In this document: positions 1 through 64,000 of the stretch, in pieces
Position numbering within the stretch: the first letter of the stretch is position 1
How the letters are laid out: every line of letters starts with the position of its first letter
Source: Thermoanaerobaculia bacterium
GTDB taxonomy: Bacteria > Acidobacteriota > Thermoanaerobaculia > Multivoradales > J023
Assembly: GCA_030431255.1 (NCBI GenBank)
Contig: JAUIJL010000017.1
Location: 124,001 to 188,000, forward strand
Reading direction: 5' to 3'
Length of the DNA stretch: 64,000 bases
Notes under the pieces: generated by a model
Seen by the model: only the letters and a program-made list of their open reading frames with translations
Told to the model about the DNA's origin: nothing
Databases searched by the model: none
Program-made: the position numbers and the translations under genes

Positions 1-162
1 CGCTTTTAAGATCGTTCCGTCTACCTCTACGCCGTTGAGGACGCGATCGCCTTCTCGGGCTCTCGTACCCTTCTCCCCGGCATAGGCATCTCCGGCACAA
101 AGGGATACGGCCAAGAGCAACGCGAGGCAGCTACCGCTCAGCTGGATGTTGCGATCGATCAC
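1..162 (-). CDS. Secreted protein, N-terminal fragment cut by window edge
   Basis: An open frame starts with GTG at 160-162 and stays open to base 1, giving 54 codons. The first residues read as a signal peptide: a short polar start, then a hydrophobic core ALLLAVSL and a small-residue end near AGDAYAG. An AGAGAGGACG ribosome binding site lies just upstream of the GTG. The start is 18 bases downstream of the stop of the trypsin-like protease gene on the same strand, so the two are probably cotranscribed. The mature part seen (EKGTRAREGDRVLNG) is too short to assign. The function is unknown. Confidence 0.6.
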   Translation of the reverse strand, partial: MIDRNIQLSGSCLALLLAVSLCAGDAYAGEKGTRAREGDRVLNGVEVDGTILKA

Positions 163-180
163 TTTTTCGTCCTCTCTAAA

Positions 181-1500
181 TCAGGGTAGGTTCCCGAGCC
201 ATTGTTTGACGTCTTGGGTGTCAACCGACGTGTAGATCCCCCCAGAGCCACAATATCGCTCGCTCCCGTCGGGGATCTTGCGCGAGGTGATGCCCGCCAA
301 GCGGTAGCTTCCTTTCTCGACATCGAGGGTCAAAAGCGGGCCTCCGCTGTCGCCTTCACAGGTGTCGACCGCCGTGCCCTTCGGATTTCGCGCGATGTAC
401 TCGTGCCCGGCCAAACAACCGGAACGCTCGCTGTCTTCGTTGGAGCAGAGCTCGGCTTTGAGCGTAGCGAGCCGCTTCACGCCTCCGGAGCTCGAATGAT
501 CGCTGGCCCCGAAGCCGACGATGAGCCCATGAGACTCCAGGGAGCCGACCCCTTCTCGCCATGGGAAAGCGAAAGGGCTCAGCATCTCGGGCTTGTATTG
601 GGTGCGAACCACGGCTAGGTCGAGGGCGCGCTCTCCTCCGGGCGCATCCTCTCGACAGTAGCCCTCATGGAATCGATCCACTCGATCGCTCAGCTGCGTT
701 CTGTGGCTCCAACCGATATCCGTGGCGTCACCGGCGACTGTTGAGGTGCCGAAAAAGAGCTCGCTCAAGGGCTCGTCGCAAGTGCAATGGGCGGCGGTCA
801 GCACCTTGCCGTCGCCCAAATAGACCCCTGAGCAGACGGGCTTGCTGTCCCTCAGTAGGGCGACGACGAACGGAAAAGAATAACTCAAGCGAAAATAGTC
901 CGCGCCCAGGAATTTGAGCAGCGCGACGATGGATTCCGGGGGCGGTCCAGCTTGAGTTTCGCCGGAAGACTGCGGTGGCGTGATGCCGGCTGCCGGATCC
1001 GATGGCCCGCAGACGGCGTTCGGGCCGCATAGGAGCTCAAGGCCATCCAGCTGAATGGGAGCCTCCTTCGGCTTGATCAACGGAGGTTCCGGTCCCTGAA
1101 ATTTTGGATAGACGAGGTTTCTGTTCCGGGTGATCCGCGCTAGGTCGTAGTAAATTTGCAGATTGTTTCTTCTGGAATAGATTTCCTCAGTCAGACGGCG
1201 TTGAATTTCGAAGCGGGAAAGGGCGCCGTGGTTGTTGATGATGACGTCGTCACGGTCCCACTCATGGTAGGAAAGTCCGTAGTCGGAGCTCTCGAGCCCT
1301 TTCTCACCGCGGCCACCAAGACCATCTCCGCGGCCGCCGCCACCGAGACCGTCTCCACCTCCGCCGACACCGGCCGATCCACCGGCAGCTCCCCCTCCGC
1401 TTCCGCCGGCTTGTGCCCAAGCCGCCCAAGCTCCAAAGACCCAGAGCAACCCGATCACTCCATAAATTCCGAGTTTGCCGACCTTGGTCCTTGCTCGCAT
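181..1500 (-). CDS. Trypsin-like (S1) secreted serine protease
   Basis: A 439-aa protein. The internal ATG at 1500 is preferred over a longer frame because it has a GGGAG site just upstream and opens a signal peptide (KVGKLGIYGVIGLLWVFGAW). A glycine-rich linker follows (about residues 30-65). The C-terminal half is a chymotrypsin-fold domain with the full catalytic triad: His in LTAAHC, Asp in ALDLAVV and Ser in CEGDSGGP. The Asp before the GDSGGP block region (DTCEGDSGG) fits the usual S1 layout; substrate preference cannot be fixed by eye. The roughly 150-residue segment between linker and protease domain matches no family I know. It acts outside the cytoplasm and is probably cotranscribed with the secreted protein at 1-162. 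Confidence 0.9.
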   Translation of the reverse strand: MRARTKVGKLGIYGVIGLLWVFGAWAAWAQAGGSGGGAAGGSAGVGGGGDGLGGGGRGDGLGGRGEKGLESSDYGLSYHEWDRDDVIINNHGALSRFEIQRRLTEEIYSRRNNLQIYYDLARITRNRNLVYPKFQGPEPPLIKPKEAPIQLDGLELLCGPNAVCGPSDPAAGITPPQSSGETQAGPPPESIVALLKFLGADYFRLSYSFPFVVALLRDSKPVCSGVYLGDGKVLTAAHCTCDEPLSELFFGTSTVAGDATDIGWSHRTQLSDRVDRFHEGYCREDAPGGERALDLAVVRTQYKPEMLSPFAFPWREGVGSLESHGLIVGFGASDHSSSGGVKRLATLKAELCSNEDSERSGCLAGHEYIARNPKGTAVDTCEGDSGGPLLTLDVEKGSYRLAGITSRKIPDGSERYCGSGGIYTSVDTQDVKQWLGNLP

Positions 1501-1714
1501 CTCCCGCTCTCCCCTTTTCGTTTTTTCTTGTCCTCCTAAGCAGCGCAGACCATCACCGAAATCCACCACGGCTTGCCTGGATTTCGGGATGCTGGATCAG
1601 CTCGGGCAAGGCAGGGGAACCCATGGGCGCCAATGCTGAATTTGGCGCTACCCTCGTAGTCGGCGGGAAAGGTGGAGGCCTTGCGGCCCCCGCTGCAGGC
1701 CGCCGGCGCCTGAT
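1501..1714. other. Intergenic gap between protease and ATPase genes
   Basis: About 214 bases with no credible gene. A small inverted repeat GCGCCAA (1627-1633) / TTGGCGC (1642-1648) could end transcription of the ATPase operon, although no T-run follows. The promoter of the protease gene must lie here or just inside; I see no convincing match. Confidence 0.4.
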
Positions 1715-4700
1715 TCAGCTCACGGGTTTAATCAATCCTGTGGTGTCGATTTTGCTCAGGGATTCCACCAGGTCCTTGAGGTGGTCCAGGCTCTTCAGGG
1801 TGCGGTCCAGGTGGGCGGAGATCTTACGATCCTCCAGGTTGACGAATTTCATGTGCCGACCCAGGCCTTGGACCAGGGGCAGCAGATTTTCGTCCACCGC
1901 TTGTGCCAGCTCGCCGAAGAGCTCCACCACGCCGCTGGGCAAGGTCTGCACCACCTGGGCACCCCTCGGAGCCTCTGCCACGGCGCGCAGGGTTTGATCC
2001 AGGCGGTCGAGGTACGGCGATAGGTCCGGACCGGCTGCGGGCGGCGCGCCGGCCGAAGCGGGGGCTCCAGGCACCGCAGGCACGGTAGGCACCGCAGGCG
2101 CAGCAGGTTGGGCCTTCTGACCCGTGACCACCAGCTCGGTGAGCTTCTCCAACACGCCGTCGAGGCGATCCGTGACCTCGCGGCCCGATCCCTCTGCCGG
2201 GGCGGTCGCTTTGGCGGCCTTGCTCGCCGCCTGGGCGATTTTGGTTTGCTGGGAGTGCAATGCGCCGAGGCCTTCGAGGGTCTTGCGCAGGTGGTCCACA
2301 TACGGCTCGAGGGCCTGGGCCAGCTCCGGCCCGAGCTGGATGTCCACCGCTCCCGGCGACGCCGCGGCATCGCCGCCCCGGCTCGCGGCTGCTTTGGCGG
2401 TTTCGGCCAGGGCTTTGGCGGTCGCCGACGCGGCTTCGCTTTGGGCAGCCACCAAGGCTTGGGCGCGCTCGCCGGCCTGCTCGGTGGCTTTGAGGATCGC
2501 CCGGTCGATGTCTGACAGGCGGTCGGACATGAGGCCCAGCTGACCCAACATGCGGACCGCAGGATCCTCGTCGGAGCCGCCCATGGCTTGAACCCGGGCG
2601 AAACCCCGTTTGATTTCGTCCCAACGCTCCGCCTGCTTCTCGGTCAAGGTGCCGCGCAGCTCGCCGAGCTTGAGCAGATTGGCCTCGGCGCCGGTGGTCA
2701 AGGTTTGAGCCTCGCCGGCGTAGTGATCGTCGATCAGGGCTTCCAGCTCCTTCTCGTTCATCACCGACACGACTTTTTCGGCCAGCTTATTCATGTTGCG
2801 ATAGGAGCCCTGGAGCTGGAAGCGAGGCTCCGTGCGGAAGGCGTCGTCCTGGGCGGCGGACTCGATATATTGTTGATTGACCCGCAGCACCACCTCTTGG
2901 ATGCGTAACATTTTTTTCAACACTGAAAGGATTTCTTCCAGCTCCACGCCGGAATAGTCGTGGCTCAGCTGATCCGCTTGAATGGGCTCTCCCTGGGCCA
3001 TTTTCACCAACAGGCCGACGTCCGCCGGCTCGCGGGTGGTGAGCGGAGCCAGCACCGAATTCGAGGTCAGGGAGTTCTCGATGTAAGAGAGGGCGAAGAC
3101 GTCGTCCTTGCCTTCCAAGATGTCGCCCAGATTGTAGGTGTCGGCACGGTTCGCCAACATGTCGGGAATTTGGAAGGCCTCGCCGCTTTCCGTATAGGGA
3201 TTGCCCGCCATGCACACGGCAAAACGCTTGCCCTTCATGTCGTAGGTGCGGGTACGGCCGTTCCACACACCCTCGATCCGGCGCTGGGCGTCACACAAGG
3301 AAATAAACTTTTGCAGCAGCTCGGGGTGGGTGTGCTGGATGTCGTCCAGGTAGAGCAAGACGTTGTTGCCCATTTCCAGCGCGAAATTAATTTTCTCCAC
3401 CTCTTGTCGGGCCGTGGCGTTGGGCGCCTCTTCCGGATCCAACGACATGACGCCGTGGCCCAGGGCCGGGCCGTTGACCTTGACGAAGACTTGCCCGAGA
3501 CGGTTGGCGATATATTCCATCAGGGTGGTTTTGCCGTAGCCGGGGGGAGAGATGAGCAGCAACAGACCCATTTGATCCGTGCGTTTGCCCTCGCCGACGG
3601 TGCCCATCTGCTTGGCGAGATTGTCGCCGATGATCGGTAGATAGACCTCGCTGATCAGTCGATTGCGGACAAAGGCGGACATCACCTTGGGTTTGTACTC
3701 GCCGAGCCGCAGCTCTTCCCGGCGCCGCTCCAAGAGGCGATGTCTGGCCTGTTGAAAGGCTCGGAAACCCGGTACCCGCTGGTGGCGATAGGCGGTGAGG
3801 CGAGACAGCATCTCGTCGAGGCGCAGGGACATGTTGCGGCCCTCGACCCGCGGGTGCTGACCTAATAGACCTTCGACAATCTTGCCCTGCAAAGCGCTCG
3901 ACGTGGTGCGTTCGAGGCGACGCTCGGTGATCATCAACACCACCGCCTCGTCGAGGCTCGGCCGCAGATCCGCGAGCTTGCCCTCGCCCAGCATCTCGCT
4001 GTGCCCGGCGTCGAGGAAAGCTTGCACCCACGCCCGGGCCAAGTGATAGCGCTCGCTCAGATCGTCGGACAGCTCTTGGAGATCCTCCTCGAAATCCCGA
4101 CGGCTCTGGTGCAGGTCTAGGTATTGGAAGAAGGCGTCCCGCAGCTGCTCGGCCTCGGCGCTGGTGACGAAGGCGACGGGATGTTTGGACAGCTCCTCGA
4201 AGAGGTAGTCGGCGCTCAACCGAGCCTCTTCTTTGGGGGTCTCGATGCCGAGGCCGTCGAGGAAGGGGATCATGGCTTCGGTGAGCTCGTCCACCAGCCG
4301 GACGATGGCCGGGCTGTGGGCGAAGGCCGAGCGCAGACGGCTAAGGCTGCGGCTTCGACGCTCCCATTGCACCCGCGCGGTTTGCTCGGGGAAGAACGCC
4401 CAGAAGAGACAGGCCAGGGACCTTGGACGGGGCGCGAAACGTAGCAGACCGGCGGTGGTGTAGAGGCTGACCAATTGCTCCAAGATGAGCGCTGCGTCCT
4501 GGTCGTGCAGACCCCGCTCGTAGCCTTCGTCGTAGCGCTCGGAGATGTACTCGCGCACCACGGGCAGCAGGCCGGCTTTTTCGTTCTCGGCGCCTTCGAG
4601 AATCGCTTGTTGCAAGGCATGGAGGGAGAGCCCGTTTTTCTCCTGCTCGGCGTCGGCGAGCAAGCACGCCGCCAGATACTCCCCGCGGTAGACCGCCGGG

Positions 4701-7486
4701 GTCTCCGACACCAGGAGCTGATCCCAATAGTCGCGGGTCTTCTGGAAGCTCTCATCGTCCACCCGGGCGTGGAAATCCGTGCCCGTGAGGTGAAAGGCCA
4801 TCACCGTGTCGCCGTCGCGATCGGTTTGCGGCACCATGGTCAGGTCGAAAGCCTGGGTGTTGACCGAGAAGCGATGGCGCCCGAAGCGGATGATGTCGGC
4901 GCCCGATTCGTAGATGTCGGCGCGATCCCGTTGGGAGCGTGCCGCTTCCTCGCGGGCGGTTTTGAGCTTGGAATCGAGCTCGTCCGCCTTGACGCTATCC
5001 CCTAGATCGCGCAGGTCTTTGGACAGATCCCGCAGCTTGGCGACCATGGCGTCGCCGACGAAATAGGCGTTCAGGGCATCGGCGTCTTCCAGGCTCGCCG
5101 AGCGTCGACGAATGCCGTCGAGGATGCGCTCGGCCGCTTGCAGCAAACGCCCGGCCTTGCGCTGACGCTCGTCCATGAGGTTCTGCTTCTTGGAGCTGAA
5201 CGCCTCGTAGATGTCCTCGCGCTTGGTCGACAGCTGATCCAAGAACTCATCGAATTCGCCGAATCGACCCTCGAGCTCTTCGAGCTGGAGCAGGAGCTTG
5301 GAGAGCTGCTCGTCGCATTTCTCCGGGCTGTCGGCCATGGCCAAGCCGCCGGATACGCTTTGGCCGAGCAGCTGGAATTGGGCGCCGAACTCGGCCCGGC
5401 CCTCGGTGGACAACAGCTCCTTGCGCCGCGCCTCGGCGATCGCCCGACCGCGGTTGAGGGCCGCCAGCACCTCGGCGATGCCTTCGAGGATGCCCGTGCG
5501 CTGGGTGGGGTCGGCGATGTCGAGCCCGCCGATGATCTCGGTGAGCATTTCGAGACCCCGGCCGATCTCCTCCAACCGCTCGGCGATCGGCGCGGCGTCG
5601 GTGGTTTTCTCCACCGACTCCACCAGATTGACTTGCTCGTCGATCTCGTCGTGGTAGGGCTGCAAGGCCTCCGGATCGAGCAGGAACTCGACGGTTTCCG
5701 CCGACAGCTCTTCGAGCTTCTTCACCAAGCGATCTTCGAGGGCGTCGACCCGCTCGAGGTCCATGTAGCGCAGCTCTTTCAAGCTGATCAGCTTGCCCCG
5801 TTGGGTGCGCAGCTCCGCCAGGGCGCGCACGAAGGGGTCGACGGTTTCCCGTGGCTCGGAGCGCAGGCGGTGGAAGAGGGCTTCTATCTCTTCTTCGGCC
5901 TTTTCCAGGGATTCCACCGCCCGGGCGCGGATCGCTTGGACCTTCTGGAACTCGCCGACGATCAGGTCGGCGGTCTCGCGTACCTTGGTCAGGGGCTCGT
6001 CCAAATCGCCGACGTCGTCGGAGGAAAGCCAATAGTAGGCGTCGGCCATGCGCACGGTGGAAGCGATCAGGTCTTCGAATCCCTGAACCGAGGGCGCTTG
6101 GTCGATCGCTACCCGGCTGACGCTCAGCGCATCGGAGATGCCGCGCACCAGCTCCGCGTTGCCGACCTTTTCCAAAAAGCTGCCGCCGGTGGGTGCTTGG
6201 GCGGCGAATTCGTCGGATACGTAGGGGGTTTGCCACAGCTGCATGGGGTGCACGCGGGTGGCCTCGTCGTTGGTAGAGCGGAAAATCACCAGCTTGCCGT
6301 CGTTGAACAACGTCATGCCGTGGCAGTGGATCGGGTTCTGGACTTCCTTGCGGATGAGGTTGTAGTTGAGCAGGATCGAACGGCCTTCGAGGCGTTCATG
6401 GAATACGTAGAGCACGTCCTCACCGTTGGGCGAGCGGATCACGCGTTTGAAGTGCATGTCCTCCACCGTGCCTTCGAAGGTCTTGGTGGTGCCGTCCTGG
6501 AGGTAGTAGCCGCCGGGGAAAATGAGGCCGTGGTCCTCGGGCAGGCTTTGGCAAGCCTGGCCGATGGCATCGATGCGGTCGACCTTCTGGGTCCGGGTGT
6601 TGAACACCAGGTACCGCCACACGGTTTCGTTGTAGGGCAGCACCTTCATCACGATCAGGCTGCCCAGCTCGGCGTAGAAAATCTTGGCGTCGGCGAGGCT
6701 TTGGTGAGGCTCGTCCACGTCCTCGCGATAGATACCCTGGCCGTCCTCGGTGTTGTCCTCCACCTTGACCGTCAGGTCTCCACCGACGGTTTCCACGAAG
6801 ACCTTGTCGAGAATCGAAACGTGGGGGTGGCGACCCAAGACGTGGTGGTCGCGGGTGGTTTCAACCCACTCGAAATCGTGAGACGGCGGCAGCACGTCGT
6901 CACGCTCGCCCCGATTGTCGATGTAAGTGGCTTTGCCGTCAGGGGTCAGGGCCCAACGGAAAACCTTGATGTCCTCCAGGGAGTTGCCGGTCTGGAAGAT
7001 CGCCAAGAGCTTGCCGTCGACCTTGCGCAGCTGGAGCAGCTGGGTGTCTTTGTAATATTTGTAGAGCTCTTGGAACTCGGTCAGAAATTTCTTTTCGCTC
7101 AGAAAGTTGCGCGGGTCGTCGCCGGCGACGGATTCGAAGGTGAAACCGCCGGAGTCGTTCTCGCTGAAGGTGTGGAGGCTGAAGACGTCCTCCACCTTGA
7201 TTTCCGTGCGCAAGCCGAGAAAGACGTTGTAACCGAACAACATCAGGTCGCCCACGGTTTGGATATCCCGCGGCACGCAATTGTTCTCGGTGCGGATCCG
7301 CTCGTTGCCGATCACCGTCATTTCGGTGCCACCGAACAGCTCGAGACGCTGCTGGTTCAGGCTTTCGGCGCGAGTCCGCAAGCTCTTGGCGTGCTCTTCG
7401 AGCCGCGCCTTGAGGATTTCGTAAGTTCCCTGCTCGATGTTGTGGCCCGCCTTGGGGCTTTCTTGGGGATCGGTGTCGTTGCTCAT
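1715..7486 (-). CDS. Large DUF3686-AAA ATPase ('DNA repair ATPase' type)
   Basis: A 1923-aa protein. The N-terminal third (about 1-450) is beta-rich and reads like the DUF3686 domain, the conserved front part of proteins labelled ATPases involved in DNA repair. A long helical, Glu/Arg/Leu-rich stretch follows (about 450-850). The AAA module carries Walker A SPPGYGKTT (Lys1319) and Walker B NVLLYLDDIQ (about 1375). The C-terminal 350 residues are Ala/Pro-rich with helices and low-complexity linkers. Family proteins of this type occur beside flotillin and YqiJ-like membrane genes, as here, so a membrane-linked remodelling role is as likely as DNA repair. It is the last gene of the cassette and is separated from the flotillin gene by 181 bases and a hairpin. 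Confidence 0.8.
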   Translation of the reverse strand: MSNDTDPQESPKAGHNIEQGTYEILKARLEEHAKSLRTRAESLNQQRLELFGGTEMTVIGNERIRTENNCVPRDIQTVGDLMLFGYNVFLGLRTEIKVEDVFSLHTFSENDSGGFTFESVAGDDPRNFLSEKKFLTEFQELYKYYKDTQLLQLRKVDGKLLAIFQTGNSLEDIKVFRWALTPDGKATYIDNRGERDDVLPPSHDFEWVETTRDHHVLGRHPHVSILDKVFVETVGGDLTVKVEDNTEDGQGIYREDVDEPHQSLADAKIFYAELGSLIVMKVLPYNETVWRYLVFNTRTQKVDRIDAIGQACQSLPEDHGLIFPGGYYLQDGTTKTFEGTVEDMHFKRVIRSPNGEDVLYVFHERLEGRSILLNYNLIRKEVQNPIHCHGMTLFNDGKLVIFRSTNDEATRVHPMQLWQTPYVSDEFAAQAPTGGSFLEKVGNAELVRGISDALSVSRVAIDQAPSVQGFEDLIASTVRMADAYYWLSSDDVGDLDEPLTKVRETADLIVGEFQKVQAIRARAVESLEKAEEEIEALFHRLRSEPRETVDPFVRALAELRTQRGKLISLKELRYMDLERVDALEDRLVKKLEELSAETVEFLLDPEALQPYHDEIDEQVNLVESVEKTTDAAPIAERLEEIGRGLEMLTEIIGGLDIADPTQRTGILEGIAEVLAALNRGRAIAEARRKELLSTEGRAEFGAQFQLLGQSVSGGLAMADSPEKCDEQLSKLLLQLEELEGRFGEFDEFLDQLSTKREDIYEAFSSKKQNLMDERQRKAGRLLQAAERILDGIRRRSASLEDADALNAYFVGDAMVAKLRDLSKDLRDLGDSVKADELDSKLKTAREEAARSQRDRADIYESGADIIRFGRHRFSVNTQAFDLTMVPQTDRDGDTVMAFHLTGTDFHARVDDESFQKTRDYWDQLLVSETPAVYRGEYLAACLLADAEQEKNGLSLHALQQAILEGAENEKAGLLPVVREYISERYDEGYERGLHDQDAALILEQLVSLYTTAGLLRFAPRPRSLACLFWAFFPEQTARVQWERRSRSLSRLRSAFAHSPAIVRLVDELTEAMIPFLDGLGIETPKEEARLSADYLFEELSKHPVAFVTSAEAEQLRDAFFQYLDLHQSRRDFEEDLQELSDDLSERYHLARAWVQAFLDAGHSEMLGEGKLADLRPSLDEAVVLMITERRLERTTSSALQGKIVEGLLGQHPRVEGRNMSLRLDEMLSRLTAYRHQRVPGFRAFQQARHRLLERRREELRLGEYKPKVMSAFVRNRLISEVYLPIIGDNLAKQMGTVGEGKRTDQMGLLLLISPPGYGKTTLMEYIANRLGQVFVKVNGPALGHGVMSLDPEEAPNATARQEVEKINFALEMGNNVLLYLDDIQHTHPELLQKFISLCDAQRRIEGVWNGRTRTYDMKGKRFAVCMAGNPYTESGEAFQIPDMLANRADTYNLGDILEGKDDVFALSYIENSLTSNSVLAPLTTREPADVGLLVKMAQGEPIQADQLSHDYSGVELEEILSVLKKMLRIQEVVLRVNQQYIESAAQDDAFRTEPRFQLQGSYRNMNKLAEKVVSVMNEKELEALIDDHYAGEAQTLTTGAEANLLKLGELRGTLTEKQAERWDEIKRGFARVQAMGGSDEDPAVRMLGQLGLMSDRLSDIDRAILKATEQAGERAQALVAAQSEAASATAKALAETAKAAASRGGDAAASPGAVDIQLGPELAQALEPYVDHLRKTLEGLGALHSQQTKIAQAASKAAKATAPAEGSGREVTDRLDGVLEKLTELVVTGQKAQPAAPAVPTVPAVPGAPASAGAPPAAGPDLSPYLDRLDQTLRAVAEAPRGAQVVQTLPSGVVELFGELAQAVDENLLPLVQGLGRHMKFVNLEDRKISAHLDRTLKSLDHLKDLVESLSKIDTTGLIKPVS

Positions 7487-7592
7487 GAAATCAAATCCGT
7501 GCGTGCTGACCTACGGTTGAGGGCTGGAAAGCGAAACTAGCGGCAGCGAGCGTCCATTCGGAGCCGTCGGGTCCGAATCGGGATCTAGGAAT

Positions 7593-7606
7593 CCGTGCCT
7601 GGCAAC
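7593..7606. repeat. Degenerate copy of the GTGCCTGGCAC palindrome
   Basis: CCGTGCCTGGCAAC lies between the flotillin and ATPase genes. It is one base off the palindrome that is expanded inside the CHAT gene near 20300 and found again at 29918 and 50444. Confidence 0.5.
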
Positions 7607-7625
7607 AGATTCCGCGAGATCACCG

Positions 7626-7659
7626 GACGCCGCTCCAACCGGTTGGGCGGAGCGGCGTC
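7626..7659 (-). terminator. Strong intercistronic hairpin after flotillin gene
   Basis: GACGCCGCTCC (7626-7636) pairs perfectly with GGAGCGGCGTC (7649-7659) across a 12-base loop, starting 9 bases past the flotillin stop. No T-run follows on the minus strand, so it may be an attenuator or mRNA-stabilising hairpin that separates expression of flotillin from the ATPase. Confidence 0.55.
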
Positions 7660-7667
7660 GGCTCAAG

Positions 7668-9719
7668 CTATTTCTCCCAAAGATCCCCCAAGGGGGTGTT
7701 GTCCAGGTCGAGCTGGCGGGCGGCGTCCAACAATTGTTTGAGCTGGGCTTGCTTGGTGCCTTTGGCGCTGCCGATCAATCCGGCCAGGAAGGACGACAGG
7801 GTCAAGTTGGCCACGTCTTCAGATTCCACACCGCTGAGCACGTCGCGCAAGTCGTTGGTGAAGCTGGACTTGCCGGAGAGATAGTCCTTGAGCAGCTTCT
7901 GGCTGGTCTGGCTCTTGTCGACAAAGGCGTCGGCCGCCTTGCCCAGGCTGATGGAGTTGACCAAGCGATCGAAGAACACGCTCTCGCCACCGACGATGTC
8001 GATCTTGGCATTCTCCAAGCCGGTGGCGACCACCGTGGCTTGGGCCTCGGCGATGTCCTTCTGAGCTTGCAGCGCCGCCAATTGAACTTCTTTGTCCATC
8101 TCCAGGCGCAATCGGTATTCCTCGTGGTCCCGGGCTTGCTCGTCGAGCACCTTCATGGACTCGGCCTTGGCCGCCAGGCCCTCGGCCTCGCCCTTCAGGC
8201 GCTCGCGAATGGCCTCGCCTTCGGATACGCCCTTTTGACGCAACACCTCGGCTTCCGCTTGACCCTTCTTCTGCAAGACCTCGGCGTCGCGCTCGCCCAC
8301 CTCGGCCTCGGCGAAGCCTTGCTTGCGATAGGCCTCCGCATTGGCCTCTTTGACCCGCACCTCCGCCAAACCCACCTTCTCGATGGCCGCGGCGTCGGCT
8401 TCTTTTACTTGCACGTCCGCCAAGCCGGTGGCCGCGTGCTCGGCCTTGATGCCTTCGGCCCGTCGGATTTTCGCCTGGGCCTCTTTGTCGGCCACCGCCA
8501 AGGCGGCCTCCGCCAGGGTCAGGTCCTCTTTGGCCTTGTGCTTGGAAGCTTGCTCCGCCGCCTCCGCCGCTTTGATGTCCTTGACCAGCCGCTCTTGGGC
8601 CTCGGCCTCGGCGCCGATGATCTTCGATTCCTTGGTTCGTTTCGCCTCTTCCACCAGGCGTAGGCGTTTGATCGCCTCTTCCTCTTCGGCCACGGTTTTA
8701 TCAACCGCCACCCGCTCGCGCACCACGTTGGCGATTTCCCGCTTCTCGTGCTCGACCTCTTTGTCCTTGGCGATGGTCTGCAGGGTGACCTCGCGCTCGC
8801 GGGCCACCACCTCGATCTGCCGCTCTTTCTCCACCCGCTCGGTTTCGACGGCGATCACCCGCTCGCGATTCTTTTCCGCGACCTGGATTTCCCGCATGCG
8901 GTTTTCTTCTTGAATGCCCACAGCCTCGTCGGCCTTGATGCGCGCGGTTTCCGCTTTGAGCCGTTCCTCGGCTTGCACCTTGAGGGTTTCCGCTTGCTCC
9001 CGGGCTTGCACGGATTCGATCTCGCGTTTCTGGCGCGACTCGGCGTCCGCCTGCTGGCGTTCCAGCTCGAGAATCGTCTCCCGGGCTTCCACGTCCTGCT
9101 TTTTGATTTCTTTCTCTTCGTTGCGCTTCCACTCGTTGGTGTGGATGTGCTGCTGGGCGGTCAGCTCGGTGATCTTGCGGATGCCCTGAGCATCGAGGAT
9201 GTTGTGCTCGTCGAGCTTGGAAAGCGGAGTTTGCTCCAAGTAATCGATGGCGCAATCTTCCAGGCTGTACCCGTTGAGATCGGTGCCGATCACCTCGATG
9301 ATCATGTCCCGGAACTCGTTGCGTTTGGTGTAGAGATCCTCGAAGTCGAGCTTCTTACCGGCGGTTTTGAGCGCCTCGGAGAATTTGGCGGCGAAAAGGG
9401 TCTCCAAATGACCCTGATTCGAGGCGCGGTCACAACCGATGGCTTGGGCGACCTTGATCACGTCCTCAACGGTTTTGTTGACGCGCACAAAGAACGTCAC
9501 CTTGATGTCGGCGCGAATATTGTCGCGGCAAATCAGGCCGTCGGATCCGCTACGATCGATTTCGATCGTTTTTACCGAGATATCCATGAACTCGAGTTTG
9601 TGGATCACCGGGAATACAATCGCGCCGGTGAAGAAAACCTTAGGCTCTGGATCCCCGATCCGGGTACGAATCAATGCTTTGCCCTGCTCCGTTTTGATCA
9701 GGCCGATACCGATACCCAT
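7668..9719 (-). CDS. Flotillin-like SPFH protein without N-terminal membrane segment
   Basis: A 683-aa protein. Residues 1-170 form an SPFH/Band 7 domain (ALIRTRIGD, FMDISVKTIEI, VEDVIKVAQAIG). A very long charged coiled coil rich in Glu/Ala/Lys/Arg follows (about 185-560) with repeated EKxGxAEVRVKEA and GxAEAEV blocks typical of flotillins. The C-terminal 100 residues are helical. Most flotillins begin with a hydrophobic segment or hairpin; this one begins directly with the SPFH fold, so membrane binding would need the YqiJ-like partner or acylation. An AAGGAG site precedes the ATG. It lies 33 bases after a truncated copy of itself. It probably scaffolds membrane microdomains together with the OB-fold protein. 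Confidence 0.88.
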   Translation of the reverse strand: MGIGIGLIKTEQGKALIRTRIGDPEPKVFFTGAIVFPVIHKLEFMDISVKTIEIDRSGSDGLICRDNIRADIKVTFFVRVNKTVEDVIKVAQAIGCDRASNQGHLETLFAAKFSEALKTAGKKLDFEDLYTKRNEFRDMIIEVIGTDLNGYSLEDCAIDYLEQTPLSKLDEHNILDAQGIRKITELTAQQHIHTNEWKRNEEKEIKKQDVEARETILELERQQADAESRQKREIESVQAREQAETLKVQAEERLKAETARIKADEAVGIQEENRMREIQVAEKNRERVIAVETERVEKERQIEVVAREREVTLQTIAKDKEVEHEKREIANVVRERVAVDKTVAEEEEAIKRLRLVEEAKRTKESKIIGAEAEAQERLVKDIKAAEAAEQASKHKAKEDLTLAEAALAVADKEAQAKIRRAEGIKAEHAATGLADVQVKEADAAAIEKVGLAEVRVKEANAEAYRKQGFAEAEVGERDAEVLQKKGQAEAEVLRQKGVSEGEAIRERLKGEAEGLAAKAESMKVLDEQARDHEEYRLRLEMDKEVQLAALQAQKDIAEAQATVVATGLENAKIDIVGGESVFFDRLVNSISLGKAADAFVDKSQTSQKLLKDYLSGKSSFTNDLRDVLSGVESEDVANLTLSSFLAGLIGSAKGTKQAQLKQLLDAARQLDLDNTPLGDLWEK

Positions 9720-9752
9720 ATTCTGCTCCTTGCTGAAAGCTCGATCAGTGGT

Positions 9753-10295
9753 CTATGTTGAAGTTTTGGGGGCGACAATGTTGTGCTCGTCGTCGAGCTT
9801 GGTGAGCGGGGTCTGCTCAAAATAGTCGATTGTGCAATCTTCCAGGATATACCCGTTGAGATCGGTACCGATCTCAACGAGGATCAGGTCCCTGAGCTTG
9901 TCGCGTTGGGTGTATAAATCCTCGAAGTCGAGCTGCTTGGCCGCGGTTTTCAGGGCCTCAGAGAATTTGGCGGCAAAGAGGGCCTCCAAATGATCTTGGT
10001 TCGACGCACGCTCGCAACCGAAGATCTGAGCCACCTTGATCACGTCCTCAACGGTTCTGTTGACCCGCACGAAGAACGCGACTTTAGTGTCGGCGCGGAT
10101 TTTGTTGCGGCAGATCAAGCCGTCGGAGCCGCTGCGCTCGATCTTGATGATTTTTGCGGTGATGTCCATGATCTCAACTTGGTGGATCATCGGCCACACC
10201 CAAGAGCCGTTGAAGAAGACCTGGGGTACCTCGTCGCCAACCCGAGTCCGAATTAATGCTTTTCCCTGCTCCGTTTTGATCAGGCCGATGCCCAT
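9753..10295 (-). pseudogene. Truncated tandem duplicate of the flotillin SPFH domain
   Basis: A 180-aa protein begins at an ATG at 10295 with a GGAG site. It matches the first 170 residues of the adjacent flotillin almost throughout: both contain GLIKTEQGKALIRTR, ERSGSDGLICR (DRSGSDGLICR in the full gene) and GTDLNGY. It stops at DEHNI, where the full protein goes into its coiled coil, and ends with the unrelated tail VAPKTST. The region upstream of both start codons also matches (GAGCTTTCAGCAAGGAGC), so the copied unit included the ribosome binding site. The frame is intact, so it may still be made as a stand-alone SPFH domain; I call it a truncated paralog. Confidence 0.8.
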
Positions 10296-10384
10296 CTCCG
10301 CTCCTTGCTGAAAGCTCCACCCGTGATCTACGCTCGGCTGCTGCGCTTCGTGTTGGGTATTGCCATAAAATTTACGACGTCGAG

Positions 10385-11203
10385 CTAGCTGCCCAACAGC
10401 TCCGGCTCCAAGGGCGTGACCCAATACACGCCTTGGGCCGGGTCGTATTGGTAGATCACCGCTTTGCCGCCGTAGCGGAAGGCCGCGGCCGTGTCTTTGG
10501 AGCGAACTTGGATCACCATCGAGCCGGAGTCGACCTCCGCTTGGCCGAAGCGCTGGTCCACCCGTTGCGTGCGGATGGTGCAGGTCTGTCCCACCAGCTC
10601 TTGGCTGCGGGTGCCCGTGCCGGCGCTCATGGCCCGTTGGATCGGCTTCATGGCGGCTGCGGTCGCGGCCATAGCCAGGGCGAAGCTGGCGGCGGCCAGC
10701 AGCAGGGCGATCCACAGCCCGCGGGTCGCCAGCTCCTGGAAGCCCGGAATGAACAACGTGCCGGACAGGCTGAAGAGCCAGCTGAAAATGATCATCAAGC
10801 TCCAGCTGAAGGTCCGCGGCACATCCCCCAAGCCGGCCCCCTCGTGATACGCGGGACCCGAAACCATGGCCTCGGCGTGGCCTTCGAGAGCGTGGGCGTG
10901 ACCGTCTACGGCACCGTCGGCGGCGTCCAGGGCGTCAGGGGCTGAAATGGCATCCGCAAGACCCTCGCCCGCAGCGTCGGCAGCGGCGTCTCCCAGGCCC
11001 TCGGCCAATCCTTCGCCGGCTCCGTCCACGGCCCCATCGATGGCTCCGTCCAGGGCTCCGTCGGCGCTGTCGAGCCACTCGAGGCTGAAAATGCCCGAGA
11101 GGGAAAGCAGCCAGTAGAGGGTCACCGGAATCATCAACCAGGTGAACGGCTCTGTCGGCAGGGAAAAAGCCGCCTCTAGCAGTTTTGTCAGGAATTCATT
11201 CAC
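10385..11203 (-). CDS. YqiJ/NfeD-like membrane protein with OB-fold domain
   Basis: A 272-aa protein. There is an N-terminal membrane segment (about 15-40), then a repetitive Asp/Gly/Ala-rich loop (about 48-125, DGAxDGAxDGA pattern), then two further membrane segments (about 130-185). The C-terminal domain of about 75 residues (QELVGQTCTIRTQRV, GSMVIQVRSKD, VYWVTPLEPE) is a small beta-barrel of the kind found in YqiJ and NfeD partners of flotillins. A GGAGCTAAGG site precedes the ATG. It heads the cassette and is probably the membrane anchor of the SPFH protein. The low-complexity acidic loop is unusual. Confidence 0.75.
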   Translation of the reverse strand: MNEFLTKLLEAAFSLPTEPFTWLMIPVTLYWLLSLSGIFSLEWLDSADGALDGAIDGAVDGAGEGLAEGLGDAAADAAGEGLADAISAPDALDAADGAVDGHAHALEGHAEAMVSGPAYHEGAGLGDVPRTFSWSLMIIFSWLFSLSGTLFIPGFQELATRGLWIALLLAAASFALAMAATAAAMKPIQRAMSAGTGTRSQELVGQTCTIRTQRVDQRFGQAEVDSGSMVIQVRSKDTAAAFRYGGKAVIYQYDPAQGVYWVTPLEPELLGS

Positions 11204-11273
11204 GCCTTAGCTCCAGTCCGTCATCTTGGGGGGCAATACGCGGGCACAAGGTCGGCTATTCGGCAAATTGTCA

Positions 11274-11289
11274 GGATTCCCGGGAATCC
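11274..11289. promoter_or_regulatory. 16-bp perfect palindrome upstream of the flotillin cassette
   Basis: GGATTCCCGGGAATCC is a perfect palindrome 71-86 bases upstream of the YqiJ-like start, inside the 217-base gap that must hold the cassette promoter. Its symmetry and place suggest an operator for a dimeric regulator. I could not find a clear -35/-10 pair next to it. Confidence 0.4.
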
Positions 11290-11420
11290 GTCGGGAAATC
11301 ACTTCAGCAGATCATTGGGGATCGTACCGAGCATCATATTCGATCCCACGAGCCCCGTGCGAGGGCACGGTGATCCCTGGGCCTTTCACCGGCCCCCATG
11401 GATAAGGCGAGAAATCGAGC

Positions 11421-12152
11421 TCAAACTGATCGCGCGAGCGCGCCGTCGACCCGAAGATTTTGCCCGTTGATGTAGGAAGCGGCGTCGGAGAGCAGGAAGG
11501 CGACGGTGGAAGCGATTTCGTCCACCCGTCCGTACCGGCCGGCGGGGATGCGAGCCACGGCTTGCGCGGACTCGGGGTAGCTGTCGATGAAACCGGGCAA
11601 AACGCTGTTCATGCGCAGGCCTTGGCCGGCGTAACGGTCGGCGTAGAGCTTGGTGAAAGCTCCCAGCCCGGCCCGCAGGGCGGAGGAGATGGGAAAGCCC
11701 AAGTCGGGCTCGTAGGCGGCGAAGGTAGAGATGTTGACGATCGCGCCCGATCCCTGATCTTGAAAAATCGGCGTCACCAACCGTGAGAGCCGCACGGTGT
11801 GCATCAACACCAAATCGAGGCCTTGGTGCCAATCGTCGTCGCTCAGCTCCAAGAGCTCGCCCTTGGGAGGATGACCGGTGTTGGCCACCACCCCGTCGAT
11901 TCGACCCCAGCGATCCATGGCTTGCTTCACCAAGCGCTCTAAATCGTCGAGCTCGGTCACCGAGCCCTTCACGCTCAGGGTCTCCGCTCCTTTTTCCTCG
12001 GCCTTGCGGGCTGTATCGACGGAGCCCGAGGGAGAAAGGAGCGCCAGCCGGTGACCCGGTTTGGCCAGCTCCAGGGCGCAGGCAGCACCCATGCCACGGC
12101 TTGCGGCGGTGATCAAATAGACGGAATGCTCGCTGAGGTGATGCTCGCTCAT
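11421..12152 (-). CDS. SDR-family oxidoreductase with atypical active site
   Basis: A 243-aa protein with the short-chain dehydrogenase fold. The nucleotide-binding motif is TAASRGMG instead of TGxxxGxG, the Asn motif is ANTG, and the catalytic Ser is in IVNIS. At the place of the YxxxK pair the protein has S-S-A-L-R, so both Tyr and Lys are replaced. This matches a recognised SDR side group resembling beta-ketoacyl-ACP reductases but lacking the full tetrad. The C-terminal signature VAFLLSDAASYINGQNLRVDG is normal. It may bind NAD(P)H without ordinary reductase activity. It sits alone between the flotillin cassette and a DUF2378-like gene. Confidence 0.85.
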   Translation of the reverse strand: MSEHHLSEHSVYLITAASRGMGAACALELAKPGHRLALLSPSGSVDTARKAEEKGAETLSVKGSVTELDDLERLVKQAMDRWGRIDGVVANTGHPPKGELLELSDDDWHQGLDLVLMHTVRLSRLVTPIFQDQGSGAIVNISTFAAYEPDLGFPISSALRAGLGAFTKLYADRYAGQGLRMNSVLPGFIDSYPESAQAVARIPAGRYGRVDEIASTVAFLLSDAASYINGQNLRVDGALARSV

Positions 12153-12212
12153 GGCTGCAGTCGCTCTTGGATGGACAGAAGTTCAGAAGATGGCCGTGTG
12201 TGGAACGAGCTA

Positions 12213-12767
12213 CTAGGCCTTGCGGGAATCCCACAGCAGGAGAAATTGGGCCCGTCCCTCACGGACCTCAAATTTGCAGCTGACCCCACTATGCCCCATG
12301 GTCTCGGCGGTTCCTTGGTAGAAGCCAGATGCCACGTAGAGGTCCGACTCGCGGAGGGTCTCCGAGATGAGCTGGATCAAACAGCCCCGCTCAGTGATTT
12401 GCAGGACTTCAATCCGTCCCGTGCTGTAGTAGCGGCTGTGCAGATTGGGGAGCCGACGTTTGAGGAAGTGGGTGAAGTCGGCCTGCTTGAAGCTTTGGTA
12501 GACGCCGGTCAAAGAGCGGTGGGCGGAATATTTGCCGATCTCCTCGAGTCGGCTGCGGTCACCGTCGAGAAATTCATCGGCAATGAAACAAAGCACCTTG
12601 TCGAAGAAATCGAAGTCGTACCAATTGGCTTCGAGAATCGGATAGATCTCCAAATCTTTCAGCAATTGGACGATCTTTTTCTCCGCGTCGGGACCGAAGG
12701 TGTCCCTGACGAATTCGACTTTGGTGCGGAGCGAGCCGCCTTTGACTTGGAGTTGACCTGCGCTCAT
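12213..12767 (-). CDS. DUF2378 (TIGR02265)-like protein
   Basis: A protein of 184 aa from the ATG at 12765-12767; a TTG at 12801-12803 would add 12 residues. Neither start has a clear ribosome binding site. The sequence opens with the VKGG start of the DUF2378 family and keeps its features: VRDTFGPDAE, a WY aromatic block (ANWYDFDFFDKV), GKYSAHRSLTGVY, and LHSRYYSTGRIEV. The family is frequent in Myxococcota and has no firm function. It is cytoplasmic with no membrane segment. The family call rests on pattern memory. Confidence 0.6.
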   Translation of the reverse strand: MSAGQLQVKGGSLRTKVEFVRDTFGPDAEKKIVQLLKDLEIYPILEANWYDFDFFDKVLCFIADEFLDGDRSRLEEIGKYSAHRSLTGVYQSFKQADFTHFLKRRLPNLHSRYYSTGRIEVLQITERGCLIQLISETLRESDLYVASGFYQGTAETMGHSGVSCKFEVREGRAQFLLLWDSRKA

Positions 12768-13195
12768 ATGGGAGTAAGCCGGCTCAAATTGGAGCCACCT
12801 CAAGGCTGGGGCTATTTTAGAACATGCGGGCGAATCGAGCCAGAGTGAGACGGCCGCTGCCGCTGCGGTTTCCGCTAGGGGTAGTGGAAATCCGGAGAGT
12901 TTGGCGAGATCATAGATTCAAGAGAATGAGCACATGAGATCTCGGGCTCGGCTTTCGAGATGAAGAGACTGGAGTTTCAGGGACTTGAGGCCTTTCGGCC
13001 CAGGCGGGTTGGATAGAAGATTGAGGCCCTCTCGAGCTCCAGTGTCGGAGTGCGGCAAGCCGATGCTTGGCCCAAATACAACCCTGCGTCGGTGGTGGTT
13101 GTCTTGTAAACAGTCGTAGGGGAGGGCCTTGCGCGTTCCCGTTTTTGGGAGGCGCGAAGACGGTCGGGGGCAAGCCCCGATTCTGGGTGATCAGC
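12768..13195. other. Gene-free gap left of the RloB/AAA module
   Basis: About 430 bases with no credible gene. The part at 12900-13100 is unremarkable. The right end holds a GTAGGGG-type interspersed repeat (listed separately). The gap marks the left border of the lower-GC defence-type module. Confidence 0.5.
13108..13180. repeat. GTAGGGG interspersed repeat, copy A
   Basis: AAACAGTCGTAGGGGAGGG, then an inner GGGAGG inverted block and a GGGGGCAAGCCCCGA hairpin. Copy B (15393-15458) shares AAACAGTYGTAGGGGA and CAAGCCCCGA; copy C at 33711-33779 shares GTAGGGGAGGGCCTTG and GGGGCAAGCCCC. Copies A and B bracket the RloB/AAA gene pair. Confidence 0.6.
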
Positions 13196-13807
13196 TCACC
13201 TGTCTCGACGAAGGGCTTCGATCACCCGGAAAAATTCTGTGGTTGGGTTTCCAAATGGATTGCCGGCTTCTCTGGCGCGCCGCTGCAGGCTCTTGGACCG
13301 CCGGCTCGCATCTTCAAGCCCATTCATTACGGTCGCCAAATCCAGAATCGGGCGACTCTTGTGACAATAGCCAGGGTGGATCCGCTTTAGCCTACTCTGA
13401 GCCTGTTTGCGGTCAATCCAAGCGGTTTGATCTTGATGGAGGAGTATTGCCCATAACTCGATACACGGATTGGAATAGCCGACGCAAAATCCATTGGCCC
13501 GTGCTTGCTCTAAGGCTTCTTGGAAACACGGATGTTCATCGCGGTCGAAAATAACGTGAATAGTCCAAGCTCCTGACTCTCTTTTCAGCTCGTTCTTCTT
13601 CTCTTTTGCCATCTTGACGATTGCAGAAGGAGCGTGGCCGAGTCTGGGATCGACGTTGACTGAAGATAGACCCCAAGATTGAGCAAGTTCTTCCAAGCAT
13701 CTTTTCTCAGTCTTGCCCTCACAGAAAATCCAGTGCAGGTGCCTAAGACTCTTCTGTGCCTTCTTGCGCCGAAGATTGGCGGATGAACTTGCTCGCCGTC
13801 TTCCCAA
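13196..13807 (-). CDS. RloB-family TOPRIM-like nuclease subunit (AbiLii-like)
   Basis: A 203-aa protein. The TTG start at 13807 is chosen because an AGGAG site sits 8 bases upstream in the 16-base gap after the AAA gene. RloB-type motifs are present: IFCEGKTEK near the N-terminus, VIFDRDEH in the middle, SNPCIELW, and a C-terminal NPTTEFFRVIEAL. Together with the upstream AAA ATPase it matches the two-gene RloA/RloB pairs found in restriction loci and the AbiL abortive-infection system. The presumed role is a nuclease released or steered by the ATPase in phage defence. Base composition is clearly less GC-rich than the neighbours, in line with horizontal transfer. Confidence 0.8.
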   Translation of the reverse strand: MGRRRASSSANLRRKKAQKSLRHLHWIFCEGKTEKRCLEELAQSWGLSSVNVDPRLGHAPSAIVKMAKEKKNELKRESGAWTIHVIFDRDEHPCFQEALEQARANGFCVGYSNPCIELWAILLHQDQTAWIDRKQAQSRLKRIHPGYCHKSRPILDLATVMNGLEDASRRSKSLQRRAREAGNPFGNPTTEFFRVIEALRRDR

Positions 13808-13823
13808 GAAACTATCTCCTCAA

Positions 13824-15107
13824 TCAGTTGGGCACAGGATTCCAAATTGGGTCTAGGTTTCCGAGGATGGGCACGCTTCCGACTTGCCCGCGTTCGTGCA
13901 GCACCCTAAGACTCTGGCGAGAACGAATGTCTTTGTAGTCGGCCGCTGAGGATACCTGGGAAGCCCCGTCGGGCTCCTTGTCAATGAGAATAACCTCATC
14001 GCGTCTCAATTGATCCAGAATAGATCTGCTGTGAGTGCTGAAGAGCATCTGGACACCGCGCGTATTGGATTCTTCAGAAGTAAACAGTTTCAAGAGACTT
14101 GCGCACACCTCGGGGTGGAGGCTTGTCTCCAATTCATCAATAACGATAACCCCAGATTCAAGGCTCATGAAATCATCGATGCGCCTAAGCAAGATATGGG
14201 TGCCGCGGCTCTCGCTGTGGGGTGGAAGGGTCCAGGTCTTGCCGTCGGGGCCTTCTCGCTCGAGCACAATTCGGAAATATCCATCGTCATTCAGCAGCGT
14301 TTCTCTAAGCAACTCCAGACCCTGTGGTTTTAAGAATTCGGAAAGCTTCTCTTCGTTAGGCTGTGGATCCTTTGGAAGCCGCTCAACCCGAATTCTCTTG
14401 ATGCCGATATCGAAAGCCTTGATGGCAGCTTCAACTTGATCCCGGCGCTCAGGATCAATAATCGGATCGCTCTTGGTAAAAAGAGGATAGCCACTGAGCT
14501 CGATTCGCTTTTCGCGACGAATCTCAGTGGTCAGTGCTCGATGGACAGCCCCTAGCGTTTCATGATTGTTCTGTGCGGCTGTAGAGAGAAAGAGGCTGTT
14601 TCTCCGGGTCAATTTCGAGAGTGACACTTTCTCGCCGGTCAATGCCGGGCCAAAGTACCAAGGTTCGTCATCATCAGTTTTGCGTTCAAAAAGAACCTGT
14701 CGGCGAGGTTGCCATCGATATAGCCACTCCTCAAGGAATGCCTCCGAGTTGTAAGTGAAGCCGTATTGATAGCGAGTTCCTCCAATGGAAACGTCGATAT
14801 CGAATTCAGACGGCTTTGAGTCGCTCTCTTTCTCCAATTTCCAGGGATTCCAAGGAATATCCTGTTCAGGCTGAAATGAGAATGAGTGTCTCACCAGACT
14901 CAAATGTGAAGTCAAGGACTCGAGCAAGAATGATTTCCCGGCTGCATTTGCTCCGTAGACTCCGAGAACCGGAAGAATACCGTAGCTCAAGCTCGGGTGG
15001 TGAATGCGAAAGTCAGGCTGGTCTTTCAGTGAGGCGGAAACGAAGCTGACTTCAGCAACATCACGAAAGCAAGCAAAGTTCGTAACGCTAAAACGGAGAA
15101 GTTGCAT
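13824..15107 (-). CDS. AAA_15/21-type ATPase (RloA/AbiLi-like)
   Basis: About 427 aa from the ATG at 15107; an ATG at 15122 is also in frame and neither has a strong ribosome binding site. The protein opens with MQLLRFSVTNFACFRD, the usual start of OLD-like ATP-binding proteins. Walker A is GANAAGKS; a signature-like SESRGT block precedes Walker B VIVIDELETSLH; the H-loop is LFSTHS. It is encoded directly before RloB with a 16-base gap. In the AbiL-type model it senses infection and controls the RloB nuclease. The region has lower GC than tex downstream and the SDR upstream. Confidence 0.82.
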   Translation of the reverse strand: MQLLRFSVTNFACFRDVAEVSFVSASLKDQPDFRIHHPSLSYGILPVLGVYGANAAGKSFLLESLTSHLSLVRHSFSFQPEQDIPWNPWKLEKESDSKPSEFDIDVSIGGTRYQYGFTYNSEAFLEEWLYRWQPRRQVLFERKTDDDEPWYFGPALTGEKVSLSKLTRRNSLFLSTAAQNNHETLGAVHRALTTEIRREKRIELSGYPLFTKSDPIIDPERRDQVEAAIKAFDIGIKRIRVERLPKDPQPNEEKLSEFLKPQGLELLRETLLNDDGYFRIVLEREGPDGKTWTLPPHSESRGTHILLRRIDDFMSLESGVIVIDELETSLHPEVCASLLKLFTSEESNTRGVQMLFSTHSRSILDQLRRDEVILIDKEPDGASQVSSAADYKDIRSRQSLRVLHERGQVGSVPILGNLDPIWNPVPN

Positions 15108-15178
15108 GCTGATTACCCACATAACTTGGAGCTGAGAATGAGAAGGATAGGCCGCCTTGAAATCTAAGAGGCGCTTCC

Positions 15179-15207
15179 ATTTTGCCCTTCAGGCCTGTTT
15201 AAGTCAA
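15179..15207 (-). promoter_or_regulatory. Sigma70-like promoter for the AAA-RloB pair
   Basis: On the minus strand TTGACT (15202-15207), a 17-base spacer and CAAAAT (15179-15184) form a fair -35/-10 pair about 70 bases upstream of the AAA start. Confidence 0.5.
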
Positions 15208-15392
15208 TGTTTTGGCCGTTTTCTGGCGAATCTTGGCACTTTTTGGCCTCGGTGGACTACTGGCGCCTGTGCTGCCGCTAGAAGCAGGTAGGCACCTGGC
15301 GAAAGGATCATCGTTAATCTGGGCTGGGGTGAAAAAGCTTTGAGAATCTGGCAGGGCCTTGGAGCCTCGATGTCGCTACCACTATGACAAGG

Positions 15393-15458
15393 AAACAGTT
15401 GTAGGGGATCCCGTTTTAGGAAGGGGGATGACGATCAGAGGCCAAGCCCCGACCCTAC
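15393..15458. repeat. GTAGGGG interspersed repeat, copy B
   Basis: AAACAGTTGTAGGGGATCCC ending in GGCCAAGCCCCGACCCTAC. The outer GTAGGG/CCCTAC ends are complementary, so the whole unit can fold back. It forms the right flank of the defence-type module (see copies A and C). Confidence 0.6.
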
Positions 15459-15492
15459 GACGGTTGAGCCGATGGCGATCCGCTGACGCGGC

Positions 15493-17907
15493 TCAACGAC
15501 GGTTGAATTTGCGCATCAAGTCTTCGACGGTCGCGGGTTTGGCTGGGCCTTTGTTGCCGTTACCGCCGCGTCCGCGGCCTTGGTCGCCCTGGCGTCGTTG
15601 GCCTTTGTTGCCCTTGCCGCCGGGTCCGCCGCCGGGACTACCACTTGGGCCCTTGGGGCCTTGTTGGGGTCGACCTTGACCTTGACCTTGATTCTGACCA
15701 TCGCCGCCGCCGGCTCCTCGGGAGCCGGGTTGGCTTTTCATAGAGAGGGAGATACGACCTCGTCCGTGGTCGACTTCCATCACTTGGACCTTGACGATCT
15801 GGCCCACTTTGACCACTTGGCGTGGATCGTCGACCCATTGGTCCGAGAGCTCGGAGAGGTGCACGAGGCCGTCGCGTTTGACACCGATGTCGACGAAGGC
15901 GCCGAAGTTGGTGACGTTGGAGACGCGGCCTTCGAGCTTCATGCCTTGTTGTAGGTCGTCCAAGCTGGTGACGTCGTCCCGCCATTCCGGGGCGCGGAAC
16001 TCGGGTCGGGGATCGCGACCGGGGCGTTCGAGCTCGGTCTTGATGTCTTCGAGGGTGTAACGACCGACCCCCTTGTCGTCGTCGCGAAATTTGTCGAAGT
16101 TGACCGACGCCACCAATTTGGGATCACCCACCAGCTGATCCACGCCGACGCCGAGCTCGCCGGCCATCTTTTTCACCAGACCGTAACGCTCGGGGTGGAC
16201 CGCGGTGCGATCCAAGGGGTTTTCCGCGTCGTGGATTCTCAAGAAACCGGCGGAAAGCTCGTAGGTTTTGGGGCCGAAGCCGGAGATGTCGAGCAAGGTT
16301 TTACGGCTGGAGAACGGACCGTTTTTGTCCCGGTGGCTGACGATGTTGCGGGCGATGCGCTCGGAGAGCCCGGAAACCCGACGCAGCAGGGACGGGCTCG
16401 CGGTATTGAGCTCGACACCCACTTTGTTCACCGTGCCTTCGACGGTGAGGTCGAGCTCGGAAGCCAGACCTTTTTGGTCGACATCGTGCTGGTATTGACC
16501 GACACCTAGGGATTTCGGGTCGATCTTTACCAGCTCCGCCATGGGGTCCTGAAGCCGTCGGGCGATGGACACCGCGCCGCGGATCGCGACGTCGAGATCC
16601 GGCAGCTCCTCGCGAGCCACCGCCGACGCGCTATAGACCGACGCGCCGGTTTCGGGAACGATGGCCACGATCACCTCGAGCCCAGCGTCCTTGGCGGCTT
16701 GACGGGCGAAGCGCTCGGTCTCCCGGCTGCCCGTGCCGTTGCCCACGGCAATGGCGTGCACACCGTGCTCTTTGACCGCGCGGATCACTTTTTGGGCGGC
16801 GTCGGCCACCCGCGAGGCCGGCTCGATGGGGTAGATCACGTCCGTGGTCAAGACCTGGCCGGTTTTGCCCACCACCGCCAATTTGCAGCCCGTGCGATAA
16901 CCCGGATCCAGGCCCATCACCGGCAACATGCCGAGGGGAGATTGCATCAGCAGGGCTTCGAGGTTCTCGCGGAAGACCTTGATCGCCTCGTCCTCGGCCA
17001 TGCGACGCAGCTCGGAGCGCACCTCGTTGGTGATCGACGGACGCAGCAGGCGTTTATAACCATCGGCCGTGGCTTCGGCGATCTCGCGGCCACACGGGGT
17101 GTCGAGCGGCACGCCCCAGCTTTGGGCCAAACGGTGGGTTTCGAGCTCGTCCTCGACCTTGAGATCCGACAGCAGGAATCCTTCCCGCTCGCCCCGCAGG
17201 ATCGCCAAGAGGCGGTGGGACGGAATGTTCTGGGCGCGCTCGGAGTGGTCGAAATAATCCTTGAACACCTGAGCCGCGGGATCCTCCTCTTTGCCGGTCA
17301 AGGCGCGGACCGAAAGCTCGCCGTGGCTCGCCAGGGATTTGCGCAAGGAGGCGCGATGCTCGGCGTTTTCCGACAGCCGTTCCGCCAGCACGTCGCGGGC
17401 GCCGGCCAGGGCCGCGTCGGCGTCGGCCACCTCTTTTTCCTCGTCGACGAAAGCCTTGGCCAAGGCCTCGGGATCCGCCGACCCTTGGGTCGCCTGCTCC
17501 AACAAGAGATCGGCCAAGGGCTCGAGACCCTTTTCGCGAGCGATTTGGGCGCGGGTGCGTCGCTTGGGTTTGTAGGGCAGGTAGAGATCTTCCAGCTCTT
17601 GTTTGCCGGTGGTGGCGCGGATCAAGGCCTCGAGGTCGTCGGTGAGCTTGCCCTGGCTTTCAATCGATTCGAGGATCGCGTCGCGACGTTCCGCCAGCTC
17701 CAGGAAGTAAACGCGCCGCTTGTGCAGATTCTCGAGCACCTCGTCGTCGAGGCCGCCCGTGGCCTCTTTGCGGTAACGGGCGACGAAGGGAACCGTCGCC
17801 TTCTCGGCGAAAAGCGCCGACGCGGCGGCAACCTGCTGGGGACGAACGGAAAGCTCTTGCGCAATGAGCTCGATGAAGCGTTGCTCCAAAGTATCGGCCG
17901 TGGCCAT
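15493..17907 (-). CDS. tex: Tex, RNA-binding transcription accessory protein
   Basis: An 804-aa protein with full-length Tex architecture: N-terminal helical domain (VPFVARYRKEATGGLDD), central YqgF-like RNase H fold (DPGYRTGCKLAVV), helix-hairpin-helix part (LNTASPSLLRRVSGLS, ISGFGPKTYE), and a C-terminal S1 domain (about 645-715, VSNVTNFGAFVDIGVKRDG). A Gly/Gln/Arg-rich tail of about 70 residues follows, longer than usual and likely an RNA-contacting disordered region. An AGGAG site lies upstream of the ATG. Tex is a cytoplasmic factor tied to transcription and RNA handling. Confidence 0.95.
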   Translation of the reverse strand: MATADTLEQRFIELIAQELSVRPQQVAAASALFAEKATVPFVARYRKEATGGLDDEVLENLHKRRVYFLELAERRDAILESIESQGKLTDDLEALIRATTGKQELEDLYLPYKPKRRTRAQIAREKGLEPLADLLLEQATQGSADPEALAKAFVDEEKEVADADAALAGARDVLAERLSENAEHRASLRKSLASHGELSVRALTGKEEDPAAQVFKDYFDHSERAQNIPSHRLLAILRGEREGFLLSDLKVEDELETHRLAQSWGVPLDTPCGREIAEATADGYKRLLRPSITNEVRSELRRMAEDEAIKVFRENLEALLMQSPLGMLPVMGLDPGYRTGCKLAVVGKTGQVLTTDVIYPIEPASRVADAAQKVIRAVKEHGVHAIAVGNGTGSRETERFARQAAKDAGLEVIVAIVPETGASVYSASAVAREELPDLDVAIRGAVSIARRLQDPMAELVKIDPKSLGVGQYQHDVDQKGLASELDLTVEGTVNKVGVELNTASPSLLRRVSGLSERIARNIVSHRDKNGPFSSRKTLLDISGFGPKTYELSAGFLRIHDAENPLDRTAVHPERYGLVKKMAGELGVGVDQLVGDPKLVASVNFDKFRDDDKGVGRYTLEDIKTELERPGRDPRPEFRAPEWRDDVTSLDDLQQGMKLEGRVSNVTNFGAFVDIGVKRDGLVHLSELSDQWVDDPRQVVKVGQIVKVQVMEVDHGRGRISLSMKSQPGSRGAGGGDGQNQGQGQGRPQQGPKGPSGSPGGGPGGKGNKGQRRQGDQGRGRGGNGNKGPAKPATVEDLMRKFNRR

Positions 17908-18059
17908 AAGACTGGAATCTCCTGGGAATCGGGTGCGGGAAGGGGCGAAAATCCATGGCGGCGACGGGAGCCCGCGCCGCGGGACGGGGAGAATACCTCA
18001 AGCGGGGCTACCTGTGGCAGAGTCTTGTCTCGCCCGCGCCAACCCGAAGGAGGAAGTCC

Positions 18060-18128
18060 ATGCCCATCTCCGCATCTCAGTTTCAGCAAAACGTCTACCG
18101 GTCTGTGGAGCGGAAGACTGTTGGTTAA
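18060..18128 (+). pseudogene. Relic of a Phd/YefM-type antitoxin
   Basis: A 22-codon frame starts at an ATG with an excellent AAGGAGGAAGTCC site. It begins MPISASQFQQNVYR, which closely matches the start of Phd/YefM-type antitoxins, then departs (SVERKTVG) and stops. The stop overlaps the start of the CHAT gene in another frame. I read it as an antitoxin gene cut by deletion, whose ribosome binding site may now serve as a leader or coupling element for CHAT translation. No toxin gene is visible nearby. Confidence 0.5.
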
Positions 18129-21100
18129 GTCTTTCGGAGTGCTGCTTCAGGGGGTATTGATCTTTGCTGCCTTGCCGGCCGCTCCAGCCGTTTGGAGCTT
18201 GGAAGATCAGCCTCCCTCCGCTCAATGCGCGGAGGCACTCGAAGACGGTCGCGCCGAGGAGGCGGAGTCGAGCTGTGGTCTTTGGGCGGAGCGGAGCCGG
18301 TCCGAGCATCGTCTCGATGAGCTGGCCCGTGCTCTCGACCATCGGGGGCAGGCCCTCAACCTCTTGGGTCGATTCGCCGAGGCGCGGTCCGCCTTGACGG
18401 AGGCGTTGGAGCTGAGAACCGGGTTGGGCGGGGTGAAAGATCGCGCTGAGACCCGCAATGAGCTCTGCCTGGCCCTGCAACGGTTGGGGGAGTGGCCCGA
18501 CGCCCTCGACTGCTATCGCCGCAGCCTGTCGGAAGCCCGTGAGCTCAAAGACCGTGCTCTCGAAGGTACGGTGCTCAACAACTTGGGGGGCATCCACGCC
18601 AATCTCGCCGAGCCGGTGGCGGCCCTGGGCTACTTTCGCCAGTCCTTGGAGCTGAAGTCGGCCGCGGGGGATCTGTCGGGGCAATCGATCGCCCTCCACA
18701 ATTTGGGATTCCTCCATCGCGGACTCGGAGAGCTGGAAGAGGCCTTGGTTCACTACCACCGGGCCTGGCTGGGTTTTGAGGAGCTGGGGGATATCTATTG
18801 GCAGGCTCGCACCCTCAACAATATGGGGCGAGCCCACCACCTTCTCGGGCACAGTGAACGGGCTGAAGCGTATTTCTTGCAGGCCTTGCCCCTGCGCCGC
18901 CAAGCGGGGGATCGGTCGGGTGAGACCACCACCCTACGCAACCTCGCTCGGGTTTACGGCGAGATGGACGCCGTGCCGAGGGCCATCGCATTCGCTCGCA
19001 AGGCCCTGGAATCGAGCATCGACCGGGGAGATCGTCGGGGTGAGGCCACCGCTCGCCAATTGTTGGGTCGGTTCGAGCTCCAGGCCGATGCGTGGCAGGT
19101 CGCCCGGCCGGAGCTGACTCGGGCGTTGAAGCTGCATCGAGAGATCGGTGATCGACGTCAGGAAGCCGAGGCCTTGGAGCTGCTGGCGCGTCTCGATCGA
19201 GGTGAGGGAGCCGCCGAGAAGGCGTCGGAGCTTGCGGCAGAAGCGCTGGAGCTGCACCGTCGAGTCTCGAATCCTTTGGGGGAGCTGAGCACCTTGACTC
19301 TCTTGGCTCGCCTTCGATCCGGAAGCGATCCGCAAATCGATCCGCAAGGTGAATCGCCCACGGCGTTGGAGCTTTTGGATCAGGCCTTGGAAGTGGCAGA
19401 AGACGCCCGGGAATCCTTGGGGGATCCGAGTCAGCGGGCTCGACTTTTGGCATCGCAACGGGAGATCTACGAGCTCTACACGCAGCTGCTCTTCAAGGCC
19501 CACCTCCGAGATCCGGAGCGGGGCTTTGCTCAGCGGGCATTCCAAATCAGCGAGCGCTCCCGATCGCGGTCCCTGCTCGACCTCTTGGATGCCCTGTCCC
19601 ACGAGCGACGGACCGCGAGCCGGGAGGATTTGGATCCCGCATTGAAGACACGTTTGCAGAATGCCCGTCGGGCAGTTGCGGCTAAATCCGAGCGACGGTT
19701 GCGGATCCTGGCCCGGGATCATTCGTCGGTCGAGGCGCGCTCGGCGGAGCGGGAGCTCTTCGCGGCGGTGTCCGAGCTCGAGGTGGCGCGGGCGGAAATC
19801 CGTCGACGCCATCCCATCCCGGAGCCCGTGGCGACCCGAGTGGCACAGGTCGAGCAGATCCAGAGCCTGCTGACGGACGACACCGTGTTGTTGGAATTCA
19901 TGGTGTCGGAGCCCCGCAGCCTGCTGTGGCGGATCACCTCGGAGTCTCTGGACGTCTATGAGCTGCCGGCCCAGGACGTGATCGAGCAGGAGGTGCGTGG
20001 ATTGCGCCGACAGCTGGCCAAGGTGGATTTGCGGACCGGGCAAACCCGAAAAGACGCGGCGATCGCCTTGGGCAAGATGGTCCTGGGGCCGGTGGCGTCG
20101 ACCCTGGGGGATCAGCGCCTGGCGATCATCGCCGACGGCCCTTTGCACTTCGTGCCCTTCGCGGCTTTGGGGGACCCGAGGTCGCGGGCCTATCGGCCGA
20201 TCCTAGAGCGTCACGAGGTGGTGTATCTGCCGTCGGCGTCGGTGTGGGTCGCCCGTCGATCGGCGGTGCCAGGCATTTCGACGACAGGCACATCGCGGGT
20301 GGTGCCAGGCACTTCGCAGCCGGTGCCAGGCACTTCGCAGCCGGTGCCAGGCACTTCGTCGGACAAGCTTCTGGCGATTTTGGCGGACCCTATTTTCCGG
20401 GCCGACGACGAGCGTCTCAGGCGCTCCAGCTCGGTGCCAGGCACTTCGCAGGCGGTGCCAGGCACTTCGCAGCCGGTGCCAGGCACTTCGTCAGAGGCGG
20501 TGCCAGGCACTTCGTCAGAGGCGGTGCCAGGCACTTCGCAGCCGGTGCCAGGCACTTCGTCGGACGTTTTTCGATCCGGTGTCGATGTCGGGTTGGCCGA
20601 CTTACCCCGGTTGGTGGAGAGCCGACGGGAAGCGGAGGCGATCGCCGCGCGGGTCGATCCGCGACGTCGATGGGTGGCCCTTGGGGCGGAGGCGAGTCGG
20701 GAGGCGGTTTTGGGGCCGGCGCTGAGGGATTATCGAATCCTTCACTTTGCCACCCATGGCGTGATCCCCACCGAGGCGCCGGAGCTGGGAGGTTTGGTGT
20801 TGTCCCAATTCGACGCCGACGGCCGTCCGATCAACGGCTTCCTGGGCCTGCGGGACGTCACTCACCTCGAGCTGGGCGCGGAGCTGGTGGTGCTTTCCGG
20901 CTGCCACACCGCATTGGGACCCCGAATCCGCGGCGAGGGATTGATGGGGCTCAGCCGCGGATTCATGGTCGCCGGCGTGCCGCGGGTGCTGGCCGGTTTG
21001 TGGCAAGTTCAAGATCGGGCGACCGCGGATTTGATGGATCACTTTTATCGCCTTCACCTCGGCGCCGGGCTATCGCCCGCGGCGGCGCTGAGGGCGGCCC

Positions 21101-21180
21101 AATTGGAGATCCATCGATCCCCGACCCGTAACGATCCGTTTTATTGGGCCGCCTTTGTGCTCACCGGCGACTGGCGCTGA
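18121..21180 (+). CDS. Exported TPR-CHAT protease-like protein 1
   Basis: A 1019-aa protein. Start TTG at 18121 is a judgement: it opens a signal peptide (MVKSFGVLLQGVLIFAALPA) and has GGAG 10 bases upstream; upstream frame is the antisense of tex. Residues about 30-420 are TPR repeats of the LGxxxxALxxYxxAL type. The CHAT caspase-like domain occupies the C-terminal 400 residues with His879 in HFATHGV and Cys928 in VVLSGCHTALG, so the catalytic pair is intact. Two blocks of VPGTS repeats interrupt the CHAT domain around residues 715-815. CHAT enzymes cleave partner proteins after binding through their TPRs. The signal peptide suggests periplasmic or surface action, unlike CRISPR-linked CHAT enzymes. 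Confidence 0.85.
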   Translation: MVKSFGVLLQGVLIFAALPAAPAVWSLEDQPPSAQCAEALEDGRAEEAESSCGLWAERSRSEHRLDELARALDHRGQALNLLGRFAEARSALTEALELRTGLGGVKDRAETRNELCLALQRLGEWPDALDCYRRSLSEARELKDRALEGTVLNNLGGIHANLAEPVAALGYFRQSLELKSAAGDLSGQSIALHNLGFLHRGLGELEEALVHYHRAWLGFEELGDIYWQARTLNNMGRAHHLLGHSERAEAYFLQALPLRRQAGDRSGETTTLRNLARVYGEMDAVPRAIAFARKALESSIDRGDRRGEATARQLLGRFELQADAWQVARPELTRALKLHREIGDRRQEAEALELLARLDRGEGAAEKASELAAEALELHRRVSNPLGELSTLTLLARLRSGSDPQIDPQGESPTALELLDQALEVAEDARESLGDPSQRARLLASQREIYELYTQLLFKAHLRDPERGFAQRAFQISERSRSRSLLDLLDALSHERRTASREDLDPALKTRLQNARRAVAAKSERRLRILARDHSSVEARSAERELFAAVSELEVARAEIRRRHPIPEPVATRVAQVEQIQSLLTDDTVLLEFMVSEPRSLLWRITSESLDVYELPAQDVIEQEVRGLRRQLAKVDLRTGQTRKDAAIALGKMVLGPVASTLGDQRLAIIADGPLHFVPFAALGDPRSRAYRPILERHEVVYLPSASVWVARRSAVPGISTTGTSRVVPGTSQPVPGTSQPVPGTSSDKLLAILADPIFRADDERLRRSSSVPGTSQAVPGTSQPVPGTSSEAVPGTSSEAVPGTSQPVPGTSSDVFRSGVDVGLADLPRLVESRREAEAIAARVDPRRRWVALGAEASREAVLGPALRDYRILHFATHGVIPTEAPELGGLVLSQFDADGRPINGFLGLRDVTHLELGAELVVLSGCHTALGPRIRGEGLMGLSRGFMVAGVPRVLAGLWQVQDRATADLMDHFYRLHLGAGLSPAAALRAAQLEIHRSPTRNDPFYWAAFVLTGDWR
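20264..20560 (+). repeat. In-frame palindromic repeat array inside CHAT gene (VPGTS)
   Basis: Nine exact copies of GTGCCAGGCACTT and two degenerate ones lie in two clusters. Units are 21 bases (VPGTSQP) or 24 bases (VPGTSSEA), always in the same frame. The clusters flank a conserved CHAT segment (LLAILADPIF). The core GTGCC-A-GGCAC is an inverted repeat. The sister CHAT gene lacks the array at the matching place. Confidence 0.9.
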
Positions 21181-21183
21181 CGA

Positions 21184-21645
21184 TCAGCCGTCCTCGCCGC
21201 CCCAAGCACCGTTGGCGGCTTTGGGATCCTCCCAAGGGCAGAGGGCTTTCGAGTGGACGGCTTCTGGTACAGCGGCGCTGCGCATGGCGAAAATGCGGTT
21301 TTGGGGTCGGACCGAGCCACTTTCCCCATCCCAAAAGGAGATGCTGCGGTGGACTCCGTCTCCGGTGCCTTCGAGGGTCCGGGTGCGCGGCACATAGCTG
21401 AGCTCGTGGCGTTTGACCGGCTTGCCGTCTTTTCCCACTTTCGAGTACAGGGTGTAAGTGCCGTCGCTTTGTTTCCGGATGACGGCGTAGTAGGTGCTTT
21501 CTTGGTGTCCGATATCGCCGGCGATGATCTCCCAATTTTCGCCGATGAATTCTTCGGGATTGAAATCGTCGATGGGATCGGCGGGATTGAAGACGCCGAT
21601 GGAATCGGCGGGAGTGAAGGGCGGATTTTTTGGCTCTGAGCTCAT
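21184..21645 (-). CDS. Small CHAT-neighbour protein A, unknown
   Basis: A 153-aa protein. The ATG at 21645 is preferred over an upstream in-frame start because of an AAGGAG site. No signal peptide is seen. Residues 1-35 are Pro/Asn/Asp-rich (ADSIGVFNPADPIDDFNPEEF), then a beta-rich core WEIIAGD..YYAVIRKQSDGTYTLYS, then a polar tail. It matches no family I know. Its stop is 3 bases from the stop of CHAT protein 1, convergent, and it diverges from CHAT protein 2. The core W-x-I-I-x-G ... K-x-x-x-G-x-Y-x-L resembles the start of protein B at 25266, so both might be partners or substrates of the CHAT proteins. Confidence 0.6.
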   Translation of the reverse strand: MSSEPKNPPFTPADSIGVFNPADPIDDFNPEEFIGENWEIIAGDIGHQESTYYAVIRKQSDGTYTLYSKVGKDGKPVKRHELSYVPRTRTLEGTGDGVHRSISFWDGESGSVRPQNRIFAMRSAAVPEAVHSKALCPWEDPKAANGAWGGEDG

Positions 21646-21846
21646 GGATGGTTCTCCTTGCAAGCGACGCTGGGCCGCGGTTCGACGTCTGAGTGAGGGG
21701 CTGGTGACCATTGTCCCAAGAAATCTTTGCGCTCGCTCTATTTGGTCAGGGGAAGTGTTAACGTTGAGCGGATTTGCACGCGGAGAGCGGTAGACCCTGA
21801 TAGTGGAGCGGTTGATGTGGCGATGTCGAGCTCTGGGGGAGTGGAT

Positions 21847-24800
21847 ATGAGATTCAGGATTTCGGTGCTGGATTTGGGGCTTGCTGCTTGTCTCTTATGG
21901 GCTGCACAGCCCGTCCGCGCAGTGGTGGGGGCTGAGACCGCCGTATCCGCTGAGCTCAAACCGGGCTCGACCGTGAGCGGTGTGCTCGGGCCGGACGAGA
22001 CCCACGCGTATGGGGTCGATCTACCGGTCGATAGGGTTTGGCGCCTGGACGTGGAAGCTGGTGACAATGCCGCTTCGATCCGCCTGCTCGCGGAGTCGTC
22101 CGATTCCCGGGATCCGGCTCCGCTTTGGACCGTGCGGACCCTTTACGGCTTGGGTTGGAACGAGACCTCGATCCTACCTATTGAGGTCAACGGGTCGCTG
22201 CGAGTGGTGATCGAAGCGGCCGAGGCGGGAGCCCCGGTGGGTCCCTACAGCCTTTCGGTGACGGCGGTGTCGACGGATTCCGAAGTGGATCGCCGGACGC
22301 TGTCTGCATGGCGTTTGGTCAGCCGGAGCGCCGATCAGCTGATTCGGGCGGAGGGGCAAGCGGTAGACCCAGAGGTCCGGGAGGAGCTTCTGGGGCGAGC
22401 CCAAGAAGGTTTCGAGCAAGCAGCCGAGCAGTGGCGCCGCCTCGGCAGGGCTCGGGAGGAGCTTCGGAGTCACATCTACTTGGCGAAGCTTTTCCAGACC
22501 GACGATCGGCCCGCGGACGCGGCCAAGGTGTTGGCGCAGGCTTTGCCGCTCGCCACGGACGCGGAGCTCGTGGCCTCGAGGGCCTTATTGCTCGATCGAA
22601 TCGGTTACGCCCATCTGCGTCAAGGGGATCTCGACAAGGCGCAGCGAGCCCTCGAAGGGGCCCGCGATTTATGGCGCGAGCTGGATCGTCAGTCGGGGGA
22701 GCTTTGGACCGGCACGACCCTGTGCTTGCTAGATCTGCGTCGCGGTCGATGGTCTGTGGCGCGCAGCTGCTACGAAACCCTTTTGCCGACGGCCCGCGCG
22801 GCCCGGCAGGATGGGCTGGTGGCCAAGCTCGAGACCAGTCTCGGCGGCGTTTACGCCAGGCTCGGCGAGCCCGAGCTCGCGATCGGCAGCTATCTCCGGG
22901 CTCAAACCCTAAGCGCGGAGCTGGGCAACTCGGAGGACGCGGCGAGGGTGCAAAACAACCTCGGCGCCTTCTACCGTGGGCTGGGTCGACCGGAGGAGGC
23001 GATCGAGCAGCTACAGCGGGCCCTGGAGCACTTCCGTGAGCAGGGCGACACCTATTGGCAGGGTCGTGCGCTCAACAATTTGGGCTATGCCTACCTGACC
23101 CTCGGCGACTTCCAACGTGCCCGTCCGTTTATTTCAGATGCTCTCCAACTAAGAAAAAGCTCCGGAGATCGGAGGGGTCAGGCGATCAGCCTGCGCAACC
23201 TCGGACGGGTCGCCGAGGGCCAAGGGAGCCCGTCGGAAGCGGTGGACTTTTTCACCAAGGCCCTCGAGCTGGCTGAGGATCTGGGAGATCACCGCGGTCT
23301 GGCTGCCGGCCATCTGCTCCTGGGTGGGGTGGAGATCCAGAGCACCGAAGAGGCCCGAGGGCACCTCGCGCAGGCTTTGGCGTTGAGACGACAGGTGGGA
23401 GATCGTCAGGGTGAGGCGGAGGTCTTGGTGGCGAAGGGTCGGGCGAGCCTGCGCTCCGGGGACGTGGGCGTCGCGCGGATCGATTTCCAGGAGGCTCTGG
23501 GTCTGTATTCGGATCTCCGAGATCCGGCGGGGCGGGTGGAAGCCCTCTACGGGCTCGCCAGGTCGGAGCGTCGTTTGGGTGAGCTCGAAGCCGCCCGGCG
23601 ACGATCGGAGGAAGCGATCTCCTTGGTGGAGACCCTGAGGGTTCAAATCGCCGATCCCTCGCGTCAGGCCGCTTTTTGGGCCGCCCGCCAAGGGATCTAC
23701 CAGACGTTGATCGATGTTTTGATGGATCTGCATCGGGCTGAGCCCACGGCGGGCCACGGCCAGGCCGCCCTGGAGGCCAACGAGCGATTCCGAGCCCGAA
23801 CGCTGCTGGATTTGTTGGAAGAGCCTGCCCTGGGCGGTGATCCGGATATCGAGCCGGATTTGCGGAAGCGGTGGCGGTCAGCGCGGCTGCGATTCGATGC
23901 CAAAGCGCGACGTCGTCTCGAGCTGCTGGGTCGAGGTGCCGAGGGGGCGGTAGCGAAAGCGGTGGAGTCGGAGCTGGCCCAAGCGCTCACGGAGCTCGAA
24001 AGCGCCCGTTCCGAGCTGCGACGGGCGAGCCCGCGCTTCGCCGCTCTCAGTGATCCACCGACCTTGAGCGCGACCGAGATCCAACTGCTGCTCGATGCCG
24101 ACACCGTGTTGCTCGAAATCGCCTTGGGGTCCGATCGGAGTGTGGTTTGGGTGGTGACCCAAGACGCGGTGACTACTTTTGAAGCCTCGCCGAGGCAAAG
24201 GCTGGAGACCTTGGCCCGTGGAGCTCATCAGGAGCTGACCCAGCTCGATCTCCGCAGCCGGACCAGCCGGCGCCGAGCCTCCGAAGAGCTGTCCCGCGAG
24301 CTGCTGGCGCCCGTGATCGGGCATCTGAGGGGTCGGCGTTTGGTGGTGGTGGCCGACGGAGCTCTTCATTACGTGCCCTTTGCCACCTTGCCCCTACCCG
24401 AAAAAGACGGCTCAGCCGTGATCGAGCGATTCGAGGTGGTGCATTTGCCGTCCGCCTCAGCCCTCGCCCGCATGCGACAGACGTCGGTCGGCAAAGGGCG
24501 AGTCGCCCGTGCCGACTCTGAGATCACCATCGTGGCGGACCCGATCTACCATCCGCGGGATCCTCGGTTGATTTCGCTCGTTGTGAACGGGGCTCAAAGC
24601 GAAACCCCAGCCTTCGGAGCCCGGGCGACCCCAACGGTTCTGGAGCTCGATCGTTTGCCCGAAAGCCGGGAGGAAGCCCAAGCCATCACCGATCTGGCGC
24701 CCCCTGGATCCGCCCGAGCTCTGATCGGATTCGAGGCTCGGCGCGATCGGCTGCTCGGAGGCGAGGCCGCGGAAAGCTCAATCCTCCATTTCGCCACCCA

Positions 24801-25224
24801 CGCGGTGGTCCATCCCGATGCCCCCGAGCTGTCCGGTCTGGCGCTCTCCCAATTCGATGATCGAGGTCGGCCTTTGGACGGCTTGCTGCGGCTTCACGAT
24901 CTGCTCGGGCTCCGGCTCGCCGCCGATTTGGTGGTGCTTTCGAGCTGCCGAAGCGCCCTCGGCCAGGAGGTACGCGGTGAGGGTTTCGTCGGGTTGGCCC
25001 GGGGTTTTCTCTATGCGGGTGTGCCGCGGGTCGTAGCCGGTCTGTGGCAGGTGCAAGACGGGGCGGCCAAACGGCTGATGACCTCCTTTTATCGTGGGTT
25101 GTTGGAGGAAGGTCAAACACCCTCGGCCGCCCTGAGACAGGCGCAGCTGGCGCTTCGGGAGCAGCCTGGATTTGAGGATCCCTTCTTCTGGGGGCCCTTT
25201 GTGTTCCAAGGGGATTGGCGCTGA
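21847..25224 (+). CDS. Exported TPR-CHAT protease-like protein 2
   Basis: An 1125-aa protein. The ATG at 21847 has a GGGGAG site and opens a signal peptide (FRISVLDLGLAACLLWAAQP). Residues about 30-145 form a beta-sandwich resembling a pre-peptidase C-terminal (PPC) domain (PGSTVSGVLGPDETHAYGVDL, GPYSLSVTAV). TPR repeats follow (about 170-600), then a helical linker and the CHAT domain with His985 in HFATHAVV and Cys1034 in VVLSSCRSALG. It is a paralog of CHAT protein 1 but adds the PPC-like domain and lacks the VPGTS array. Protein B follows 41 bases downstream, likely in the same transcript. Confidence 0.88.
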   Translation: MRFRISVLDLGLAACLLWAAQPVRAVVGAETAVSAELKPGSTVSGVLGPDETHAYGVDLPVDRVWRLDVEAGDNAASIRLLAESSDSRDPAPLWTVRTLYGLGWNETSILPIEVNGSLRVVIEAAEAGAPVGPYSLSVTAVSTDSEVDRRTLSAWRLVSRSADQLIRAEGQAVDPEVREELLGRAQEGFEQAAEQWRRLGRAREELRSHIYLAKLFQTDDRPADAAKVLAQALPLATDAELVASRALLLDRIGYAHLRQGDLDKAQRALEGARDLWRELDRQSGELWTGTTLCLLDLRRGRWSVARSCYETLLPTARAARQDGLVAKLETSLGGVYARLGEPELAIGSYLRAQTLSAELGNSEDAARVQNNLGAFYRGLGRPEEAIEQLQRALEHFREQGDTYWQGRALNNLGYAYLTLGDFQRARPFISDALQLRKSSGDRRGQAISLRNLGRVAEGQGSPSEAVDFFTKALELAEDLGDHRGLAAGHLLLGGVEIQSTEEARGHLAQALALRRQVGDRQGEAEVLVAKGRASLRSGDVGVARIDFQEALGLYSDLRDPAGRVEALYGLARSERRLGELEAARRRSEEAISLVETLRVQIADPSRQAAFWAARQGIYQTLIDVLMDLHRAEPTAGHGQAALEANERFRARTLLDLLEEPALGGDPDIEPDLRKRWRSARLRFDAKARRRLELLGRGAEGAVAKAVESELAQALTELESARSELRRASPRFAALSDPPTLSATEIQLLLDADTVLLEIALGSDRSVVWVVTQDAVTTFEASPRQRLETLARGAHQELTQLDLRSRTSRRRASEELSRELLAPVIGHLRGRRLVVVADGALHYVPFATLPLPEKDGSAVIERFEVVHLPSASALARMRQTSVGKGRVARADSEITIVADPIYHPRDPRLISLVVNGAQSETPAFGARATPTVLELDRLPESREEAQAITDLAPPGSARALIGFEARRDRLLGGEAAESSILHFATHAVVHPDAPELSGLALSQFDDRGRPLDGLLRLHDLLGLRLAADLVVLSSCRSALGQEVRGEGFVGLARGFLYAGVPRVVAGLWQVQDGAAKRLMTSFYRGLLEEGQTPSAALRQAQLALREQPGFEDPFFWGPFVFQGDWR

Positions 25225-25265
25225 CCCGGGTAGAGCAATCATGCATCCAACCCAAGGAGAACAGT

Positions 25266-26027
25266 ATGTCGTGCAAAACGGGAGATTTCGAAGGCATTTG
25301 GAAAGTCGTGGTGGGCTCGAGAGAAGGTGCCACTTTGGAAGTGGTCAAGAACGGGCAGGGTTACGAGCTACGGGAAGGGCAGAATGTGCTCTTTAACCTG
25401 GAAGTGGATACGATCGCTCTGACCCTTGAGAGCCCGCTTCCCTCGACTTCCATCACCGCTTGTTTATCCCTTTGGCAAGATTGCCAGTACCTCTTCGGCA
25501 TGGAGCTGGGGCGAGGCTCGTTCCAGCTGTGGGGCGCTGAGCGTTCTTCCGGAGGCTCTGCGATGGACGTTCCACGAAATCCGAGCCGGCCGAGCTGGCG
25601 GGAGTCGGAGCTTTGGACGGTGCAGGCCACCTCCCTGGATCAGATAGCCGATCCACCGGTTGAGGTCGGCGACTTGCTCCGGATTGAGCGGCAAGCGGGC
25701 TCGTTCGAGATCTTCAAGGAACCCGAGACCGAGCCTTTCGACACCTTGCAAGAGAGTGATTCGAATCGCACCTTGGACGGCCAGATTCGGTCGATCGCCC
25801 AATGGCGGAACGGCCCTGGGGGCCAGAGCTACCTATTTTCCATGTTGGTGGTTCCGGATTCCGTCATGGAGCGGATTCGAGATCAGGGTGCCGCCAGTGA
25901 TCCCGACGCGGTGAGGCGAATTCTCTCCAGCTCCGGGCTGGGCCTGATCCCCTTCGAGATCGACCTGCTGGCCCGCCACATCGTCGACGGCTCCGAGGTG
26001 GGGGTTTGGGGGGCGGACGAAGGCTAG
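25266..26027 (+). CDS. CHAT-neighbour protein B, unknown
   Basis: A 253-aa protein. The ATG at 25266 is chosen for its AAGGAG site 7 bases upstream. No signal peptide. The N-terminal part has beta-strand character (FEGIWKVVVGSREGATLEVVK, GQGYELREG); the middle is Pro/Ser-rich (VPRNPSRPSWRESELW); the C-terminal part has RSIAQWRNGPGGQSYLFSMLV and a helical end. I do not recognise the family. It is in operon order with CHAT protein 2. The W-K-V-V-V-G ... K-N-G-Q-G-Y-E-L pattern is similar to protein A. It is a candidate substrate or regulator of the CHAT protein; that is inference from position. Confidence 0.65.
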   Translation: MSCKTGDFEGIWKVVVGSREGATLEVVKNGQGYELREGQNVLFNLEVDTIALTLESPLPSTSITACLSLWQDCQYLFGMELGRGSFQLWGAERSSGGSAMDVPRNPSRPSWRESELWTVQATSLDQIADPPVEVGDLLRIERQAGSFEIFKEPETEPFDTLQESDSNRTLDGQIRSIAQWRNGPGGQSYLFSMLVVPDSVMERIRDQGAASDPDAVRRILSSSGLGLIPFEIDLLARHIVDGSEVGVWGADEG

Positions 26028-26088
26028 GCGGCTCCCGGACCGTCGGGCACGGCCCGGGGGCTTTGAAGCCGACGATGGCTCGATGGGC

Positions 26089-27369
26089 TCAGAATGCCGT
26101 CTTGCCGCCGGGGCAAAATGTGATCGTGTAGTCCATGCTGTTGGGCCTGCGGATGGACGGCTCTGCCGTTTCACAGGTGAAGGTGCTGGTGGCGTCGTCG
26201 TAGGGGAAGGTGTATGCGGTCGGGCAGGTGTCTTTCAGGATTTGCGACCAAGGCTCCGCGAGCGATGTCCATGCTTGATTGGAATCGAAGCATTTGAAGC
26301 CCGGGGCGACCGGTACGGCTCTGCCGTCGACCTTCCACTCTGGGCAGCCACAACACGTGGGGTCGGCTTGGGTGCGCTGGTAGCAAGAATTCTCGTTCTC
26401 GCCGTCGCAGAGGTAGAGATTGCCCTGAATGCCTTGTCCGGGAACCGCTTGGGCACAGTCGAGCGGCGCGCCGAATTGCTGGCTGGTGTGTCCGCACAGC
26501 TCGTTGGCGGTCCACCAAGCGATTTGCCGACCGCAAACCTCGCTGACGTCTTCGGTCCCGATATCGAGCTGCCGTCCGCAGACCTCACCTTGCGGGCAAC
26601 CGTCGCTGCAGTCCAGATCGGAGCCCGCAAGCACCGTGGTCAGCAGCTTGGACTGATCACCAAAGCCCGGCACTGTGGGATCCAAAGACCAGGAGCAACC
26701 GAGCAGCCCGGTTTCGGAATCGTCCACCGCGCCCGCTTCCTGGCAGAAATAGGGGTCGTCGGCGTCGCGCACCCGGGTGGTCGGTGCCATGGAAACGGGA
26801 ATGTTGATGCCGTCGATAATCGAAATATCGTAGAAGTCGCGGGATGTGAATCCCAGGGTAAATTCCGCCAGGGTCACCGGACCCACCGGACCGACACCGT
26901 TGGGGCACGGCTCTACGAAGCTCTCTCCCCCGCGGGAAACGGGGCATAGGGCGGTTTCACAATGCTCACCGTCGCGGTCGCAGCCGGTGCTTGCGTACAC
27001 ATTGCCGCTCCACTTGAAAAGACTGCCGGGTGCGGTTTCTATGGGGGGATTCATGAGCCCCACACCGACCGCTCCGCCCGGTGGAATCACCCGGGGACCC
27101 GGGGGGAAGTCCCAAAAACAACCGACGGCTTCCTCGTTTTGTACCAGACACGAGGTGCCCTCGGGGCAGTTATTCGAAGGACCGCAGTCGCCGACCCGTC
27201 CGCCCGTCACGCCCAGGCGAAGGGTTTGCCCTGGGCATTCGTTCACGAAAGTGAGCTTGCGATCGCCGTTGTCGACGTTGTGGGTTTGGGTGAGCTCTTT
27301 GGCGTTCAGATCGCCGCACAGTGACAAAAGCAAGGAAAACAAAACTAGGGCTAAACATTGAATTCTCAT
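26089..27369 (-). CDS. Secreted thaumatin-like protein
   Basis: A 426-aa protein. The ATG at 27369 opens a signal peptide (RIQCLALVLFSLLLSLCGD). The mature part is a thaumatin-family fold: LTFVNECPGQTLRLGV, DFYDISIIDGINIPVSM (the classic thaumatin block) and the C-terminal CPTAYTFPYDDATSTFTC. About 25 cysteines suggest many disulfides; an insertion of about 150 residues between the two blocks (CSDGCPQGEVCGRQ, GHTSQQFGAPLDC) makes it longer than plant thaumatins. Thaumatin-like proteins in plants and fungi bind glucans; a bacterial one could act on fungi or on carbohydrate. It lies downstream of the RhiA-like gene on the same strand. Confidence 0.82.
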   Translation of the reverse strand: MRIQCLALVLFSLLLSLCGDLNAKELTQTHNVDNGDRKLTFVNECPGQTLRLGVTGGRVGDCGPSNNCPEGTSCLVQNEEAVGCFWDFPPGPRVIPPGGAVGVGLMNPPIETAPGSLFKWSGNVYASTGCDRDGEHCETALCPVSRGGESFVEPCPNGVGPVGPVTLAEFTLGFTSRDFYDISIIDGINIPVSMAPTTRVRDADDPYFCQEAGAVDDSETGLLGCSWSLDPTVPGFGDQSKLLTTVLAGSDLDCSDGCPQGEVCGRQLDIGTEDVSEVCGRQIAWWTANELCGHTSQQFGAPLDCAQAVPGQGIQGNLYLCDGENENSCYQRTQADPTCCGCPEWKVDGRAVPVAPGFKCFDSNQAWTSLAEPWSQILKDTCPTAYTFPYDDATSTFTCETAEPSIRRPNSMDYTITFCPGGKTAF

Positions 27370-27423
27370 GGTGTTTCCCAATGACTGAAGGATTATCTGA
27401 ATTTGATAAAACGTTGAAGATCG

Positions 27424-27463
27424 ACATCGGCCTCCGTTCCCGAGCGGTCACGAAGGCCGATGT
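27424..27463 (-). other. Intercistronic hairpin between RhiA-like and thaumatin-like genes
   Basis: ACATCGGCCT (27424-27433) and AGGCCGATGT (27454-27463) are perfectly complementary, 20 bases apart, shortly after the RhiA-like stop. A TTTT lies about 15 bases further. It may be a partial terminator or a stability element. Confidence 0.45.
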
Positions 27464-27477
27464 GTTGCAGCTAGCCG

Positions 27478-28164
27478 CTAGAAAGAGTCCGTGCGTTGCA
27501 GGTCCGAATCGCCCTCACGCGCTTTGAGAAAAGCCTCATTGCGTTCGGATATAGGCACTGGTGTCTCCCAAGTAAGATCTGCATTGAGGGTGGTTTCCAG
27601 CGAGTAGATTCCGGTCCGGAACTCCAATTTCAAGGGGTTGTTGATGGTGGAGATGTCCACCACGGTACCCTCGGCGAAGTTTCCGTAGGCCAGAAAATAG
27701 CTCGGACGCGGAGAGGCGGTGATGTTGGTGTTGGGCCGGGCTTGGGTGGCATACACCGTTTTTCCGTCCATGGTAATGCCGACCGAGCCACTCGCATTGA
27801 CGGGAATGTTTCCTTTTTCGGCGATGAAGTACCGATCCGGATCGGGGCCCGCTTGCTGGTCGCTAAAGAAATAGGCGCCGTTGTAGTCCAAGCTAATTTG
27901 GTTGTTTCCCGGACCGGCGGGCCGTTGGTCGCTGGCTTTGTAAACAATACCGGTCCCCAGAGTTCCGGTGTCGGCCCAGGAGAAACCCCAGTTCACCGTC
28001 CACTCAAATTCCACCACGACGTTCGGGCCCGGATTCGAGAATTTCGAGAACCAGGCCAGCGCCATGGCGTTCCGATCGAAGGATCCCGGATTGTCTTGGA
28101 AAACCATGAGGTAGTCGGAATGGGCTGCTCTGTTGTTAACCCTAACGCTGTACTTTAAAGACAT
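27478..28164 (-). CDS. RhiA-like (rhizosphere-induced protein family) protein
   Basis: A 228-aa protein from an ATG at 28164 with a GGAAGAG site. It starts MSLKYSVRVNN without signal peptide. The block MALAWFSKFSNPGPNVVVEFEWTVNW..SWADTG and the beta-rich body resemble the RhiA/rhizosphere-induced protein family as I recall it; RhiA itself is a quorum-controlled rhizobial protein of unclear biochemical role. A terminator just upstream separates it from the anti-sigma gene, so it and the thaumatin-like gene are a separate unit. The family call is tentative. Confidence 0.55.
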   Translation of the reverse strand: MSLKYSVRVNNRAAHSDYLMVFQDNPGSFDRNAMALAWFSKFSNPGPNVVVEFEWTVNWGFSWADTGTLGTGIVYKASDQRPAGPGNNQISLDYNGAYFFSDQQAGPDPDRYFIAEKGNIPVNASGSVGITMDGKTVYATQARPNTNITASPRPSYFLAYGNFAEGTVVDISTINNPLKLEFRTGIYSLETTLNADLTWETPVPISERNEAFLKAREGDSDLQRTDSF

Positions 28165-28308
28165 ATCTCTTCCTTTGTGGTTTGGTCGCCGCGAATGGAT
28201 CAAGATCCATTAGGCCGGCAAATGGTCGATCAGATACTCCAGCGCGCGCTTATATTTGGGAGGTGAAAGCGGCCGGCGAGATGTCGCAACTTTTTCTGAA
28301 AATTCTTT

Positions 28309-28322
28309 TCGAAAAATTTCGA
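28309..28322. promoter_or_regulatory. AT-rich inverted repeat upstream of the RhiA-like gene
   Basis: TCGAAAAATTTCGA lies in an AT-rich island (28290-28325) between the terminator and the RhiA-like gene. It is a possible operator or UP-like element of that unit's promoter. Confidence 0.3.
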
Positions 28323-28328
28323 CGCAGC

Positions 28329-28353
28329 AAAAAGCCCGGCCGACGGCCGGGCT
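28329..28353 (-). terminator. Rho-independent terminator after the anti-sigma gene
   Basis: On the minus strand AAGCCCGGCC-GTC-GGCCGGGCTTTTT: a 9-bp GC stem with a 3-base loop followed by five T. It ends the sigma/anti-sigma transcript. Confidence 0.85.
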
Positions 28354-28415
28354 TGCATAAGCTCCAGGGAGAGCGCCTCAGGGAGCTTTGGCTGTTTCAG
28401 GTAGACCTGGTTGTT

Positions 28416-29150
28416 TCAGGGCGCGGTATCGACCCTCATGGCGAATCGTCCGGCGGGCACCGTGGTGCCGGTGCCGGTCACACCCTCGACCTCGAATTCA
28501 TAGTCGCCGGGAGGCAGCAAGGTCGAAGGCACGGTGATCACCAGCCGGCCTAGGGGATCCGGTCGTAGGTCGGAGGCTTGCCATAGGGAGCCTTTGGATG
28601 CGGAACGCAGCTCCGCGTCATAGGCCGGCAGCTCGCGCTCGCTGAGGGCCAAGGCGAGCACGATCCACTCCGGCTCGGCGGAGAGGGTCAGGAGGTGGGG
28701 CGGGGTCGCGTTGATCTCGGCGCTTCGAAATGCCGTCAGCTCGAAGATCGGTGTGTTGACCCGGGGGTGTTGGGTGGCGGCCAAGTCTTCCTCCAACTGG
28801 CCGATACGTTGGTAGAGAAAGAGTGGCAGCAGGGCCACGGCCACGAGCAGCAGCGGTAGGAATATGGCGGCGCGGCTGCGCAGGAATCGGGACCCCATCG
28901 AGGTGGCGACGGCCGTTTGAACAACCTCGCGGGCGGCGACGGCTTCGAGCCCGCGTTGCAGTCGCTGGGCCAGCTGCACCTGCACGGCGCATTCCGGATG
29001 TTCCAGGAAATACTCCTCGAAACGGGCGGCTTCGTCGTCCGAAAGACGTCCCGTCACGTATCGCTCGATCACGTTGTGCTCTTCAATGGACTTTGGGTCC
29101 AAGTGTTTGCTCCTCGAAAAATGCTGCGTCTGATCCATCCTTAGGTCCAT
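28416..29150 (-). CDS. Membrane anti-sigma factor 1 with periplasmic beta domain
   Basis: A 244-aa protein. The N-terminal 75 residues (IERYVTGRLSDDEAARFEEYFL, HPECAVQVQLAQRLQ) match the anti-sigma zinc-finger-like domain, but where its paralog at 29942 has CPEC this one has HPEC, so metal binding may differ. One membrane segment follows (about 93-112, AAIFLPLLLVAVALLPLFLY), then a short coil and a periplasmic beta-rich domain (PIFELTAFRS, EWIVLALAL, LPPGDYEFEVEGV). It lies right after ECF sigma 1 and should hold that sigma factor at the membrane and release it on an envelope signal. The start region is duplicated (repeat at 29142-29181). Confidence 0.75.
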   Translation of the reverse strand: MDLRMDQTQHFSRSKHLDPKSIEEHNVIERYVTGRLSDDEAARFEEYFLEHPECAVQVQLAQRLQRGLEAVAAREVVQTAVATSMGSRFLRSRAAIFLPLLLVAVALLPLFLYQRIGQLEEDLAATQHPRVNTPIFELTAFRSAEINATPPHLLTLSAEPEWIVLALALSERELPAYDAELRSASKGSLWQASDLRPDPLGRLVITVPSTLLPPGDYEFEVEGVTGTGTTVPAGRFAMRVDTAP

Positions 29151-29181
29151 GCCCCTAGGTCCATGCCCCTAGATCCATCCC
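29142..29181 (-). repeat. Tandem 14-bp repeat carrying RBS and start codon
   Basis: On the minus strand the unit ATGGAYCTAGGGGC occurs twice with a third partial copy. It contains the stop of ECF sigma 1 (TAG), an AGGGG ribosome-binding-like block and an ATG. The first ATG would give only MDLGAWT before a stop; the second starts anti-sigma 1. Confidence 0.7.
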
Positions 29182-29843
29182 CTTCCCTTGGCCCGAAGGC
29201 TCGAAGGGGACCCCCTTTCCGAACGTTCCCACAGCTCCCGCAGGCGTTGGCGGGCACGGTAGAGGGCACGGTTGAATAGACCCGGGTCGACGTCGAGATC
29301 GCGGCAGATGTCGTCGCGGGAATCGCCGGTCAGGTAGTAGCGCACCAGGATAACCCGGTCGCGCTCGAATCGTAGCTCGCCGAGCAATTGTCGAACGCGC
29401 TCGGCCTCTTCCGACGCCAAGAGCTGTTGTAATTGGGGCGGATCTTCCGACGAGCCGGACGGCGCGTGAGTTTCGGGCAAAACTTCTTGATCCTGATCGC
29501 CCTGGGTGTATCGCGCTTCTTTGCGACGATTGGCGATCAGTAGATTCCGCGCTACGGAACGGATAAAACCCGGCAGCGCTTTAGGCTCGCGCAGCTCGCC
29601 CGCCCGCAGCTTGGTCAGCACCAGGGCGAGGGTCTCTTGATATATATCTTGGGCCAGGGCAGGATCTCGGGTGAGCTGGGCCAGGATCACCTGAAGACCC
29701 ACCCGATAGTGCTCGACGAGCATTTCCTCCGCTTGGGAATCGCCCGTCTGGGGATCGCCCGTCTGGATGCGTCGCACCAGCTCGCTGACATCCAGCGTCT
29801 GGACGGATCCAGATGCGTTCTGTGGAGATGCTTGTGCAGTCAT
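29169..29843 (-). CDS. ECF sigma factor 1
   Basis: A 224-aa protein with region 2 (ALAQDIYQETLALVLTKLRAG, FIRSVARNLLIANRRKEARY) and region 4 (RFERDRVILVRYYLTGDSRDDICRDLDVDPGLFNRALYRARQRL). Region 4 is unusual in using RDDICRDLDVDPGLFNR where most ECF factors have an IAEIL-type helix-turn-helix. It is a close paralog of sigma 2 at 30751. An AGCAGG-type site precedes the ATG. It is followed directly by anti-sigma 1. Confidence 0.88.
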   Translation of the reverse strand: MTAQASPQNASGSVQTLDVSELVRRIQTGDPQTGDSQAEEMLVEHYRVGLQVILAQLTRDPALAQDIYQETLALVLTKLRAGELREPKALPGFIRSVARNLLIANRRKEARYTQGDQDQEVLPETHAPSGSSEDPPQLQQLLASEEAERVRQLLGELRFERDRVILVRYYLTGDSRDDICRDLDVDPGLFNRALYRARQRLRELWERSERGSPSSLRAKGRGWI

Positions 29844-29917
29844 CCTGCTCCCAAAGACATCGCATTGCGGGTAGAAGTGAATTCAGGGTAACACATCATC
29901 AGCCCGGCCATTCGCCG

Positions 29918-29930
29918 GTGCCAGGCACTT
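29918..29930. repeat. Intergenic copy of GTGCCAGGCACTT
   Basis: An exact copy of the 13-base unit that is expanded in the CHAT gene at 20264-20560. It lies between anti-sigma 2 and sigma 1. Confidence 0.8.
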
Positions 29931-29941
29931 CTCCAGTCGAC

Positions 29942-30712
29942 TCAAGGGTGGGCCGCGGCTTTCAGGATTTCCAGTCGATATCGGGTGGATCCCGCCTTGG
30001 TTTCGGCCGGGCCGGCGATCAGCTCCAGGTGGTAGATGCCGGGCTCGAATTGACTGGAATGGAAGGAAATGTGGATCTTTCCCGCGGGGTCCGGCTGCAG
30101 GCCGTCGGCCTGCCAGATCTTGCGATCTTCGGCGGTGGTCAGGATCGCTTCGTAGGTTTCACCCATAGGTTCTGGAGCCAAGGCGAAGACCAGCCATCCC
30201 GGAGTCGGCGGCAAGGATAGGGAGTAAGTGCTCGACGCGCCGCCCCGCAGTGGGCTGAGCTCGATCACCGGGGTGTTGATGCCGGGTTGCAGGGCGATCG
30301 ATCGGTCGACGTGGGCTTGCAGCAATCGCTCTTCGAGGGAGGCGATGCGTCCTTGCATCCAGAAAGTCGGTAAGCCTACGGCGACCGACAGCAGGGCGGC
30401 CATCGCGACCCACGCCATGCCGGGACGGCCCAGGGCGCGCGCGATCATCTTCCCGAGGCCGACCCGGGCGGCGTCTTGGGCCACGGCCCGGGACAATCCC
30501 CGTTGCAGTCGCTCGGCGGCCTGGATCTCGGCGATGCACTCCGGGCAATCCAGATAGTGCTCCTCAAAGCGCGCGCTATCGTCCGGGGTCAGGCGGCCCG
30601 TGACGTAGAGGCCGACCACATCGTGCTTTTCGATGAGGGCATGGTTCAGCGGCCCGGGGCTCGAAGGCTCAGGGCTTGACGAACGGTCGGCCGATGGCGG
30701 GTGGTTCTCCAT
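29942..30712 (-). CDS. Membrane anti-sigma factor 2 with periplasmic beta domain
   Basis: A 256-aa protein. The N-terminal domain (VVGLYVTGRLTPDDSARFEEHY, LDCPECIAEIQ) is the same anti-sigma module as at 28416, with CPEC. One membrane segment (about 98-116, MAWVAMAALLSVAVGLPTFW) is followed by a coil (RIASLEERLLQAH) and a periplasmic beta domain (VIELSPLRGG, PGWLVFALAPE, GIYHLELIAG). It lies 38 bases after ECF sigma 2. With the 28416-29843 pair it forms a tandem duplication of a whole sigma/anti-sigma module. Confidence 0.78.
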   Translation of the reverse strand: MENHPPSADRSSSPEPSSPGPLNHALIEKHDVVGLYVTGRLTPDDSARFEEHYLDCPECIAEIQAAERLQRGLSRAVAQDAARVGLGKMIARALGRPGMAWVAMAALLSVAVGLPTFWMQGRIASLEERLLQAHVDRSIALQPGINTPVIELSPLRGGASSTYSLSLPPTPGWLVFALAPEPMGETYEAILTTAEDRKIWQADGLQPDPAGKIHISFHSSQFEPGIYHLELIAGPAETKAGSTRYRLEILKAAAHP

Positions 30713-30750
30713 GGATTAGGTGCTCGAAAAATCGGTGGCTCGGGGACCCT

Positions 30751-31410
30751 TCATCTTGAAAGTGAGACGAAAGTCGCAGATGTCCCAAATAAAAATAGGA
30801 CACCGACAAAGAAAAGGGCCGAGGTGTGAAGATGCTTGCGCTTTTCAGCCTTTCGCCACAGCTCGCGCAGCCTTTTGCGCGCCCGGAACAACACGCGGTT
30901 GAATCGATCCGGATCCACGTCGAGATCGCGGCAGATATCTCGGGGATGGTCGTCCCCGAGGTAGTAGCGGATCAACAGCTCACGGTCGCGATCGAGCCTC
31001 AGCTCCCCGAGCAACCGGCGAACGGTGGCGACTTCCTCGTCGCGAATCAGCTTGGAGAGCTGACCCTCGGCATGGGCGGCTTTATGTTCGGTGACCGGGT
31101 CGAGCTCGCCGTAGCGTTTTTCTTTGCGCCGATCGGCGAGGAATAGGTTGCGAGCCGTCGACCGGATGAAGCCGGCCAGGGCGTCGGGATTGCGGACCTC
31201 TCCGTTGCGGGTTTTGGTCAGCACCACGGCGAGCGTCTCCTGGCGTAGATCGTCGGCCAAGGTAGGATTGCCGGTCAGACGACGCAACATCATCAGCAGA
31301 CCCGCGCCGAAGGATTCCACCAGCTCACCCTCCGCGGATGGGTCGCCTTCTTGGATGCGCTCCACCAGGCGGCGATAGTCGGAGGCTTTGGTTTCGACGG
31401 TCGACGACAT
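30751..31410 (-). CDS. ECF sigma factor 2 with C-terminal hydrophobic tail
   Basis: A 219-aa protein from the ATG at 31410; the longer frame upstream is antisense to the divergent sigma gene. Region 2 (ADDLRQETLAVVLTKTRNG, FIRSTARNLFLADRRKEKRYG) and region 4 (DRDRELLIRYYLGDDHPRDICRDLDVDPDRFNRVLFRARKRL) match sigma 1. The end differs: a hydrophobic stretch TSALFFVGVLFLFGTSATFVS, long enough for a membrane helix, follows the basic KAEKRKH. A membrane-bound sigma factor would need release. The tail could also come from readthrough after a lost stop. No clear ribosome binding site. Confidence 0.85.
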   Translation of the reverse strand: MSSTVETKASDYRRLVERIQEGDPSAEGELVESFGAGLLMMLRRLTGNPTLADDLRQETLAVVLTKTRNGEVRNPDALAGFIRSTARNLFLADRRKEKRYGELDPVTEHKAAHAEGQLSKLIRDEEVATVRRLLGELRLDRDRELLIRYYLGDDHPRDICRDLDVDPDRFNRVLFRARKRLRELWRKAEKRKHLHTSALFFVGVLFLFGTSATFVSLSR

Positions 31411-31518
31411 TCGCCGATGATAGCGGATCGACGATCGACCCCGTACCGATCCGAGAAAAGTTCGACGGGAACCGGAACCTTTGTCGAGGCGGTGCGTTGT
31501 GAGGGTCGAGAGGATGAA
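31411..31518. promoter_or_regulatory. Divergent sigma-factor promoter region
   Basis: The 108-base gap separates ECF sigma 2 (minus) from ECF sigma 3 (plus). GGAACCT at 31474-31480 is like the -35 box of envelope-stress sigma factors and points toward sigma 3; I see no certain -10. Confidence 0.35.
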
Positions 31519-32136
31519 ATGTTGACCCATACAGAGACCTTGACCCACTCGACCGCCACCTCCCAAAAGGCGCTGAGTCTCGATCCAGAGGCTTTTGCGG
31601 TGCTGATCGAGCGCTATAAGGATCAGATCGTCAATTATCTGACCCGGCTGACCGGTGAGCGGGATCGGGCCGAGGACGTGGCCCAAGAAACGTTTGTCCG
31701 CTTTTATCAAAACCACCATCGTTATCGGGAAGAGGGGCATCTCACCGCTTATCTTTTCCGGATCGCCACCAACCTGGTGCGCAGCGAGGAGCGGCGCAAG
31801 AAGCGATGGCGCATTCTAGAGCCGATTTTCTCCCGCGGAGGAAGCAGCGCCGACGGCGTGCACACCCTCGACCATCAGCGGGAGCCCGATCCCCAGCGGA
31901 GCCTTCTGGCGTCGGAAGAGCAACGCAAGGTGGTCCAAGCTATTGCCGACTTGGACCTCACCTATCGGGCGCCGTTGGTGCTGCGGGAGATCGAAGGGCT
32001 TTCCTACCGTGAGATCGCCGAGATTTTGGATCTCAACGAGGGCACGGTGAAGTCCAGGTTGTTCCGGGCACGGGATGTTTTGAAGCAGAAGCTCGAGCCG
32101 TATTGGAAAGGAGAAAGCCATGATTCCGGCCAATGA
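31519..32136 (+). CDS. ECF sigma factor 3 (RpoE-like)
   Basis: A 205-aa protein from an ATG at 31519 with an AGAGG site. Region 2 is canonical (DRAEDVAQETFVRFYQNHHRY, YLFRIATNLVRSEERRKKR) and region 4 is canonical (YRAPLVLREIEGLSYREIAEIL, NEGTVKSRLFRARDVLK). It is more like typical RpoE factors than the two minus-strand sigma genes beside it. The anti-sigma gene overlaps its end by 17 bases, and a periplasmic PDZ protein follows, so it is likely an envelope-stress unit. Confidence 0.93.
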   Translation: MLTHTETLTHSTATSQKALSLDPEAFAVLIERYKDQIVNYLTRLTGERDRAEDVAQETFVRFYQNHHRYREEGHLTAYLFRIATNLVRSEERRKKRWRILEPIFSRGGSSADGVHTLDHQREPDPQRSLLASEEQRKVVQAIADLDLTYRAPLVLREIEGLSYREIAEILDLNEGTVKSRLFRARDVLKQKLEPYWKGESHDSGQ

Positions 32137-32524
32137 TTCGGGTCTCGACGCGAGGCTGGATGCCGGTCTCGGCTCGCTACCCCGCGAGGTCGCGAGCAAC
32201 GGTTTCACCGAACGGGTGCTGAAAGAGGTGGAAATCCGCGGCACCCGCAGCGAATGGCGGCTGTTGGCCGCGGCGCTGGCCCTTTTGACGATCGGCGTCG
32301 CCAGCTACGCCTGGACGGAGCAGCGACAAGATCTGGAAGCGGTGGAGCGCATCGCCTCCCTGAGGGCTGAATATGAGGTGCTGCAGGAGGAGCTGGCGAT
32401 GCTGTCCGATGCCAAGCGCCGGCGGGGTGTCGTCTATTTGGCCGGCAACGACGACGTGGAATTCGTCGTCGACCTCCGCCGTCTGGCCCAGCAACAAGCC
32501 GACGCCTGGGGTCAAGAGAATTGA
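32120..32524 (+). CDS. Small membrane anti-sigma factor 3
   Basis: A 134-aa protein. It starts inside the end of sigma 3 with an AAAGGAG site, so translation is coupled. A 45-residue cytoplasmic part (LDAGLGSLPREVASNGFTER), one membrane segment (about 47-65, LLAAALALLTIGVASYAW), then a coiled coil (LRAEYEVLQEELAML) and a short periplasmic end (VEFVVDLRRLAQQQ). No zinc-binding Cys/His set is seen. The anti-sigma role is inferred from position and topology. Confidence 0.68.
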   Translation: MIPANDSGLDARLDAGLGSLPREVASNGFTERVLKEVEIRGTRSEWRLLAAALALLTIGVASYAWTEQRQDLEAVERIASLRAEYEVLQEELAMLSDAKRRRGVVYLAGNDDVEFVVDLRRLAQQQADAWGQEN

Positions 32525-32611
32525 TGCGGGCCCAAAGCATTGATGTTTAACAAGACCGATCTCAAACCGAAAACCACGGCTCGAACGAGCCCGAGAAAGA
32601 TAGGAGAATCC

Positions 32612-33709
32612 ATGACCACCCAACACGACTCCCCCCAGATGAGCCAACGTTGGAAGCTGTTGGTGGCTTCATTGCTGACCGTCGGAGTCGTCGGCTCCGC
32701 GTGGGCCGGTGATGGCGACGGTGAGCGCATCCGTATCGAGAAAAAGATGATCCACAGCCCTTGCGGAGCCCACGGCGGTGGCGAGGGGCCCTTCGGTGGT
32801 GGCGAGGTCCAGAGCCGCGGTTTTCTCGGTGTCGAGCTGACCCAGCTGACCTCGGATCTTCGACGTCACTTCGGAGTGCCGGAGGACTCCGGGGTCATGA
32901 TCGGCAAGGTGGTCGACGATAGCGCCGCCTTTCGCTCCGGTTTGGTGGTCGGCGACATCATCACCTCGGCCGATGGGAAAGAGGTCGATGGGCCGTGGAA
33001 GCTGACTTCGGCGATCCGCAGCAAGAAGGGCGGCGAAGCATTGGATCTCGAATATTGGCGCGACGGTCGCTTGAATCAGGTCACGGTGCTGTTGGACGAA
33101 AAAGAGGGCTGCGTTTTCGACCTGGGCTCGATGATGCACAGCTTGGAGGGGCTCGGAGAAAACTGGCCCGAGATCCAGATGGAGGCCCTGGAGCTGAGCG
33201 GGGAAGCCATGGAGCAGGCCATGGAAGCGCTCAAGAATATTGATTGGGAGCAACAGCTCGAAGCGCTCAAAGACATTGAGATCGACCTCGAGATCGAATC
33301 CCAGATGGAGGAGCTCCAGCTTCAGATGGAAGAGCTCGAGAAGCGGCTGTCCATGGAGTCCGAGCACGTCCAACGGGAGCTGCGGGAGGGTCTGAAGGAG
33401 AAAGAACGCGCGCTCCGGGATCAACACAAGGCCAAAATCAAGGCCGAGAAGACGGCTCGCAAGGAAATGCTCCGAGCCCAGCAAGAGGCCCGCCGCGCCC
33501 TGGAAGAAGCTCGCCGGGAGCAAGCTGAGCACGTCAAAGAGTTGCGCGAGGAGCAGCGGCGGCAAGTCGAGGAGCTACGCCGTGAAGCCCAAGAAGAACG
33601 GCGTGAAGCGATGGAAGAAATGCGTCGTGAGGCTGAGGATCGGGCCCGCGAAGCCGAGGACGAGGCCCGTGAGGCCGCCGAAGAAGACGGCTACCACATG
33701 GAGATCTAG
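32612..33709 (+). CDS. Exported PDZ protein with long charged coiled coil
   Basis: A 365-aa protein from the ATG at 32612 (AGGAG site). Signal peptide about 1-32 (WKLLVASLLTVGVVGSAWAG). A PDZ domain (about 65-150) has the binding-loop type RGFLGVE, GVMIGKVVDDSAAFRSGLVVGDIITSADG. The rest (about 165-365) is a coiled coil of Glu/Arg/Met/Gln-rich repeats (MEELQLQMEELEK, REEQRRQVEELRREAQ). There is no protease domain. In the sigma-3 operon it may sense misfolded outer-membrane proteins, as PDZ parts of DegS-type proteins do. Confidence 0.75.
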   Translation: MTTQHDSPQMSQRWKLLVASLLTVGVVGSAWAGDGDGERIRIEKKMIHSPCGAHGGGEGPFGGGEVQSRGFLGVELTQLTSDLRRHFGVPEDSGVMIGKVVDDSAAFRSGLVVGDIITSADGKEVDGPWKLTSAIRSKKGGEALDLEYWRDGRLNQVTVLLDEKEGCVFDLGSMMHSLEGLGENWPEIQMEALELSGEAMEQAMEALKNIDWEQQLEALKDIEIDLEIESQMEELQLQMEELEKRLSMESEHVQRELREGLKEKERALRDQHKAKIKAEKTARKEMLRAQQEARRALEEARREQAEHVKELREEQRRQVEELRREAQEERREAMEEMRREAEDRAREAEDEAREAAEEDGYHMEI

Positions 33710-33710
33710 G

Positions 33711-33779
33711 GTGTAGGGGAGGGCCTTGTGCCCTCCCGCGCTTCCGGATGAAGCGAGCGGGGCAAGCCCCGCTTTTTCG
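33711..33779. repeat. GTAGGGG interspersed repeat, copy C
   Basis: GTGTAGGGGAGGGCCTTGTG, CCCTCCC, then GCGGGGCAAGCCCCGC. It is the cleanest copy of the element that flanks the RloB/AAA module (13108 and 15393). It starts 2 bases after the PDZ gene stop. Confidence 0.65.
33757..33777 (+). terminator. Rho-independent terminator after the PDZ gene
   Basis: GCGGGGC-AA-GCCCCGC followed by TTTTT. The terminator is formed by the right half of GTAGGGG repeat copy C. Confidence 0.75.
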
Positions 33780-33794
33780 TTTTGGCCCAGGTTT

Positions 33795-33951
33795 CTTTTC
33801 CAGCTACGGCGACGGCTGGAGCTCAGGCAACCGTGTCCACGGCGTAGCTTCCTAGCCCGAAGGGGTTGTTAGCCAAAGACCGGGGTTGCGCTTGCGCTAC
33901 CCCGGCTACCCGCGAAGAACCAAATCCGGTCTTTTCCAGCTACGGCGACGG
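33795..33951. repeat. 21-bp direct repeat enclosing a palindromic element
   Basis: CTTTTCCAGCTACGGCGACGG occurs at 33795-33815 and at 33931-33951, where it contains the last codons and stop of the penicillin acylase gene. Between them lies the palindrome CCGGGGT (33880-33886) ... ACCCCGG (33899-33905) with inner GCGC-TT-GCGC. It looks like a REP-type palindromic insertion or a tandem duplication of the gene end. Confidence 0.6.
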
Positions 33952-36354
33952 TTGAAGCATCAATCGGCGTTTGGTGGCCGCCTCGATGGCCTCTTCCGAC
34001 CACGGGGCTTCGTGCAGATCGCCTTCCAGATACGGACGAATTTGGTCGTCGTAGTGGCGGTCCGAGGGGTGACCGGATTGGCCGCCGGGAATCACGGCCC
34101 AGGCCCGATCGGGCTCGGACCAATCGACGATCCAGCGCATGGAGGGGCCGTAGGTGATGTGTTGGCGGCCGTCCTCGCGCCAGCGATGTCCAAAAGCCAG
34201 AATGGTGGTGGAGGAGCCGGAGACGGGGTAGGGGCCGCGACGGGTCCAACCGCCGTAGACCGGCACGGCATCCAAGCGATGGTTGAGCCGCAAGCTGTGG
34301 AGCCAGCCGTAATCCCATTGGCTGGACCGGCCCTTCCAATGCTCCTTGGCGGTTTCCCAGGCCTCTTCGAGACTGGTTTGAAAGATCCTACGGCGGTCCT
34401 CCACGGCCTCGGTTTCGACGTTGTCGAGCCAAGCCGGGGACATCTCTCCGAGCAAGATCCGGTGGACGCGATCCCGGTGAGACACGGATCGCTCGAGCCC
34501 CGCAGCGGCGGATTCGTCGCCGAAGATCTGCGCCGACAGCTCCCGTTCCAGGAGCGCGAACAACCCCGAGGTTCCTTGGACCGCCATGGTGCCGTCCCAG
34601 CTCGAAAGGAGCTCGAACGCTTCTTGGGCGTCGCCTTCGAACGGGGCCTCTTCTTTCAGCACCTCGATCAGATCCAGGGCGAAAAGGGAGCGGTCGTCCA
34701 ATTGCAGATTCGCGAAGCTCTGACGATCCCATTTCTCCTTGGCGAGCAGGGACTCGCGGATGCGGTCGGCGCGAAACGGGGCGAAGAACTCGGCGGTCAG
34801 CGGCAGCGGATAGCCCTCTGGCCGGATGTCGTGATTGGCGGTGACGATCAAATCGTCCTCGGGGTTGACCACGGTCGGATTGGTGGGCCGAGGCCGGAGA
34901 CCGTTCCAGCCGTAGCTCGGATCCCAGGCGGGCGCGGGCAGCCGACCGTCGCCGAGCTTGCGGTCGGGCACTCGACCGAGCACGGTGTAGAGCAGATCTC
35001 CGCTCGGGAAGCCGGCCACGAGATTTTGTGCCGGGCAGACATAGGTTTCGATCGCCGCTTGAGCTTGCTCGGGGGTTTCCGCCCGAGCCAAAGCGACCAT
35101 GGCGGCGATCGGGTCTCCTGGGTAGTGGGCGGTCCAGGCGACGCTGCGGGCGGGCAAGCCCCGTTTTGGATCGGCGTCGAGCAGGGGCCCGATATCGGTC
35201 CGCCGCACGGTGAAGTCGTGGCTGCTGCCGTCGCGCAATGTGAGGCTCCGGTGCTCTTCGGTGACGTCCATCCACGTGTCACCCCGCAGCACCTGGCCTT
35301 GCTCGTTGAGCTTCTCGAAGAAAATATCGTGGTCGTCGAGCATGGTGTTGGTGAACGCCCAGGCAATCACCGGTCCACGGCCGATGACCACGCCGGGGGT
35401 GCCGGGAAGGCTCATGCCGGCGGCCTCGTAAGTCGGGCTGCGCAATTGCACTTGATACCAAACGCTGGGCAAGAAGAGGCCGAGGTGGGGGTCGTTGGCG
35501 AGCAGCGGTTTGCCGGATTCGGTGCGGCTGCCACCGATCAGCCAATTATTGGAGCCCGGGCTCGGGGGATCGCCTTCCAATAGGTCGGGAGTGGCGCTGT
35601 CGGCGGTCGCCGAGGCGTCGGCCTCCGAATCGGATTCTGGCTCCGATATCGGGGACAACCCGGACTCGGCGGTGTGACCGGCGAGCTCCAAGATCTCGGC
35701 GGGCACGTGCAGGTCCGGGTCGCCGAGCAGGTCGCGGACTCCGTCCGGGCCGAAGGCCTTGAGCCATTGGAATCGCTCTTCCTCCGGGCGTTGATTCCAA
35801 AACGACAGATCCTGGGCCATGAGCAAGGCGAAGCGCAGGCTGTCTTGGGGGGTCCATGGATCGGGATTGGCGCCGAGGATCTTCAGACCGGGGGTCACTC
35901 GGCCCTTGCGTTCCAGGAGCCAGGCGTTGACCCCCTCGGCGTAGGCTTCGAGCATGCGTGTCGATTCCTCGGAGGCCGATTGCCACAGGGTTTCGGCGGC
36001 TTCGGGAAAGCCGAGGGTCTGGAAGTAGACGTCCTGCTGAATGGCGGGCTCACCGACCAGCTCCGACAGGGTGCCCGACGCGGCCCGACGGCCCAGCTCC
36101 ATTTGGGTGATGCGATCGTTGGCGTGCAGCCAGCCCATTGCCCGGGCGAGGTCTTCCTGGGATTCCGCTTGCACATGGGGCACACCCCAATCGTCCCAAC
36201 GCACGCTGACCTCGGCGTCGAGACCCGCCAGAGGATGATTGCCCATGCGCGCGGGCATGCCGGACCGGCGCAAATACACCAAGGTGCTGGCCGCGGCGAG
36301 AAAAATAAAGAACGCGCCCAGGGCGATGCCACGAATCGGTTTGACCAAGCTCAT
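33940..36354 (-). CDS. Penicillin acylase-family hydrolase (Ntn fold)
   Basis: An 804-aa protein. N-terminal hydrophobic segment (about 7-27) for export. The alpha chain part (RWDDWGVPHVQAESQEDLARAMGW, LHANDRITQMELGRR) is followed by an acidic linker (about 235-262). The beta chain begins at Ser268 in PGSNNWLIGG, the autocatalytic cleavage point and nucleophile of the family. Later blocks GTPGVVIGRGPVIAWAFTN and the late Asn/Arg region fit. It probably cleaves acyl amides such as beta-lactams or acyl-homoserine lactones in the periplasm; the substrate cannot be read from sequence. It is the last gene of a minus-strand operon. Confidence 0.9.
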   Translation of the reverse strand: MSLVKPIRGIALGAFFIFLAAASTLVYLRRSGMPARMGNHPLAGLDAEVSVRWDDWGVPHVQAESQEDLARAMGWLHANDRITQMELGRRAASGTLSELVGEPAIQQDVYFQTLGFPEAAETLWQSASEESTRMLEAYAEGVNAWLLERKGRVTPGLKILGANPDPWTPQDSLRFALLMAQDLSFWNQRPEEERFQWLKAFGPDGVRDLLGDPDLHVPAEILELAGHTAESGLSPISEPESDSEADASATADSATPDLLEGDPPSPGSNNWLIGGSRTESGKPLLANDPHLGLFLPSVWYQVQLRSPTYEAAGMSLPGTPGVVIGRGPVIAWAFTNTMLDDHDIFFEKLNEQGQVLRGDTWMDVTEEHRSLTLRDGSSHDFTVRRTDIGPLLDADPKRGLPARSVAWTAHYPGDPIAAMVALARAETPEQAQAAIETYVCPAQNLVAGFPSGDLLYTVLGRVPDRKLGDGRLPAPAWDPSYGWNGLRPRPTNPTVVNPEDDLIVTANHDIRPEGYPLPLTAEFFAPFRADRIRESLLAKEKWDRQSFANLQLDDRSLFALDLIEVLKEEAPFEGDAQEAFELLSSWDGTMAVQGTSGLFALLERELSAQIFGDESAAAGLERSVSHRDRVHRILLGEMSPAWLDNVETEAVEDRRRIFQTSLEEAWETAKEHWKGRSSQWDYGWLHSLRLNHRLDAVPVYGGWTRRGPYPVSGSSTTILAFGHRWREDGRQHITYGPSMRWIVDWSEPDRAWAVIPGGQSGHPSDRHYDDQIRPYLEGDLHEAPWSEEAIEAATKRRLMLQPSP

Positions 36355-36393
36355 GGGCGGATCTTAACCCGCATTCCTCGCCTTAACAGCCTG

Positions 36394-37134
36394 TTAACGC
36401 CAATAGGCTCGCAATCCTTGGATCAAGATCCAAATGGAGAATCCACCACAGACCAGTCCCCAGAACCAATAGGGCAGGATCAGCGCTTGGGCCATTTGGC
36501 CCACGTCCGAGGGCATGAGCCCTTGGGCGGTCCGGGCGGTTGGGGTGAAGAGGTAATCGCCGCGGGAAAATACGCTGAGGGTGAGCTGCACGCTTAAGAA
36601 AACCAGCACCAATTGGGCGGTGTCCGCCTTGGCTCGGCTCGCCACCAGCCAGATCCCGAGGCCGAAAATGCCGACGAACATCCAGGCGAAAAGGTTGCGC
36701 ACCACCAAGACCATGGAGATCGCCAACAAGATGGCGAGCACGCGAAGAAATCGACGGGCCCCTCGGCCCGTGCGACCGGCGGCGAATCCCACCGCGGCGG
36801 CCGCGGCCGGCCCTAAGAGCCCGCCGGCCGCGACGATCGCCAACCGTAGACGGCTGGGCTCCGCGCTCCACATGGCCACGCCGGAGCCGTCGACCCACAT
36901 TTGGAATTGATGAAAGCTTCCGCCCACCAGCAAGGCCGCGATGCCGTGCCCCATCTCGTGCACCAAGGTGGAGAGCAGCATCAGCGGATAGGCGAGCACA
37001 TAGCCGTAGGGCACCACGTAGAGCAACAACGTGGCGACCACGCTGACTCCGAGCACGAGGCGTGCCCGCTCCGACGGACGCAGCTGATTTGGCGGCATTT
37101 GGGAGCTCTGGGGTGGGGGAGGAATGGGATCCAT
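36394..37134 (-). CDS. M50-like membrane metalloprotease
   Basis: A 246-aa protein with about six membrane segments. HEMGH in LVHEMGHGIAALLVGG is the zinc motif of M50B-like site-2-type proteases. A second conserved patch (GGLLGPAAAAAVGF) is seen; the distal Asp of classical S2P (NxxPxxxLDG) is not apparent, so activity is uncertain. It lies 17 bases after the TRAP permease gene and 39 bases before the acylase gene. Confidence 0.75.
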   Translation of the reverse strand: MDPIPPPPQSSQMPPNQLRPSERARLVLGVSVVATLLLYVVPYGYVLAYPLMLLSTLVHEMGHGIAALLVGGSFHQFQMWVDGSGVAMWSAEPSRLRLAIVAAGGLLGPAAAAAVGFAAGRTGRGARRFLRVLAILLAISMVLVVRNLFAWMFVGIFGLGIWLVASRAKADTAQLVLVFLSVQLTLSVFSRGDYLFTPTARTAQGLMPSDVGQMAQALILPYWFWGLVCGGFSIWILIQGLRAYWR

Positions 37135-37151
37135 GACGTCGGCCTTACGGC

Positions 37152-39044
37152 TCAGGAGCCGTAAAGCTTCACCAACGCGGTGGTCAGGAAGGGCACGTAG
37201 GTGATCAAGAGCACACCGATCGCCAGGATGATCAACATGGGCACCGCCGCTCGGTAGACTTCGAGCAAGGGTTTTTTAAAGCGGTACGACGCCAGGAAGA
37301 GGTTGAGCCCCACCGGTGGCGTCAAATAGCCGAGCTCGAGGTTGGCGATAAAGATGATGCCCAGGTGGACCGGGTCGATGCCGTAGGCCAAACCCAAGGG
37401 CACGATCAGCGGCACCACCACGATGGTGGCCGAGAAGATGTCCATCAAACAGCCGACCAGCAGCAGGAAGATGTTCAGCATGAGCAGGAAGACCAGGGGC
37501 GAGCTGATCCGTTCTTGGACCCATTCCAAGAGCTGCGAGGGGATTTGGGCGTCCACCAGGTAGCTGGTCAAACCCATGGCCACGCACAGGATCACCAACA
37601 CGCCGCCGATCAACACCACGCACCGTCGGAGCACGGCCGGCAAGTCTTTGAACGGATGCAGGTCGCGATGGATCAAGCATTGCACGCAGAGGGCATAAAC
37701 CGCCGAGAGGGCTGCCGCTTCCACCGGGGTGGCAAAACCGCCGAGAATGGCTGTGACCAAGAAGACCGGCAGCATCAGCTCCCATTTGGCCCGCCACAGG
37801 GCGGTCAAGGCGTCGGATCCTGAGAATCGCGTGCGCGCAACGCCGTGCACCCAGCCTTCCCGCATACCCCATCCGGCCACCAGCAGCACCAAGAGCAGGC
37901 CGGGCAAGGCGCCGCCGATGAAGAGGTTGCGAATCGGCACCTCGGCGACGATGCCGTAGAGGATGAGCGGCAGGGCCGGGGGCAAGAGCAGGCCCAAGCT
38001 GCCGGAAGCGGTGAGTAGGCCGAGGGAGAATCGGTCGCGGTAACCGTCCGCCTGAAGCGCTGCGAGCAAGAGGCCGCCGAGGGCGAGGATCGTCACTCCC
38101 GAGCCGCCGGTGAAGACGGTGAAGAAGGCGCAAACCACCGCCGCCACCACCGCCGTGCCACCGGGAATCCAGCCGAAGAATGCACGGAAGACGCCCACCA
38201 GCCGCTCCGACGCCTTGCCTTCGGCCAACAGGAATCCGGTCAGGGTGAAGAGCGGAATGGCCGGCAGGGTGGGGGAGACCGCCAGACGGTAGGTCTCCAC
38301 CGGCACGGCGGCGATCGGCACGGCGTCGATCATGAAGAGCAGCACCGCGGCGCCGCCGAGCACGGCGAAAATCGGCATGCCCGCCACCATGCCCAGGGCG
38401 AGCACCGCCACCACCGGCCACACGGGTTTGAATTCCAACCACTCGGGGTGGAAGCCGATCAACAAACCGAGACCGGCGCCGAGGGTCGCGAGGATCTTAG
38501 GCCACCACCCGTCGCCGGCGTGTCGGATCAGGCGCAAGGCGATCAAGGCCAGGCAAACGGGGATGACCGCCACCGCCACCCACACCGGAATGTCGTAGGC
38601 GATGCGATCCCCGAATTCCTTTTCGGAGAGCATGAATTCCCAGCCGGAGAGGGCCAACAACATCGTCACCCCGGCGGCGAGGGAGGAGGCAAAGGCCTTG
38701 ACCCACTTCTGGGCCCCGGGCCAGGGCAAGAGGCGGCCGGTGGCCAGGGCCAAGAGCTCGTCCTCACCGGCCGCCAGGGCGGCTCCGAGGAAGGCTAGCC
38801 AAAGGGTCAGATGCTGAACCAAGGATAGGGCGCCCGGCACCCCGATGCCGGAGCCGGTGCGCAACAGCATCTCCGCCGTCAGCAGGGCGACCATGGCCAA
38901 GAGAATGAAGGCGGCGACGGCTCCCTCGACCCCGTCTAAGGCCCGCCGCAGGCTGCCGAGCGGTCCGCGGGATGGGGGAGGCGAGTCGGTGGCCGAGTCG
39001 GAGGTCGGCTCGGCCGTGGAATCCTGGGTCTGTGCGGACGTCAT
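37152..39044 (-). CDS. TRAP transporter fused small and large permease (DctQ-DctM)
   Basis: A 630-aa protein from the ATG at 39044. The first 40 residues are Ser/Thr/Asp-rich. A DctQ-like part with four membrane segments (about 45-200) is followed by a DctM-like part (about 215-630) with TRAP features (GGSGVTILALGGLLLAAL, LTASGSLGLLLPPALPLILYG, NLELGYLTPPVGLNLFLAS). It should use an ion gradient to import an organic acid bound by an external DctP. No DctP gene is in the window near it, so the binding protein is elsewhere or another protein serves. Confidence 0.9.
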   Translation of the reverse strand: MTSAQTQDSTAEPTSDSATDSPPPSRGPLGSLRRALDGVEGAVAAFILLAMVALLTAEMLLRTGSGIGVPGALSLVQHLTLWLAFLGAALAAGEDELLALATGRLLPWPGAQKWVKAFASSLAAGVTMLLALSGWEFMLSEKEFGDRIAYDIPVWVAVAVIPVCLALIALRLIRHAGDGWWPKILATLGAGLGLLIGFHPEWLEFKPVWPVVAVLALGMVAGMPIFAVLGGAAVLLFMIDAVPIAAVPVETYRLAVSPTLPAIPLFTLTGFLLAEGKASERLVGVFRAFFGWIPGGTAVVAAVVCAFFTVFTGGSGVTILALGGLLLAALQADGYRDRFSLGLLTASGSLGLLLPPALPLILYGIVAEVPIRNLFIGGALPGLLLVLLVAGWGMREGWVHGVARTRFSGSDALTALWRAKWELMLPVFLVTAILGGFATPVEAAALSAVYALCVQCLIHRDLHPFKDLPAVLRRCVVLIGGVLVILCVAMGLTSYLVDAQIPSQLLEWVQERISSPLVFLLMLNIFLLLVGCLMDIFSATIVVVPLIVPLGLAYGIDPVHLGIIFIANLELGYLTPPVGLNLFLASYRFKKPLLEVYRAAVPMLIILAIGVLLITYVPFLTTALVKLYGS

Positions 39045-39076
39045 CGCAGTCGAGATCCTTCGGTAGATCCTTCTGT

Positions 39077-40150
39077 CTAGTCGAGCTTCAGCCGGACGAC
39101 AATGGGGAAATGGTCGGAGGCGTCGCGCCAATCGGAGCCGTGGGGTATCTCCACGGACTCGATCCGACGGGCGAGCTCGGGGCTGAGCAGAATGTGGTCG
39201 ATGGCGGTATGCCGGGGAGCATGTCGTCCGCCCAATCGTACGGTATATCGACGCTTTCGCGGCAGCCGTTCCGCGACGTTGACCAAGTCGTCGTCGGGAT
39301 CCCGGGGATCCATGGCCCGCAGGCTCGAAAGGACCCGGGTGATCGGTCGCGAGCCGTCACGGTCCAGGGTGTCGCCGTCGTAGTCGTTGAAATCACCCCA
39401 GACGATCAGCTCTCGACCTTGGTCCTGAAGCTCCCGGGCCATGCGCAGGAGGGCATCGGCCTGGGCTTCGCGGGGGGCGATGCGATTCTCGCGCTCCGGC
39501 CGAGCCAGCAAGTGAAGCCCCACCAAACCCAGCCGCCAACGTCCGACCTCGGCGGTGGCGATGTAATGTTTGGAGACGGCTTTGCGGGTAGATCCGGATC
39601 GACCCTTGCGGGGATCTCGACCCATGGTTTGGATCTCGACCCGAGACAACAAACCCACGTCTTGACCGGTGGCGGTGTCGGAGCCCTCGACCAGGTAAGC
39701 GCGATAGCCGAGGCCGTCCAGATGCTTTGAGCGGAAGGTCTCTAAGGCTCTTAGGTTTTCGACTTCCACCAAGCCGAGGATGTCGGGTTTGATAGCTCGG
39801 ATCTTGGCCGCCACGTCCGCCATGTGTGCCTGGGCGGCCCGGCGATTCCCTTTCCATGGGAAATCGGCGTCGCCGTCTTCGGGCGCGACACCGTCCCAAA
39901 GAAATTCCACATTCCAGGTCATGATCACCAGCTCGTCGGATGGAGCGGAAGCCGAGCCTCGTGGCTCGGCGGTGGGCTGAGGAGAAGGGTTTTCTCGCGG
40001 AGCGGGTCGCTTTTCGGGCACGGGCTCCGCGGAGGGGCTGGGTCCGCAGGCTCCGAGGGCGGTCAAGAGGACGGTCGAAAGAATCGAGGAAAGAAACCAC
40101 CGGATCACGGAGGAAGCCCTCTTGGGGTCGAGCATCGGGACGCGGGTCAT
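39077..40150 (-). CDS. EEP-family (endonuclease/exonuclease/phosphatase) lipoprotein
   Basis: A 357-aa protein. Signal peptide with lipobox LGAC (Cys35), then a Pro/Ser/Ala-rich linker. The catalytic fold has MTWNVEFLW, the Glu in LGLVEVEN, VGLHLLARP, WGDFNDYDGD, AIDHILLSPE and the final SDHFPIVV, so all the metal and catalytic residues of the family are present. It is anchored on the outer or inner membrane facing the periplasm; substrates could be nucleic acid or a phosphodiester/lipid. Its start overlaps the stop of the preceding membrane-protein gene as ATGA, so translation is coupled. Confidence 0.9.
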   Translation of the reverse strand: MTRVPMLDPKRASSVIRWFLSSILSTVLLTALGACGPSPSAEPVPEKRPAPRENPSPQPTAEPRGSASAPSDELVIMTWNVEFLWDGVAPEDGDADFPWKGNRRAAQAHMADVAAKIRAIKPDILGLVEVENLRALETFRSKHLDGLGYRAYLVEGSDTATGQDVGLLSRVEIQTMGRDPRKGRSGSTRKAVSKHYIATAEVGRWRLGLVGLHLLARPERENRIAPREAQADALLRMARELQDQGRELIVWGDFNDYDGDTLDRDGSRPITRVLSSLRAMDPRDPDDDLVNVAERLPRKRRYTVRLGGRHAPRHTAIDHILLSPELARRIESVEIPHGSDWRDASDHFPIVVRLKLD

Positions 40151-41280
40151 TTAGAGGACGTCTCGTCGGTGGTGGTGCTTTGGGTGTCTGAGTCTGGAAA
40201 AGATGTCTCTTCCCGGGGGCTCTCTTCGAGGCCGGCCGGCAAATCCGACGGCGGAATGGCACCGGCCATCTCGTCGGCCAATTCCACCATCGCACGGGCG
40301 ACCGGGTCCTTGCTGTCCAGACCGCTGGTCAAGCCCCGGATGCGTTGGGACAGCTCGGCCCGGGTCTGGAGCTCTCGGCGCTCGAATTCCACCCGAGCCT
40401 GGGCTTCCTGTGCCTCGGCCGTGGCCCGGGTGTTGCCCCGAACCAAGGATTCGATCGCGTTGACCATCTGAAAAAGGATGCGGTAGATGGCTTGGGTGGA
40501 GAACCCGCCCAGAAGCGCCAAGGTGGGTTTGCCCATGCCGTGCAGGTTTTGCGCTTGCTTGCCGCCTTCGAGCCAATGGTCGATGGGTACGAGGAAGGCC
40601 AGGATGGTGCCCGACATCAATCCCAGCACGTAGCGCACCCAATAGGACGACTCGAATCTCGGGTCGAAGGTGCAGTCGCGCAAGTAGATCTGAGCCTGGT
40701 AAAGATTGGCGAAAGAAACCCCGAGGCTGGCGGCGGAAAGTAGGAAAAGCTCGTTGAGCAGCAGGTCGAGGCCCGAGTTGTTGAAGAGGCTGAAATTGCC
40801 GGGCCGGCCGTCGACCTGTGGCGAGAGGCTGAGGGCGAAGAGGGCGACTACCGAGCAGATGGCGACACCGATCAATCGGCGGACCAAGCGGATGGGCCCC
40901 AGGAAGCTCCAGAATCCGCCGGCTTCCGCCTCCTTTTGCAAGAAACGTAGGCTGCGTGGGGTGGCTGGGGCTACTGTATGGGCGAGCTGGGCGTGAATCC
41001 TCGTGAGCCGACGGATCTTGTCCGGGTCATGGCCGTCGATGTCTCGTAACGCCTCGTGACACGCCACCGTATCCGAAGCGAGCTGAAGCCCTTGGGTGAG
41101 CGCGTGGCGCAGCATGACATCGGTTTCGTAGTGGAGCTGGGCCACCAGCGATGCGTGAGCCGATTCCGATGTTCGCATGATGGCTGAGCTCATCGAGGGC
41201 GCGGGCGCTATGGACGGAGCTTGCGCGGAGCCGGGCTCGGCCTCTGAGCCGGCTCGGGTTTCTACGGTGGGTGGGGTCAT
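40147..41280 (-). CDS. Four-helix membrane protein, unknown
   Basis: A 377-aa protein from an ATG at 41280 with a GGAG site. The N-terminal 130 residues are cytoplasmic and helical. Four membrane segments lie about at 145-165, 180-205, 225-245 and 260-280 (LIGVAICSVVALFALSLS, LFLLSAASLGVSFANLY, YVLGLMSGTILAFLVP, LALLGGFSTQAIYRILF). A coiled coil (EAQEAQARVEFERRELQTR) and an acidic Ser/Thr-rich tail follow. No known family is recognised. It heads the operon ending with the acylase gene. Confidence 0.7.
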   Translation of the reverse strand: MTPPTVETRAGSEAEPGSAQAPSIAPAPSMSSAIMRTSESAHASLVAQLHYETDVMLRHALTQGLQLASDTVACHEALRDIDGHDPDKIRRLTRIHAQLAHTVAPATPRSLRFLQKEAEAGGFWSFLGPIRLVRRLIGVAICSVVALFALSLSPQVDGRPGNFSLFNNSGLDLLLNELFLLSAASLGVSFANLYQAQIYLRDCTFDPRFESSYWVRYVLGLMSGTILAFLVPIDHWLEGGKQAQNLHGMGKPTLALLGGFSTQAIYRILFQMVNAIESLVRGNTRATAEAQEAQARVEFERRELQTRAELSQRIRGLTSGLDSKDPVARAMVELADEMAGAIPPSDLPAGLEESPREETSFPDSDTQSTTTDETSSK

Positions 41281-41466
41281 GGCGGGCTCCAAGCAAAATT
41301 CGGAGGTTCGAGGAACGAGGCGCGCTTCGAGGTCATCGACCCTGCAGGAGCTTTTAGGGAGCACAGGCTATCATCGGGGGCCTCGCCGATATCCAAGACC
41401 TTTGAAACAGACCCGATCTCGGCACGTCGTCGACATCCCGACCCAACACCCGACATGGGTGCTTCG

Positions 41467-41495
41467 TTGACACCCGATGAGGCCTTTCATAGGAT
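41467..41495 (+). promoter_or_regulatory. Sigma70-type promoter, probably leaderless
   Basis: TTGACA (41467-41472), a 17-base spacer and TAGGAT (41490-41495) lie just before the ATG at 41502. The expected transcription start, about 7 bases after the -10, falls on that ATG. No strong ribosome binding site is seen, which fits a leaderless message. Confidence 0.6.
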
Positions 41496-41501
41496 TCTGA
41501 C

Positions 41502-42584
41502 ATGAAGAATTCGCACCCTACTCCGCTCTCCAGACGACCCGCAGGCCCTTTCCGAGTGGCGCTGCTTGCCTTGATGCTCACCCTGATCTGTGGATCCGCG
41601 TTCGGCTCCACCCATTGGATTCAGCTCGGCAACGCGGAGGTGACCCTGGTCGACTCCGATGGTTGGCGGGACCTCGGTACCGGCCGCGACCTGCCCTTGG
41701 CCAAAGGGGCGCGCATCGATCATTTGAGCGCCGGGGCCGGCAGCTGGTGGGTGGCGGCGGTCGAGCCATCGGACGGCGACGATCGGTTGGTCTTGTTGAA
41801 GGCCGACTCGGAGTCCATGGAATCGTTGCCGTTGCCGGTTCTCGAGCGACCCGAGGTGCTGCTGCAGCCGCGGCTGATGGTCGGCGAGGCGGGTTTGGAA
41901 GCCTTGGTTTGGATCGAGGGGGAAAGCCATCAGAAGACCCGTGTGCGGGCGGCCCGGTGGTCGGCCGGAGGTTGGGCCCAGCCGGTGACGGTGGCACCGA
42001 CCGGCCCCGGCACCCAAATCGCCCTTCAGGCCGTGCGATTGGAGTCGGGTGATTTTCTGGCGGTGTGGTCGGCGTTCGACGGCACCGACGACGAAATCGT
42101 CTGGAGCCGGTTCGACGGTCAGGCCTGGAGCGCGCCCGAGGCCCTCTCCACCAACGACGTGCCCGATGTCACCCCGGCCTTGCGGGCCATGGAAGGTGGC
42201 GCCTTATTGGTGTGGTCGGCCTTCGACGGCAACGACTACCGATTGCTCACGGCCGCCTACACCGGCAGTGGCTGGACTTCGGGACAGAGATTCGGCAAGC
42301 GCGGCTCCGTCTTCCCCACCTTTGCCGACACCGAGGTACCGATGGTTGTATTTCAACAGAGCTCTCCCCGTTCTTGGGTCTTCAGCGAGCTCAATCTGAG
42401 GGCACAAGTGTTGCGCAGCGCCTCAGTCGAGTACCGTCGACAGCGTCCGATCGTGCGCTCCCGCGATGCCCGAGGAGTGACGATTTCTTGGCCGGAAACG
42501 GGCCCGGCCGGCACGGAAAAAGGAAAAGCCGCCAAGACGGAGCTGGAGTCGACGGTGGTGGAATGGGCTCTGAGCGTCGACTGA
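41502..42584 (+). CDS. Secreted propeller-like protein, unknown
   Basis: A 360-aa protein. Signal peptide about 1-36 (VALLALMLTLICGSAFG). The body holds repeated beta units with the pattern VWSAFDGxDxxI/L (LAVWSAFDGTDDEIVWSRFDGQAWS, LLVWSAFDGNDYRLLTA), like sialidase/BNR blades, with Ala/Gly/Trp turns. A Thr/Lys-rich hinge precedes the C-terminus. No enzyme motif is visible. It precedes ytoQ by 19 bases. Confidence 0.72.
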   Translation: MKNSHPTPLSRRPAGPFRVALLALMLTLICGSAFGSTHWIQLGNAEVTLVDSDGWRDLGTGRDLPLAKGARIDHLSAGAGSWWVAAVEPSDGDDRLVLLKADSESMESLPLPVLERPEVLLQPRLMVGEAGLEALVWIEGESHQKTRVRAARWSAGGWAQPVTVAPTGPGTQIALQAVRLESGDFLAVWSAFDGTDDEIVWSRFDGQAWSAPEALSTNDVPDVTPALRAMEGGALLVWSAFDGNDYRLLTAAYTGSGWTSGQRFGKRGSVFPTFADTEVPMVVFQQSSPRSWVFSELNLRAQVLRSASVEYRRQRPIVRSRDARGVTISWPETGPAGTEKGKAAKTELESTVVEWALSVD

Positions 42585-42603
42585 GAGCCGGGGAAGTCCT
42601 ACC

Positions 42604-43068
42604 GTGAATCAACAGGAAAGACGTTGGTCCGTCTATTTGGCCGGAGAGATCCACACCGACTGGCGAGATCGCATTCGTGAGGGCTCGGCCGAGCTCGACC
42701 TGCCGGTCACCTTCACCCACCCGGTGACCGATCACCCGGCCAGCGACGATTGCGGCGTCGAGATTCTCGGCGCCGAGCCTTCGGGATTCTGGAAGGACCG
42801 CAAGGGCGCGGGGCTGAATGCCATCCGCACCCGCACCGCCCTCCACGACGCCGACCTGGTGGTGGTTCGATTCGGAGAAAAATATCGTCAGTGGAACGCG
42901 GCCTTCGACGCCGGCTTTGCCGCGGCCTTGGGCAAGCCGCTGATCATCCTGCACCCACCGGAGCACACCCACGCTCTGAAAGAAGTAGACGCCGCCGCAC
43001 AGGCGGTGGCAGAGACCCCCGAGCAGGTCGTCCGCATCCTCCGCTACGTCATCCGGGGCGAGCTCTAG
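42604..43068 (+). CDS. ytoQ: YtoQ family protein
   Basis: A 154-aa protein, the usual length of the family. GTG start with a GGGGAAG site. Characteristic blocks WSVYLAGEIHTDWR, LPVTFTHPVTDHPASDDCG, FWKDRKGAGLNAIRT and ADLVVVRFGEKYRQWNAAFDAG identify it. The fold resembles nucleoside 2-deoxyribosyltransferases (nucleotide-binding Rossmann type), but the reaction is not known. It is cytoplasmic, although its upstream partner is secreted. Confidence 0.9.
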   Translation: MNQQERRWSVYLAGEIHTDWRDRIREGSAELDLPVTFTHPVTDHPASDDCGVEILGAEPSGFWKDRKGAGLNAIRTRTALHDADLVVVRFGEKYRQWNAAFDAGFAAALGKPLIILHPPEHTHALKEVDAAAQAVAETPEQVVRILRYVIRGEL

Positions 43069-43077
43069 GGGCGATCG

Positions 43078-43123
43078 GGCTGAGGCGGCGACGACCGCTT
43101 CAGCCGACTTCCCCGACTTTTTT
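43078..43123 (+). terminator. Hairpin between convergent ytoQ and antiporter genes
   Basis: GGCTGAGGCGG (43078-43088) pairs with CCGCTTCAGCC (43095-43105) with one G-T pair and a 6-base loop; a T-run of six follows at 43118-43123. It probably ends ytoQ transcription. Confidence 0.45.
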
Positions 43124-43132
43124 CGTCTCCGA

Positions 43133-45100
43133 TTATTTCGGCTCCTCGGACGCCGGGTCTTCTGGCTCCGCCTCGGTTTCGGTCTCTTCCTCACCCCCCG
43201 GCAGTGTTTTCAGAGCCTCGGCGGCTATGGCGGTGAGCTTCGACGTCTGTGCGTCTTCCTCGGTCTCGGCCTGAGGCTCGACCGTCGGCTTGAGCACCGC
43301 CTCGAGCTCGTCGAGGAGATGTTTTTGCAGCACCAGGGTGAGCTCTTGGGCGTCGACCGGAAGGTTGTCCTCAAAATCGAAGGTGGGCTTGCCGGCTTTC
43401 CAGCCGAAGAGCACCGCCAAATCCCGAGGGTTGTCGGCGATCAACCCTTGAAGGGCTTGGCGTTCGGCCCCGAGCTCCGGCATGCTCACCGTGCGCAGCA
43501 TCGCTTTTTCGTTGCGGACCAAACCGGCCCAGCGGGGCAGATCGATCTCTCGATTGCCGAGCACGTCCACCCACGCGTGGCGCACGTGGCCGAGCTCGCT
43601 GGAGGGCCGTTGTAGGGTCACCACCGGATGCTCGATGCCGAACTCGTCGCGCAGCAGCTCGGCGGTCAGCAGATTGAGCTCGTCGTTGGTGGTCAACGCG
43701 ATCACGATGGTGTCGCGTTCGACCCCCGCCTTGTCGTAGCTGACGGCGTCGCGGGCATCGTCGGCCACGCCCACGATGGCGTGGTCGCGCAGGGGTTTGA
43801 GCTTCTCGCGCACGCCGTCGATCACGCTCACGGTCCAGCTGCGCCGGCGGAAGAGCTTGCCGATTTCGAAGCTCAGGTGGTTCATGCCCACCAAAACCAC
43901 CTTGCGGCGCGACGGATCGTCGAGATATCCCAGCCGTCCCGGCAAGATTTTGGCCATCAGGGTGGCCCAGGTGCAGGTCACCAGGATCACCAAATACACC
44001 AAACCTTCCAGGGCGACGGCGTCGTCGGCCCGGCCGTGTTGGGACAGCTCGATCGCCGACAACGAGGCGACGGCCGCCGCCACGATGCCCCTCGGGGCGG
44101 TCAAGGCGAGGATCAGCTTTTCCTTGAAGTCCACGGACTTTCCGGGCATGGAGAGAAAGACGGACAGCGGTCGAACCAAGAGGATCATGCCGGCGACGAC
44201 CATGATGCCGGGACCTCCGAGCCGGCCCACGGCTTCCAAGTCGAGCTTGCCGGAGAGCAGGATGAAGAGCACCGAGATGAAGAGAACGGTGAGCTGTCCC
44301 TTAAAAGCCTTGAGCGGTGAAAGGTCCGGAAGCTGGGCGAACGAAACCACCAAGCCCATGACCACCGCGGCGAGGATGCCGGAGGTGGGGGCTTGCTCCT
44401 CAGCCCAGAAAAACGCTCCGAAAAGCACCGCCAGAATCACCAGGTTGCGCAGCTCCTCGCCCAGGGCGCGTCGTCGGATGGCCTCCATGGCAATAAAGCC
44501 GCCCACCAGACCGAGGATCGAGCCGGTGACACACAGCTCGAGCAGCTCGACCGCCATGGGGCGCCATCCCATGCCGGCTCGCTCGATCCACTGCAGCACC
44601 AAATACGCTAGGACCGCGCCGATGGGATCGATCATCAATCCTTCGGAGAGCAGGATGGTGCGGGTTTTTTTCGGCGCCACCATGTGGCGCAGAAGTGGCG
44701 CGATGACCGTCGGGCCGGTGACCGTGACGATGGCTCCGAAGAGGGAGGCGGTGGGCCAGGAAACGCCGACGCAATAGTGTGCCAACGCGGCGCTGCCGAC
44801 ACCGGTGACGGCGGTGCCCAAGGTCAGGAGATTGCGCAGGGGTCCACCTACCTGGCGTAGCTGATGTAGGTCCAGCAGCAAACCGCCCTCGAAGAGGATG
44901 ACCGCCACGCCGAGGTGTAGCACCACCTCGAGACCGTGGCCGAGGGAGCTCGGCTCGAATAGACCCAAACCAAAAGGGCCGCACAACATGCCTAAGAGCA
45001 AGAGGGGCAAGATGGCCGGTAATTTGAATCGGTGAGCTACGACCTGGGCTACCATGCCCAGGACCACCGCGGCGACGACCGTTTGTAGAATTGCGTGCAT
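43133..45100 (-). CDS. CPA1-type cation:proton antiporter with RCK domain
   Basis: A 655-aa protein. About 12 membrane segments (1-400) with antiporter features (VVLHLGVAVILFEGGLLLDL, FGAIVTVTGPTVIAPLLRH, LLSEGLMIDPIGAVLAYLVLQ). A TrkA-N/RCK domain follows (about 410-530) with VVLVGMNHLSFEIGKLF and an Asp near the ribose position (VSVIDG). The tail is acidic. It probably exchanges sodium or potassium for protons under nucleotide control. It diverges from the APC-UspA gene with only 51 bases between starts. Confidence 0.92.
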   Translation of the reverse strand: MHAILQTVVAAVVLGMVAQVVAHRFKLPAILPLLLLGMLCGPFGLGLFEPSSLGHGLEVVLHLGVAVILFEGGLLLDLHQLRQVGGPLRNLLTLGTAVTGVGSAALAHYCVGVSWPTASLFGAIVTVTGPTVIAPLLRHMVAPKKTRTILLSEGLMIDPIGAVLAYLVLQWIERAGMGWRPMAVELLELCVTGSILGLVGGFIAMEAIRRRALGEELRNLVILAVLFGAFFWAEEQAPTSGILAAVVMGLVVSFAQLPDLSPLKAFKGQLTVLFISVLFILLSGKLDLEAVGRLGGPGIMVVAGMILLVRPLSVFLSMPGKSVDFKEKLILALTAPRGIVAAAVASLSAIELSQHGRADDAVALEGLVYLVILVTCTWATLMAKILPGRLGYLDDPSRRKVVLVGMNHLSFEIGKLFRRRSWTVSVIDGVREKLKPLRDHAIVGVADDARDAVSYDKAGVERDTIVIALTTNDELNLLTAELLRDEFGIEHPVVTLQRPSSELGHVRHAWVDVLGNREIDLPRWAGLVRNEKAMLRTVSMPELGAERQALQGLIADNPRDLAVLFGWKAGKPTFDFEDNLPVDAQELTLVLQKHLLDELEAVLKPTVEPQAETEEDAQTSKLTAIAAEALKTLPGGEEETETEAEPEDPASEEPK

Positions 45101-45151
45101 GGGCGGATCCTATCTGACAGGCTCGGTCCCGGAAACTGGAACGGAGTTAAA

Positions 45152-47377
45152 TTGAGCGGCGAAAATGGTGCGGGGCGTACCCTCGGATTGATGGGCGCGA
45201 CAACGGTCGGCGTCGGCGCGATTGTCGGCGGCGGTATTTTGGCGTTGGCCGGCGTGGCTTTTGCCACCACCGGACCGAGCGCGGTGGTGGCTTTCACCCT
45301 CAACGGGATCATCGCCCTCTTGACCGCCTTGGTCTTCGCCGAAATGGCGTCTTCGTTTCCCGAATCCGGGGGCACCTATACCTTCGCCAAGAAGGTGCTT
45401 TCGGTTGAGGCGGCATTCATCGTCGGCTGGGTGGTTTGGTTTGCCTCCATCGTCGCCGCGGTGCTCTACGCCTTGGGCTTCGCCGCTTTCGGCCAAATCT
45501 TCATTGTCGAGGTGTGGGCGGGTTTCTTGGGTGAAGCCCCCACCTGGATTTCCACCGACGGCTTTGCCATGGCGCTCGCCATCGGCTCGACCCTCTTTTA
45601 CACCTTCGGCTTGGTGCGCAAACAAGGGGGCGGGGGTCAGTGGGAGACCGTGGGCAAGGTGGTGGTCTTCTGCGCCTTGATCGCGGCCGGGCTGTGGGTG
45701 TTGCCGTCGCGGGATCCGGCCCAAACGGTCGCCCAGCTCAAACCGTTTTTCGCCGCCGGCGGTATGGGATTGCTGCAGGCGATGGGTTATACCTTCATCG
45801 CCCTCCAGGGTTTCGATTTGATCGCCGCGGTGGGTGGGGAGGTCAAAGATCCCGCGCGGAATTTGCCGCGAGCGATGATCGGCTCGTTGGTGATCGCGCT
45901 CTTGATCTATGTGCCGTTGCTGCTGTTGGTGGCGACGGTGGGGGTGGCACCGGGCGGCTCGATCCAGCAGATCGCCGCGGGGGATCCCGAAGCGGTGGTG
46001 GCCATCGCCGCGGAGCAATTCTTGGGGCGCACCGGTTTTTGGTTGGTGATCGTGGCCGCCCTTTTGTCCATGATGTCCGCCCTCCAGGCCAATCTGCTGG
46101 CGGCTTCTCACATCGCCCTGGCGATGGCCAAGGATCGCAACCTTCCCGGGCGTTTGCGTCGTCTCCACCCCAGCCGGGGCACGCCCGTAGCCGCCGTGTT
46201 GGCCACCTCCGCCACAGTGATCGTGATCCTAGCGGTGGTGGCCGATGTCGCCGCGGCCGGCGCCATGTCGAGCTTGATCTTCTTGCTCTCCTTTACCCTG
46301 GCCCATTGGATGGGCATCTTGGTGCGTCGGCGTGGCGGAGGCCAGGAAGGCGCCTTCTTGTTGCCGTTTTTTCCGGTGGTGCCGGTGGTCGGCGGCTTGG
46401 CGTGTTTGGGCCTCGCGGTCTTCCAAGGGGTTGCGGTGCCGTCGGCCGGAGGTATCGCGGCCGGCTGGCTGGCCTTGGGCGGAGCGCTCTACGCCTTGGT
46501 CTTCTCCCGTCGAGCGCGGGTAGCGGATGCCGCCGCCGAAGCCTTAGACCCCCAATTGGTGCGGTTGCGCGGACGCAATCCGCTGGTGTTGGTGCCGATC
46601 GCCAATCCCGCCAGCGCCCGCTCCATGGTCAACCTCGCCAGCTCGTTGGCGCCACCGGTGGTGGGCAAGGTGCTTCTACTCTACGTGGTGAGGACCCCCG
46701 AGCGGTGGTCGGAGGGGGAGATGCCCGCCCAATTGGTATACGCCCAACAGGTCCTCGGACGGGCCCTCTGCGCTTCGTTTTCCGCGGATTTCTCACCCCA
46801 AGCCTTGACCACCGTGGCCGACGAGCCGTGGCGGGAGATCTGCCGGGTGGCCCGAACCTACCAATGCGAGGGCTTGCTCCTGGGGCTCGGCGATTTGGGC
46901 AAGGACGACGGTCCGGGCGAGGAAAAACTGGAGTGGCTCCTAAGCGAGGTGAGCTCCGATGTGGTGTTGTTGGGGGCCGCGGAGGAGTGGCGCTTGGATA
47001 GGGTCAAGCGAGTGTTGGTGCCCGTGGGCGGACGCCGGGACCAGAGCCATCTGCGAGCCCGCTTGCTGGGCAGCCTGTGTCGAGAATATGACCTGGAAGT
47101 CGTATTTTTCGGCATCGTCGATCCGGATTCCGGTGACGCCAAGGCCTTGGAGACGGATCTGCGGGAGCTGGCGGAAGACGAGGCTCCCGGCAGCTCGCGG
47201 CTCGAAATCGTGCATCGCAAAGACGTGGCGGATGCGGTGGTGGCGGCGGCCCAGGATGCGGATTTGGTCATCCTCGGCCTGCGTCGAGAAGGTCGACGGG
47301 GCAAAACCATCGGGGAGATCCCCGTGCGGGTGGCGCGGGAAGCCGGCACGGCAGTCCTGATGATCGGTCAGCGCTGA
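45152..47377 (+). CDS. APC-superfamily permease fused to UspA-like domains
   Basis: A 741-aa protein. TTG start at 45152 with GGAG 5 bases upstream; the upstream frame is antisense to the antiporter. About 12 membrane segments (15-465) include the APC start LGLMGATTVGVGAIVGGGILAL and FPESGGTYTFAKK. The C-terminal 250 residues resemble tandem universal-stress-protein folds (NPLVLVPIANPASARSMVNLAS, VKRVLVPVGGRRDQSH, DADLVILGLRREG). It likely imports amino acids or similar solutes with nucleotide control. Confidence 0.88.
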   Translation: MSGENGAGRTLGLMGATTVGVGAIVGGGILALAGVAFATTGPSAVVAFTLNGIIALLTALVFAEMASSFPESGGTYTFAKKVLSVEAAFIVGWVVWFASIVAAVLYALGFAAFGQIFIVEVWAGFLGEAPTWISTDGFAMALAIGSTLFYTFGLVRKQGGGGQWETVGKVVVFCALIAAGLWVLPSRDPAQTVAQLKPFFAAGGMGLLQAMGYTFIALQGFDLIAAVGGEVKDPARNLPRAMIGSLVIALLIYVPLLLLVATVGVAPGGSIQQIAAGDPEAVVAIAAEQFLGRTGFWLVIVAALLSMMSALQANLLAASHIALAMAKDRNLPGRLRRLHPSRGTPVAAVLATSATVIVILAVVADVAAAGAMSSLIFLLSFTLAHWMGILVRRRGGGQEGAFLLPFFPVVPVVGGLACLGLAVFQGVAVPSAGGIAAGWLALGGALYALVFSRRARVADAAAEALDPQLVRLRGRNPLVLVPIANPASARSMVNLASSLAPPVVGKVLLLYVVRTPERWSEGEMPAQLVYAQQVLGRALCASFSADFSPQALTTVADEPWREICRVARTYQCEGLLLGLGDLGKDDGPGEEKLEWLLSEVSSDVVLLGAAEEWRLDRVKRVLVPVGGRRDQSHLRARLLGSLCREYDLEVVFFGIVDPDSGDAKALETDLRELAEDEAPGSSRLEIVHRKDVADAVVAAAQDADLVILGLRREGRRGKTIGEIPVRVAREAGTAVLMIGQR

Positions 47378-47540
47378 TCGCCGTCGGGCTCTCTTCGTCC
47401 GCTCCGCCGGCTCGGCTTGCAGAATTTTGGTGGATCCCCATAAATACGGCTCAGCGTTTTGAGCTTCGTAAGGTTGCGGCGGTTAACGTTGGCCTGCCTT
47501 CGGCTTATCTCCGCTTCTCAGAGGTCAACGTTGGAGTCTT

Positions 47541-48719
47541 ATGATGGGAATGCTCTCTTGGACCGTCGCCTTGCTGCTTGCCGCCGCCGTGTCCGCCGCC
47601 CCGGCACCCTCGAAAGCCTCAGCGCAGCTGGATCGCGGCGCGGAAGCCTTCCATCCCCAGGATCTCGCCCCGGATTTCTTCGCCGAATCCGTCGCCACCT
47701 TTAGAAATCCCCACACCAACGCCGACTGCACGGGTTTCGAGCAACCGAATTATTGCTGCACGGGTTTCGGCACCGGCACCTGCGATCAGCCGGTGGAGAG
47801 CTTCCGCCTCGCCACGTGCACCACCCGAAATAGGGATTGTGTGTCCGCGGGCAATCCCAACGCCTGCTGCACGGGCTTCCGCACCGGTTCCTGCTGTTAC
47901 GAGGAGCTCGACACCGACAACGGTGGATTGGGCTCCAGCTATTGCCCGTTGTCGGTCTGTCCCGACGGCTGTGTCAGCCAATGGGTGGAGCAAAGCGGTT
48001 ATAAATCGTCGGTCGCTTCCCATCCGATCACCGGCCGCACCCTCGAGCAGGACGATTTGGAAAAACCTTGTTACGTGGCGGATTGCATCAATGGTCATGC
48101 CTGCCTGCAAGGCCACGGTCAATGGCTCGAGCCGGGATACCCCGTGGCGAGCCAGCCGGAGCACGACGCCACCCTGGAAATCGAGCCGGCCGATCGGGTG
48201 GGCGAGTTTCTTCAATGTCCCGGCACCTTCTACGTCGCCCAATTGGTGAAGATCGTTCCCCAAACCCAAGACCATCGACTCTTGGCCGGGTTCACCAAGC
48301 TGCTGAAAGACACGGGAGCGTTGCAATTTCGCCCCTTTAGCGGTGGCACGGTGGTATCCGTCGACCAGGTCTTTCCGGTTTTCGATGCGTGGTATTTCAT
48401 CGAGCTTCAGCGCAACCCCAACAACTCCATGCGGGTGTGGGTCAACGGCGAGGACAAGACCCGCTCTCCGACCCTCACCAACACCACCGTCACCGCTTGG
48501 TCGACCCAAAGCTTCTGTGAGTCAAAGACCTGCGACACCTTCGACAACCAGGAGTTCCAGGGTCAGGCGGCCCTGCTCTTCTACAAATGCGGTGCCCTGC
48601 CCTCGGCATTGGATCGCGCCGACATGAACGCCTACGTGCTCGAAACCTTTACGCAGGCCGTTTTCGAAAATGGTTTCGAATCGGGTGACGCGTCGGGTTG
48701 GTCACGGACAGCTCCCTAG
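47541..48719 (+). CDS. Secreted Cys-rich protein with FESGDxSxWS-type tail
   Basis: A 392-aa protein; an ATG at 47544 is 7 bases from GGAG and is equally possible as start. Signal peptide about 1-28. Two or three Cys repeats follow (NYCCTGFGTGTC, NACCTGFRTGSC). The middle (about 185-365) is beta-rich and LamG-like (WYFIELQRNPNNSMRVWVNGED). The end is VFENGFESGDASGWS, a tail shared by many secreted proteins of Acidobacteriota and some Gammaproteobacteria and thought to be a sorting or processing mark. No enzyme motif is seen. Confidence 0.75.
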   Translation: MMGMLSWTVALLLAAAVSAAPAPSKASAQLDRGAEAFHPQDLAPDFFAESVATFRNPHTNADCTGFEQPNYCCTGFGTGTCDQPVESFRLATCTTRNRDCVSAGNPNACCTGFRTGSCCYEELDTDNGGLGSSYCPLSVCPDGCVSQWVEQSGYKSSVASHPITGRTLEQDDLEKPCYVADCINGHACLQGHGQWLEPGYPVASQPEHDATLEIEPADRVGEFLQCPGTFYVAQLVKIVPQTQDHRLLAGFTKLLKDTGALQFRPFSGGTVVSVDQVFPVFDAWYFIELQRNPNNSMRVWVNGEDKTRSPTLTNTTVTAWSTQSFCESKTCDTFDNQEFQGQAALLFYKCGALPSALDRADMNAYVLETFTQAVFENGFESGDASGWSRTAP

Positions 48720-48765
48720 CTCGAGATTTCCGCCGTGCCCGAAAGGATCCGTCGCTGAGGTCAGG

Positions 48766-48810
48766 ACGAGGTCAAGACGGACGAGGTCAGGACGGACGAG
48801 GTCAGGACGG
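48766..48810. repeat. 15-bp tandem repeat at the 3' end of the subtilase gene
   Basis: Three copies of ACGAGGTCARGACGG. The last overlaps the stop codon region of the subtilase gene (48802). It is one of several short tandem repeats in the window. Confidence 0.7.
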
Positions 48811-50118
48811 ATCGGTTTCGTTTTGCGCGCTCGGGGGTAAGACACACGCTTGGCGTTGGTCGAGGGTCTCGCCGACCGCCGCGCAGGCGTCGACCACCAG
48901 CCGTCGATCCAAGGGTTTGGCGGTGGCTCGTAGCAGGGCTTCGAGTTGCTCGGGGCTCAGGTCGCGACGGTTTTCGAGCAGAAGAGCTACCACTCCGGAG
49001 ACTTGGGCGGCGGCCATGGACGAGCCGGAGAAGAAGTCGAAGGCTCCGCCGGGGGTGGTGGCGAGGATTTCTTCGCCCGGGGCCGCCAGCCATGACGTTT
49101 CCGACGGGGGCGCTCGGGTCGGCTCGGCTGCAAGGCCTTCGGGTCCGAGGGGAGCTGCGGCCACGGCGAGCACGGTGTCCAAGGAAGCGGGAAACATGGG
49201 CTGCGCGGGCTCTCGTCCGGCGGCGGCCACCACGGCGATGCCTTTGGCGTGGGCGGCATCCAGCAGCTTCTCGAGAATCGAGTCGCCCGGTCCTCCGAGG
49301 CTCATATTGATCACTTGCGAGTCGTTGACGATGGCGAAGTCGAGGGCCAGGGCCAGGGTGTAGCTGTCACAGGAAGCCTTGGCCGGATTGCCGGCGAGGG
49401 ACCAACACGCCTTGAGCAACATCAAATCGACCCGCGGCGCCACACCGACGATGCCGAAGCCGTTGTCGGCCGCTGCGGCGATCAAGCCGGCGACGGCGGT
49501 ACCGTGTCGATCGGCGGTAAAGCCGTCGGGTCGTCGCACGAAATCGCGGGCCAGGCTGACCCTGCCGTGAAGCTCGGGGTGCTGGAGGTCGGCTCCGGTG
49601 TCGATCACCGCGACTTTGACCGCTTGGCCGGTGGCCAATGTGTGGGCCGCGTCCAGCGCCAAGGTGTCCGCGGCGTGCTGGAGGTGGCGATAGGGCTCCT
49701 TGGGACTCCGACTTGCCGGCGATGGGGCCGAACCGCCCTGAGTCTCGTAGTGATGGATCGGCTCGACGGTGTCGATTCGAGGATCCCCGGCGATGGATCG
49801 CACGACACTGTGTAAGGGGCGTCGGGTCCGGGAGGTGAAGACCACACAACGCTGACCCAACGACTCCATCTGCCAAGCGGCCACCACATTCAGGGAATGA
49901 GCGCCCGCCAGCTCCCGGGTGACGCGATCCAAATATCGCGGCGGGGCCGGCGGCAGAACCACCAACAGGCGGGGGTCTTGCGCGGGATCGCCGTCCGCCG
50001 CGGTGGGATCTGGGGCCGGACCCGTCGACGGCGGTCCGCTGGAAGCACAGCCCGTCACCAGGAGCAAAGTCGCGGCGAAGATGCATGCGAGCATCGCGTG
50101 GTGTGTTGAGGGCTTCAT
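48802..50118 (-). CDS. Subtilisin-like (S8) lipoprotein protease
   Basis: A 438-aa protein. Lipobox VTGC (Cys24). An N-terminal prodomain-like part (about 50-122, RLLVVLPPAPPRYLDRVTREL, IDTVEP) is followed by the catalytic domain with Asp173 (VIDTGAD), His205 (RHGTAVAG) and Ser367 (FSGSSMAAAQ). The oxyanion-hole Asn found in AAAGN of most subtilases is replaced: the sequence is VVAAAGREP. So the triad is whole but the oxyanion hole is not standard. The ATG overlaps the stop of the anti-sigma gene (ATGA), so it belongs to the sigma-4 operon and may take part in its signalling. Confidence 0.9.
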   Translation of the reverse strand: MKPSTHHAMLACIFAATLLLVTGCASSGPPSTGPAPDPTAADGDPAQDPRLLVVLPPAPPRYLDRVTRELAGAHSLNVVAAWQMESLGQRCVVFTSRTRRPLHSVVRSIAGDPRIDTVEPIHHYETQGGSAPSPASRSPKEPYRHLQHAADTLALDAAHTLATGQAVKVAVIDTGADLQHPELHGRVSLARDFVRRPDGFTADRHGTAVAGLIAAAADNGFGIVGVAPRVDLMLLKACWSLAGNPAKASCDSYTLALALDFAIVNDSQVINMSLGGPGDSILEKLLDAAHAKGIAVVAAAGREPAQPMFPASLDTVLAVAAAPLGPEGLAAEPTRAPPSETSWLAAPGEEILATTPGGAFDFFSGSSMAAAQVSGVVALLLENRRDLSPEQLEALLRATAKPLDRRLVVDACAAVGETLDQRQACVLPPSAQNETDPS

Positions 50119-50903
50119 GGTGCCGGCATCGATTTGGGTTCAGCGAAGGTGGTCTCGGGGTTGGCGCGCAGGGTGGTCAGGGCTCGCTCGAGGCCGTCAC
50201 CGTGCCCGGTCTCCGGGGTGTCCGACGGGGTCTCCAAGGTCTCCAAGGTCCCCAAAGTCCCCAAGGCCACGGACCAGACGCCGAGCGCCGAGGGACCTCC
50301 GACAATCTGACCATCGACGGATCGAAGAATCGCTTGCATCCTTTGGATCGACGTCTCGGGTTGGAAGGCGATGGTCACTTGCGTCGAGTGCACCGGCGGT
50401 TTCGTTCCGCCCGGCTCCTCGGTCCCGTCGGAGAGGGTTTGATAAGTGCCTGGCACCGGTTTCAGGAGCAGGGGTCGAAGCATGAATCCGACCATCACCG
50501 CCAAGACGAGACCGGCGGCCAGGGCGAGAGTCATCCTTTGGGGGCGGGCGGTGCTCAGCCCACGATCGAGGCGCGGAGCTCCCACGGCTTCCGCGGTAGT
50601 GGCCGGCGGTTGGGCGTGATCGATGCGACGCATCACCGACGCCAAGCTGCTTTCGACGTCGAGGGGCGAGGTGGCAGAGGCGGCGGTGTCGTCCATCGCG
50701 GTGACGTCTAGGGCGCCCCTCAGCTCCGAGATGAAGAGTAGCTCCTGTCGGCATTCGGCACAGCGATCCAAATGGGCCAGCAATCGTCGTCGAAGGCTCG
50801 GCTCTAGATCCTCTTGGGGTAGCCAGGGCAGGTAGCTCATGGCCTGCTCGTGGTCCAAGGGCGAAATCGAAGGATCAAAAGGCGATGGGGCGGTTGGCGG
50901 CAT
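50115..50903 (-). CDS. zf-HC2 anti-sigma factor 4 with prodomain-like C-terminus
   Basis: A 262-aa protein from the ATG at 50903 with a GGAG site; the longer frame upstream is antisense to sigma 4. The zinc finger HLDRCAEC (HxxxCxxC) is canonical. One membrane segment lies about at 128-146 (LALAAGLVLAVMVGFML). A periplasmic part follows: VPGTY (a copy of the palindromic repeat), then a domain of about 90 residues (TQVTIAFQPETSIQRMQAILRS, VDGQIVGGPSALGVWSVAL, LERALTTLRANPETTFAEP) that reads like an inhibitor-I9/subtilisin prodomain. A small tandem repeat (LGTLGTLETLETP) lies in it. Coupled by ATGA to the subtilase gene. Confidence 0.8.
   Translation of the reverse strand: MPPTAPSPFDPSISPLDHEQAMSYLPWLPQEDLEPSLRRRLLAHLDRCAECRQELLFISELRGALDVTAMDDTAASATSPLDVESSLASVMRRIDHAQPPATTAEAVGAPRLDRGLSTARPQRMTLALAAGLVLAVMVGFMLRPLLLKPVPGTYQTLSDGTEEPGGTKPPVHSTQVTIAFQPETSIQRMQAILRSVDGQIVGGPSALGVWSVALGTLGTLETLETPSDTPETGHGDGLERALTTLRANPETTFAEPKSMPAP
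50444..50459 (-). repeat. GTGCCAGGCAC palindrome inside anti-sigma 4 gene
   Basis: AAGTGCCTGGCACCGG on the plus strand; read in the gene it gives VPGT, the same peptide as the CHAT-gene array at 20264-20560, just outside the membrane segment. Confidence 0.8.
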
Positions 50904-50917
50904 GCTGTTTCTCCGCG

Positions 50918-51502
50918 TCAAGTGATCGACCAGCCGAGGCGGGGCAGGATGCGTCGGAGTCGTTCGCGGGCGTGGAACATTCGGGTCTTCACGGTATTTA
51001 AGGGACAGTCGAGGATGTCGGCGATTTCTCGATAGGAGCGTTCCTCGAAGAAGGTCAGCTCGAGCACCACGCGGTGCTCCGGCGAAAGCTTGGCCATGGC
51101 GTTTTCCAACGACAAACGCAGCTCCCGGTTGGCCAGGGCGCGGTCCTCGGCACCGCCTTCCGGCAGTCGACCGTCGTCGGTCAGGCTGAGGTTGCTGGAC
51201 TTCTGAAGGGACTTCATGGCCTGTCGGTAGGTGATACCGAAGATCCAGCTGGAAACCTTGGACCGACCCTGGAAGGCCGCCGCGTCTCTCCACACCACGA
51301 ACATCACCTCTTGAATGACCTCCTCAGCTTGTTCGGGAGCCGAAACCCAGCGGCGGGCGAAACCCAGAAGCCGGGGATAGTAGCGGCGGTAGAGGGTTTC
51401 GAAAGCGCGACGATCCTGCCGAGCCACCGCCTCGATCAAGACGCTGTCGGTGAACGAGCCGTGCTTTGGCCCAAAGCCGGGACTATTTTGGGTCGACGAC
51501 AT
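50918..51502 (-). CDS. ECF sigma factor 4
   Basis: A 194-aa protein from the ATG at 51502. Region 2 (AFETLYRRYYPRLLGFARRWV, QAEEVIQEVMFVVWRDAAAF, WIFGITYRQAMKSLQK) and region 4 (LSPEHRVVLELTFFEERSYREIADIL, PLNTVKTRMFHARERL) are complete. It is the first gene of an operon with anti-sigma 4 (14 bases downstream) and the subtilase. A promoter of the form TGAACC-N18-ACATACT lies upstream (51536-51566), probably self-activated. Confidence 0.93.
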   Translation of the reverse strand: MSSTQNSPGFGPKHGSFTDSVLIEAVARQDRRAFETLYRRYYPRLLGFARRWVSAPEQAEEVIQEVMFVVWRDAAAFQGRSKVSSWIFGITYRQAMKSLQKSSNLSLTDDGRLPEGGAEDRALANRELRLSLENAMAKLSPEHRVVLELTFFEERSYREIADILDCPLNTVKTRMFHARERLRRILPRLGWSIT

Positions 51503-51535
51503 GGTCGATGGGTATTCCTTTTGAGTCCTCTCGAG

Positions 51536-51566
51536 AGTATGTACCCGCAAAGGTCTCGTGGGTTCA
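51536..51566 (-). promoter_or_regulatory. ECF-type promoter of the sigma-4 operon
   Basis: On the minus strand TGAACC (51561-51566), an 18-base spacer and ACATACT (51536-51542), about 35 bases upstream of the sigma-4 start. It is matched by the divergent promoter at 51780-51810 with the same spacing. Confidence 0.55.
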
Positions 51567-51599
51567 AAAAACCTTCACTGCGTTTTCGCCGCTGCCTCT

Positions 51600-51673
51600 G
51601 AGGCAGCAGGTCTTCGAGGTAGCAGGTTTCGAGGTAGCAGGTCTTCGAGGTAGCAGGTTTCGAGGTAGCAGGT
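51600..51673. repeat. Five-copy tandem repeat of GAGGTAGCAGGT
   Basis: Five copies (the first with C for T) separated by CTTC and TTC in strict alternation, so the true unit is a 31-base pair of copies. It lies between the two divergent ECF-type promoters. Confidence 0.85.
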
Positions 51674-51779
51674 CTTCTGTGGTGTCGGGTTTTCCGTGGT
51701 TGCAGGCTTCGAAGAGGCCAAGAGGCCAAAGAAATCTGGCCTCGGTCGGTTTGACCTGTAGGATGTCGGAAGCTCACAT

Positions 51780-51810
51780 GAACCTTTTCGGCAGCTCACG
51801 GCACCTACTT
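51780..51810 (+). promoter_or_regulatory. ECF-type promoter of the cupredoxin/Calx-beta gene
   Basis: TGAACC (51780-51785), an 18-base spacer and ACCTACT (51804-51810), about 80 bases upstream of the cupredoxin gene start. Same boxes and spacing as the sigma-4 operon promoter. Confidence 0.55.
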
Positions 51811-51892
51811 ATGTGTCTTGATACCCCACTTCTCGACGAGCCGGGCCCGATGAGCCGGGTCCTGGGCTGCCGCATCAACCACGGAGATGTCC

Positions 51893-53362
51893 ATGTCGGA
51901 TCGAAACCCCACCTCGTTCTTTTCAACCCTCGCCCTGAATCTCGGCCTCATAGTGTCGACCTTCGGCCTTCTCGTGCTGTCGAGCTCGGCCATGGCCGCC
52001 AATCACTCCGTGCAGGTCATGCCCAACAACACGTTCAGCCCACAGAACCTGACCATCGAGTCGGGCGACACGGTGACCTGGACCAACAACGGTGGATTCC
52101 ACAATGTGGAGGCGTCGGACGGCAGCTTCCGCTGCGCCAACGGCTGCGACGGCCAAGGGGGCGACGGCGCGCCGGCCTCCAATGCCTGGAGCTTTACCTT
52201 GACGTTCAACACGGTGGGTACCACCAATTATGTGTGCATCGTGCACGCGGCCCAGGGCATGACCGGCTCGATCACCGTCACCGGTGGCGGCGGTAATGAC
52301 GCGCCCGGTGATATTCGGCTGGGGACGGCGAGCCAGCAGCGCTCGGAGTCCGCCGGCTCGTTCAGCTTTGAGGTCCAACGGGTCGGTGGCGACGACGGCG
52401 CGGTGAACGTGACCTATATGACGGCCGACGGCACGGCCACCGCCGGCTCCGACTACACCGCCAGCTCGGGCACGGTGGCTTGGCCCGACAACGACGACAA
52501 TCCCCGGATCATCACCATTCCCATCCTCAACGACACCGAGGACGAGAGCAACGAAACTCTGACCGTGATGTTGTCCAATCCCACCGGTGGCGCCGGGCTC
52601 GGCAGCCCGTCGGCGGCGACCTTGACGATCACCGACGACGATGACCCGCAGACGGACCAACCCGGCACGCTGACCTTCTCGTCCAACGCCTATTCGGTGT
52701 CGGAAGGCGGCGGCAGCGCCACGATTCAAGTCCAGCGCAACAACGGCACGGACGGCGCCGTGGGCGTGAGCTACAGCACCGCCGACGGATCGGCCGCGTC
52801 GGGCAGCGATTACGTCACCAGCTCGGGCACCCTCAGCTGGGCCGATGGCGACGGCAGCACCAAGACCTTCACGGTGGATCTCATCGACGATGAGCTGGAA
52901 GAAGGCACGGAAACCGTCAATCTCACCCTGTCGAACGCCACCGGCGGCGCTTCTTTGGGCACCACCGCCGCCACCCTGAGCGTGACAGACAACGATGTCG
53001 ATGCGGATTGTGTGGCCGACGCGGACACCCTCTGTCTCGGTGTCGACGGCAGGTTCAGAGCCGAGATCGTGTGGCGGGCGCCCGGCGGCAATCCCCAGAA
53101 CGGCCAGAGTGTGGACGTGGGGCGTCAGGATTCCGGGCTGTTCTACTTCTTCGACGAGAACAACATCGAGATGTTGCTCAAGGTGTTGAACGGGTGCGGC
53201 ATCAACCAACGGTACTGGGTCTTCTACGCCGCCACCACCGACGTGGAATTCGAGCTGACCGTCACCGATACCTTGACCGCCACCCAAGCGACGTACTCCA
53301 ACGAGCTGGGCAATCCAGCACCGCCGGTGCTCGATACGAACGCCTTCGCCACCTGCCCTTGA
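51893..53362 (+). CDS. Secreted cupredoxin with Calx-beta domains
   Basis: A 489-aa protein. The ATG at 51893 has GGAG 6 bases upstream; the ATG at 51887 is too close. Signal peptide about 1-36. The cupredoxin domain (37-130) has the type-1 copper set His70, Cys115, His118 and Met123 (GFHNVEA, YVCIVHAAQGMTG). Two Calx-beta domains follow (about 140-245 and 255-360; VTYMTADGTATAGSDY, VSYSTADGSAASGSDY). A C-terminal domain (RFRAEIVWRAPGGNPQNGQ, SGLFYFFDENNIEMLLKVL) recurs in secreted Acidobacteriota proteins. It is likely electron carrier or copper binder at the cell surface. Confidence 0.88.
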   Translation: MSDRNPTSFFSTLALNLGLIVSTFGLLVLSSSAMAANHSVQVMPNNTFSPQNLTIESGDTVTWTNNGGFHNVEASDGSFRCANGCDGQGGDGAPASNAWSFTLTFNTVGTTNYVCIVHAAQGMTGSITVTGGGGNDAPGDIRLGTASQQRSESAGSFSFEVQRVGGDDGAVNVTYMTADGTATAGSDYTASSGTVAWPDNDDNPRIITIPILNDTEDESNETLTVMLSNPTGGAGLGSPSAATLTITDDDDPQTDQPGTLTFSSNAYSVSEGGGSATIQVQRNNGTDGAVGVSYSTADGSAASGSDYVTSSGTLSWADGDGSTKTFTVDLIDDELEEGTETVNLTLSNATGGASLGTTAATLSVTDNDVDADCVADADTLCLGVDGRFRAEIVWRAPGGNPQNGQSVDVGRQDSGLFYFFDENNIEMLLKVLNGCGINQRYWVFYAATTDVEFELTVTDTLTATQATYSNELGNPAPPVLDTNAFATCP

Positions 53363-53372
53363 GCACCGCGAT

Positions 53373-54299
53373 ATGAGCACCTCGAGAGCAAGCTACCTCA
53401 GCTTCCTGGCGGTTTTCCTGTGGGTCGTCCTCGTGTCGAGCGGGCCGCTCGCGGCCCAAAGCACCTTCGAGCCGGTGGTGGAGCTCGACTTCGCCGATCC
53501 CGAGTCGTGGGCCATGCAGTACTTTGCGTCGGCCAGCGTGATGACGTCCCTGGGCCCGGTAGAGCCCTCGGAGCCCGGCGAGCTGCGTTTGGGTTTTGAG
53601 GCCATGTGGGTGCCCGAGCTCGACCGGGAGCAGCGCACGGTGGGTTTCGGTGGCTTCAAAGAAGAAGACCTGAACCGCTCCGCGGTGTGGGGTCGGCTGC
53701 GGTTGGACGTCGGCTTGCCAGGCCGATTCACCGCCACCATCGGCTGGATTCCGCCGGTCGAGCTCGACGGCGTGGACGCGAGCCTGGTGTCCCTGGCCTT
53801 GGGTCGACCGTTGGTGACCCGAGATGCCTGGGGTCTAGGTCTGCGCCTCATCGGTCAAACCGGTGAGGTGAAAGGGGATTTGACCTGCAAAGAAGGAGCG
53901 GAGCACCTCTTTCCGTCCGGATCGCCCGAGAATCCCTTCGGTTGCGAGGCACCGTCCAGCGACGAGGTGACCCTGGACTATTGGGGTGCCCAGCTGGTGT
54001 CCCATCACCGTCTCCAAGCCGGTGCCGGGCCGGTGCTCCACTTCGGCGTCTCCTGGCACCGCATGGATCTGGACTTCCAGGTCGAGGCCCTCACCTTCGG
54101 CTTCTTGGATCGCAGCCTGCTGCGGGCCGAAGGTGATACCTGGGCGCTGACCGCCGGAGCCCGCTGGGATCTCGGAGAACGATCCACCCTGGCCGTCGAA
54201 GGCTTCTATTCCGATCTCGACGTCGAGCGACCCGGTCGAGACCGGGAGTCGGATCCCTTCTGGAATCTTCGGATCGGTTTCGGATATCGCATTCGCTGA
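53373..54299 (+). CDS. Outer-membrane beta-barrel protein
   Basis: A 308-aa protein with signal peptide about 1-28 (YLSFLAVFLWVVLVSSGPLAAQ). The body alternates polar and hydrophobic residues in strands (LRLGFEAMWV, RFTATIGWIPPVEL, LDYWGAQLVSHHRLQ, WALTAGARWDLGERSTLAVEGFYSDL) and ends in FGYRIR, as outer-membrane barrels of 10-12 strands do. No TonB plug or OmpA domain. It lies 10 bases after the cupredoxin gene and is probably cotranscribed. Confidence 0.75.
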   Translation: MSTSRASYLSFLAVFLWVVLVSSGPLAAQSTFEPVVELDFADPESWAMQYFASASVMTSLGPVEPSEPGELRLGFEAMWVPELDREQRTVGFGGFKEEDLNRSAVWGRLRLDVGLPGRFTATIGWIPPVELDGVDASLVSLALGRPLVTRDAWGLGLRLIGQTGEVKGDLTCKEGAEHLFPSGSPENPFGCEAPSSDEVTLDYWGAQLVSHHRLQAGAGPVLHFGVSWHRMDLDFQVEALTFGFLDRSLLRAEGDTWALTAGARWDLGERSTLAVEGFYSDLDVERPGRDRESDPFWNLRIGFGYRIR

Positions 54300-54344
54300 C
54301 TGGTTGCCTTCCAACGTTTTCCTTCACCCGTGGCTCCTTCACCC

Positions 54345-54372
54345 GTGGCTCCTTCCGTGGGGAAGGAGCCAC
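54345..54372. terminator. 12-bp perfect hairpin between convergent genes
   Basis: GTGGCTCCTTCC, loop GTGG, GGAAGGAGCCAC. A partial tandem duplicate of the left arm (CCCGTGGCTCCTTCA) precedes it. No T-run follows, so termination is likely but not proved. Confidence 0.5.
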
Positions 54373-54392
54373 GACGGGGGAGCCGCCGACGA

Positions 54393-55044
54393 TCAGGGGA
54401 TGAGGTCGATCTTCAGGGTGGGCCCGATCCACATACACGAGCCACCTTCGCCGAAAGCGTTGACCGCGGTCACCCGATATCGGGGCTGATCTCCGGCAGC
54501 GACGGTGTCGGTGAACGAGGCGGAGCCGTTGATCACCGTGCCGATTTGCTCGGCGCCGGAATCACCCACGAAGTAACGATAAACGCGGTACTCATAGACG
54601 GCGCTGCCGTGGTCGTCGGGCTCCTGCCAGCTGAGGACGACCTCGGTCTCGTCGGCGTTGGCATAGGAGGCGTCGAGCCGCGGAGCTGCCGGTAGATCCG
54701 GGCCGTCGTAGGCGGCAAAGAGCCGTGGGCCACTGCTCTGCCGGGCCAAAGTCAGCAGCTCGGTAGCGGAGTTGGGACCGGCCTTTTCGCAGGCGCCGGT
54801 GCAGCCGTCGGCGTATACGAAAACCACCCGGCCCTCACGATCCACTTGGATATCGTTGAAGTCGAGCAGGGCTCGCCGGCGTTGGAGCCGAAGCCCTCCG
54901 GGGCCGGATAGACGGCGAAGGTCGCGCCGCCGTCGCCGCGGGCGATACCGCTGGAATCGTCAGCGTCGCGATCAGCAGGCCGACGGCAAGTAATAGATTA
55001 GAAGCACCGATTTGCGCTCGTCTTCGGATCGATGAATTCAACAT
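54393..55044 (-). pseudogene. Decayed secreted BNR/fibronectin-III protein
   Basis: The signal peptide (MLNSSIRRRAQIGASNLLLA) is in one frame. The next recognisable protein text (DDSSGIARGDGGATFAVYP) is in a second frame, and LLDFNDIQVDREGRVVFVYA plus the fibronectin-III part (VVLSWQEPDDHGSAVYEYRVY) in a third. At least two frame changes and loss of most of the N-terminal body are needed. Intact relatives are sialidase/BNR-type secreted proteins with a C-terminal Fn3 domain. The 150-codon end frame has no ribosome binding site or signal peptide of its own. Genuine decay is likely; a sequencing error could explain one shift but not the missing body. Confidence 0.78.
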
Positions 55045-55236
55045 ACTATTTCACCTGGCTCACGGGTGCAGAGCCCTGCTCACGGGTTCAGAGATGCCGG
55101 TAACCCGCGAGGTGACGGGGCGGACGACGGGAGGGTGCGATAAGGCATTCTGTCGAGACCCGTCGTCCTTGCCTATGGGGAGAATACCCAGGCAGAGCGT
55201 CTATTTGCGCCCAGAAACGACCCGGAATCCTCCGGG

Positions 55237-55265
55237 TTGAGATCGATAAATGAGTTTGATAACGT
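55237..55265 (+). promoter_or_regulatory. Possible promoter of the secreted unknown gene
   Basis: TTGAGA (55237-55242), 17-base spacer, TAACGT (55260-55265), about 50 bases before the ATG at 55314. The -10 match is weak. A 7-bp hairpin (ACCCGGA/TCCGGGT, 55220-55237) overlaps the -35. Confidence 0.3.
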
Positions 55266-55313
55266 CGATTTTCACTCGTCAGACCGCCTCACACCGGTTC
55301 GTGGAGGAGCTCA

Positions 55314-56183
55314 ATGATCAAAACCTTTAATCGGGCCGTGTTTACCTTAGCTCTGGGCTGCGTCACCTTATTGACCCTGGGTGCCTTGAGCGCTGTCCCT
55401 GCCGTCGGCAGCGGTCTCGAAGACCTCCAGATCAGCGGTCAGACCGTGACCGGTCGGATCGCGCTCCCGGGCGGAATTGAAGCGAGCCTGGAGATCACCT
55501 TCGAAAACGTCCAGAACCTGACCCTCGCCAATTTGGGTCTCTCCGCCGAGCTCGTCTCCCTCACGGATCCTGGCCTTCTGGCCCGATTCCCCTCGGGCGC
55601 CGTCGCGTCGATTCCCGCCGCCTTCCCGGTCCTGCTCCGATTCGTGCCGCCGGCGACGAGCACTCTCTCCTTCCAGGGCGTGGTGTCGGCGGAAATCTAT
55701 ACCCACCATCTCACCTACACCCCGGGCACTCAGCTGCGCTTGTTCAGCGCCGAGCCCGGGGGGCCGTTCGAAGACGTCAGCGCGTGGATGGATTCCGGCA
55801 GCTATCGGGTAGGTGCCGTGCATCCCGAGTTCTATCGCGAGCAGCTGATCGTGCTCGATACCCGCATGTTCCAAGCGGTGATCTCCCAGCAAGCGGATGC
55901 CCTGGAGCAAACCCTCGACAACCACGTGGGCGATATCGACACGAACGTCTTCTTGCAGCTGGAAAGCCTGATCGACCAGGCCCGCACCCAGATTTCCAAT
56001 GACGACGTCGAAGGGGCGCAAGCCACTCTCTCGAGCTTGCAGCAGACCGTGGTGTCCCAATCCGGCGAGTCGATTCCCGACGCCTGGGCCGCAGACGAAG
56101 AGCTGACCAACGTGGCGGGACGGCTGCGTGCCGATATCGCTCGGCTCAGCCATAGCCTGCAACGGCAGGGCGGGTCCTCCTGA
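55314..56183 (+). CDS. Secreted protein, possibly DUF6689-like
   Basis: A 289-aa protein with a strong GGAGGAG site. Signal peptide about 1-33 (FTLALGCVTLLTLGALSAVP). The N-terminal body (LEDLQISGQTVTGRIALPGG, LTLANLGLSAELVSLTDP, ASIPAAFPVLLRFVPP) is beta-rich; the end (about 190-285) is helical (LEQTLDNHVGDIDTN, LESLIDQARTQISNDDVEGA). I recall such N-terminal text in the DUF6689 family, with low certainty. It immediately precedes the FHA-GAF signalling operon (7-base gap). Confidence 0.65.
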   Translation: MIKTFNRAVFTLALGCVTLLTLGALSAVPAVGSGLEDLQISGQTVTGRIALPGGIEASLEITFENVQNLTLANLGLSAELVSLTDPGLLARFPSGAVASIPAAFPVLLRFVPPATSTLSFQGVVSAEIYTHHLTYTPGTQLRLFSAEPGGPFEDVSAWMDSGSYRVGAVHPEFYREQLIVLDTRMFQAVISQQADALEQTLDNHVGDIDTNVFLQLESLIDQARTQISNDDVEGAQATLSSLQQTVVSQSGESIPDAWAADEELTNVAGRLRADIARLSHSLQRQGGSS

Positions 56184-56190
56184 GCCGGGT

Positions 56191-57210
56191 ATGCCGGCTC
56201 GTCTCCACGTCCACTTTCCCGAGTCGCCCACGCGCAGCTTCACGCTGGCGGAGCGCTCGCCCCAGGTGATCGGCCGAGATCCGGCGTGTGAGATCACCAT
56301 CGACGACGACCGTGTGTCGCGTCGGCATGCCCACCTCCGCATGCGCGAGGACGGCTCGTGGTGGCTGAAAGATCTCGGAAGCAAAAACGGCACCCAAGTC
56401 AACGGTCGTCCCGCGGACGATTTGAGACTGGATGCCAAGGCGTGGATCAGCCTCGGGGGTCTGCCGGCTGAGCTCGAAATTCTGTCGGCGGAGCAAGCGG
56501 AAGCGGAATCGAAACACCATCAAGAGCGTTGGCGCGCTTCCCTGAGCATGCAGACCCGGCTGGATCCAGCGGCAGGCTTGGAGGCTTTGTTGCAGCAGGT
56601 GCTACGTTCGATCCTGGATACCTCGGGCTGCCGCCGGGGATTCATTTTGTTGACCGAGGCGGAGGGCGGATTGGAGCTCGTCGCCCGAGTCGGGGTCGAC
56701 ACCGAGGATTTGCTGGCGGCCCGTTTTGAAGGCAGCGCCGGCGCCGTGGAACGGGCGCTGACCACCGGCCGCCCCGTGGCGTTGGCGGACGCCCGTCTCG
56801 ACACGGTGCTCGGCGCCCGTCCGTCGATCATCGCCAGCGATCTGCGAGCTCTGGTGTGTCTGCCCTTGTTGGTGATGGATCGGATCATCGGCGTGGCCTA
56901 CGCCGACAGCCGTGAGGCCGGCAAGCCCTTCTCGGAGCTGGATATCGACATCTTGACCGCCATGGCGTCCCACGCCGGGCTGGCGATCAGTGTCGCCAAG
57001 CTACATCGAGAGGTCGTTGGGTTGAATCGCGAGATTCCCGGCGCCGAGAGCCCGCTGAGCGCCACCGCGCCGATCATGGCCGACCCTTGGGAACGAAGTC
57101 TGCCGTCCTATCGACCCACGGGGGATTGGCGCCAGGCATTGGGTAGCGACGGAACCTTGGGTAGCGACGGAACCTTGGGTAGCGACGGAACGGCGGGAGC
57201 CGTCGGGTGA
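56191..57210 (+). CDS. FHA-GAF signalling protein
   Basis: A 339-aa protein from the ATG at 56191. FHA domain about 10-90 with VIGRDPACEITI, RVSRRHAHLR and DLGSKNGTQVNG, i.e. phosphothreonine-binding residues intact. GAF domain about 120-280 (LLQQVLRSILDTSGCRRGFILL, RALVCLPLLVMDRIIGVAYAD). The C-terminal end carries an 18-base tandem repeat (GSDGTL). The stop overlaps the start of the Ser/Thr kinase (GTGA). It probably docks the phosphorylated kinase or its targets and senses a ligand through GAF. Confidence 0.92.
   Translation: MPARLHVHFPESPTRSFTLAERSPQVIGRDPACEITIDDDRVSRRHAHLRMREDGSWWLKDLGSKNGTQVNGRPADDLRLDAKAWISLGGLPAELEILSAEQAEAESKHHQERWRASLSMQTRLDPAAGLEALLQQVLRSILDTSGCRRGFILLTEAEGGLELVARVGVDTEDLLAARFEGSAGAVERALTTGRPVALADARLDTVLGARPSIIASDLRALVCLPLLVMDRIIGVAYADSREAGKPFSELDIDILTAMASHAGLAISVAKLHREVVGLNREIPGAESPLSATAPIMADPWERSLPSYRPTGDWRQALGSDGTLGSDGTLGSDGTAGAVG
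57141..57191 (+). repeat. 18-bp tandem repeat in the FHA-GAF gene (GSDGTL)
   Basis: GGGTAGCGACGGAACCTT occurs twice and a third time truncated. The units keep the frame and give GSDGTL repeats at the end of the protein. Confidence 0.85.
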
Positions 57211-60200
57211 CCGAAGACAAACCTCCCGTCGCCGATTCCACACCGGCAGCGCCCTCGAACGGCCTGGACGCCACCCGCACCTCCGTCGGGGAAGCCAAGC
57301 CGGACGCCTCCACGCCGGTCGCCTCCCCCGCGGCCTTGGGCGCCACCGTGACCTCGGTCGGTGCCATGTCCGTGCAGGTTCCGGGCAGCCTCTTCGCCGG
57401 AAGATATCGGATCCTCGAGATGGTGGGAGTCGGTGGCATGGGCATGGTGTACCACGCTTTCGACGAGCGCCTCGAGCTGCCGGTGGCCCTGAAGCTGCTG
57501 CGACCCGAGCGCGCCGCCGACCAGGAGATGAAGGACCGCTTTCGCCGCGAGCTGATCCTCGCCCGTCAGGTCTCCCACCGGAACGTGGTCCGCATCCACG
57601 ACCTCGGAGAAACCGAGGACGTCTACTTCCTGACCATGGATTACGTCGAGGGGCGCTCCCTCAAGGAGCTGCTGGCGGAGGAGGGTCCCCTGGATCCGGA
57701 AAGGGTCGTGGAGATTGCCCAACAAATCACCGGAGCGTTGGCCGCCGCCCATCGCGAAGGCGTGGTGCATCGAGACCTCAAACCGGCCAACATCATGATC
57801 GATCACGAGGGCCGTGCCTTCGTCACCGACTTCGGCATCGCCAGCTCCGCGAGCGCCGTCGGCCTCACCGCCACCGGTGGCATTGTGGGCACTCCCGACT
57901 ACTTGGCTCCCGAGCAGGCCCGGGGCGAGGCGGTGGACCCGCGGGCGGATCTCTACGCCCTCGGTTTGATTCTCTTCGAGCTGTCGAGCCGCCGCCTACC
58001 GTTCGCCGGCGGCAGCCTGACAGAGGTGCTCGCCCAGCGGATTTCCGGTCGGGCGATGCGGCTCGAAGAGGTCGCCGACCACGTGCCCAAAGGCCTTTCC
58101 CAAATCATCGCTCGCTGCCTCGAGCGGGATCCCGAGGATCGCTATCAAAGCGCCGAGGACATCGCCGCCGACCTGGCCGCGGGTCGAGCCACCGGCGGCG
58201 CCTTTCGGAGCGGGTGGCGCAAGACACGATCCCTGATCCGTCGACACGCGGTGTCGATATTGGCTGCGGCGGTGATCGTGATCTCGGTTCTCGCCCTTGC
58301 GTCCCTCTTCGAGCCGGCCGAGGAAACCGCCCCGGGGCCCCGGCACTCGGTCGCTATTCTGCCCTTGGCCGACGAAACCGGCCGAGCCGACCTCGCTTGG
58401 CTGGCCACGGGCCTGCCGGAAATGCTCGCCGGAAATCTGGCGGAGAGCGCGGAGCTGCGGGTGATCGACAGCATGCGCGTGAGCCGCACTCTCGGCGATT
58501 TGGGAATCACCGTCGGCACTATGACCGAGGTCGAGCGGCGGTTGATCTCCGACCTGCTCGGCACCGATCGCCTGGTGTCCGGTCGGGTGCGGGTGCTCGG
58601 CGAGTCCGTCCGGGTCGACGTGCAATTGGTGCCCATGGACGCCGAGGAGCCCGTGGCGGAGTCTTTTCATGTGGAAGCGCCGTTGGATCGCGACCTGTTG
58701 AGCGTGGTCGAAAAGCTCGACCGAGAGCTGTGCCGTCGACTCGGTGTTCCGTCGCCAGCGGCCGCCATGAGCCTTCCCGCCCAAGGCGCCGACGTCGGCG
58801 GTGACTACGTGCGAGGGCTCGACGCCATCGGGCGTGGCGACTTGTCCACGGCGGTGACGGCATTCGAAGGCGCCGTGGCCGGCACGCCGGAGCTGACTCC
58901 GGCGTGGGCTCATCTGTCGCGGCTTTACGGCGACATGGGCTTTGCCGACAAGGCGCGGCAAGCGGTGGACAAGGCATTGGCCGGAACCCGGGAAAACAGC
59001 CGGATCGGGCTGTTGCTCAACGCTCGGGCCGCCCTGCTCGCGGGAGAGGGGGAGGTCGCCGTCGGCCATCTTCAAACCTTGGCGGAGCGATTTCCTTTCG
59101 ACTCCGAAGGGCGTCTGGAGCTGGCCCAATTCTACGGCGCCACGGGACGTTTCGAAGAGGCGTCCAAGGAGCTCGAAGCCCTCACCGATGAAGATGCCCA
59201 GCATCCCCAAGCTTGGTTTTTGCTGGGGAAATTCGCCATTCTGATGGGCGAGAGCCGGCGGGCGGTGGACGAATATTTGACCCGAGCGCTGGTGATCCAC
59301 AACCGCCTCGACAATTTGAGCGGTCAAGGGGAGGTGCTCAACGCCTTCGGCATTGCCTATCAGAAGCTCGGTGATATGGAAGACGCCGAAAGACGTTATC
59401 TCGAAGCCGCCGACATCCGTCGGCAAACCGGCGATCTGCGGGGTCAATCGTCGTCGCTTTTCAATCTCGCCATATTGCGCGCCCGCCGTGGGCATTTCGA
59501 CGCCGCCCGCGACGATTTACAGCAAGTGCTCGCCGTGCGTCGGGATATCGGCGACGAGCGCGGGGTGGCCAGCGCCTACAATCACCTGGGGCATGTGCTC
59601 GAGCAACAAGGTCTCTACCGCCAAGCCCGAGAGCAATACGTCGCCGGTCTCGAGGGGCGGCGTCCCATGGGCAATGGACGCGCCATTGCCGAGAGTTTGA
59701 ATAACGTGGGTTTCATGGACTTTTTGCTCGGCGACTACGATCGGGCGTCCGACCACTGGCGAGAGGCGATCGACATCTACCGCGCCGACGGCAATCCCGA
59801 AGGTGAGGCCTTGGTCGCCCAGAGCATCGCTCGCCTCGACTTGACGCGTGGCGCCTGGCAATCGGCCCTCGACGCCGTTTTGGCCTCGTTGGAGTCGAGC
59901 CGCGCCAGCGGTCGGCGCGACGCCGAAGCGGTTGCCCTCGGCCTGCTGGCGCGGGCAGCCCACGGCCAGGGTCGCTTAGCCGCCGCGCGAAAATCCTTCG
60001 ACGAAGCCTTGGCCATCTTCGAAGAGCTGGGGGAAGTCTCGGCCCTCACCGAGCTGACCTTGGCCCGGGCCGAGCTGCTTCTGGAGCTCGGCGCTTTCGA
60101 CGCCGCCGAGCTCGACCTCGAGCGGGCGGAGCTCTGGCTGCAGGATCGTCACCACCACGAGCGAAATGCGGAGCTCTTGCGACTCCAGGGGTTTCGTCAT

Positions 60201-60956
60201 TTGGCTCAAGGGCAGCTCGATGCGTCGACCCAGGCTTTCGAGGCGTCCCTCGACGCCGCCGAGCTCAGCGGCAGCCGCGAAGCCGAGCTGTGGGCCCGTT
60301 TGGGCCTCGGGCAAACCGAGCTGGCCGCCGGGGCCACGGCTCGTGCTCGGACCCTTCTCGAGAACGTCGCCGAGGCCGGGCGAGCTTTAGGTCACGCCCG
60401 GCTCCAAGTCCGAGCAGCTTTGCCCCTGGCCCGGGCCTATGGGCTAGGGGAGCGAATCGGCGCCGCCGAAAGCACCCTGCGCGCCGCCCTGGAGCTGGCC
60501 GAGGCCCGTGCCCCCCTGGGGGGCAGCCATCTCGTCCACTGGCGCCTGGCGAAGGTGCTGGACCAGCGCGGTCTCGACGCCGAGGCCCGGGCCCAGCTCG
60601 AAAAGGCGGCGCTCGTCGTGGCTCGGATTCGTGAAAGCTTGGACGCGCCCGATCGTGCGACCTTTGATCGTCTGCCGGAGGTACAAACCCTTGAGCAAGA
60701 AATCGCCGAACGAGGAATCCGAGGCCTCGACACCGATACCGACGCCGAAAGCAGCGGGCTCACCGCCCATGCCTCCGTCCCTCGGCCCGCCCGCGCCTTC
60801 CACGGCCGATCTTCCGGTGAGAGGTCTTTCCGCGAAAAGTGTTTCAACCGTCGCGGCGTCGACCCCTCAAATATCGAAGCCCCCCACGTCGACGACCCCC
60901 GCGTCTGCCACCCCAGCGTCGGTGACTCAAACCTTGGAGCTGCCGCCGCGGGATGA
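57207..60956 (+). CDS. Membrane Ser/Thr protein kinase with TPR sensor tail
   Basis: A 1249-aa protein. GTG start overlapping the FHA-GAF stop. Kinase domain about 65-335: G-loop GVGGMG (74-79), Lys96, HRDLKPAN (His188-), DFG (Asp208), APE in YLAPEQAR. One membrane segment about 348-366 (VSILAAAVIVISVLALASL). A periplasmic part starts with a domain like those of adenylate-cyclase/TolB-type proteins (SVAILPLADETGRADLAWLA, LGTDRLVSGRVRV), then TPR repeats (about 530-1120). The C-terminal 88 codons overlap the histidine kinase gene in another frame and look like low-complexity text. All catalytic residues are present. Confidence 0.94.
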   Translation: MTEDKPPVADSTPAAPSNGLDATRTSVGEAKPDASTPVASPAALGATVTSVGAMSVQVPGSLFAGRYRILEMVGVGGMGMVYHAFDERLELPVALKLLRPERAADQEMKDRFRRELILARQVSHRNVVRIHDLGETEDVYFLTMDYVEGRSLKELLAEEGPLDPERVVEIAQQITGALAAAHREGVVHRDLKPANIMIDHEGRAFVTDFGIASSASAVGLTATGGIVGTPDYLAPEQARGEAVDPRADLYALGLILFELSSRRLPFAGGSLTEVLAQRISGRAMRLEEVADHVPKGLSQIIARCLERDPEDRYQSAEDIAADLAAGRATGGAFRSGWRKTRSLIRRHAVSILAAAVIVISVLALASLFEPAEETAPGPRHSVAILPLADETGRADLAWLATGLPEMLAGNLAESAELRVIDSMRVSRTLGDLGITVGTMTEVERRLISDLLGTDRLVSGRVRVLGESVRVDVQLVPMDAEEPVAESFHVEAPLDRDLLSVVEKLDRELCRRLGVPSPAAAMSLPAQGADVGGDYVRGLDAIGRGDLSTAVTAFEGAVAGTPELTPAWAHLSRLYGDMGFADKARQAVDKALAGTRENSRIGLLLNARAALLAGEGEVAVGHLQTLAERFPFDSEGRLELAQFYGATGRFEEASKELEALTDEDAQHPQAWFLLGKFAILMGESRRAVDEYLTRALVIHNRLDNLSGQGEVLNAFGIAYQKLGDMEDAERRYLEAADIRRQTGDLRGQSSSLFNLAILRARRGHFDAARDDLQQVLAVRRDIGDERGVASAYNHLGHVLEQQGLYRQAREQYVAGLEGRRPMGNGRAIAESLNNVGFMDFLLGDYDRASDHWREAIDIYRADGNPEGEALVAQSIARLDLTRGAWQSALDAVLASLESSRASGRRDAEAVALGLLARAAHGQGRLAAARKSFDEALAIFEELGEVSALTELTLARAELLLELGAFDAAELDLERAELWLQDRHHHERNAELLRLQGFRHLAQGQLDASTQAFEASLDAAELSGSREAELWARLGLGQTELAAGATARARTLLENVAEAGRALGHARLQVRAALPLARAYGLGERIGAAESTLRAALELAEARAPLGGSHLVHWRLAKVLDQRGLDAEARAQLEKAALVVARIRESLDAPDRATFDRLPEVQTLEQEIAERGIRGLDTDTDAESSGLTAHASVPRPARAFHGRSSGERSFREKCFNRRGVDPSNIEAPHVDDPRVCHPSVGDSNLGAAAAG

Positions 60957-61707
60957 TCTGGCTTCCCTGGCCGCCCGGGTCCGACGGGTCGATCGCGAGA
61001 ATATGGAGCTCTTTCGCGGCCTGGTGGAAGGCGAGCGTCGATTTCGAGGTTTGGCCAAGGCGGTGTGGCGGGTGCAAGAAGAGGAGCGCCGGCGGCTCGC
61101 CCGGGAGCTGCACGACAGCCTGGGTCAAACCCTTACCGCGCTAAAAATCCAACTGGCTCGCTTGGCGGAAAAAAGCCGGGGTGTCGACTCCGATCTGGCC
61201 TCTGAGCTCAGTGCCTCCGTGGATATCGTGCACGAAGCCCTCAACGACGCCCGCCGCCTGTCACACCTGCTGCGTCCGCGGGTGCTCGACGACCTGGGTT
61301 TGGCGCCGGCCCTCCATTGGCTCAGCCGTACCCTCGGCGAAAGCACCGGATTCACCATCGATTTGGCCATCGAGGACTTAGAAGCGCCGGCGGAGCCACG
61401 GCTGGGCTCCGAGCTCGAAACGTTGATTTTCAGAGTGGTTCAAGAGGCGTCGACCAACGCTCTGAAACACTCTAAAGTGAATCGGGCCTCCGTGCGCGCC
61501 GAGCGTCGCGGCGATGCCTTGCGCTTGAGCATCGAGGACGAAGGCCAAGGCTTTGATCCGTCCGCGGTGGCCGTCGATACGGGCACCGACACCGGTCACG
61601 GCCTGGCCGGCATTCGGGATCGAGTCGAAATCTTCGGCGGCCGCCTGCGCATCGATTCGCGCCCCGGTCACGGAACACGCATTCAAATCCACCTGCCCCT
61701 CAGCTGA
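60691..61707 (+). CDS. Soluble NarL-type (HisKA_3) histidine kinase
   Basis: A 338-aa protein. The TTG at 60691 is chosen because a GGAGG site lies 9 bases upstream; an ATG at 60769 is an alternative. Residues 1-85 are Pro/Ser/Thr/Ala-rich, then a coiled coil. His141 in ARELHDSLGQ is the phosphorylation site; N-box EASTNALKHS and G-box DEGQGFDP, GHGLAGIRDRVE are present. No membrane segment or sensor domain is seen, so its input may come from the kinase or FHA-GAF protein. Its first 266 bases overlap the end of the Ser/Thr kinase gene. Confidence 0.9.
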   Translation: MSKKSPNEESEASTPIPTPKAAGSPPMPPSLGPPAPSTADLPVRGLSAKSVSTVAASTPQISKPPTSTTPASATPASVTQTLELPPRDDLASLAARVRRVDRENMELFRGLVEGERRFRGLAKAVWRVQEEERRRLARELHDSLGQTLTALKIQLARLAEKSRGVDSDLASELSASVDIVHEALNDARRLSHLLRPRVLDDLGLAPALHWLSRTLGESTGFTIDLAIEDLEAPAEPRLGSELETLIFRVVQEASTNALKHSKVNRASVRAERRGDALRLSIEDEGQGFDPSAVAVDTGTDTGHGLAGIRDRVEIFGGRLRIDSRPGHGTRIQIHLPLS

Positions 61708-61765
61708 CGGGCGCTCACGGAATCGGAAAGGTCCTCGGTGAAGGACGTTCCGGGATGGGAAGCCG

Positions 61766-62407
61766 ATGAAAACCAGAGTTTTGCTCGCCGACGACCACAC
61801 CATCGTGCGCCAAGGATTGGTGCGTCTGCTCGACGACTCGGGGGATTGCACGGTGGTGGCCGAAGCCTCCGACGGCATACAGGCGGTGGAGATGGTGCGC
61901 AAAGAACGGCCCGACGTGGCCGTGCTCGACCTCACCATGCCCCGCCTGAGCGGCCTCGAAGCGGCGCGGCGGATCCACGAGGAGCTGCCCAAAACCCGCA
62001 TCCTCGTGCTGACGGTGCACGAGGAAGAGGAATATGTGTTGCCGGTGATCAAGGCCGGCGCGTCCGGTTATTTGGTCAAAGACAGCGCCGCCGAAGAGCT
62101 GCTCGCCGCGGTGCGAGCCCTGGCCCGCGGTGAAGGTTATTTCGGGCCCCAAGCTGCCCGGGTGCTGGCGGAGCAATATCGCCATCCCGACCGCTCCCCC
62201 GAAGACCCGTACGGCTCCCTCACCCCTCGCGAGCGGGAAGTCTTCCACCTGGTGATCGAGGGCAAAACCACCAAAGAGACCGCCAAAGCCCTGGGGATCA
62301 GTGCCAAAACCGCCGAAAACCACCGAACCCGGCTGATGGACAAGCTGGCCGTGCACAATACCGCCGAGCTGGTGCGCTACGCCGCGCGAAAAGGACTGTT
62401 GAGCTGA
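61766..62407 (+). CDS. NarL/FixJ-type response regulator
   Basis: A 213-aa protein. Receiver domain 1-120 with the acidic pair ADD and phospho-acceptor Asp55 in VLDLTMP, Thr/Lys in LVLTV and LVKD. C-terminal LuxR-type helix-turn-helix about 148-210 (LTPREREVFHLVIEGKTTKE, AKTAENHRTRLMDKL). A GGGAAG site precedes the ATG. It is the output of the histidine kinase 58 bases upstream. Confidence 0.95.
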   Translation: MKTRVLLADDHTIVRQGLVRLLDDSGDCTVVAEASDGIQAVEMVRKERPDVAVLDLTMPRLSGLEAARRIHEELPKTRILVLTVHEEEEYVLPVIKAGASGYLVKDSAAEELLAAVRALARGEGYFGPQAARVLAEQYRHPDRSPEDPYGSLTPREREVFHLVIEGKTTKETAKALGISAKTAENHRTRLMDKLAVHNTAELVRYAARKGLLS

Positions 62408-62432
62408 CCGGAGGCTCGCCGTGGGTGTCTAG

Positions 62433-63044
62433 ATGAACGGAGCGTGCTCTCGTCAGATACGCCCTCAGCTGAGACGCTTCGCCGTCCAGCTTTTCTGTCT
62501 GTGGCTGGGCCTCTATGGTCCGCCGGCGCTGGCGTTGCAAGAAGCCGCTCAAGAGCGCGGAGCTCACCGACCCGTGCCTCCCTTCCCGCCGAGCCCTGAG
62601 CTGGAACGTTCTCGCACCGCCGAGCCATCCGCCGCTGAAACATCACGGACGGCACGAAAAGCGGACCTGGGCTCAATCCCCTTCGATTCGTCCTGGAACC
62701 TGATACCGCTCGATGAATACGTTAAGTTGTGTATCGGCAAAGACTACCGTTTCTTTGCCGCCATCTCTGGATTCAGGTCGAATGAAGGAGAGAGTCCGCT
62801 TTTTAGTCCTCGTGGACTTCCAGCTCCCGTGTCGGATCAAATCTACGAAGAGCTGTTTTTCTCCTATTCCAGCGAGCAAATCAGCTGGCTCACCGCTTCG
62901 GAATCCCACTTGGCCCTGGCACACCTGAATATTCGTCGAGAAGAGCTCAGCGTTGCGGCCTTGTTAGTCATAGGTCTCATGGACTACCTCTCGGGCAGGT
63001 TGGGCAGCCCTGAACGTGTAAGGTTTGTTTTCGGGATCGAGTAG
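62433..63044 (+). CDS. Small secreted protein, unknown
   Basis: A 203-aa protein. Signal peptide about 1-35 (FAVQLFCLWLGLYGPPALAL), then a Pro/Ser/Arg-rich linker (about 38-75), then a region with FDSSWNLIPLDEYVKLCIGKD, ISWLTASESHLALAHLNIRRE and a C-terminal helix. No family recognised. No strong ribosome binding site, which makes the exact start uncertain. Confidence 0.6.
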   Translation: MNGACSRQIRPQLRRFAVQLFCLWLGLYGPPALALQEAAQERGAHRPVPPFPPSPELERSRTAEPSAAETSRTARKADLGSIPFDSSWNLIPLDEYVKLCIGKDYRFFAAISGFRSNEGESPLFSPRGLPAPVSDQIYEELFFSYSSEQISWLTASESHLALAHLNIRREELSVAALLVIGLMDYLSGRLGSPERVRFVFGIE

Positions 63045-63056
63045 TGTGCAGACATA

Positions 63057-63100
63057 AAAAAAGGCCGCGGGGGCTGTACGGTGCGAACCAACCCCCGCGG
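63057..63100 (-). terminator. Rho-independent terminator of the large secreted protein gene
   Basis: On the minus strand CCGCGGGGG pairs with CCCCCGCGG over an 18-base loop and is followed by CC and a run of T (A-run at 63057-63062 on the plus strand). It lies 65 bases beyond the stop at 63165. Confidence 0.75.
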
Positions 63101-63164
63101 TAAATTGTCTGAATCCCCCTCCCGGTCAGATCACAACAATGGAATCTCCTTTTGCTCGCTGTAA

Positions 63165-64000
63165 TCAGCTGTTCGGCGTTACCGGATCCGAGGTGAAGAT
63201 TTGCAGCTCGGCGGCGCGCACGATGTCGCCGTTGGACGAGGCGGTGGCGCAGTCCGTGGCGTTCAGGGCGTCGGCGTCTTGCTCGCCGCGGTATTCCGGG
63301 GTGCCCGTGCATTGACTGTGGACGACCCGCAGCTGCACGTGAGTGGCATCGGTGTCGGGCACATCGAGCTCGCGCAGGATGAGGTCCGGAGCCAAGGGAC
63401 GCGGGATACCGGCCGGGAAGGTGTTGGACGGGCTGGTGTAGATGGTGGTGAAGCCGAAGGCCGAGCCGGCGTCGCAGCTGGGGTTGAGCAGATTCGCGCC
63501 CTCGATGCAGGTGAGGATTTCGAATTGACGCAGGGCGGTGAAGCGATTCTGACCCCCGCTGTCGCCGGCGTTGTTCGGGTCCTCGGGTCGTAGCAGAGCG
63601 CTGACGCCGATCCGTTTAATGTTTTGTAGGCCACCGGCGAGGTCGACCACCACCCGGTCGCCGGGGGCGGGCGCCACCAGGGAAGCCCAATTGGTGGTTT
63701 CCGTGTCGTCGATTAGGGAGTCGAGGTTGACGCCGTCACCGGCGATCGTGGCGCCTTGGTAGACCGAGGCCACGTTGGCCGCCAGCTTGACCCGCACGGT
63801 GCGGGTCAAGCCCACTTGACCGGCTTTGATCTCGTAAGGGAAGCGCACGTGACCGTAACCGTCGGCACGCACCAGGAAGTCGTGGGTCACGCCGGACACG
63901 AAGTCGGCGGAGCTTCCCAAAGCCGTGTTGCCGTCGGTGTCGGCGATCGGCGTCGAGCGGGCCTCGTAGTGGCCGACAAAGACATCGGCTACGACCGGGG
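63165..64000 (-). CDS. Large secreted protein, C-terminal part, cut by window edge
   Basis: The frame is open to base 64000; the TTG at 63920 is not a start, since protein-like text continues beyond it (VVADVFVGHYEARSTPIADT). At least 278 residues are in the window. The visible part has a beta-sandwich (SGVTHDFLVRADGYGHVRFPY) and a discoidin/F5-8C-like domain (LDSLIDDTETTNWASLVAP, VVVDLAGGLQNIKRIGVS, ALRQFEILTC). Such ends are found behind M36-type or other secreted enzymes, but the catalytic part is outside the window, so the function stays open. Confidence 0.7.
   Translation of the reverse strand, partial: PVVADVFVGHYEARSTPIADTDGNTALGSSADFVSGVTHDFLVRADGYGHVRFPYEIKAGQVGLTRTVRVKLAANVASVYQGATIAGDGVNLDSLIDDTETTNWASLVAPAPGDRVVVDLAGGLQNIKRIGVSALLRPEDPNNAGDSGGQNRFTALRQFEILTCIEGANLLNPSCDAGSAFGFTTIYTSPSNTFPAGIPRPLAPDLILRELDVPDTDATHVQLRVVHSQCTGTPEYRGEQDADALNATDCATASSNGDIVRAAELQIFTSDPVTPNS

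Follow-up and report, generated by a model that had tools for sequence, protein, structure and literature searches.

How flotillin cages and those of other SPFH proteins start, close and choose their size is, to our knowledge, not settled. The isolated SPFH domain (also termed the PHB domain) of B. subtilis FloT (YuaG) forms an approximately 14-mer beside smaller forms, does not bind liposomes and, as a GFP fusion, is diffuse and apparently degraded fast (PMC4312047). In the cage formed by human flotillins, by contrast, C terminus and coiled coils stabilise oligomerisation; the SPFH1 face, with its many tryptophan residues, dips into the membrane, and a hinge lies at Tyr160/163 (PMC11260169). 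In the passages of these two papers drawn on here, the results point in different directions for a protein made of the SPFH domain only.

From published excerpts on gene organisation, the coil-less SPFH paralogue and the SPFH duplication within an operon are both already known. SPFH11a and SPFH11b are two adjacent SPFH genes in one operon, credited to gene duplication, in which the coil-less SPFH11b stands beside the coiled SPFH11a, and NfeD1a–SPFH1a.1–SPFH1a.2 operons carry an SPFH duplication behind an NfeD-like gene, this being a stomatin-type SPFH1 member for which the excerpt mentions no truncation (PMC2636767). Operons of YqiJ/YuaF, flotillin and AAA+ genes are described in connection with the Psp response, the cited sections describing no SPFH-only extra gene (PMC11237479), and the nine SPFH proteins of P. 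aeruginosa are stated in the part cited not to have originated by gene duplication (PMC13086221). Titles and abstract beginnings in the open-licence literature gave, among the matches listed, no natural SPFH-only flotillin copy, and no open-licence literature was found on a flotillin with DUF3686. Against these sources, an SPFH-only copy in a flotillin operon is apparently new.

The locus described here lies in a stretch of 64,000 nucleotides, referred to as the window, from a Thermoanaerobaculia bacterium whose genome (G000) comprises 10.2 Mb in 54 contigs and is 98.8% complete. We use the name SHORT for a 180-codon SPFH-domain gene and FULL for the flotillin-like gene of 683 amino acids that follows it. 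Like SPFH11b, SHORT adjoins a coiled counterpart, on the same strand and 33 nt away; unlike SPFH11a/b, which as described belong to another SPFH subfamily, occur in several genomes and were modelled from seven sequences per type, SHORT and FULL are flotillin-like, less diverged (75% identical) and known from one genome only, and the tree that places them as sisters holds no SPFH11 row. In domain content SHORT is like the FloT PHB domain, which oligomerises without a coiled coil, although that is an engineered fragment and SHORT a natural gene; FloT itself is described with an N-terminal membrane hairpin, which FULL seems to lack. With the YqiJ/YuaF–flotillin–AAA+ operons the locus shares the same three gene kinds side by side.

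Gene order and the duplicated unit

The upstream gene, SHORT, FULL and the DUF3686 AAA+ ATPase form an operon-like run on the minus strand (Table 1). Homologues of FULL were collected at 80 loci (the best 80 of 510 in a GTDB scan); the ATPase has a homologue at 75 of these 80, and the homologue of the upstream gene lies upstream of flotillin in the 18 loci listed. Two of the five loci lacking the ATPase (L019 and L021) span more than 6 kb downstream, so that the ATPase is truly not adjacent there; in L021, from a genome of the same genus, 10004–16495 shows no DUF3686 ATPase homologue within 6 kb downstream of flotillin. The upstream gene has no Pfam match above cut-off and no NCBIfam match, and may be called YqiJ/YuaF-like by its position and by analogy with the operons described in the cited part of PMC11237479. 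As judged from gene order, the succession of membrane partner, flotillin and AAA+ protein appears otherwise standard, with SHORT as the departure.

Table 1. Features of the flotillin-type locus, in window coordinates
Feature	Coordinates	Strand	Basis
SHORT, stand-alone SPFH-domain gene, 180 codons + TAG	9753..10295	minus	ORF and translation, Band_7, AlphaFold2 model
FULL, flotillin-like, SPFH domain and long predicted coiled coil, 683 aa	7668..9719	minus	translation, weak FloT match
First copy of duplicated unit (leader, RBS, SPFH codons)	9773..10330, ends approximate	minus	repeats spaced 575-582, alignments
Second copy of duplicated unit (leader, RBS, SPFH codons of FULL)	9194..9755, ends approximate	minus	repeats
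Leader and ribosome-binding site AAGGAG ahead of SHORT	10297..10330	minus	repeat, sequence
Copied leader and ribosome-binding site ahead of FULL	9722..9755	minus	repeat, sequence
Upstream gene, located as YqiJ/YuaF/NfeD-like membrane partners are	10385..11203	minus	tblastn homologue at 79/80 loci
Giant downstream AAA+ ATPase, DUF3686, 1923 aa	1715..7486	minus	PF12458 E 2.4e-212, AAA domains

FULL combines an SPFH domain, a long coiled coil and an NfeD/YuaF-like neighbour, the helix being predicted at low confidence and the likeness of the neighbour being by position. Its match to the NCBIfam FloT model (E 8.2e-6) scores 25 against a cut-off of 700, and on its sequence it is not itself a FloT equivalog. 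A Pfam hmmscan assigned FULL to no family at E up to 0.01, yet with the same Band_7 model the genome DNA yields its SPFH domain at 49 bits; the missing protein match may reflect composition filtering triggered by the coiled coil, an effect that could hide such flotillins from routine annotation. In its predicted model a long helix runs from residue 174, at a mean pLDDT of 62 and with residues 169–183 under 50, which is too weak to set domain limits.

SHORT matches Pfam Band_7 (PF01145) over the cut-off at E 6.7e-13 and ends at residue 180, with no long coiled coil after the SPFH domain. It starts with MGIGLIKTEQ, read from the sequence as lacking an N-terminal hydrophobic helix or hairpin; FULL and six homologues from the family, with starts picked by script, likewise begin close to the SPFH domain. 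A search of solved structures by sequence gave no match for SHORT at E up to 1 or for FULL at E up to 0.01. By fold, residues 4–163 of the AlphaFold2 model of SHORT (pLDDT 80) align to residues 1–157 of chain B of 9bq2, a human flotillin (Z 15.0, rmsd 2.0, 153 residues), at 11% sequence identity, and its other fold matches are prohibitin, HflK/C, erlin and stomatin. Compared with the human flotillin-1/2 cage (9bq2 / 9l3g), the predicted fold covers these first 157 residues only, and therefore SHORT would retain the membrane-side module and lack the wall and the cap.

The copies of the duplicated unit are recognised from three direct repeats, namely 9208–9507 / 9790–10089 (300 nt in register, 82% nucleotide identity, spacing 582), the two leaders with their ribosome-binding sites (85%, spacing 575) and 9194–9213 / 9773–9792 (90%, spacing 579). 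The proteins align over 174 residues, SHORT having one extra codon near residue 168 and two fewer at its start, and the similarity stops at FULL residue 175. By the in-register repeats and the 75% of residues shared, SHORT arose through tandem duplication of a unit some 580 bp long, in which the leader and ribosome-binding site were also copied. The TAG at 9753–9755, which lies inside the leader copied ahead of FULL, is the stop codon of SHORT, and on a gapped alignment of the leader sequences (TAGACCACTG before FULL, TAGATCACGG before SHORT) the last approximately six residues of SHORT (APKTST) and its stop appear to derive from that leader and not from the flotillin gene. The frame is open from ATG to TAG, with no stop, frameshift or lost start of the kind that marks a pseudogene.

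These observations bear out the initial annotation, which had proposed from the letters that part of a flotillin operon was duplicated in tandem and that a separate SPFH domain resulted, as an intact 180-codon copy with its own copied ribosome-binding site ahead of the full gene. It had also placed the end of SHORT exactly where the coiled coil should begin. The end of similarity at FULL residue 175 and the modelled helix from 174 agree in putting the 3' breakpoint near FULL codon 175, tentatively about where the long flotillin helix is predicted to begin; the model is weak at this point.

Scanning for the sigma-70 consensus, we found no promoter-like site between the upstream gene and SHORT, and one inside SHORT on the minus strand at 10177–10150 (2 sites against 0.7 by chance, sd 0.8). 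FULL could be transcribed apart from SHORT from this internal site, the count being near chance.

Some further features of the region and genome may be recorded. Antisense to the ATPase gene, the plus strand of the window holds an 800-codon open frame (5138–7540) that is probably a by-product of high third-position GC. On the minus strand at 13196–15122, an AAA_21 ATPase (PADLOC AbiLi, 5.9e-68) is followed by an RloB-like protein (Pfam RloB 3.3e-23, PADLOC AbiLii 1.2e-14), an AbiL-like gene pair that is likely an anti-phage defence pair. The genome gives seven matches to Band_7, two of them being SHORT and FULL. Its contig C5 carries a neighbouring pair of SPFH (Band_7) genes (54912–56427; L146 and L147), open over 328 and 313 residues, that possibly encode a two-subunit SPFH complex.

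Age of the duplication and selection on SHORT

The comparison of Ka and Ks between the copies, which the initial annotation had suggested, gives a dN of 0.13–0.14, a dS of 0.67–1.22 (three methods) and a dN/dS of 0.10–0.19 (0.18 by NG86, 0.19 by LWL85 and about 0.10 by YN00). The 105 differences in 173 aligned codon pairs are not uniform over codon positions (29/15/61 at first, second and third; chi-square p=1.3e-7), and GC3 is 0.746 in SHORT against 0.733 in the SPFH part of FULL. On these sequence measures the duplication is old. The opposing reading named at the outset, a fresh non-functional duplication or an assembly artefact, is contradicted by this dS and dN/dS, by which the duplication is neither fresh nor an artefact, and an artefact is further ruled out by copies that differ at 103 of 498 aligned nucleotides. 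Recent gene conversion was also considered and rejected, there being no low-dS stretch (windowed dS 0.49–0.89).

In a protein tree, built without locus L007 (near-identical to L006), SHORT and FULL are sisters with support of 100/99. The end branch of SHORT (0.78) is the longest in the tree, where the median is 0.11, and that of FULL is about zero, so that in this tree nearly all the change since the duplication lies on SHORT. A branch of this length speaks for SHORT being a decaying duplicate, once tolerated or useful and now under weak or no selection, whose protein, if made, does nothing specific. A purely neutral history is, however, rejected by three kinds of evidence, the first of which comes from codon models fitted to 10, 6 or 4 of 28 aligned sequences (codons 2–166, fixed topology with parts of low support). 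For 4, 6 and 10 taxa respectively, omega on the SHORT branch is 0.167, 0.115 and 0.130 against 0.032, 0.045 and 0.023 elsewhere; an omega of 1 on that branch is rejected (p 0.032, 0.00027 and 0.0098), as is equality with the background (p 0.00078, 0.023 and 0.00027). With 10 taxa, a model in which one raised omega (0.094) is common to both copies has a lnL of -3478.40, and that with SHORT alone -3479.22. The two fit equally well, and therefore relaxation special to SHORT is not demonstrated.

The second and third kinds of evidence are independent of dS, with FULL treated as ancestral. Of 65 sites that are invariant in 51 homologues, 8 are changed in SHORT relative to FULL, compared with 27 of 58 variable ones (Fisher p 4e-5); by conservation class the changes fall at 6/41 sites conserved at 90% or more, 17/44 at 50–90% and 10/14 below, these 41 changes being counted with residue 1 and without residue 22, a gap-rich column. 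Neutral evolution was simulated 60,000 times from FULL as ancestor, 20,000 times with each of three kappa values, up to 41 changes. No run placed so small a share as 14 of the 41 at positions with conservation of at least 90%, and only 0.14–0.25% placed 8 or fewer at invariant ones. The 41 replacements are also conservative, with a mean BLOSUM62 score of 0.27 against -0.53 to -0.40 under neutrality (p 0.002–0.006), and none creates a Gly or Pro in SHORT where 4.4–4.9 were expected; here, as in the simulations and the counts by structural position, the 41 changes include residue 22 and leave out residue 1. The intact frame, which also stands against decay, is weak evidence for function by itself, 14–25% of the neutral simulations being stop-free by chance.

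By structural position, taken from alignments of 51 (A1, of 74 available) and 29 (A2) GTDB loci with the window's two sequences, the changes are dense in the strands at 38–54 (8/17) and the helix at 131–142 (7/12) and sparse in the helix at 100–121 (4/22), these being descriptive counts. Of the 14 changes in the positions with at least 90% conservation, thirteen give residues absent from the 51 homologues, which could be early decay and counts in favour of the decaying duplicate. SHORT carries Trp at positions 32 and 34, as does 1 of the other 52 rows, that of the flotillin from isolate J023 (L017). The motif WVWP (residues 32–35, window 10191–10202) is common to SHORT and this locus (622–1167) and is not in FULL despite their placement as sisters; convergence or an older state could account for it.

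From the branch omega, the avoidance of conserved sites and the conservative replacements, we conclude that SHORT made a constrained protein, and was therefore under purifying selection, for much of its history, with demands that were relaxed or shifted; on the same sequence evidence a never-functional duplicate is unlikely. Selection may have ended recently, which would be compatible with all the neutrality tests. That SHORT is a functional protein today we regard as probable.

Occurrence in related genomes

Among the genomes searched, SHORT was found only in G000. All seven genomes of the family carry a flotillin, and the presence in close relatives for which the initial annotation had asked was not seen, the six others having one full copy each; these are other species and not sister strains, one genome being sampled per species and the same-genus flotillin being 62% identical to SHORT. 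In G001, which is of the same genus, flotillin abuts the upstream gene at -3 nt. The proposal that SHORT is a conserved gene of the clade finds no support in the genomes searched.

Wider searches gave the same picture. A flotillin match was found in 15 of 59 relatives and in 17 of 396 genomes of the phylum, G000 included in both; the 14 of 58 and 16 of 395 others carry one match each, two of the latter being weak (G083 and G094), and the family, relative and phylum sets overlap. The best 80 of the 510 GTDB-scan loci showed no second SPFH copy within the DNA spans examined, which reached at most 8 kb to each side. In all, 105 of 106 flotillin loci, those from outside that scan reaching about 1.5 kb to each side, have a match, of which 103 have one match and the remaining two are the window's own. 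The spacing between the upstream gene and flotillin is -6 to 526 nt in 122 loci outside the window's genome, some genomes being repeated; of these empty sites only L066 is spaced above 300 nt, and no second SPFH match is found there.

In Actinomycetes (the class of a Streptomyces), 38 of 246 genomes match, and in none does an SPFH-only gene adjoin a full one. One actinomycete (G494) has two long-frame flotillins at separate places. Another (G538) has two damaged flotillin genes, L141 (G538:C19) and G538:C38 81036–81404, one running out of frame after approximately residue 170, past the SPFH domain, and the other fragmented and with a TAG; we read them as the decay of whole genes. Two further stretches of this genome (L142 and L143) were covered by tblastn only. 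Both the decay of flotillin copies elsewhere and the absence of SHORT from every relative searched add to the case for a decaying duplicate, and the occurrence in a single genome, with no conservation seen across species, would more generally speak against a function.

Possible roles of SHORT

The best explanation we can offer, held tentatively and at a little short of an even chance, is that SHORT co-assembles with FULL as a limiting subunit; if SHORT is functional at all, co-assembly becomes quite likely. The duplication of about 580 bp left an SPFH-only gene ahead of an intact FULL, each with a copied ribosome-binding site, and both would be transcribed and translated, SHORT being made in step with FULL. 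SHORT would fold as SPFH1 plus SPFH2 at the membrane-side end of a flotillin assembly and touch FULL subunits or further SHORT subunits sideways, and it could not extend the coiled-coil wall. Present in substoichiometric amounts at the rim, it would then be a terminator or rim subunit by which the nucleation or size of the flotillin scaffold is limited. Wall growth could be halted by an SPFH-only copy that enters the rim, or the copy could compete from a place on the membrane, and the capping or poisoning of flotillin assemblies that had been suggested at first is plausible by analogy. The more specific idea of a natural terminator, in which a coil-less SPFH subunit born of a truncating duplication is built into the rim of the bacterium's flotillin cage and determines how large or how numerous the cages are, we consider doubtful. 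The oligomers of the isolated FloT domain, the fold matches of SHORT, and its Trp32 and Trp34 beside the Trp-rich SPFH1 of the human cage speak for the limiting subunit. Against it stand the human cage, whose assembly uses the coiled coils and the C terminus, both absent from SHORT, and the FloT PHB domain, with its lack of liposome binding and its diffuse, apparently short-lived GFP fusion.

The decaying duplicate survives best among the rivals, and we rate it as unlikely but a serious contender, the evidence for past constraint and the open frame being set against its long branch, its unusual residues and its isolation. Less likely again is that SHORT works alone, outside flotillin oligomers, as a small SPFH adaptor that binds lipid or a partner and might dock the AAA+ ATPase or the membrane protein encoded upstream. 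The two Trp residues of its SPFH1 part, Trp32 and Trp34, would suit such a role, as the human cage touches the membrane by a Trp-rich SPFH1 in the account cited above, and E. coli QmcA–YbbJ is, by its PDB title, a solved SPFH–NfeD complex; the FloT PHB domain, however, showed no liposome binding and spread diffusely through the cytoplasm in the portion of PMC4312047 cited, and the binding of a partner by SHORT is conjecture from analogy. We favour the limiting subunit over such independent binding. That the short frame is a translated leader, whose translation or mRNA structure tunes initiation of FULL 33 nt downstream with the peptide as a by-product, would fit the close spacing and the copied leader and ribosome-binding site, but is very improbable given that FULL has its own ribosome-binding site and that constraint at the protein level is not expected of such a role.

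How much of assembly is due to the SPFH domain and how much to the coiled coil differs between the bacterial and human papers, in the parts cited. An SPFH-only paralogue kept beside its parent offers a natural test of these shares, in which the gain or loss of SHORT should alter assembly if the SPFH rim matters. SHORT and FULL also represent an SPFH pair early in divergence, comparable to how SPFH11a and SPFH11b may have begun.

Follow-up and report, generated by a model that had tools for sequence, protein, structure and literature searches.

The locus raises a simple question. In the window, by which we mean the whole stretch of 64,000 nucleotides analysed here, two boxes of the form TGAACC-N18-ACMTACT lie on opposite strands, pointing away from each other. 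Are these boxes promoters, and if so, which sigma factor reads them and which genes would it control? The comparisons presented below make it very probable that both are ECF-type promoters for the sigma factor whose gene lies at 50918-51502, and they point to its likely targets. The host is apparently an acidobacterium of the class Thermoanaerobaculia.

Both boxes were present without mismatch, as TGAACCCACGAGACCTTTGCGGGTACATACT on the minus strand and as TGAACCTTTTCGGCAGCTCACGGCACCTACT on the plus strand. The original prediction had placed the plus-strand box at 51780-51810, one base too far to the right. Its orientation and neighbours held up: the minus box points to the sigma operon and the plus box to the cupredoxin/beta-barrel genes. 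A sigma-70-like promoter was looked for in the 48.5-55.3 kb part of the window and none was found there. The spacer between the boxes carries a tandem repeat of 15/16 nt (GAGGTAGCAGGTCTTC, five copies, 51600-51677), which lies outside the conserved promoter. The coordinates are collected in Table 1.

Table 1. Boxes and genes of the locus (positions in the window).
Feature	Position	Strand	Basis and remarks
Putative sigma-operon promoter box	51536-51566	-	exact TGAACC-N18-ACATACT; 24.3 bits (relatives-only matrix); kept in 19/19 orthologs
-35 half of minus box, TGAACC	51561-51566	-	spacer N18
-10 half of minus box, ACATACT	51536-51542	-	spacer N18
Putative cupredoxin/beta-barrel operon promoter box, divergent	51779-51809	+	exact TGAACC-N18-ACCTACT; 26.8 bits
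-35 half of plus box, TGAACC	51779-51784	+	spacer N18
-10 half of plus box, ACCTACT	51803-51809	+	spacer N18
ECF sigma factor, sigma2 + sigma4 only	50918-51502	-	Pfam, start context
Anti-sigma factor	50115-50903	-	HxxxCxxC helical domain at the N-terminus, a single transmembrane helix, and an outer domain like a subtilisin propeptide
S8 subtilase, putative lipoprotein	48802-50118	-	Pfam Peptidase_S8, 129.8 bits
Exported type-1 copper (cupredoxin) protein with two Calx-beta domains	51893-53362	+	Pfam; start 51887 or 51893
Predicted outer-membrane beta-barrel protein, conserved locus partner	53373-54299	+	

Within the 193-aa sigma stretch, Pfam detected Sigma70_r2 (36-101) and r4_2 (129-181) and no further domain. 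Between the -10 half and the ATG at 51502 there are about 34 nt, and AAAGGAA stands ahead of this start codon. The TTG at 51550 given in the ORF list was rejected as a start, since it falls inside the promoter and is impossible if the box is one. The anti-sigma gene begins 14 nt past the sigma stop codon, and this co-encoding is kept in relatives. In the protein, H44, C48 and C51 are conserved to more than 90%, helices are predicted in the N-terminal domain, and a single membrane helix is predicted at 122-146. With HxxxCxxC in an N-terminal helical domain and one membrane helix it has the features of a class I anti-sigma factor (ZAS, zf-HC2), its zf-HC2 match of 19.6 bits lying under the Pfam cut-off of 22.2. 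In the S8 subtilase the catalytic residues D173, H205 and S367 are invariant in an alignment of 24 sequences. The copper protein matches PF00127 with 38.6 bits, and its GFHN ... CIVHAAQGM carries the His/Cys/His/Met ligands. The barrel was predicted with good confidence and resembles outer-membrane barrels generally, with no single family standing out. Beyond the barrel gene, at 55314-60956, the window encodes a DUF6689 protein, a protein of FHA-GAF type and a large TPR-repeat Ser/Thr kinase, possibly a signalling cluster. A second sigma-70-family (ECF-like) gene in the window (31249-32136, plus strand) has no box above 9.5 bits nearby.

That such a pair is unlikely to arise by chance had been argued from the two sites themselves. 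This argument came after the fact, with a motif drawn from both sites; with two mismatches allowed, the expectation for the window is 0.79 matches. An independent matrix of 34 nt was therefore the relevant measure, trained solely on the sigma-upstream boxes of 18 relatives with the window excluded; its consensus is ATTGAACC-N15-GGnACnTAC. In the 64 kb, the plus box ranked first and the minus box second, with chance expectations at window base composition of 1.2e-4 and 8e-4, and the next match reached 10.5 bits. A chance likeness of two sequences chosen by eye has a vanishing probability, and this reading is already refuted by the cross-genome data, in which 19 orthologs conserve the box. Across 314 kb of sigma loci, 43 matrix matches above 9.5 bits (the 18 training boxes included) were obtained, against 3 in reversed sequence, and the native spacer length separates both halves in 31 of 38 strong pairs.

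The literal motif TGAACC-N18-ACMTACT had also been offered as a means of finding the whole regulon. It failed in this role: an exact scan of the 10.2 Mb genome returned only the pair itself. With one mismatch allowed, 7 matches were counted against 25 for the reversed pattern, so the extra matches are noise. WTGAACC-N15-GGnACnnAC serves better when its matches are scored with a matrix, and it replaces the literal motif. Relaxed patterns in six relatives were mostly at or below control, and sites in relatives were accepted only when they were scored by the matrix and had a fitting gene behind them. Genome-wide pattern counts did not rise above the reversed-pattern control, so that single matches beyond the three strong ones (the pair and a third box described below) are unsafe.

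The boxes were then compared across genomes. In 40 related genomes, 19 sigma loci stood clearly above all other matches (E 1e-37 or better, plus one cut by a contig end at E 4e-26), and 32 further genomes added three more sigma orthologs with an equal score gap. TGAACC followed at promoter-like distance by a -10 half of AC-nn-AC type was found before 19 of 19 sigma orthologs. No box was found upstream of the 11 best-matching ECF genes in genomes lacking the ortholog, nor upstream of 20 further ECF genes. The five-gene cluster is kept across families with varying gene order, and 12 of 18 relatives have an opposite-strand box facing the divergent gene, which in several of them is weaker than the sigma box (12-15 bits). 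Where the S8 gene forms a separate transcription unit it has its own box (L051, 26.0 bits; L053, 19.9; L078, 20.9), as does the cupredoxin/Calx-beta gene that lies behind S8 in L047 (19.7 bits). At the relocated cupredoxin gene of L039 and L043 no box above threshold was detected; both (loci L245 and L243) carry TGAACC-N19 with an ACTCACC -10 half some 150 nt upstream of this domain in the cupredoxin protein. Comparison across genomes strongly supports the local ECF regulon that had been proposed. The name 'sigma 4' given to the factor was not confirmed.

The same data bear on a second reading, in which the boxes are operator sites of an ordinary DNA-binding regulator. Conserved motifs with a spacer are typical of operators, too, when they lie between divergent genes. 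However, the motif is asymmetric and points toward the gene, its two halves keep a constant distance of the kind seen in promoters, and its -35 half contains the AAC that is usual in ECF promoters (PMC8103513). Moreover, the presence of the box follows the sigma gene across genomes, and the genes that were compared included no further conserved gene recognisable as a regulator. We regard operator sites as highly improbable.

In its own genome, the sigma factor seems to have few further promoters. The WTGAACC-N15-GGnACnnAC pattern, followed by the matrix, identified a third box of 22.4 bits at contig positions 194925-194958 (minus strand), 19 kb from the sigma gene and 7 kb past the right edge of the window. 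A second exported cupredoxin is encoded behind it, the start codon (ATG) lying 60 nt from the start of the box. A weaker candidate of 16.6 bits precedes the gene of a YceI-like exported protein on contig 36. A candidate divergent pair on contig 29 (L166; 218694-218727, minus, and 218768-218801, plus) scored 14.7 and 13.2 bits; on either strand it shows a TTTGAACC box with a -10 half of the form ACnnAC. At 13.2-16.6 bits tens of chance matches are expected in 10 Mb, and it is their position alone that makes these sites candidates. The regulon looks very small here and mostly confined to one contig, as judged from a pattern-based scan that may miss weaker promoters.

The contig 29 pair flanks the gene of a paralogous ECF sigma (38% identical), which is accompanied by a zf-HC2 anti-sigma of its own, and the divergent gene encodes an exported trypsin-like protease. 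Cross-reading by two sigma factors is conceivable from this arrangement, and the window boxes might be read mainly by another ECF sigma such as this paralog. Yet the contig 29 boxes score low and show bases of TC/TC type in place of the GG of the window boxes, and across the order the box tracks the ortholog of the window's sigma, while other ECF genes have none upstream. A different main reader is in our estimation improbable, and recognition by the sigma encoded at 50918-51502 is the reading followed below.

A test in trans was carried out with the cupredoxin genes. The best cupredoxin matches of 71 genomes in the order were scored for a same-strand upstream box. A box above 12 bits was found in 16 of the 18 sigma-carrying genomes and in 1 of the 12 that lack the factor (Fisher exact p 1.5e-5, which is indicative as the genomes are related). 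The p-value uses this stricter count; 18 of 18 is reached if two N19 forms are included, a judgement made afterwards. The only box-positive genome without the sigma had a weak box (13.1 bits). In six genomes (G013, G021, G023, G027, G032, G034) the boxed cupredoxin gene lies on another contig than the sigma gene, and in G029 it lies 174 kb away. Thus, the association does not merely reflect common intergenic DNA.

More distant genomes gave a similar picture. Among 67 proteobacterial homologs, 53 had a sigma box at 400 nt or less and 15 had an opposite-strand box; reversed stretches gave 0. The sigma factor and its box therefore make up a module common to two phyla. One proteobacterial locus (L102) carries the divergent pair twice in tandem, giving four boxes 200-371 nt before the sigma match. 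In other genomes the box also precedes genes for cupredoxins (L178, L184), CHRD exported proteins (L177, L175, L220, L078, L072, L100) and other exported proteins. CHRD was rejected as a constant target in the order, where, among the CHRD genes retrieved, just three (G010, G011, G023) had a box above 12 bits before them; judged by these boxes, CHRD genes are occasional targets in this order.

We also analysed how the sigma factor might be controlled. Known pairs of an ECF sigma and a membrane anti-sigma are controlled via proteolysis of the anti-sigma. The outer domain of the anti-sigma, about residues 165-262, has a predicted beta-alpha-beta-beta-alpha-beta arrangement. Its profile matched the propeptide region of the co-encoded S8 with E 6e-7 to 7e-7 and a probability of 92 and 85 in two runs. 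As controls, column shuffles and most other segments stayed below 1, with one segment at 27. The six best PDB matches of the domain were all prodomains of subtilisin or of the PC1/3 proprotein convertase (Z 8.2-8.5, rmsd 2.3-2.9); many unrelated ferredoxin-like folds reach Z 7-8, the fold class being common, and Foldseek E-values were weak. The outer domain did not reach Pfam I9.

Taken together, these results suggest the following model. The sigma factor would recognise a -35 TTGAACC and, after a gap of 15 nt, GGnACnTAC around the -10. From the minus promoter it would turn on its own operon of sigma, anti-sigma and S8 subtilase, and the box before the sigma gene fits such a positive autoregulation. 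The plus promoter would drive the exported blue-copper/Calx-beta protein and the outer-membrane beta-barrel, and the third promoter the second exported cupredoxin. At rest, the zinc-domain anti-sigma would tether the sigma to the inner membrane. Because the outer domain resembles the S8 propeptide, the most likely trigger would be the co-encoded S8, which may dock on this domain and cut it, setting the sigma free. We put forward proteolytic release by S8 tentatively, as something that may well be true at somewhat less than even chances. The same caution applies to the complete scheme of a subtilisin-gated ECF switch in Acidobacteriota and Proteobacteria, in which the sigma-made S8 lipoprotein cuts the propeptide-like anti-sigma and the freed sigma turns on exported copper, CHRD and barrel proteins; it is a possible scheme, short of a probable one. 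Alternatively, S8 could be a mere regulon product that serves surface proteolysis and leaves the anti-sigma alone, the outer domain sensing something else. This has a serious though not quite even chance of being correct. In some genomes S8 stands apart from the sigma operon with a box of its own, as targets do, and at some proteobacterial loci no S8 was detected; against this, the outer domain resembles the S8 propeptide both by profile and by fold, and the S8 and anti-sigma genes stay together in most loci.

For 102 of 157 ECF groups there is no mechanistic or functional insight at all (PMC8103513). The analysis provides a promoter motif, supported across genomes, for an ECF sigma that occurs in two phyla and seems not to have been studied so far. 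It also indicates that the likely target genes encode exported proteins of the cupredoxin, Calx-beta, CHRD, subtilase and barrel types, and it proposes a specific route by which a protease could be sensed, the propeptide-like domain on the anti-sigma. A literature search for an ECF sigma with a subtilase and a propeptide-like anti-sigma found none; it did not extend to the main ECF classification paper, which may list such a system.

Comparison with known systems places the locus as follows. CGT in the -10 was an early hallmark of ECF (group IV) factors, and the definition was later restricted to sigma2 and sigma4 only (PMC8103513). The factor described here has these two domains alone, a co-encoded anti-sigma and AAC in the -35, and its -10 lacks CGT. 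It resembles E. coli sigmaE-RseA in being a sigma2 + sigma4 factor with a co-encoded membrane anti-sigma and probable positive autoregulation from an AAC-type -35 (PMC8103513). In contrast to sigmaE-RseA, the -10 is GnACnTAC instead of CGT, a subtilase is part of the operon, and the genes predicted to be controlled encode exported cupredoxin, Calx-beta, CHRD and beta-barrel proteins. In B. subtilis sigmaV-RsiV, the sigma is released once lysozyme binds the anti-sigma (PMC4183432). Both anti-sigma factors are single-pass proteins, and here, too, the outer domain would bind an extracytoplasmic enzyme; whereas RsiV binds lysozyme, the domain here resembles the propeptide of a subtilisin, and the operon includes a gene for a subtilase. 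The best structural matches are subtilisin propeptides and I9-type inhibitors (1scj, 1spb, 3cnq, POIA1 1v5i), small domains with the beta-alpha-beta-beta-alpha-beta fold predicted here, but in this case the domain is attached to a membrane-bound anti-sigma instead of a protease, and identity is only 10-16%. Autoregulated ECF/anti-sigma circuits are of a known kind, and the pairing of anti-sigma and protease looks new.
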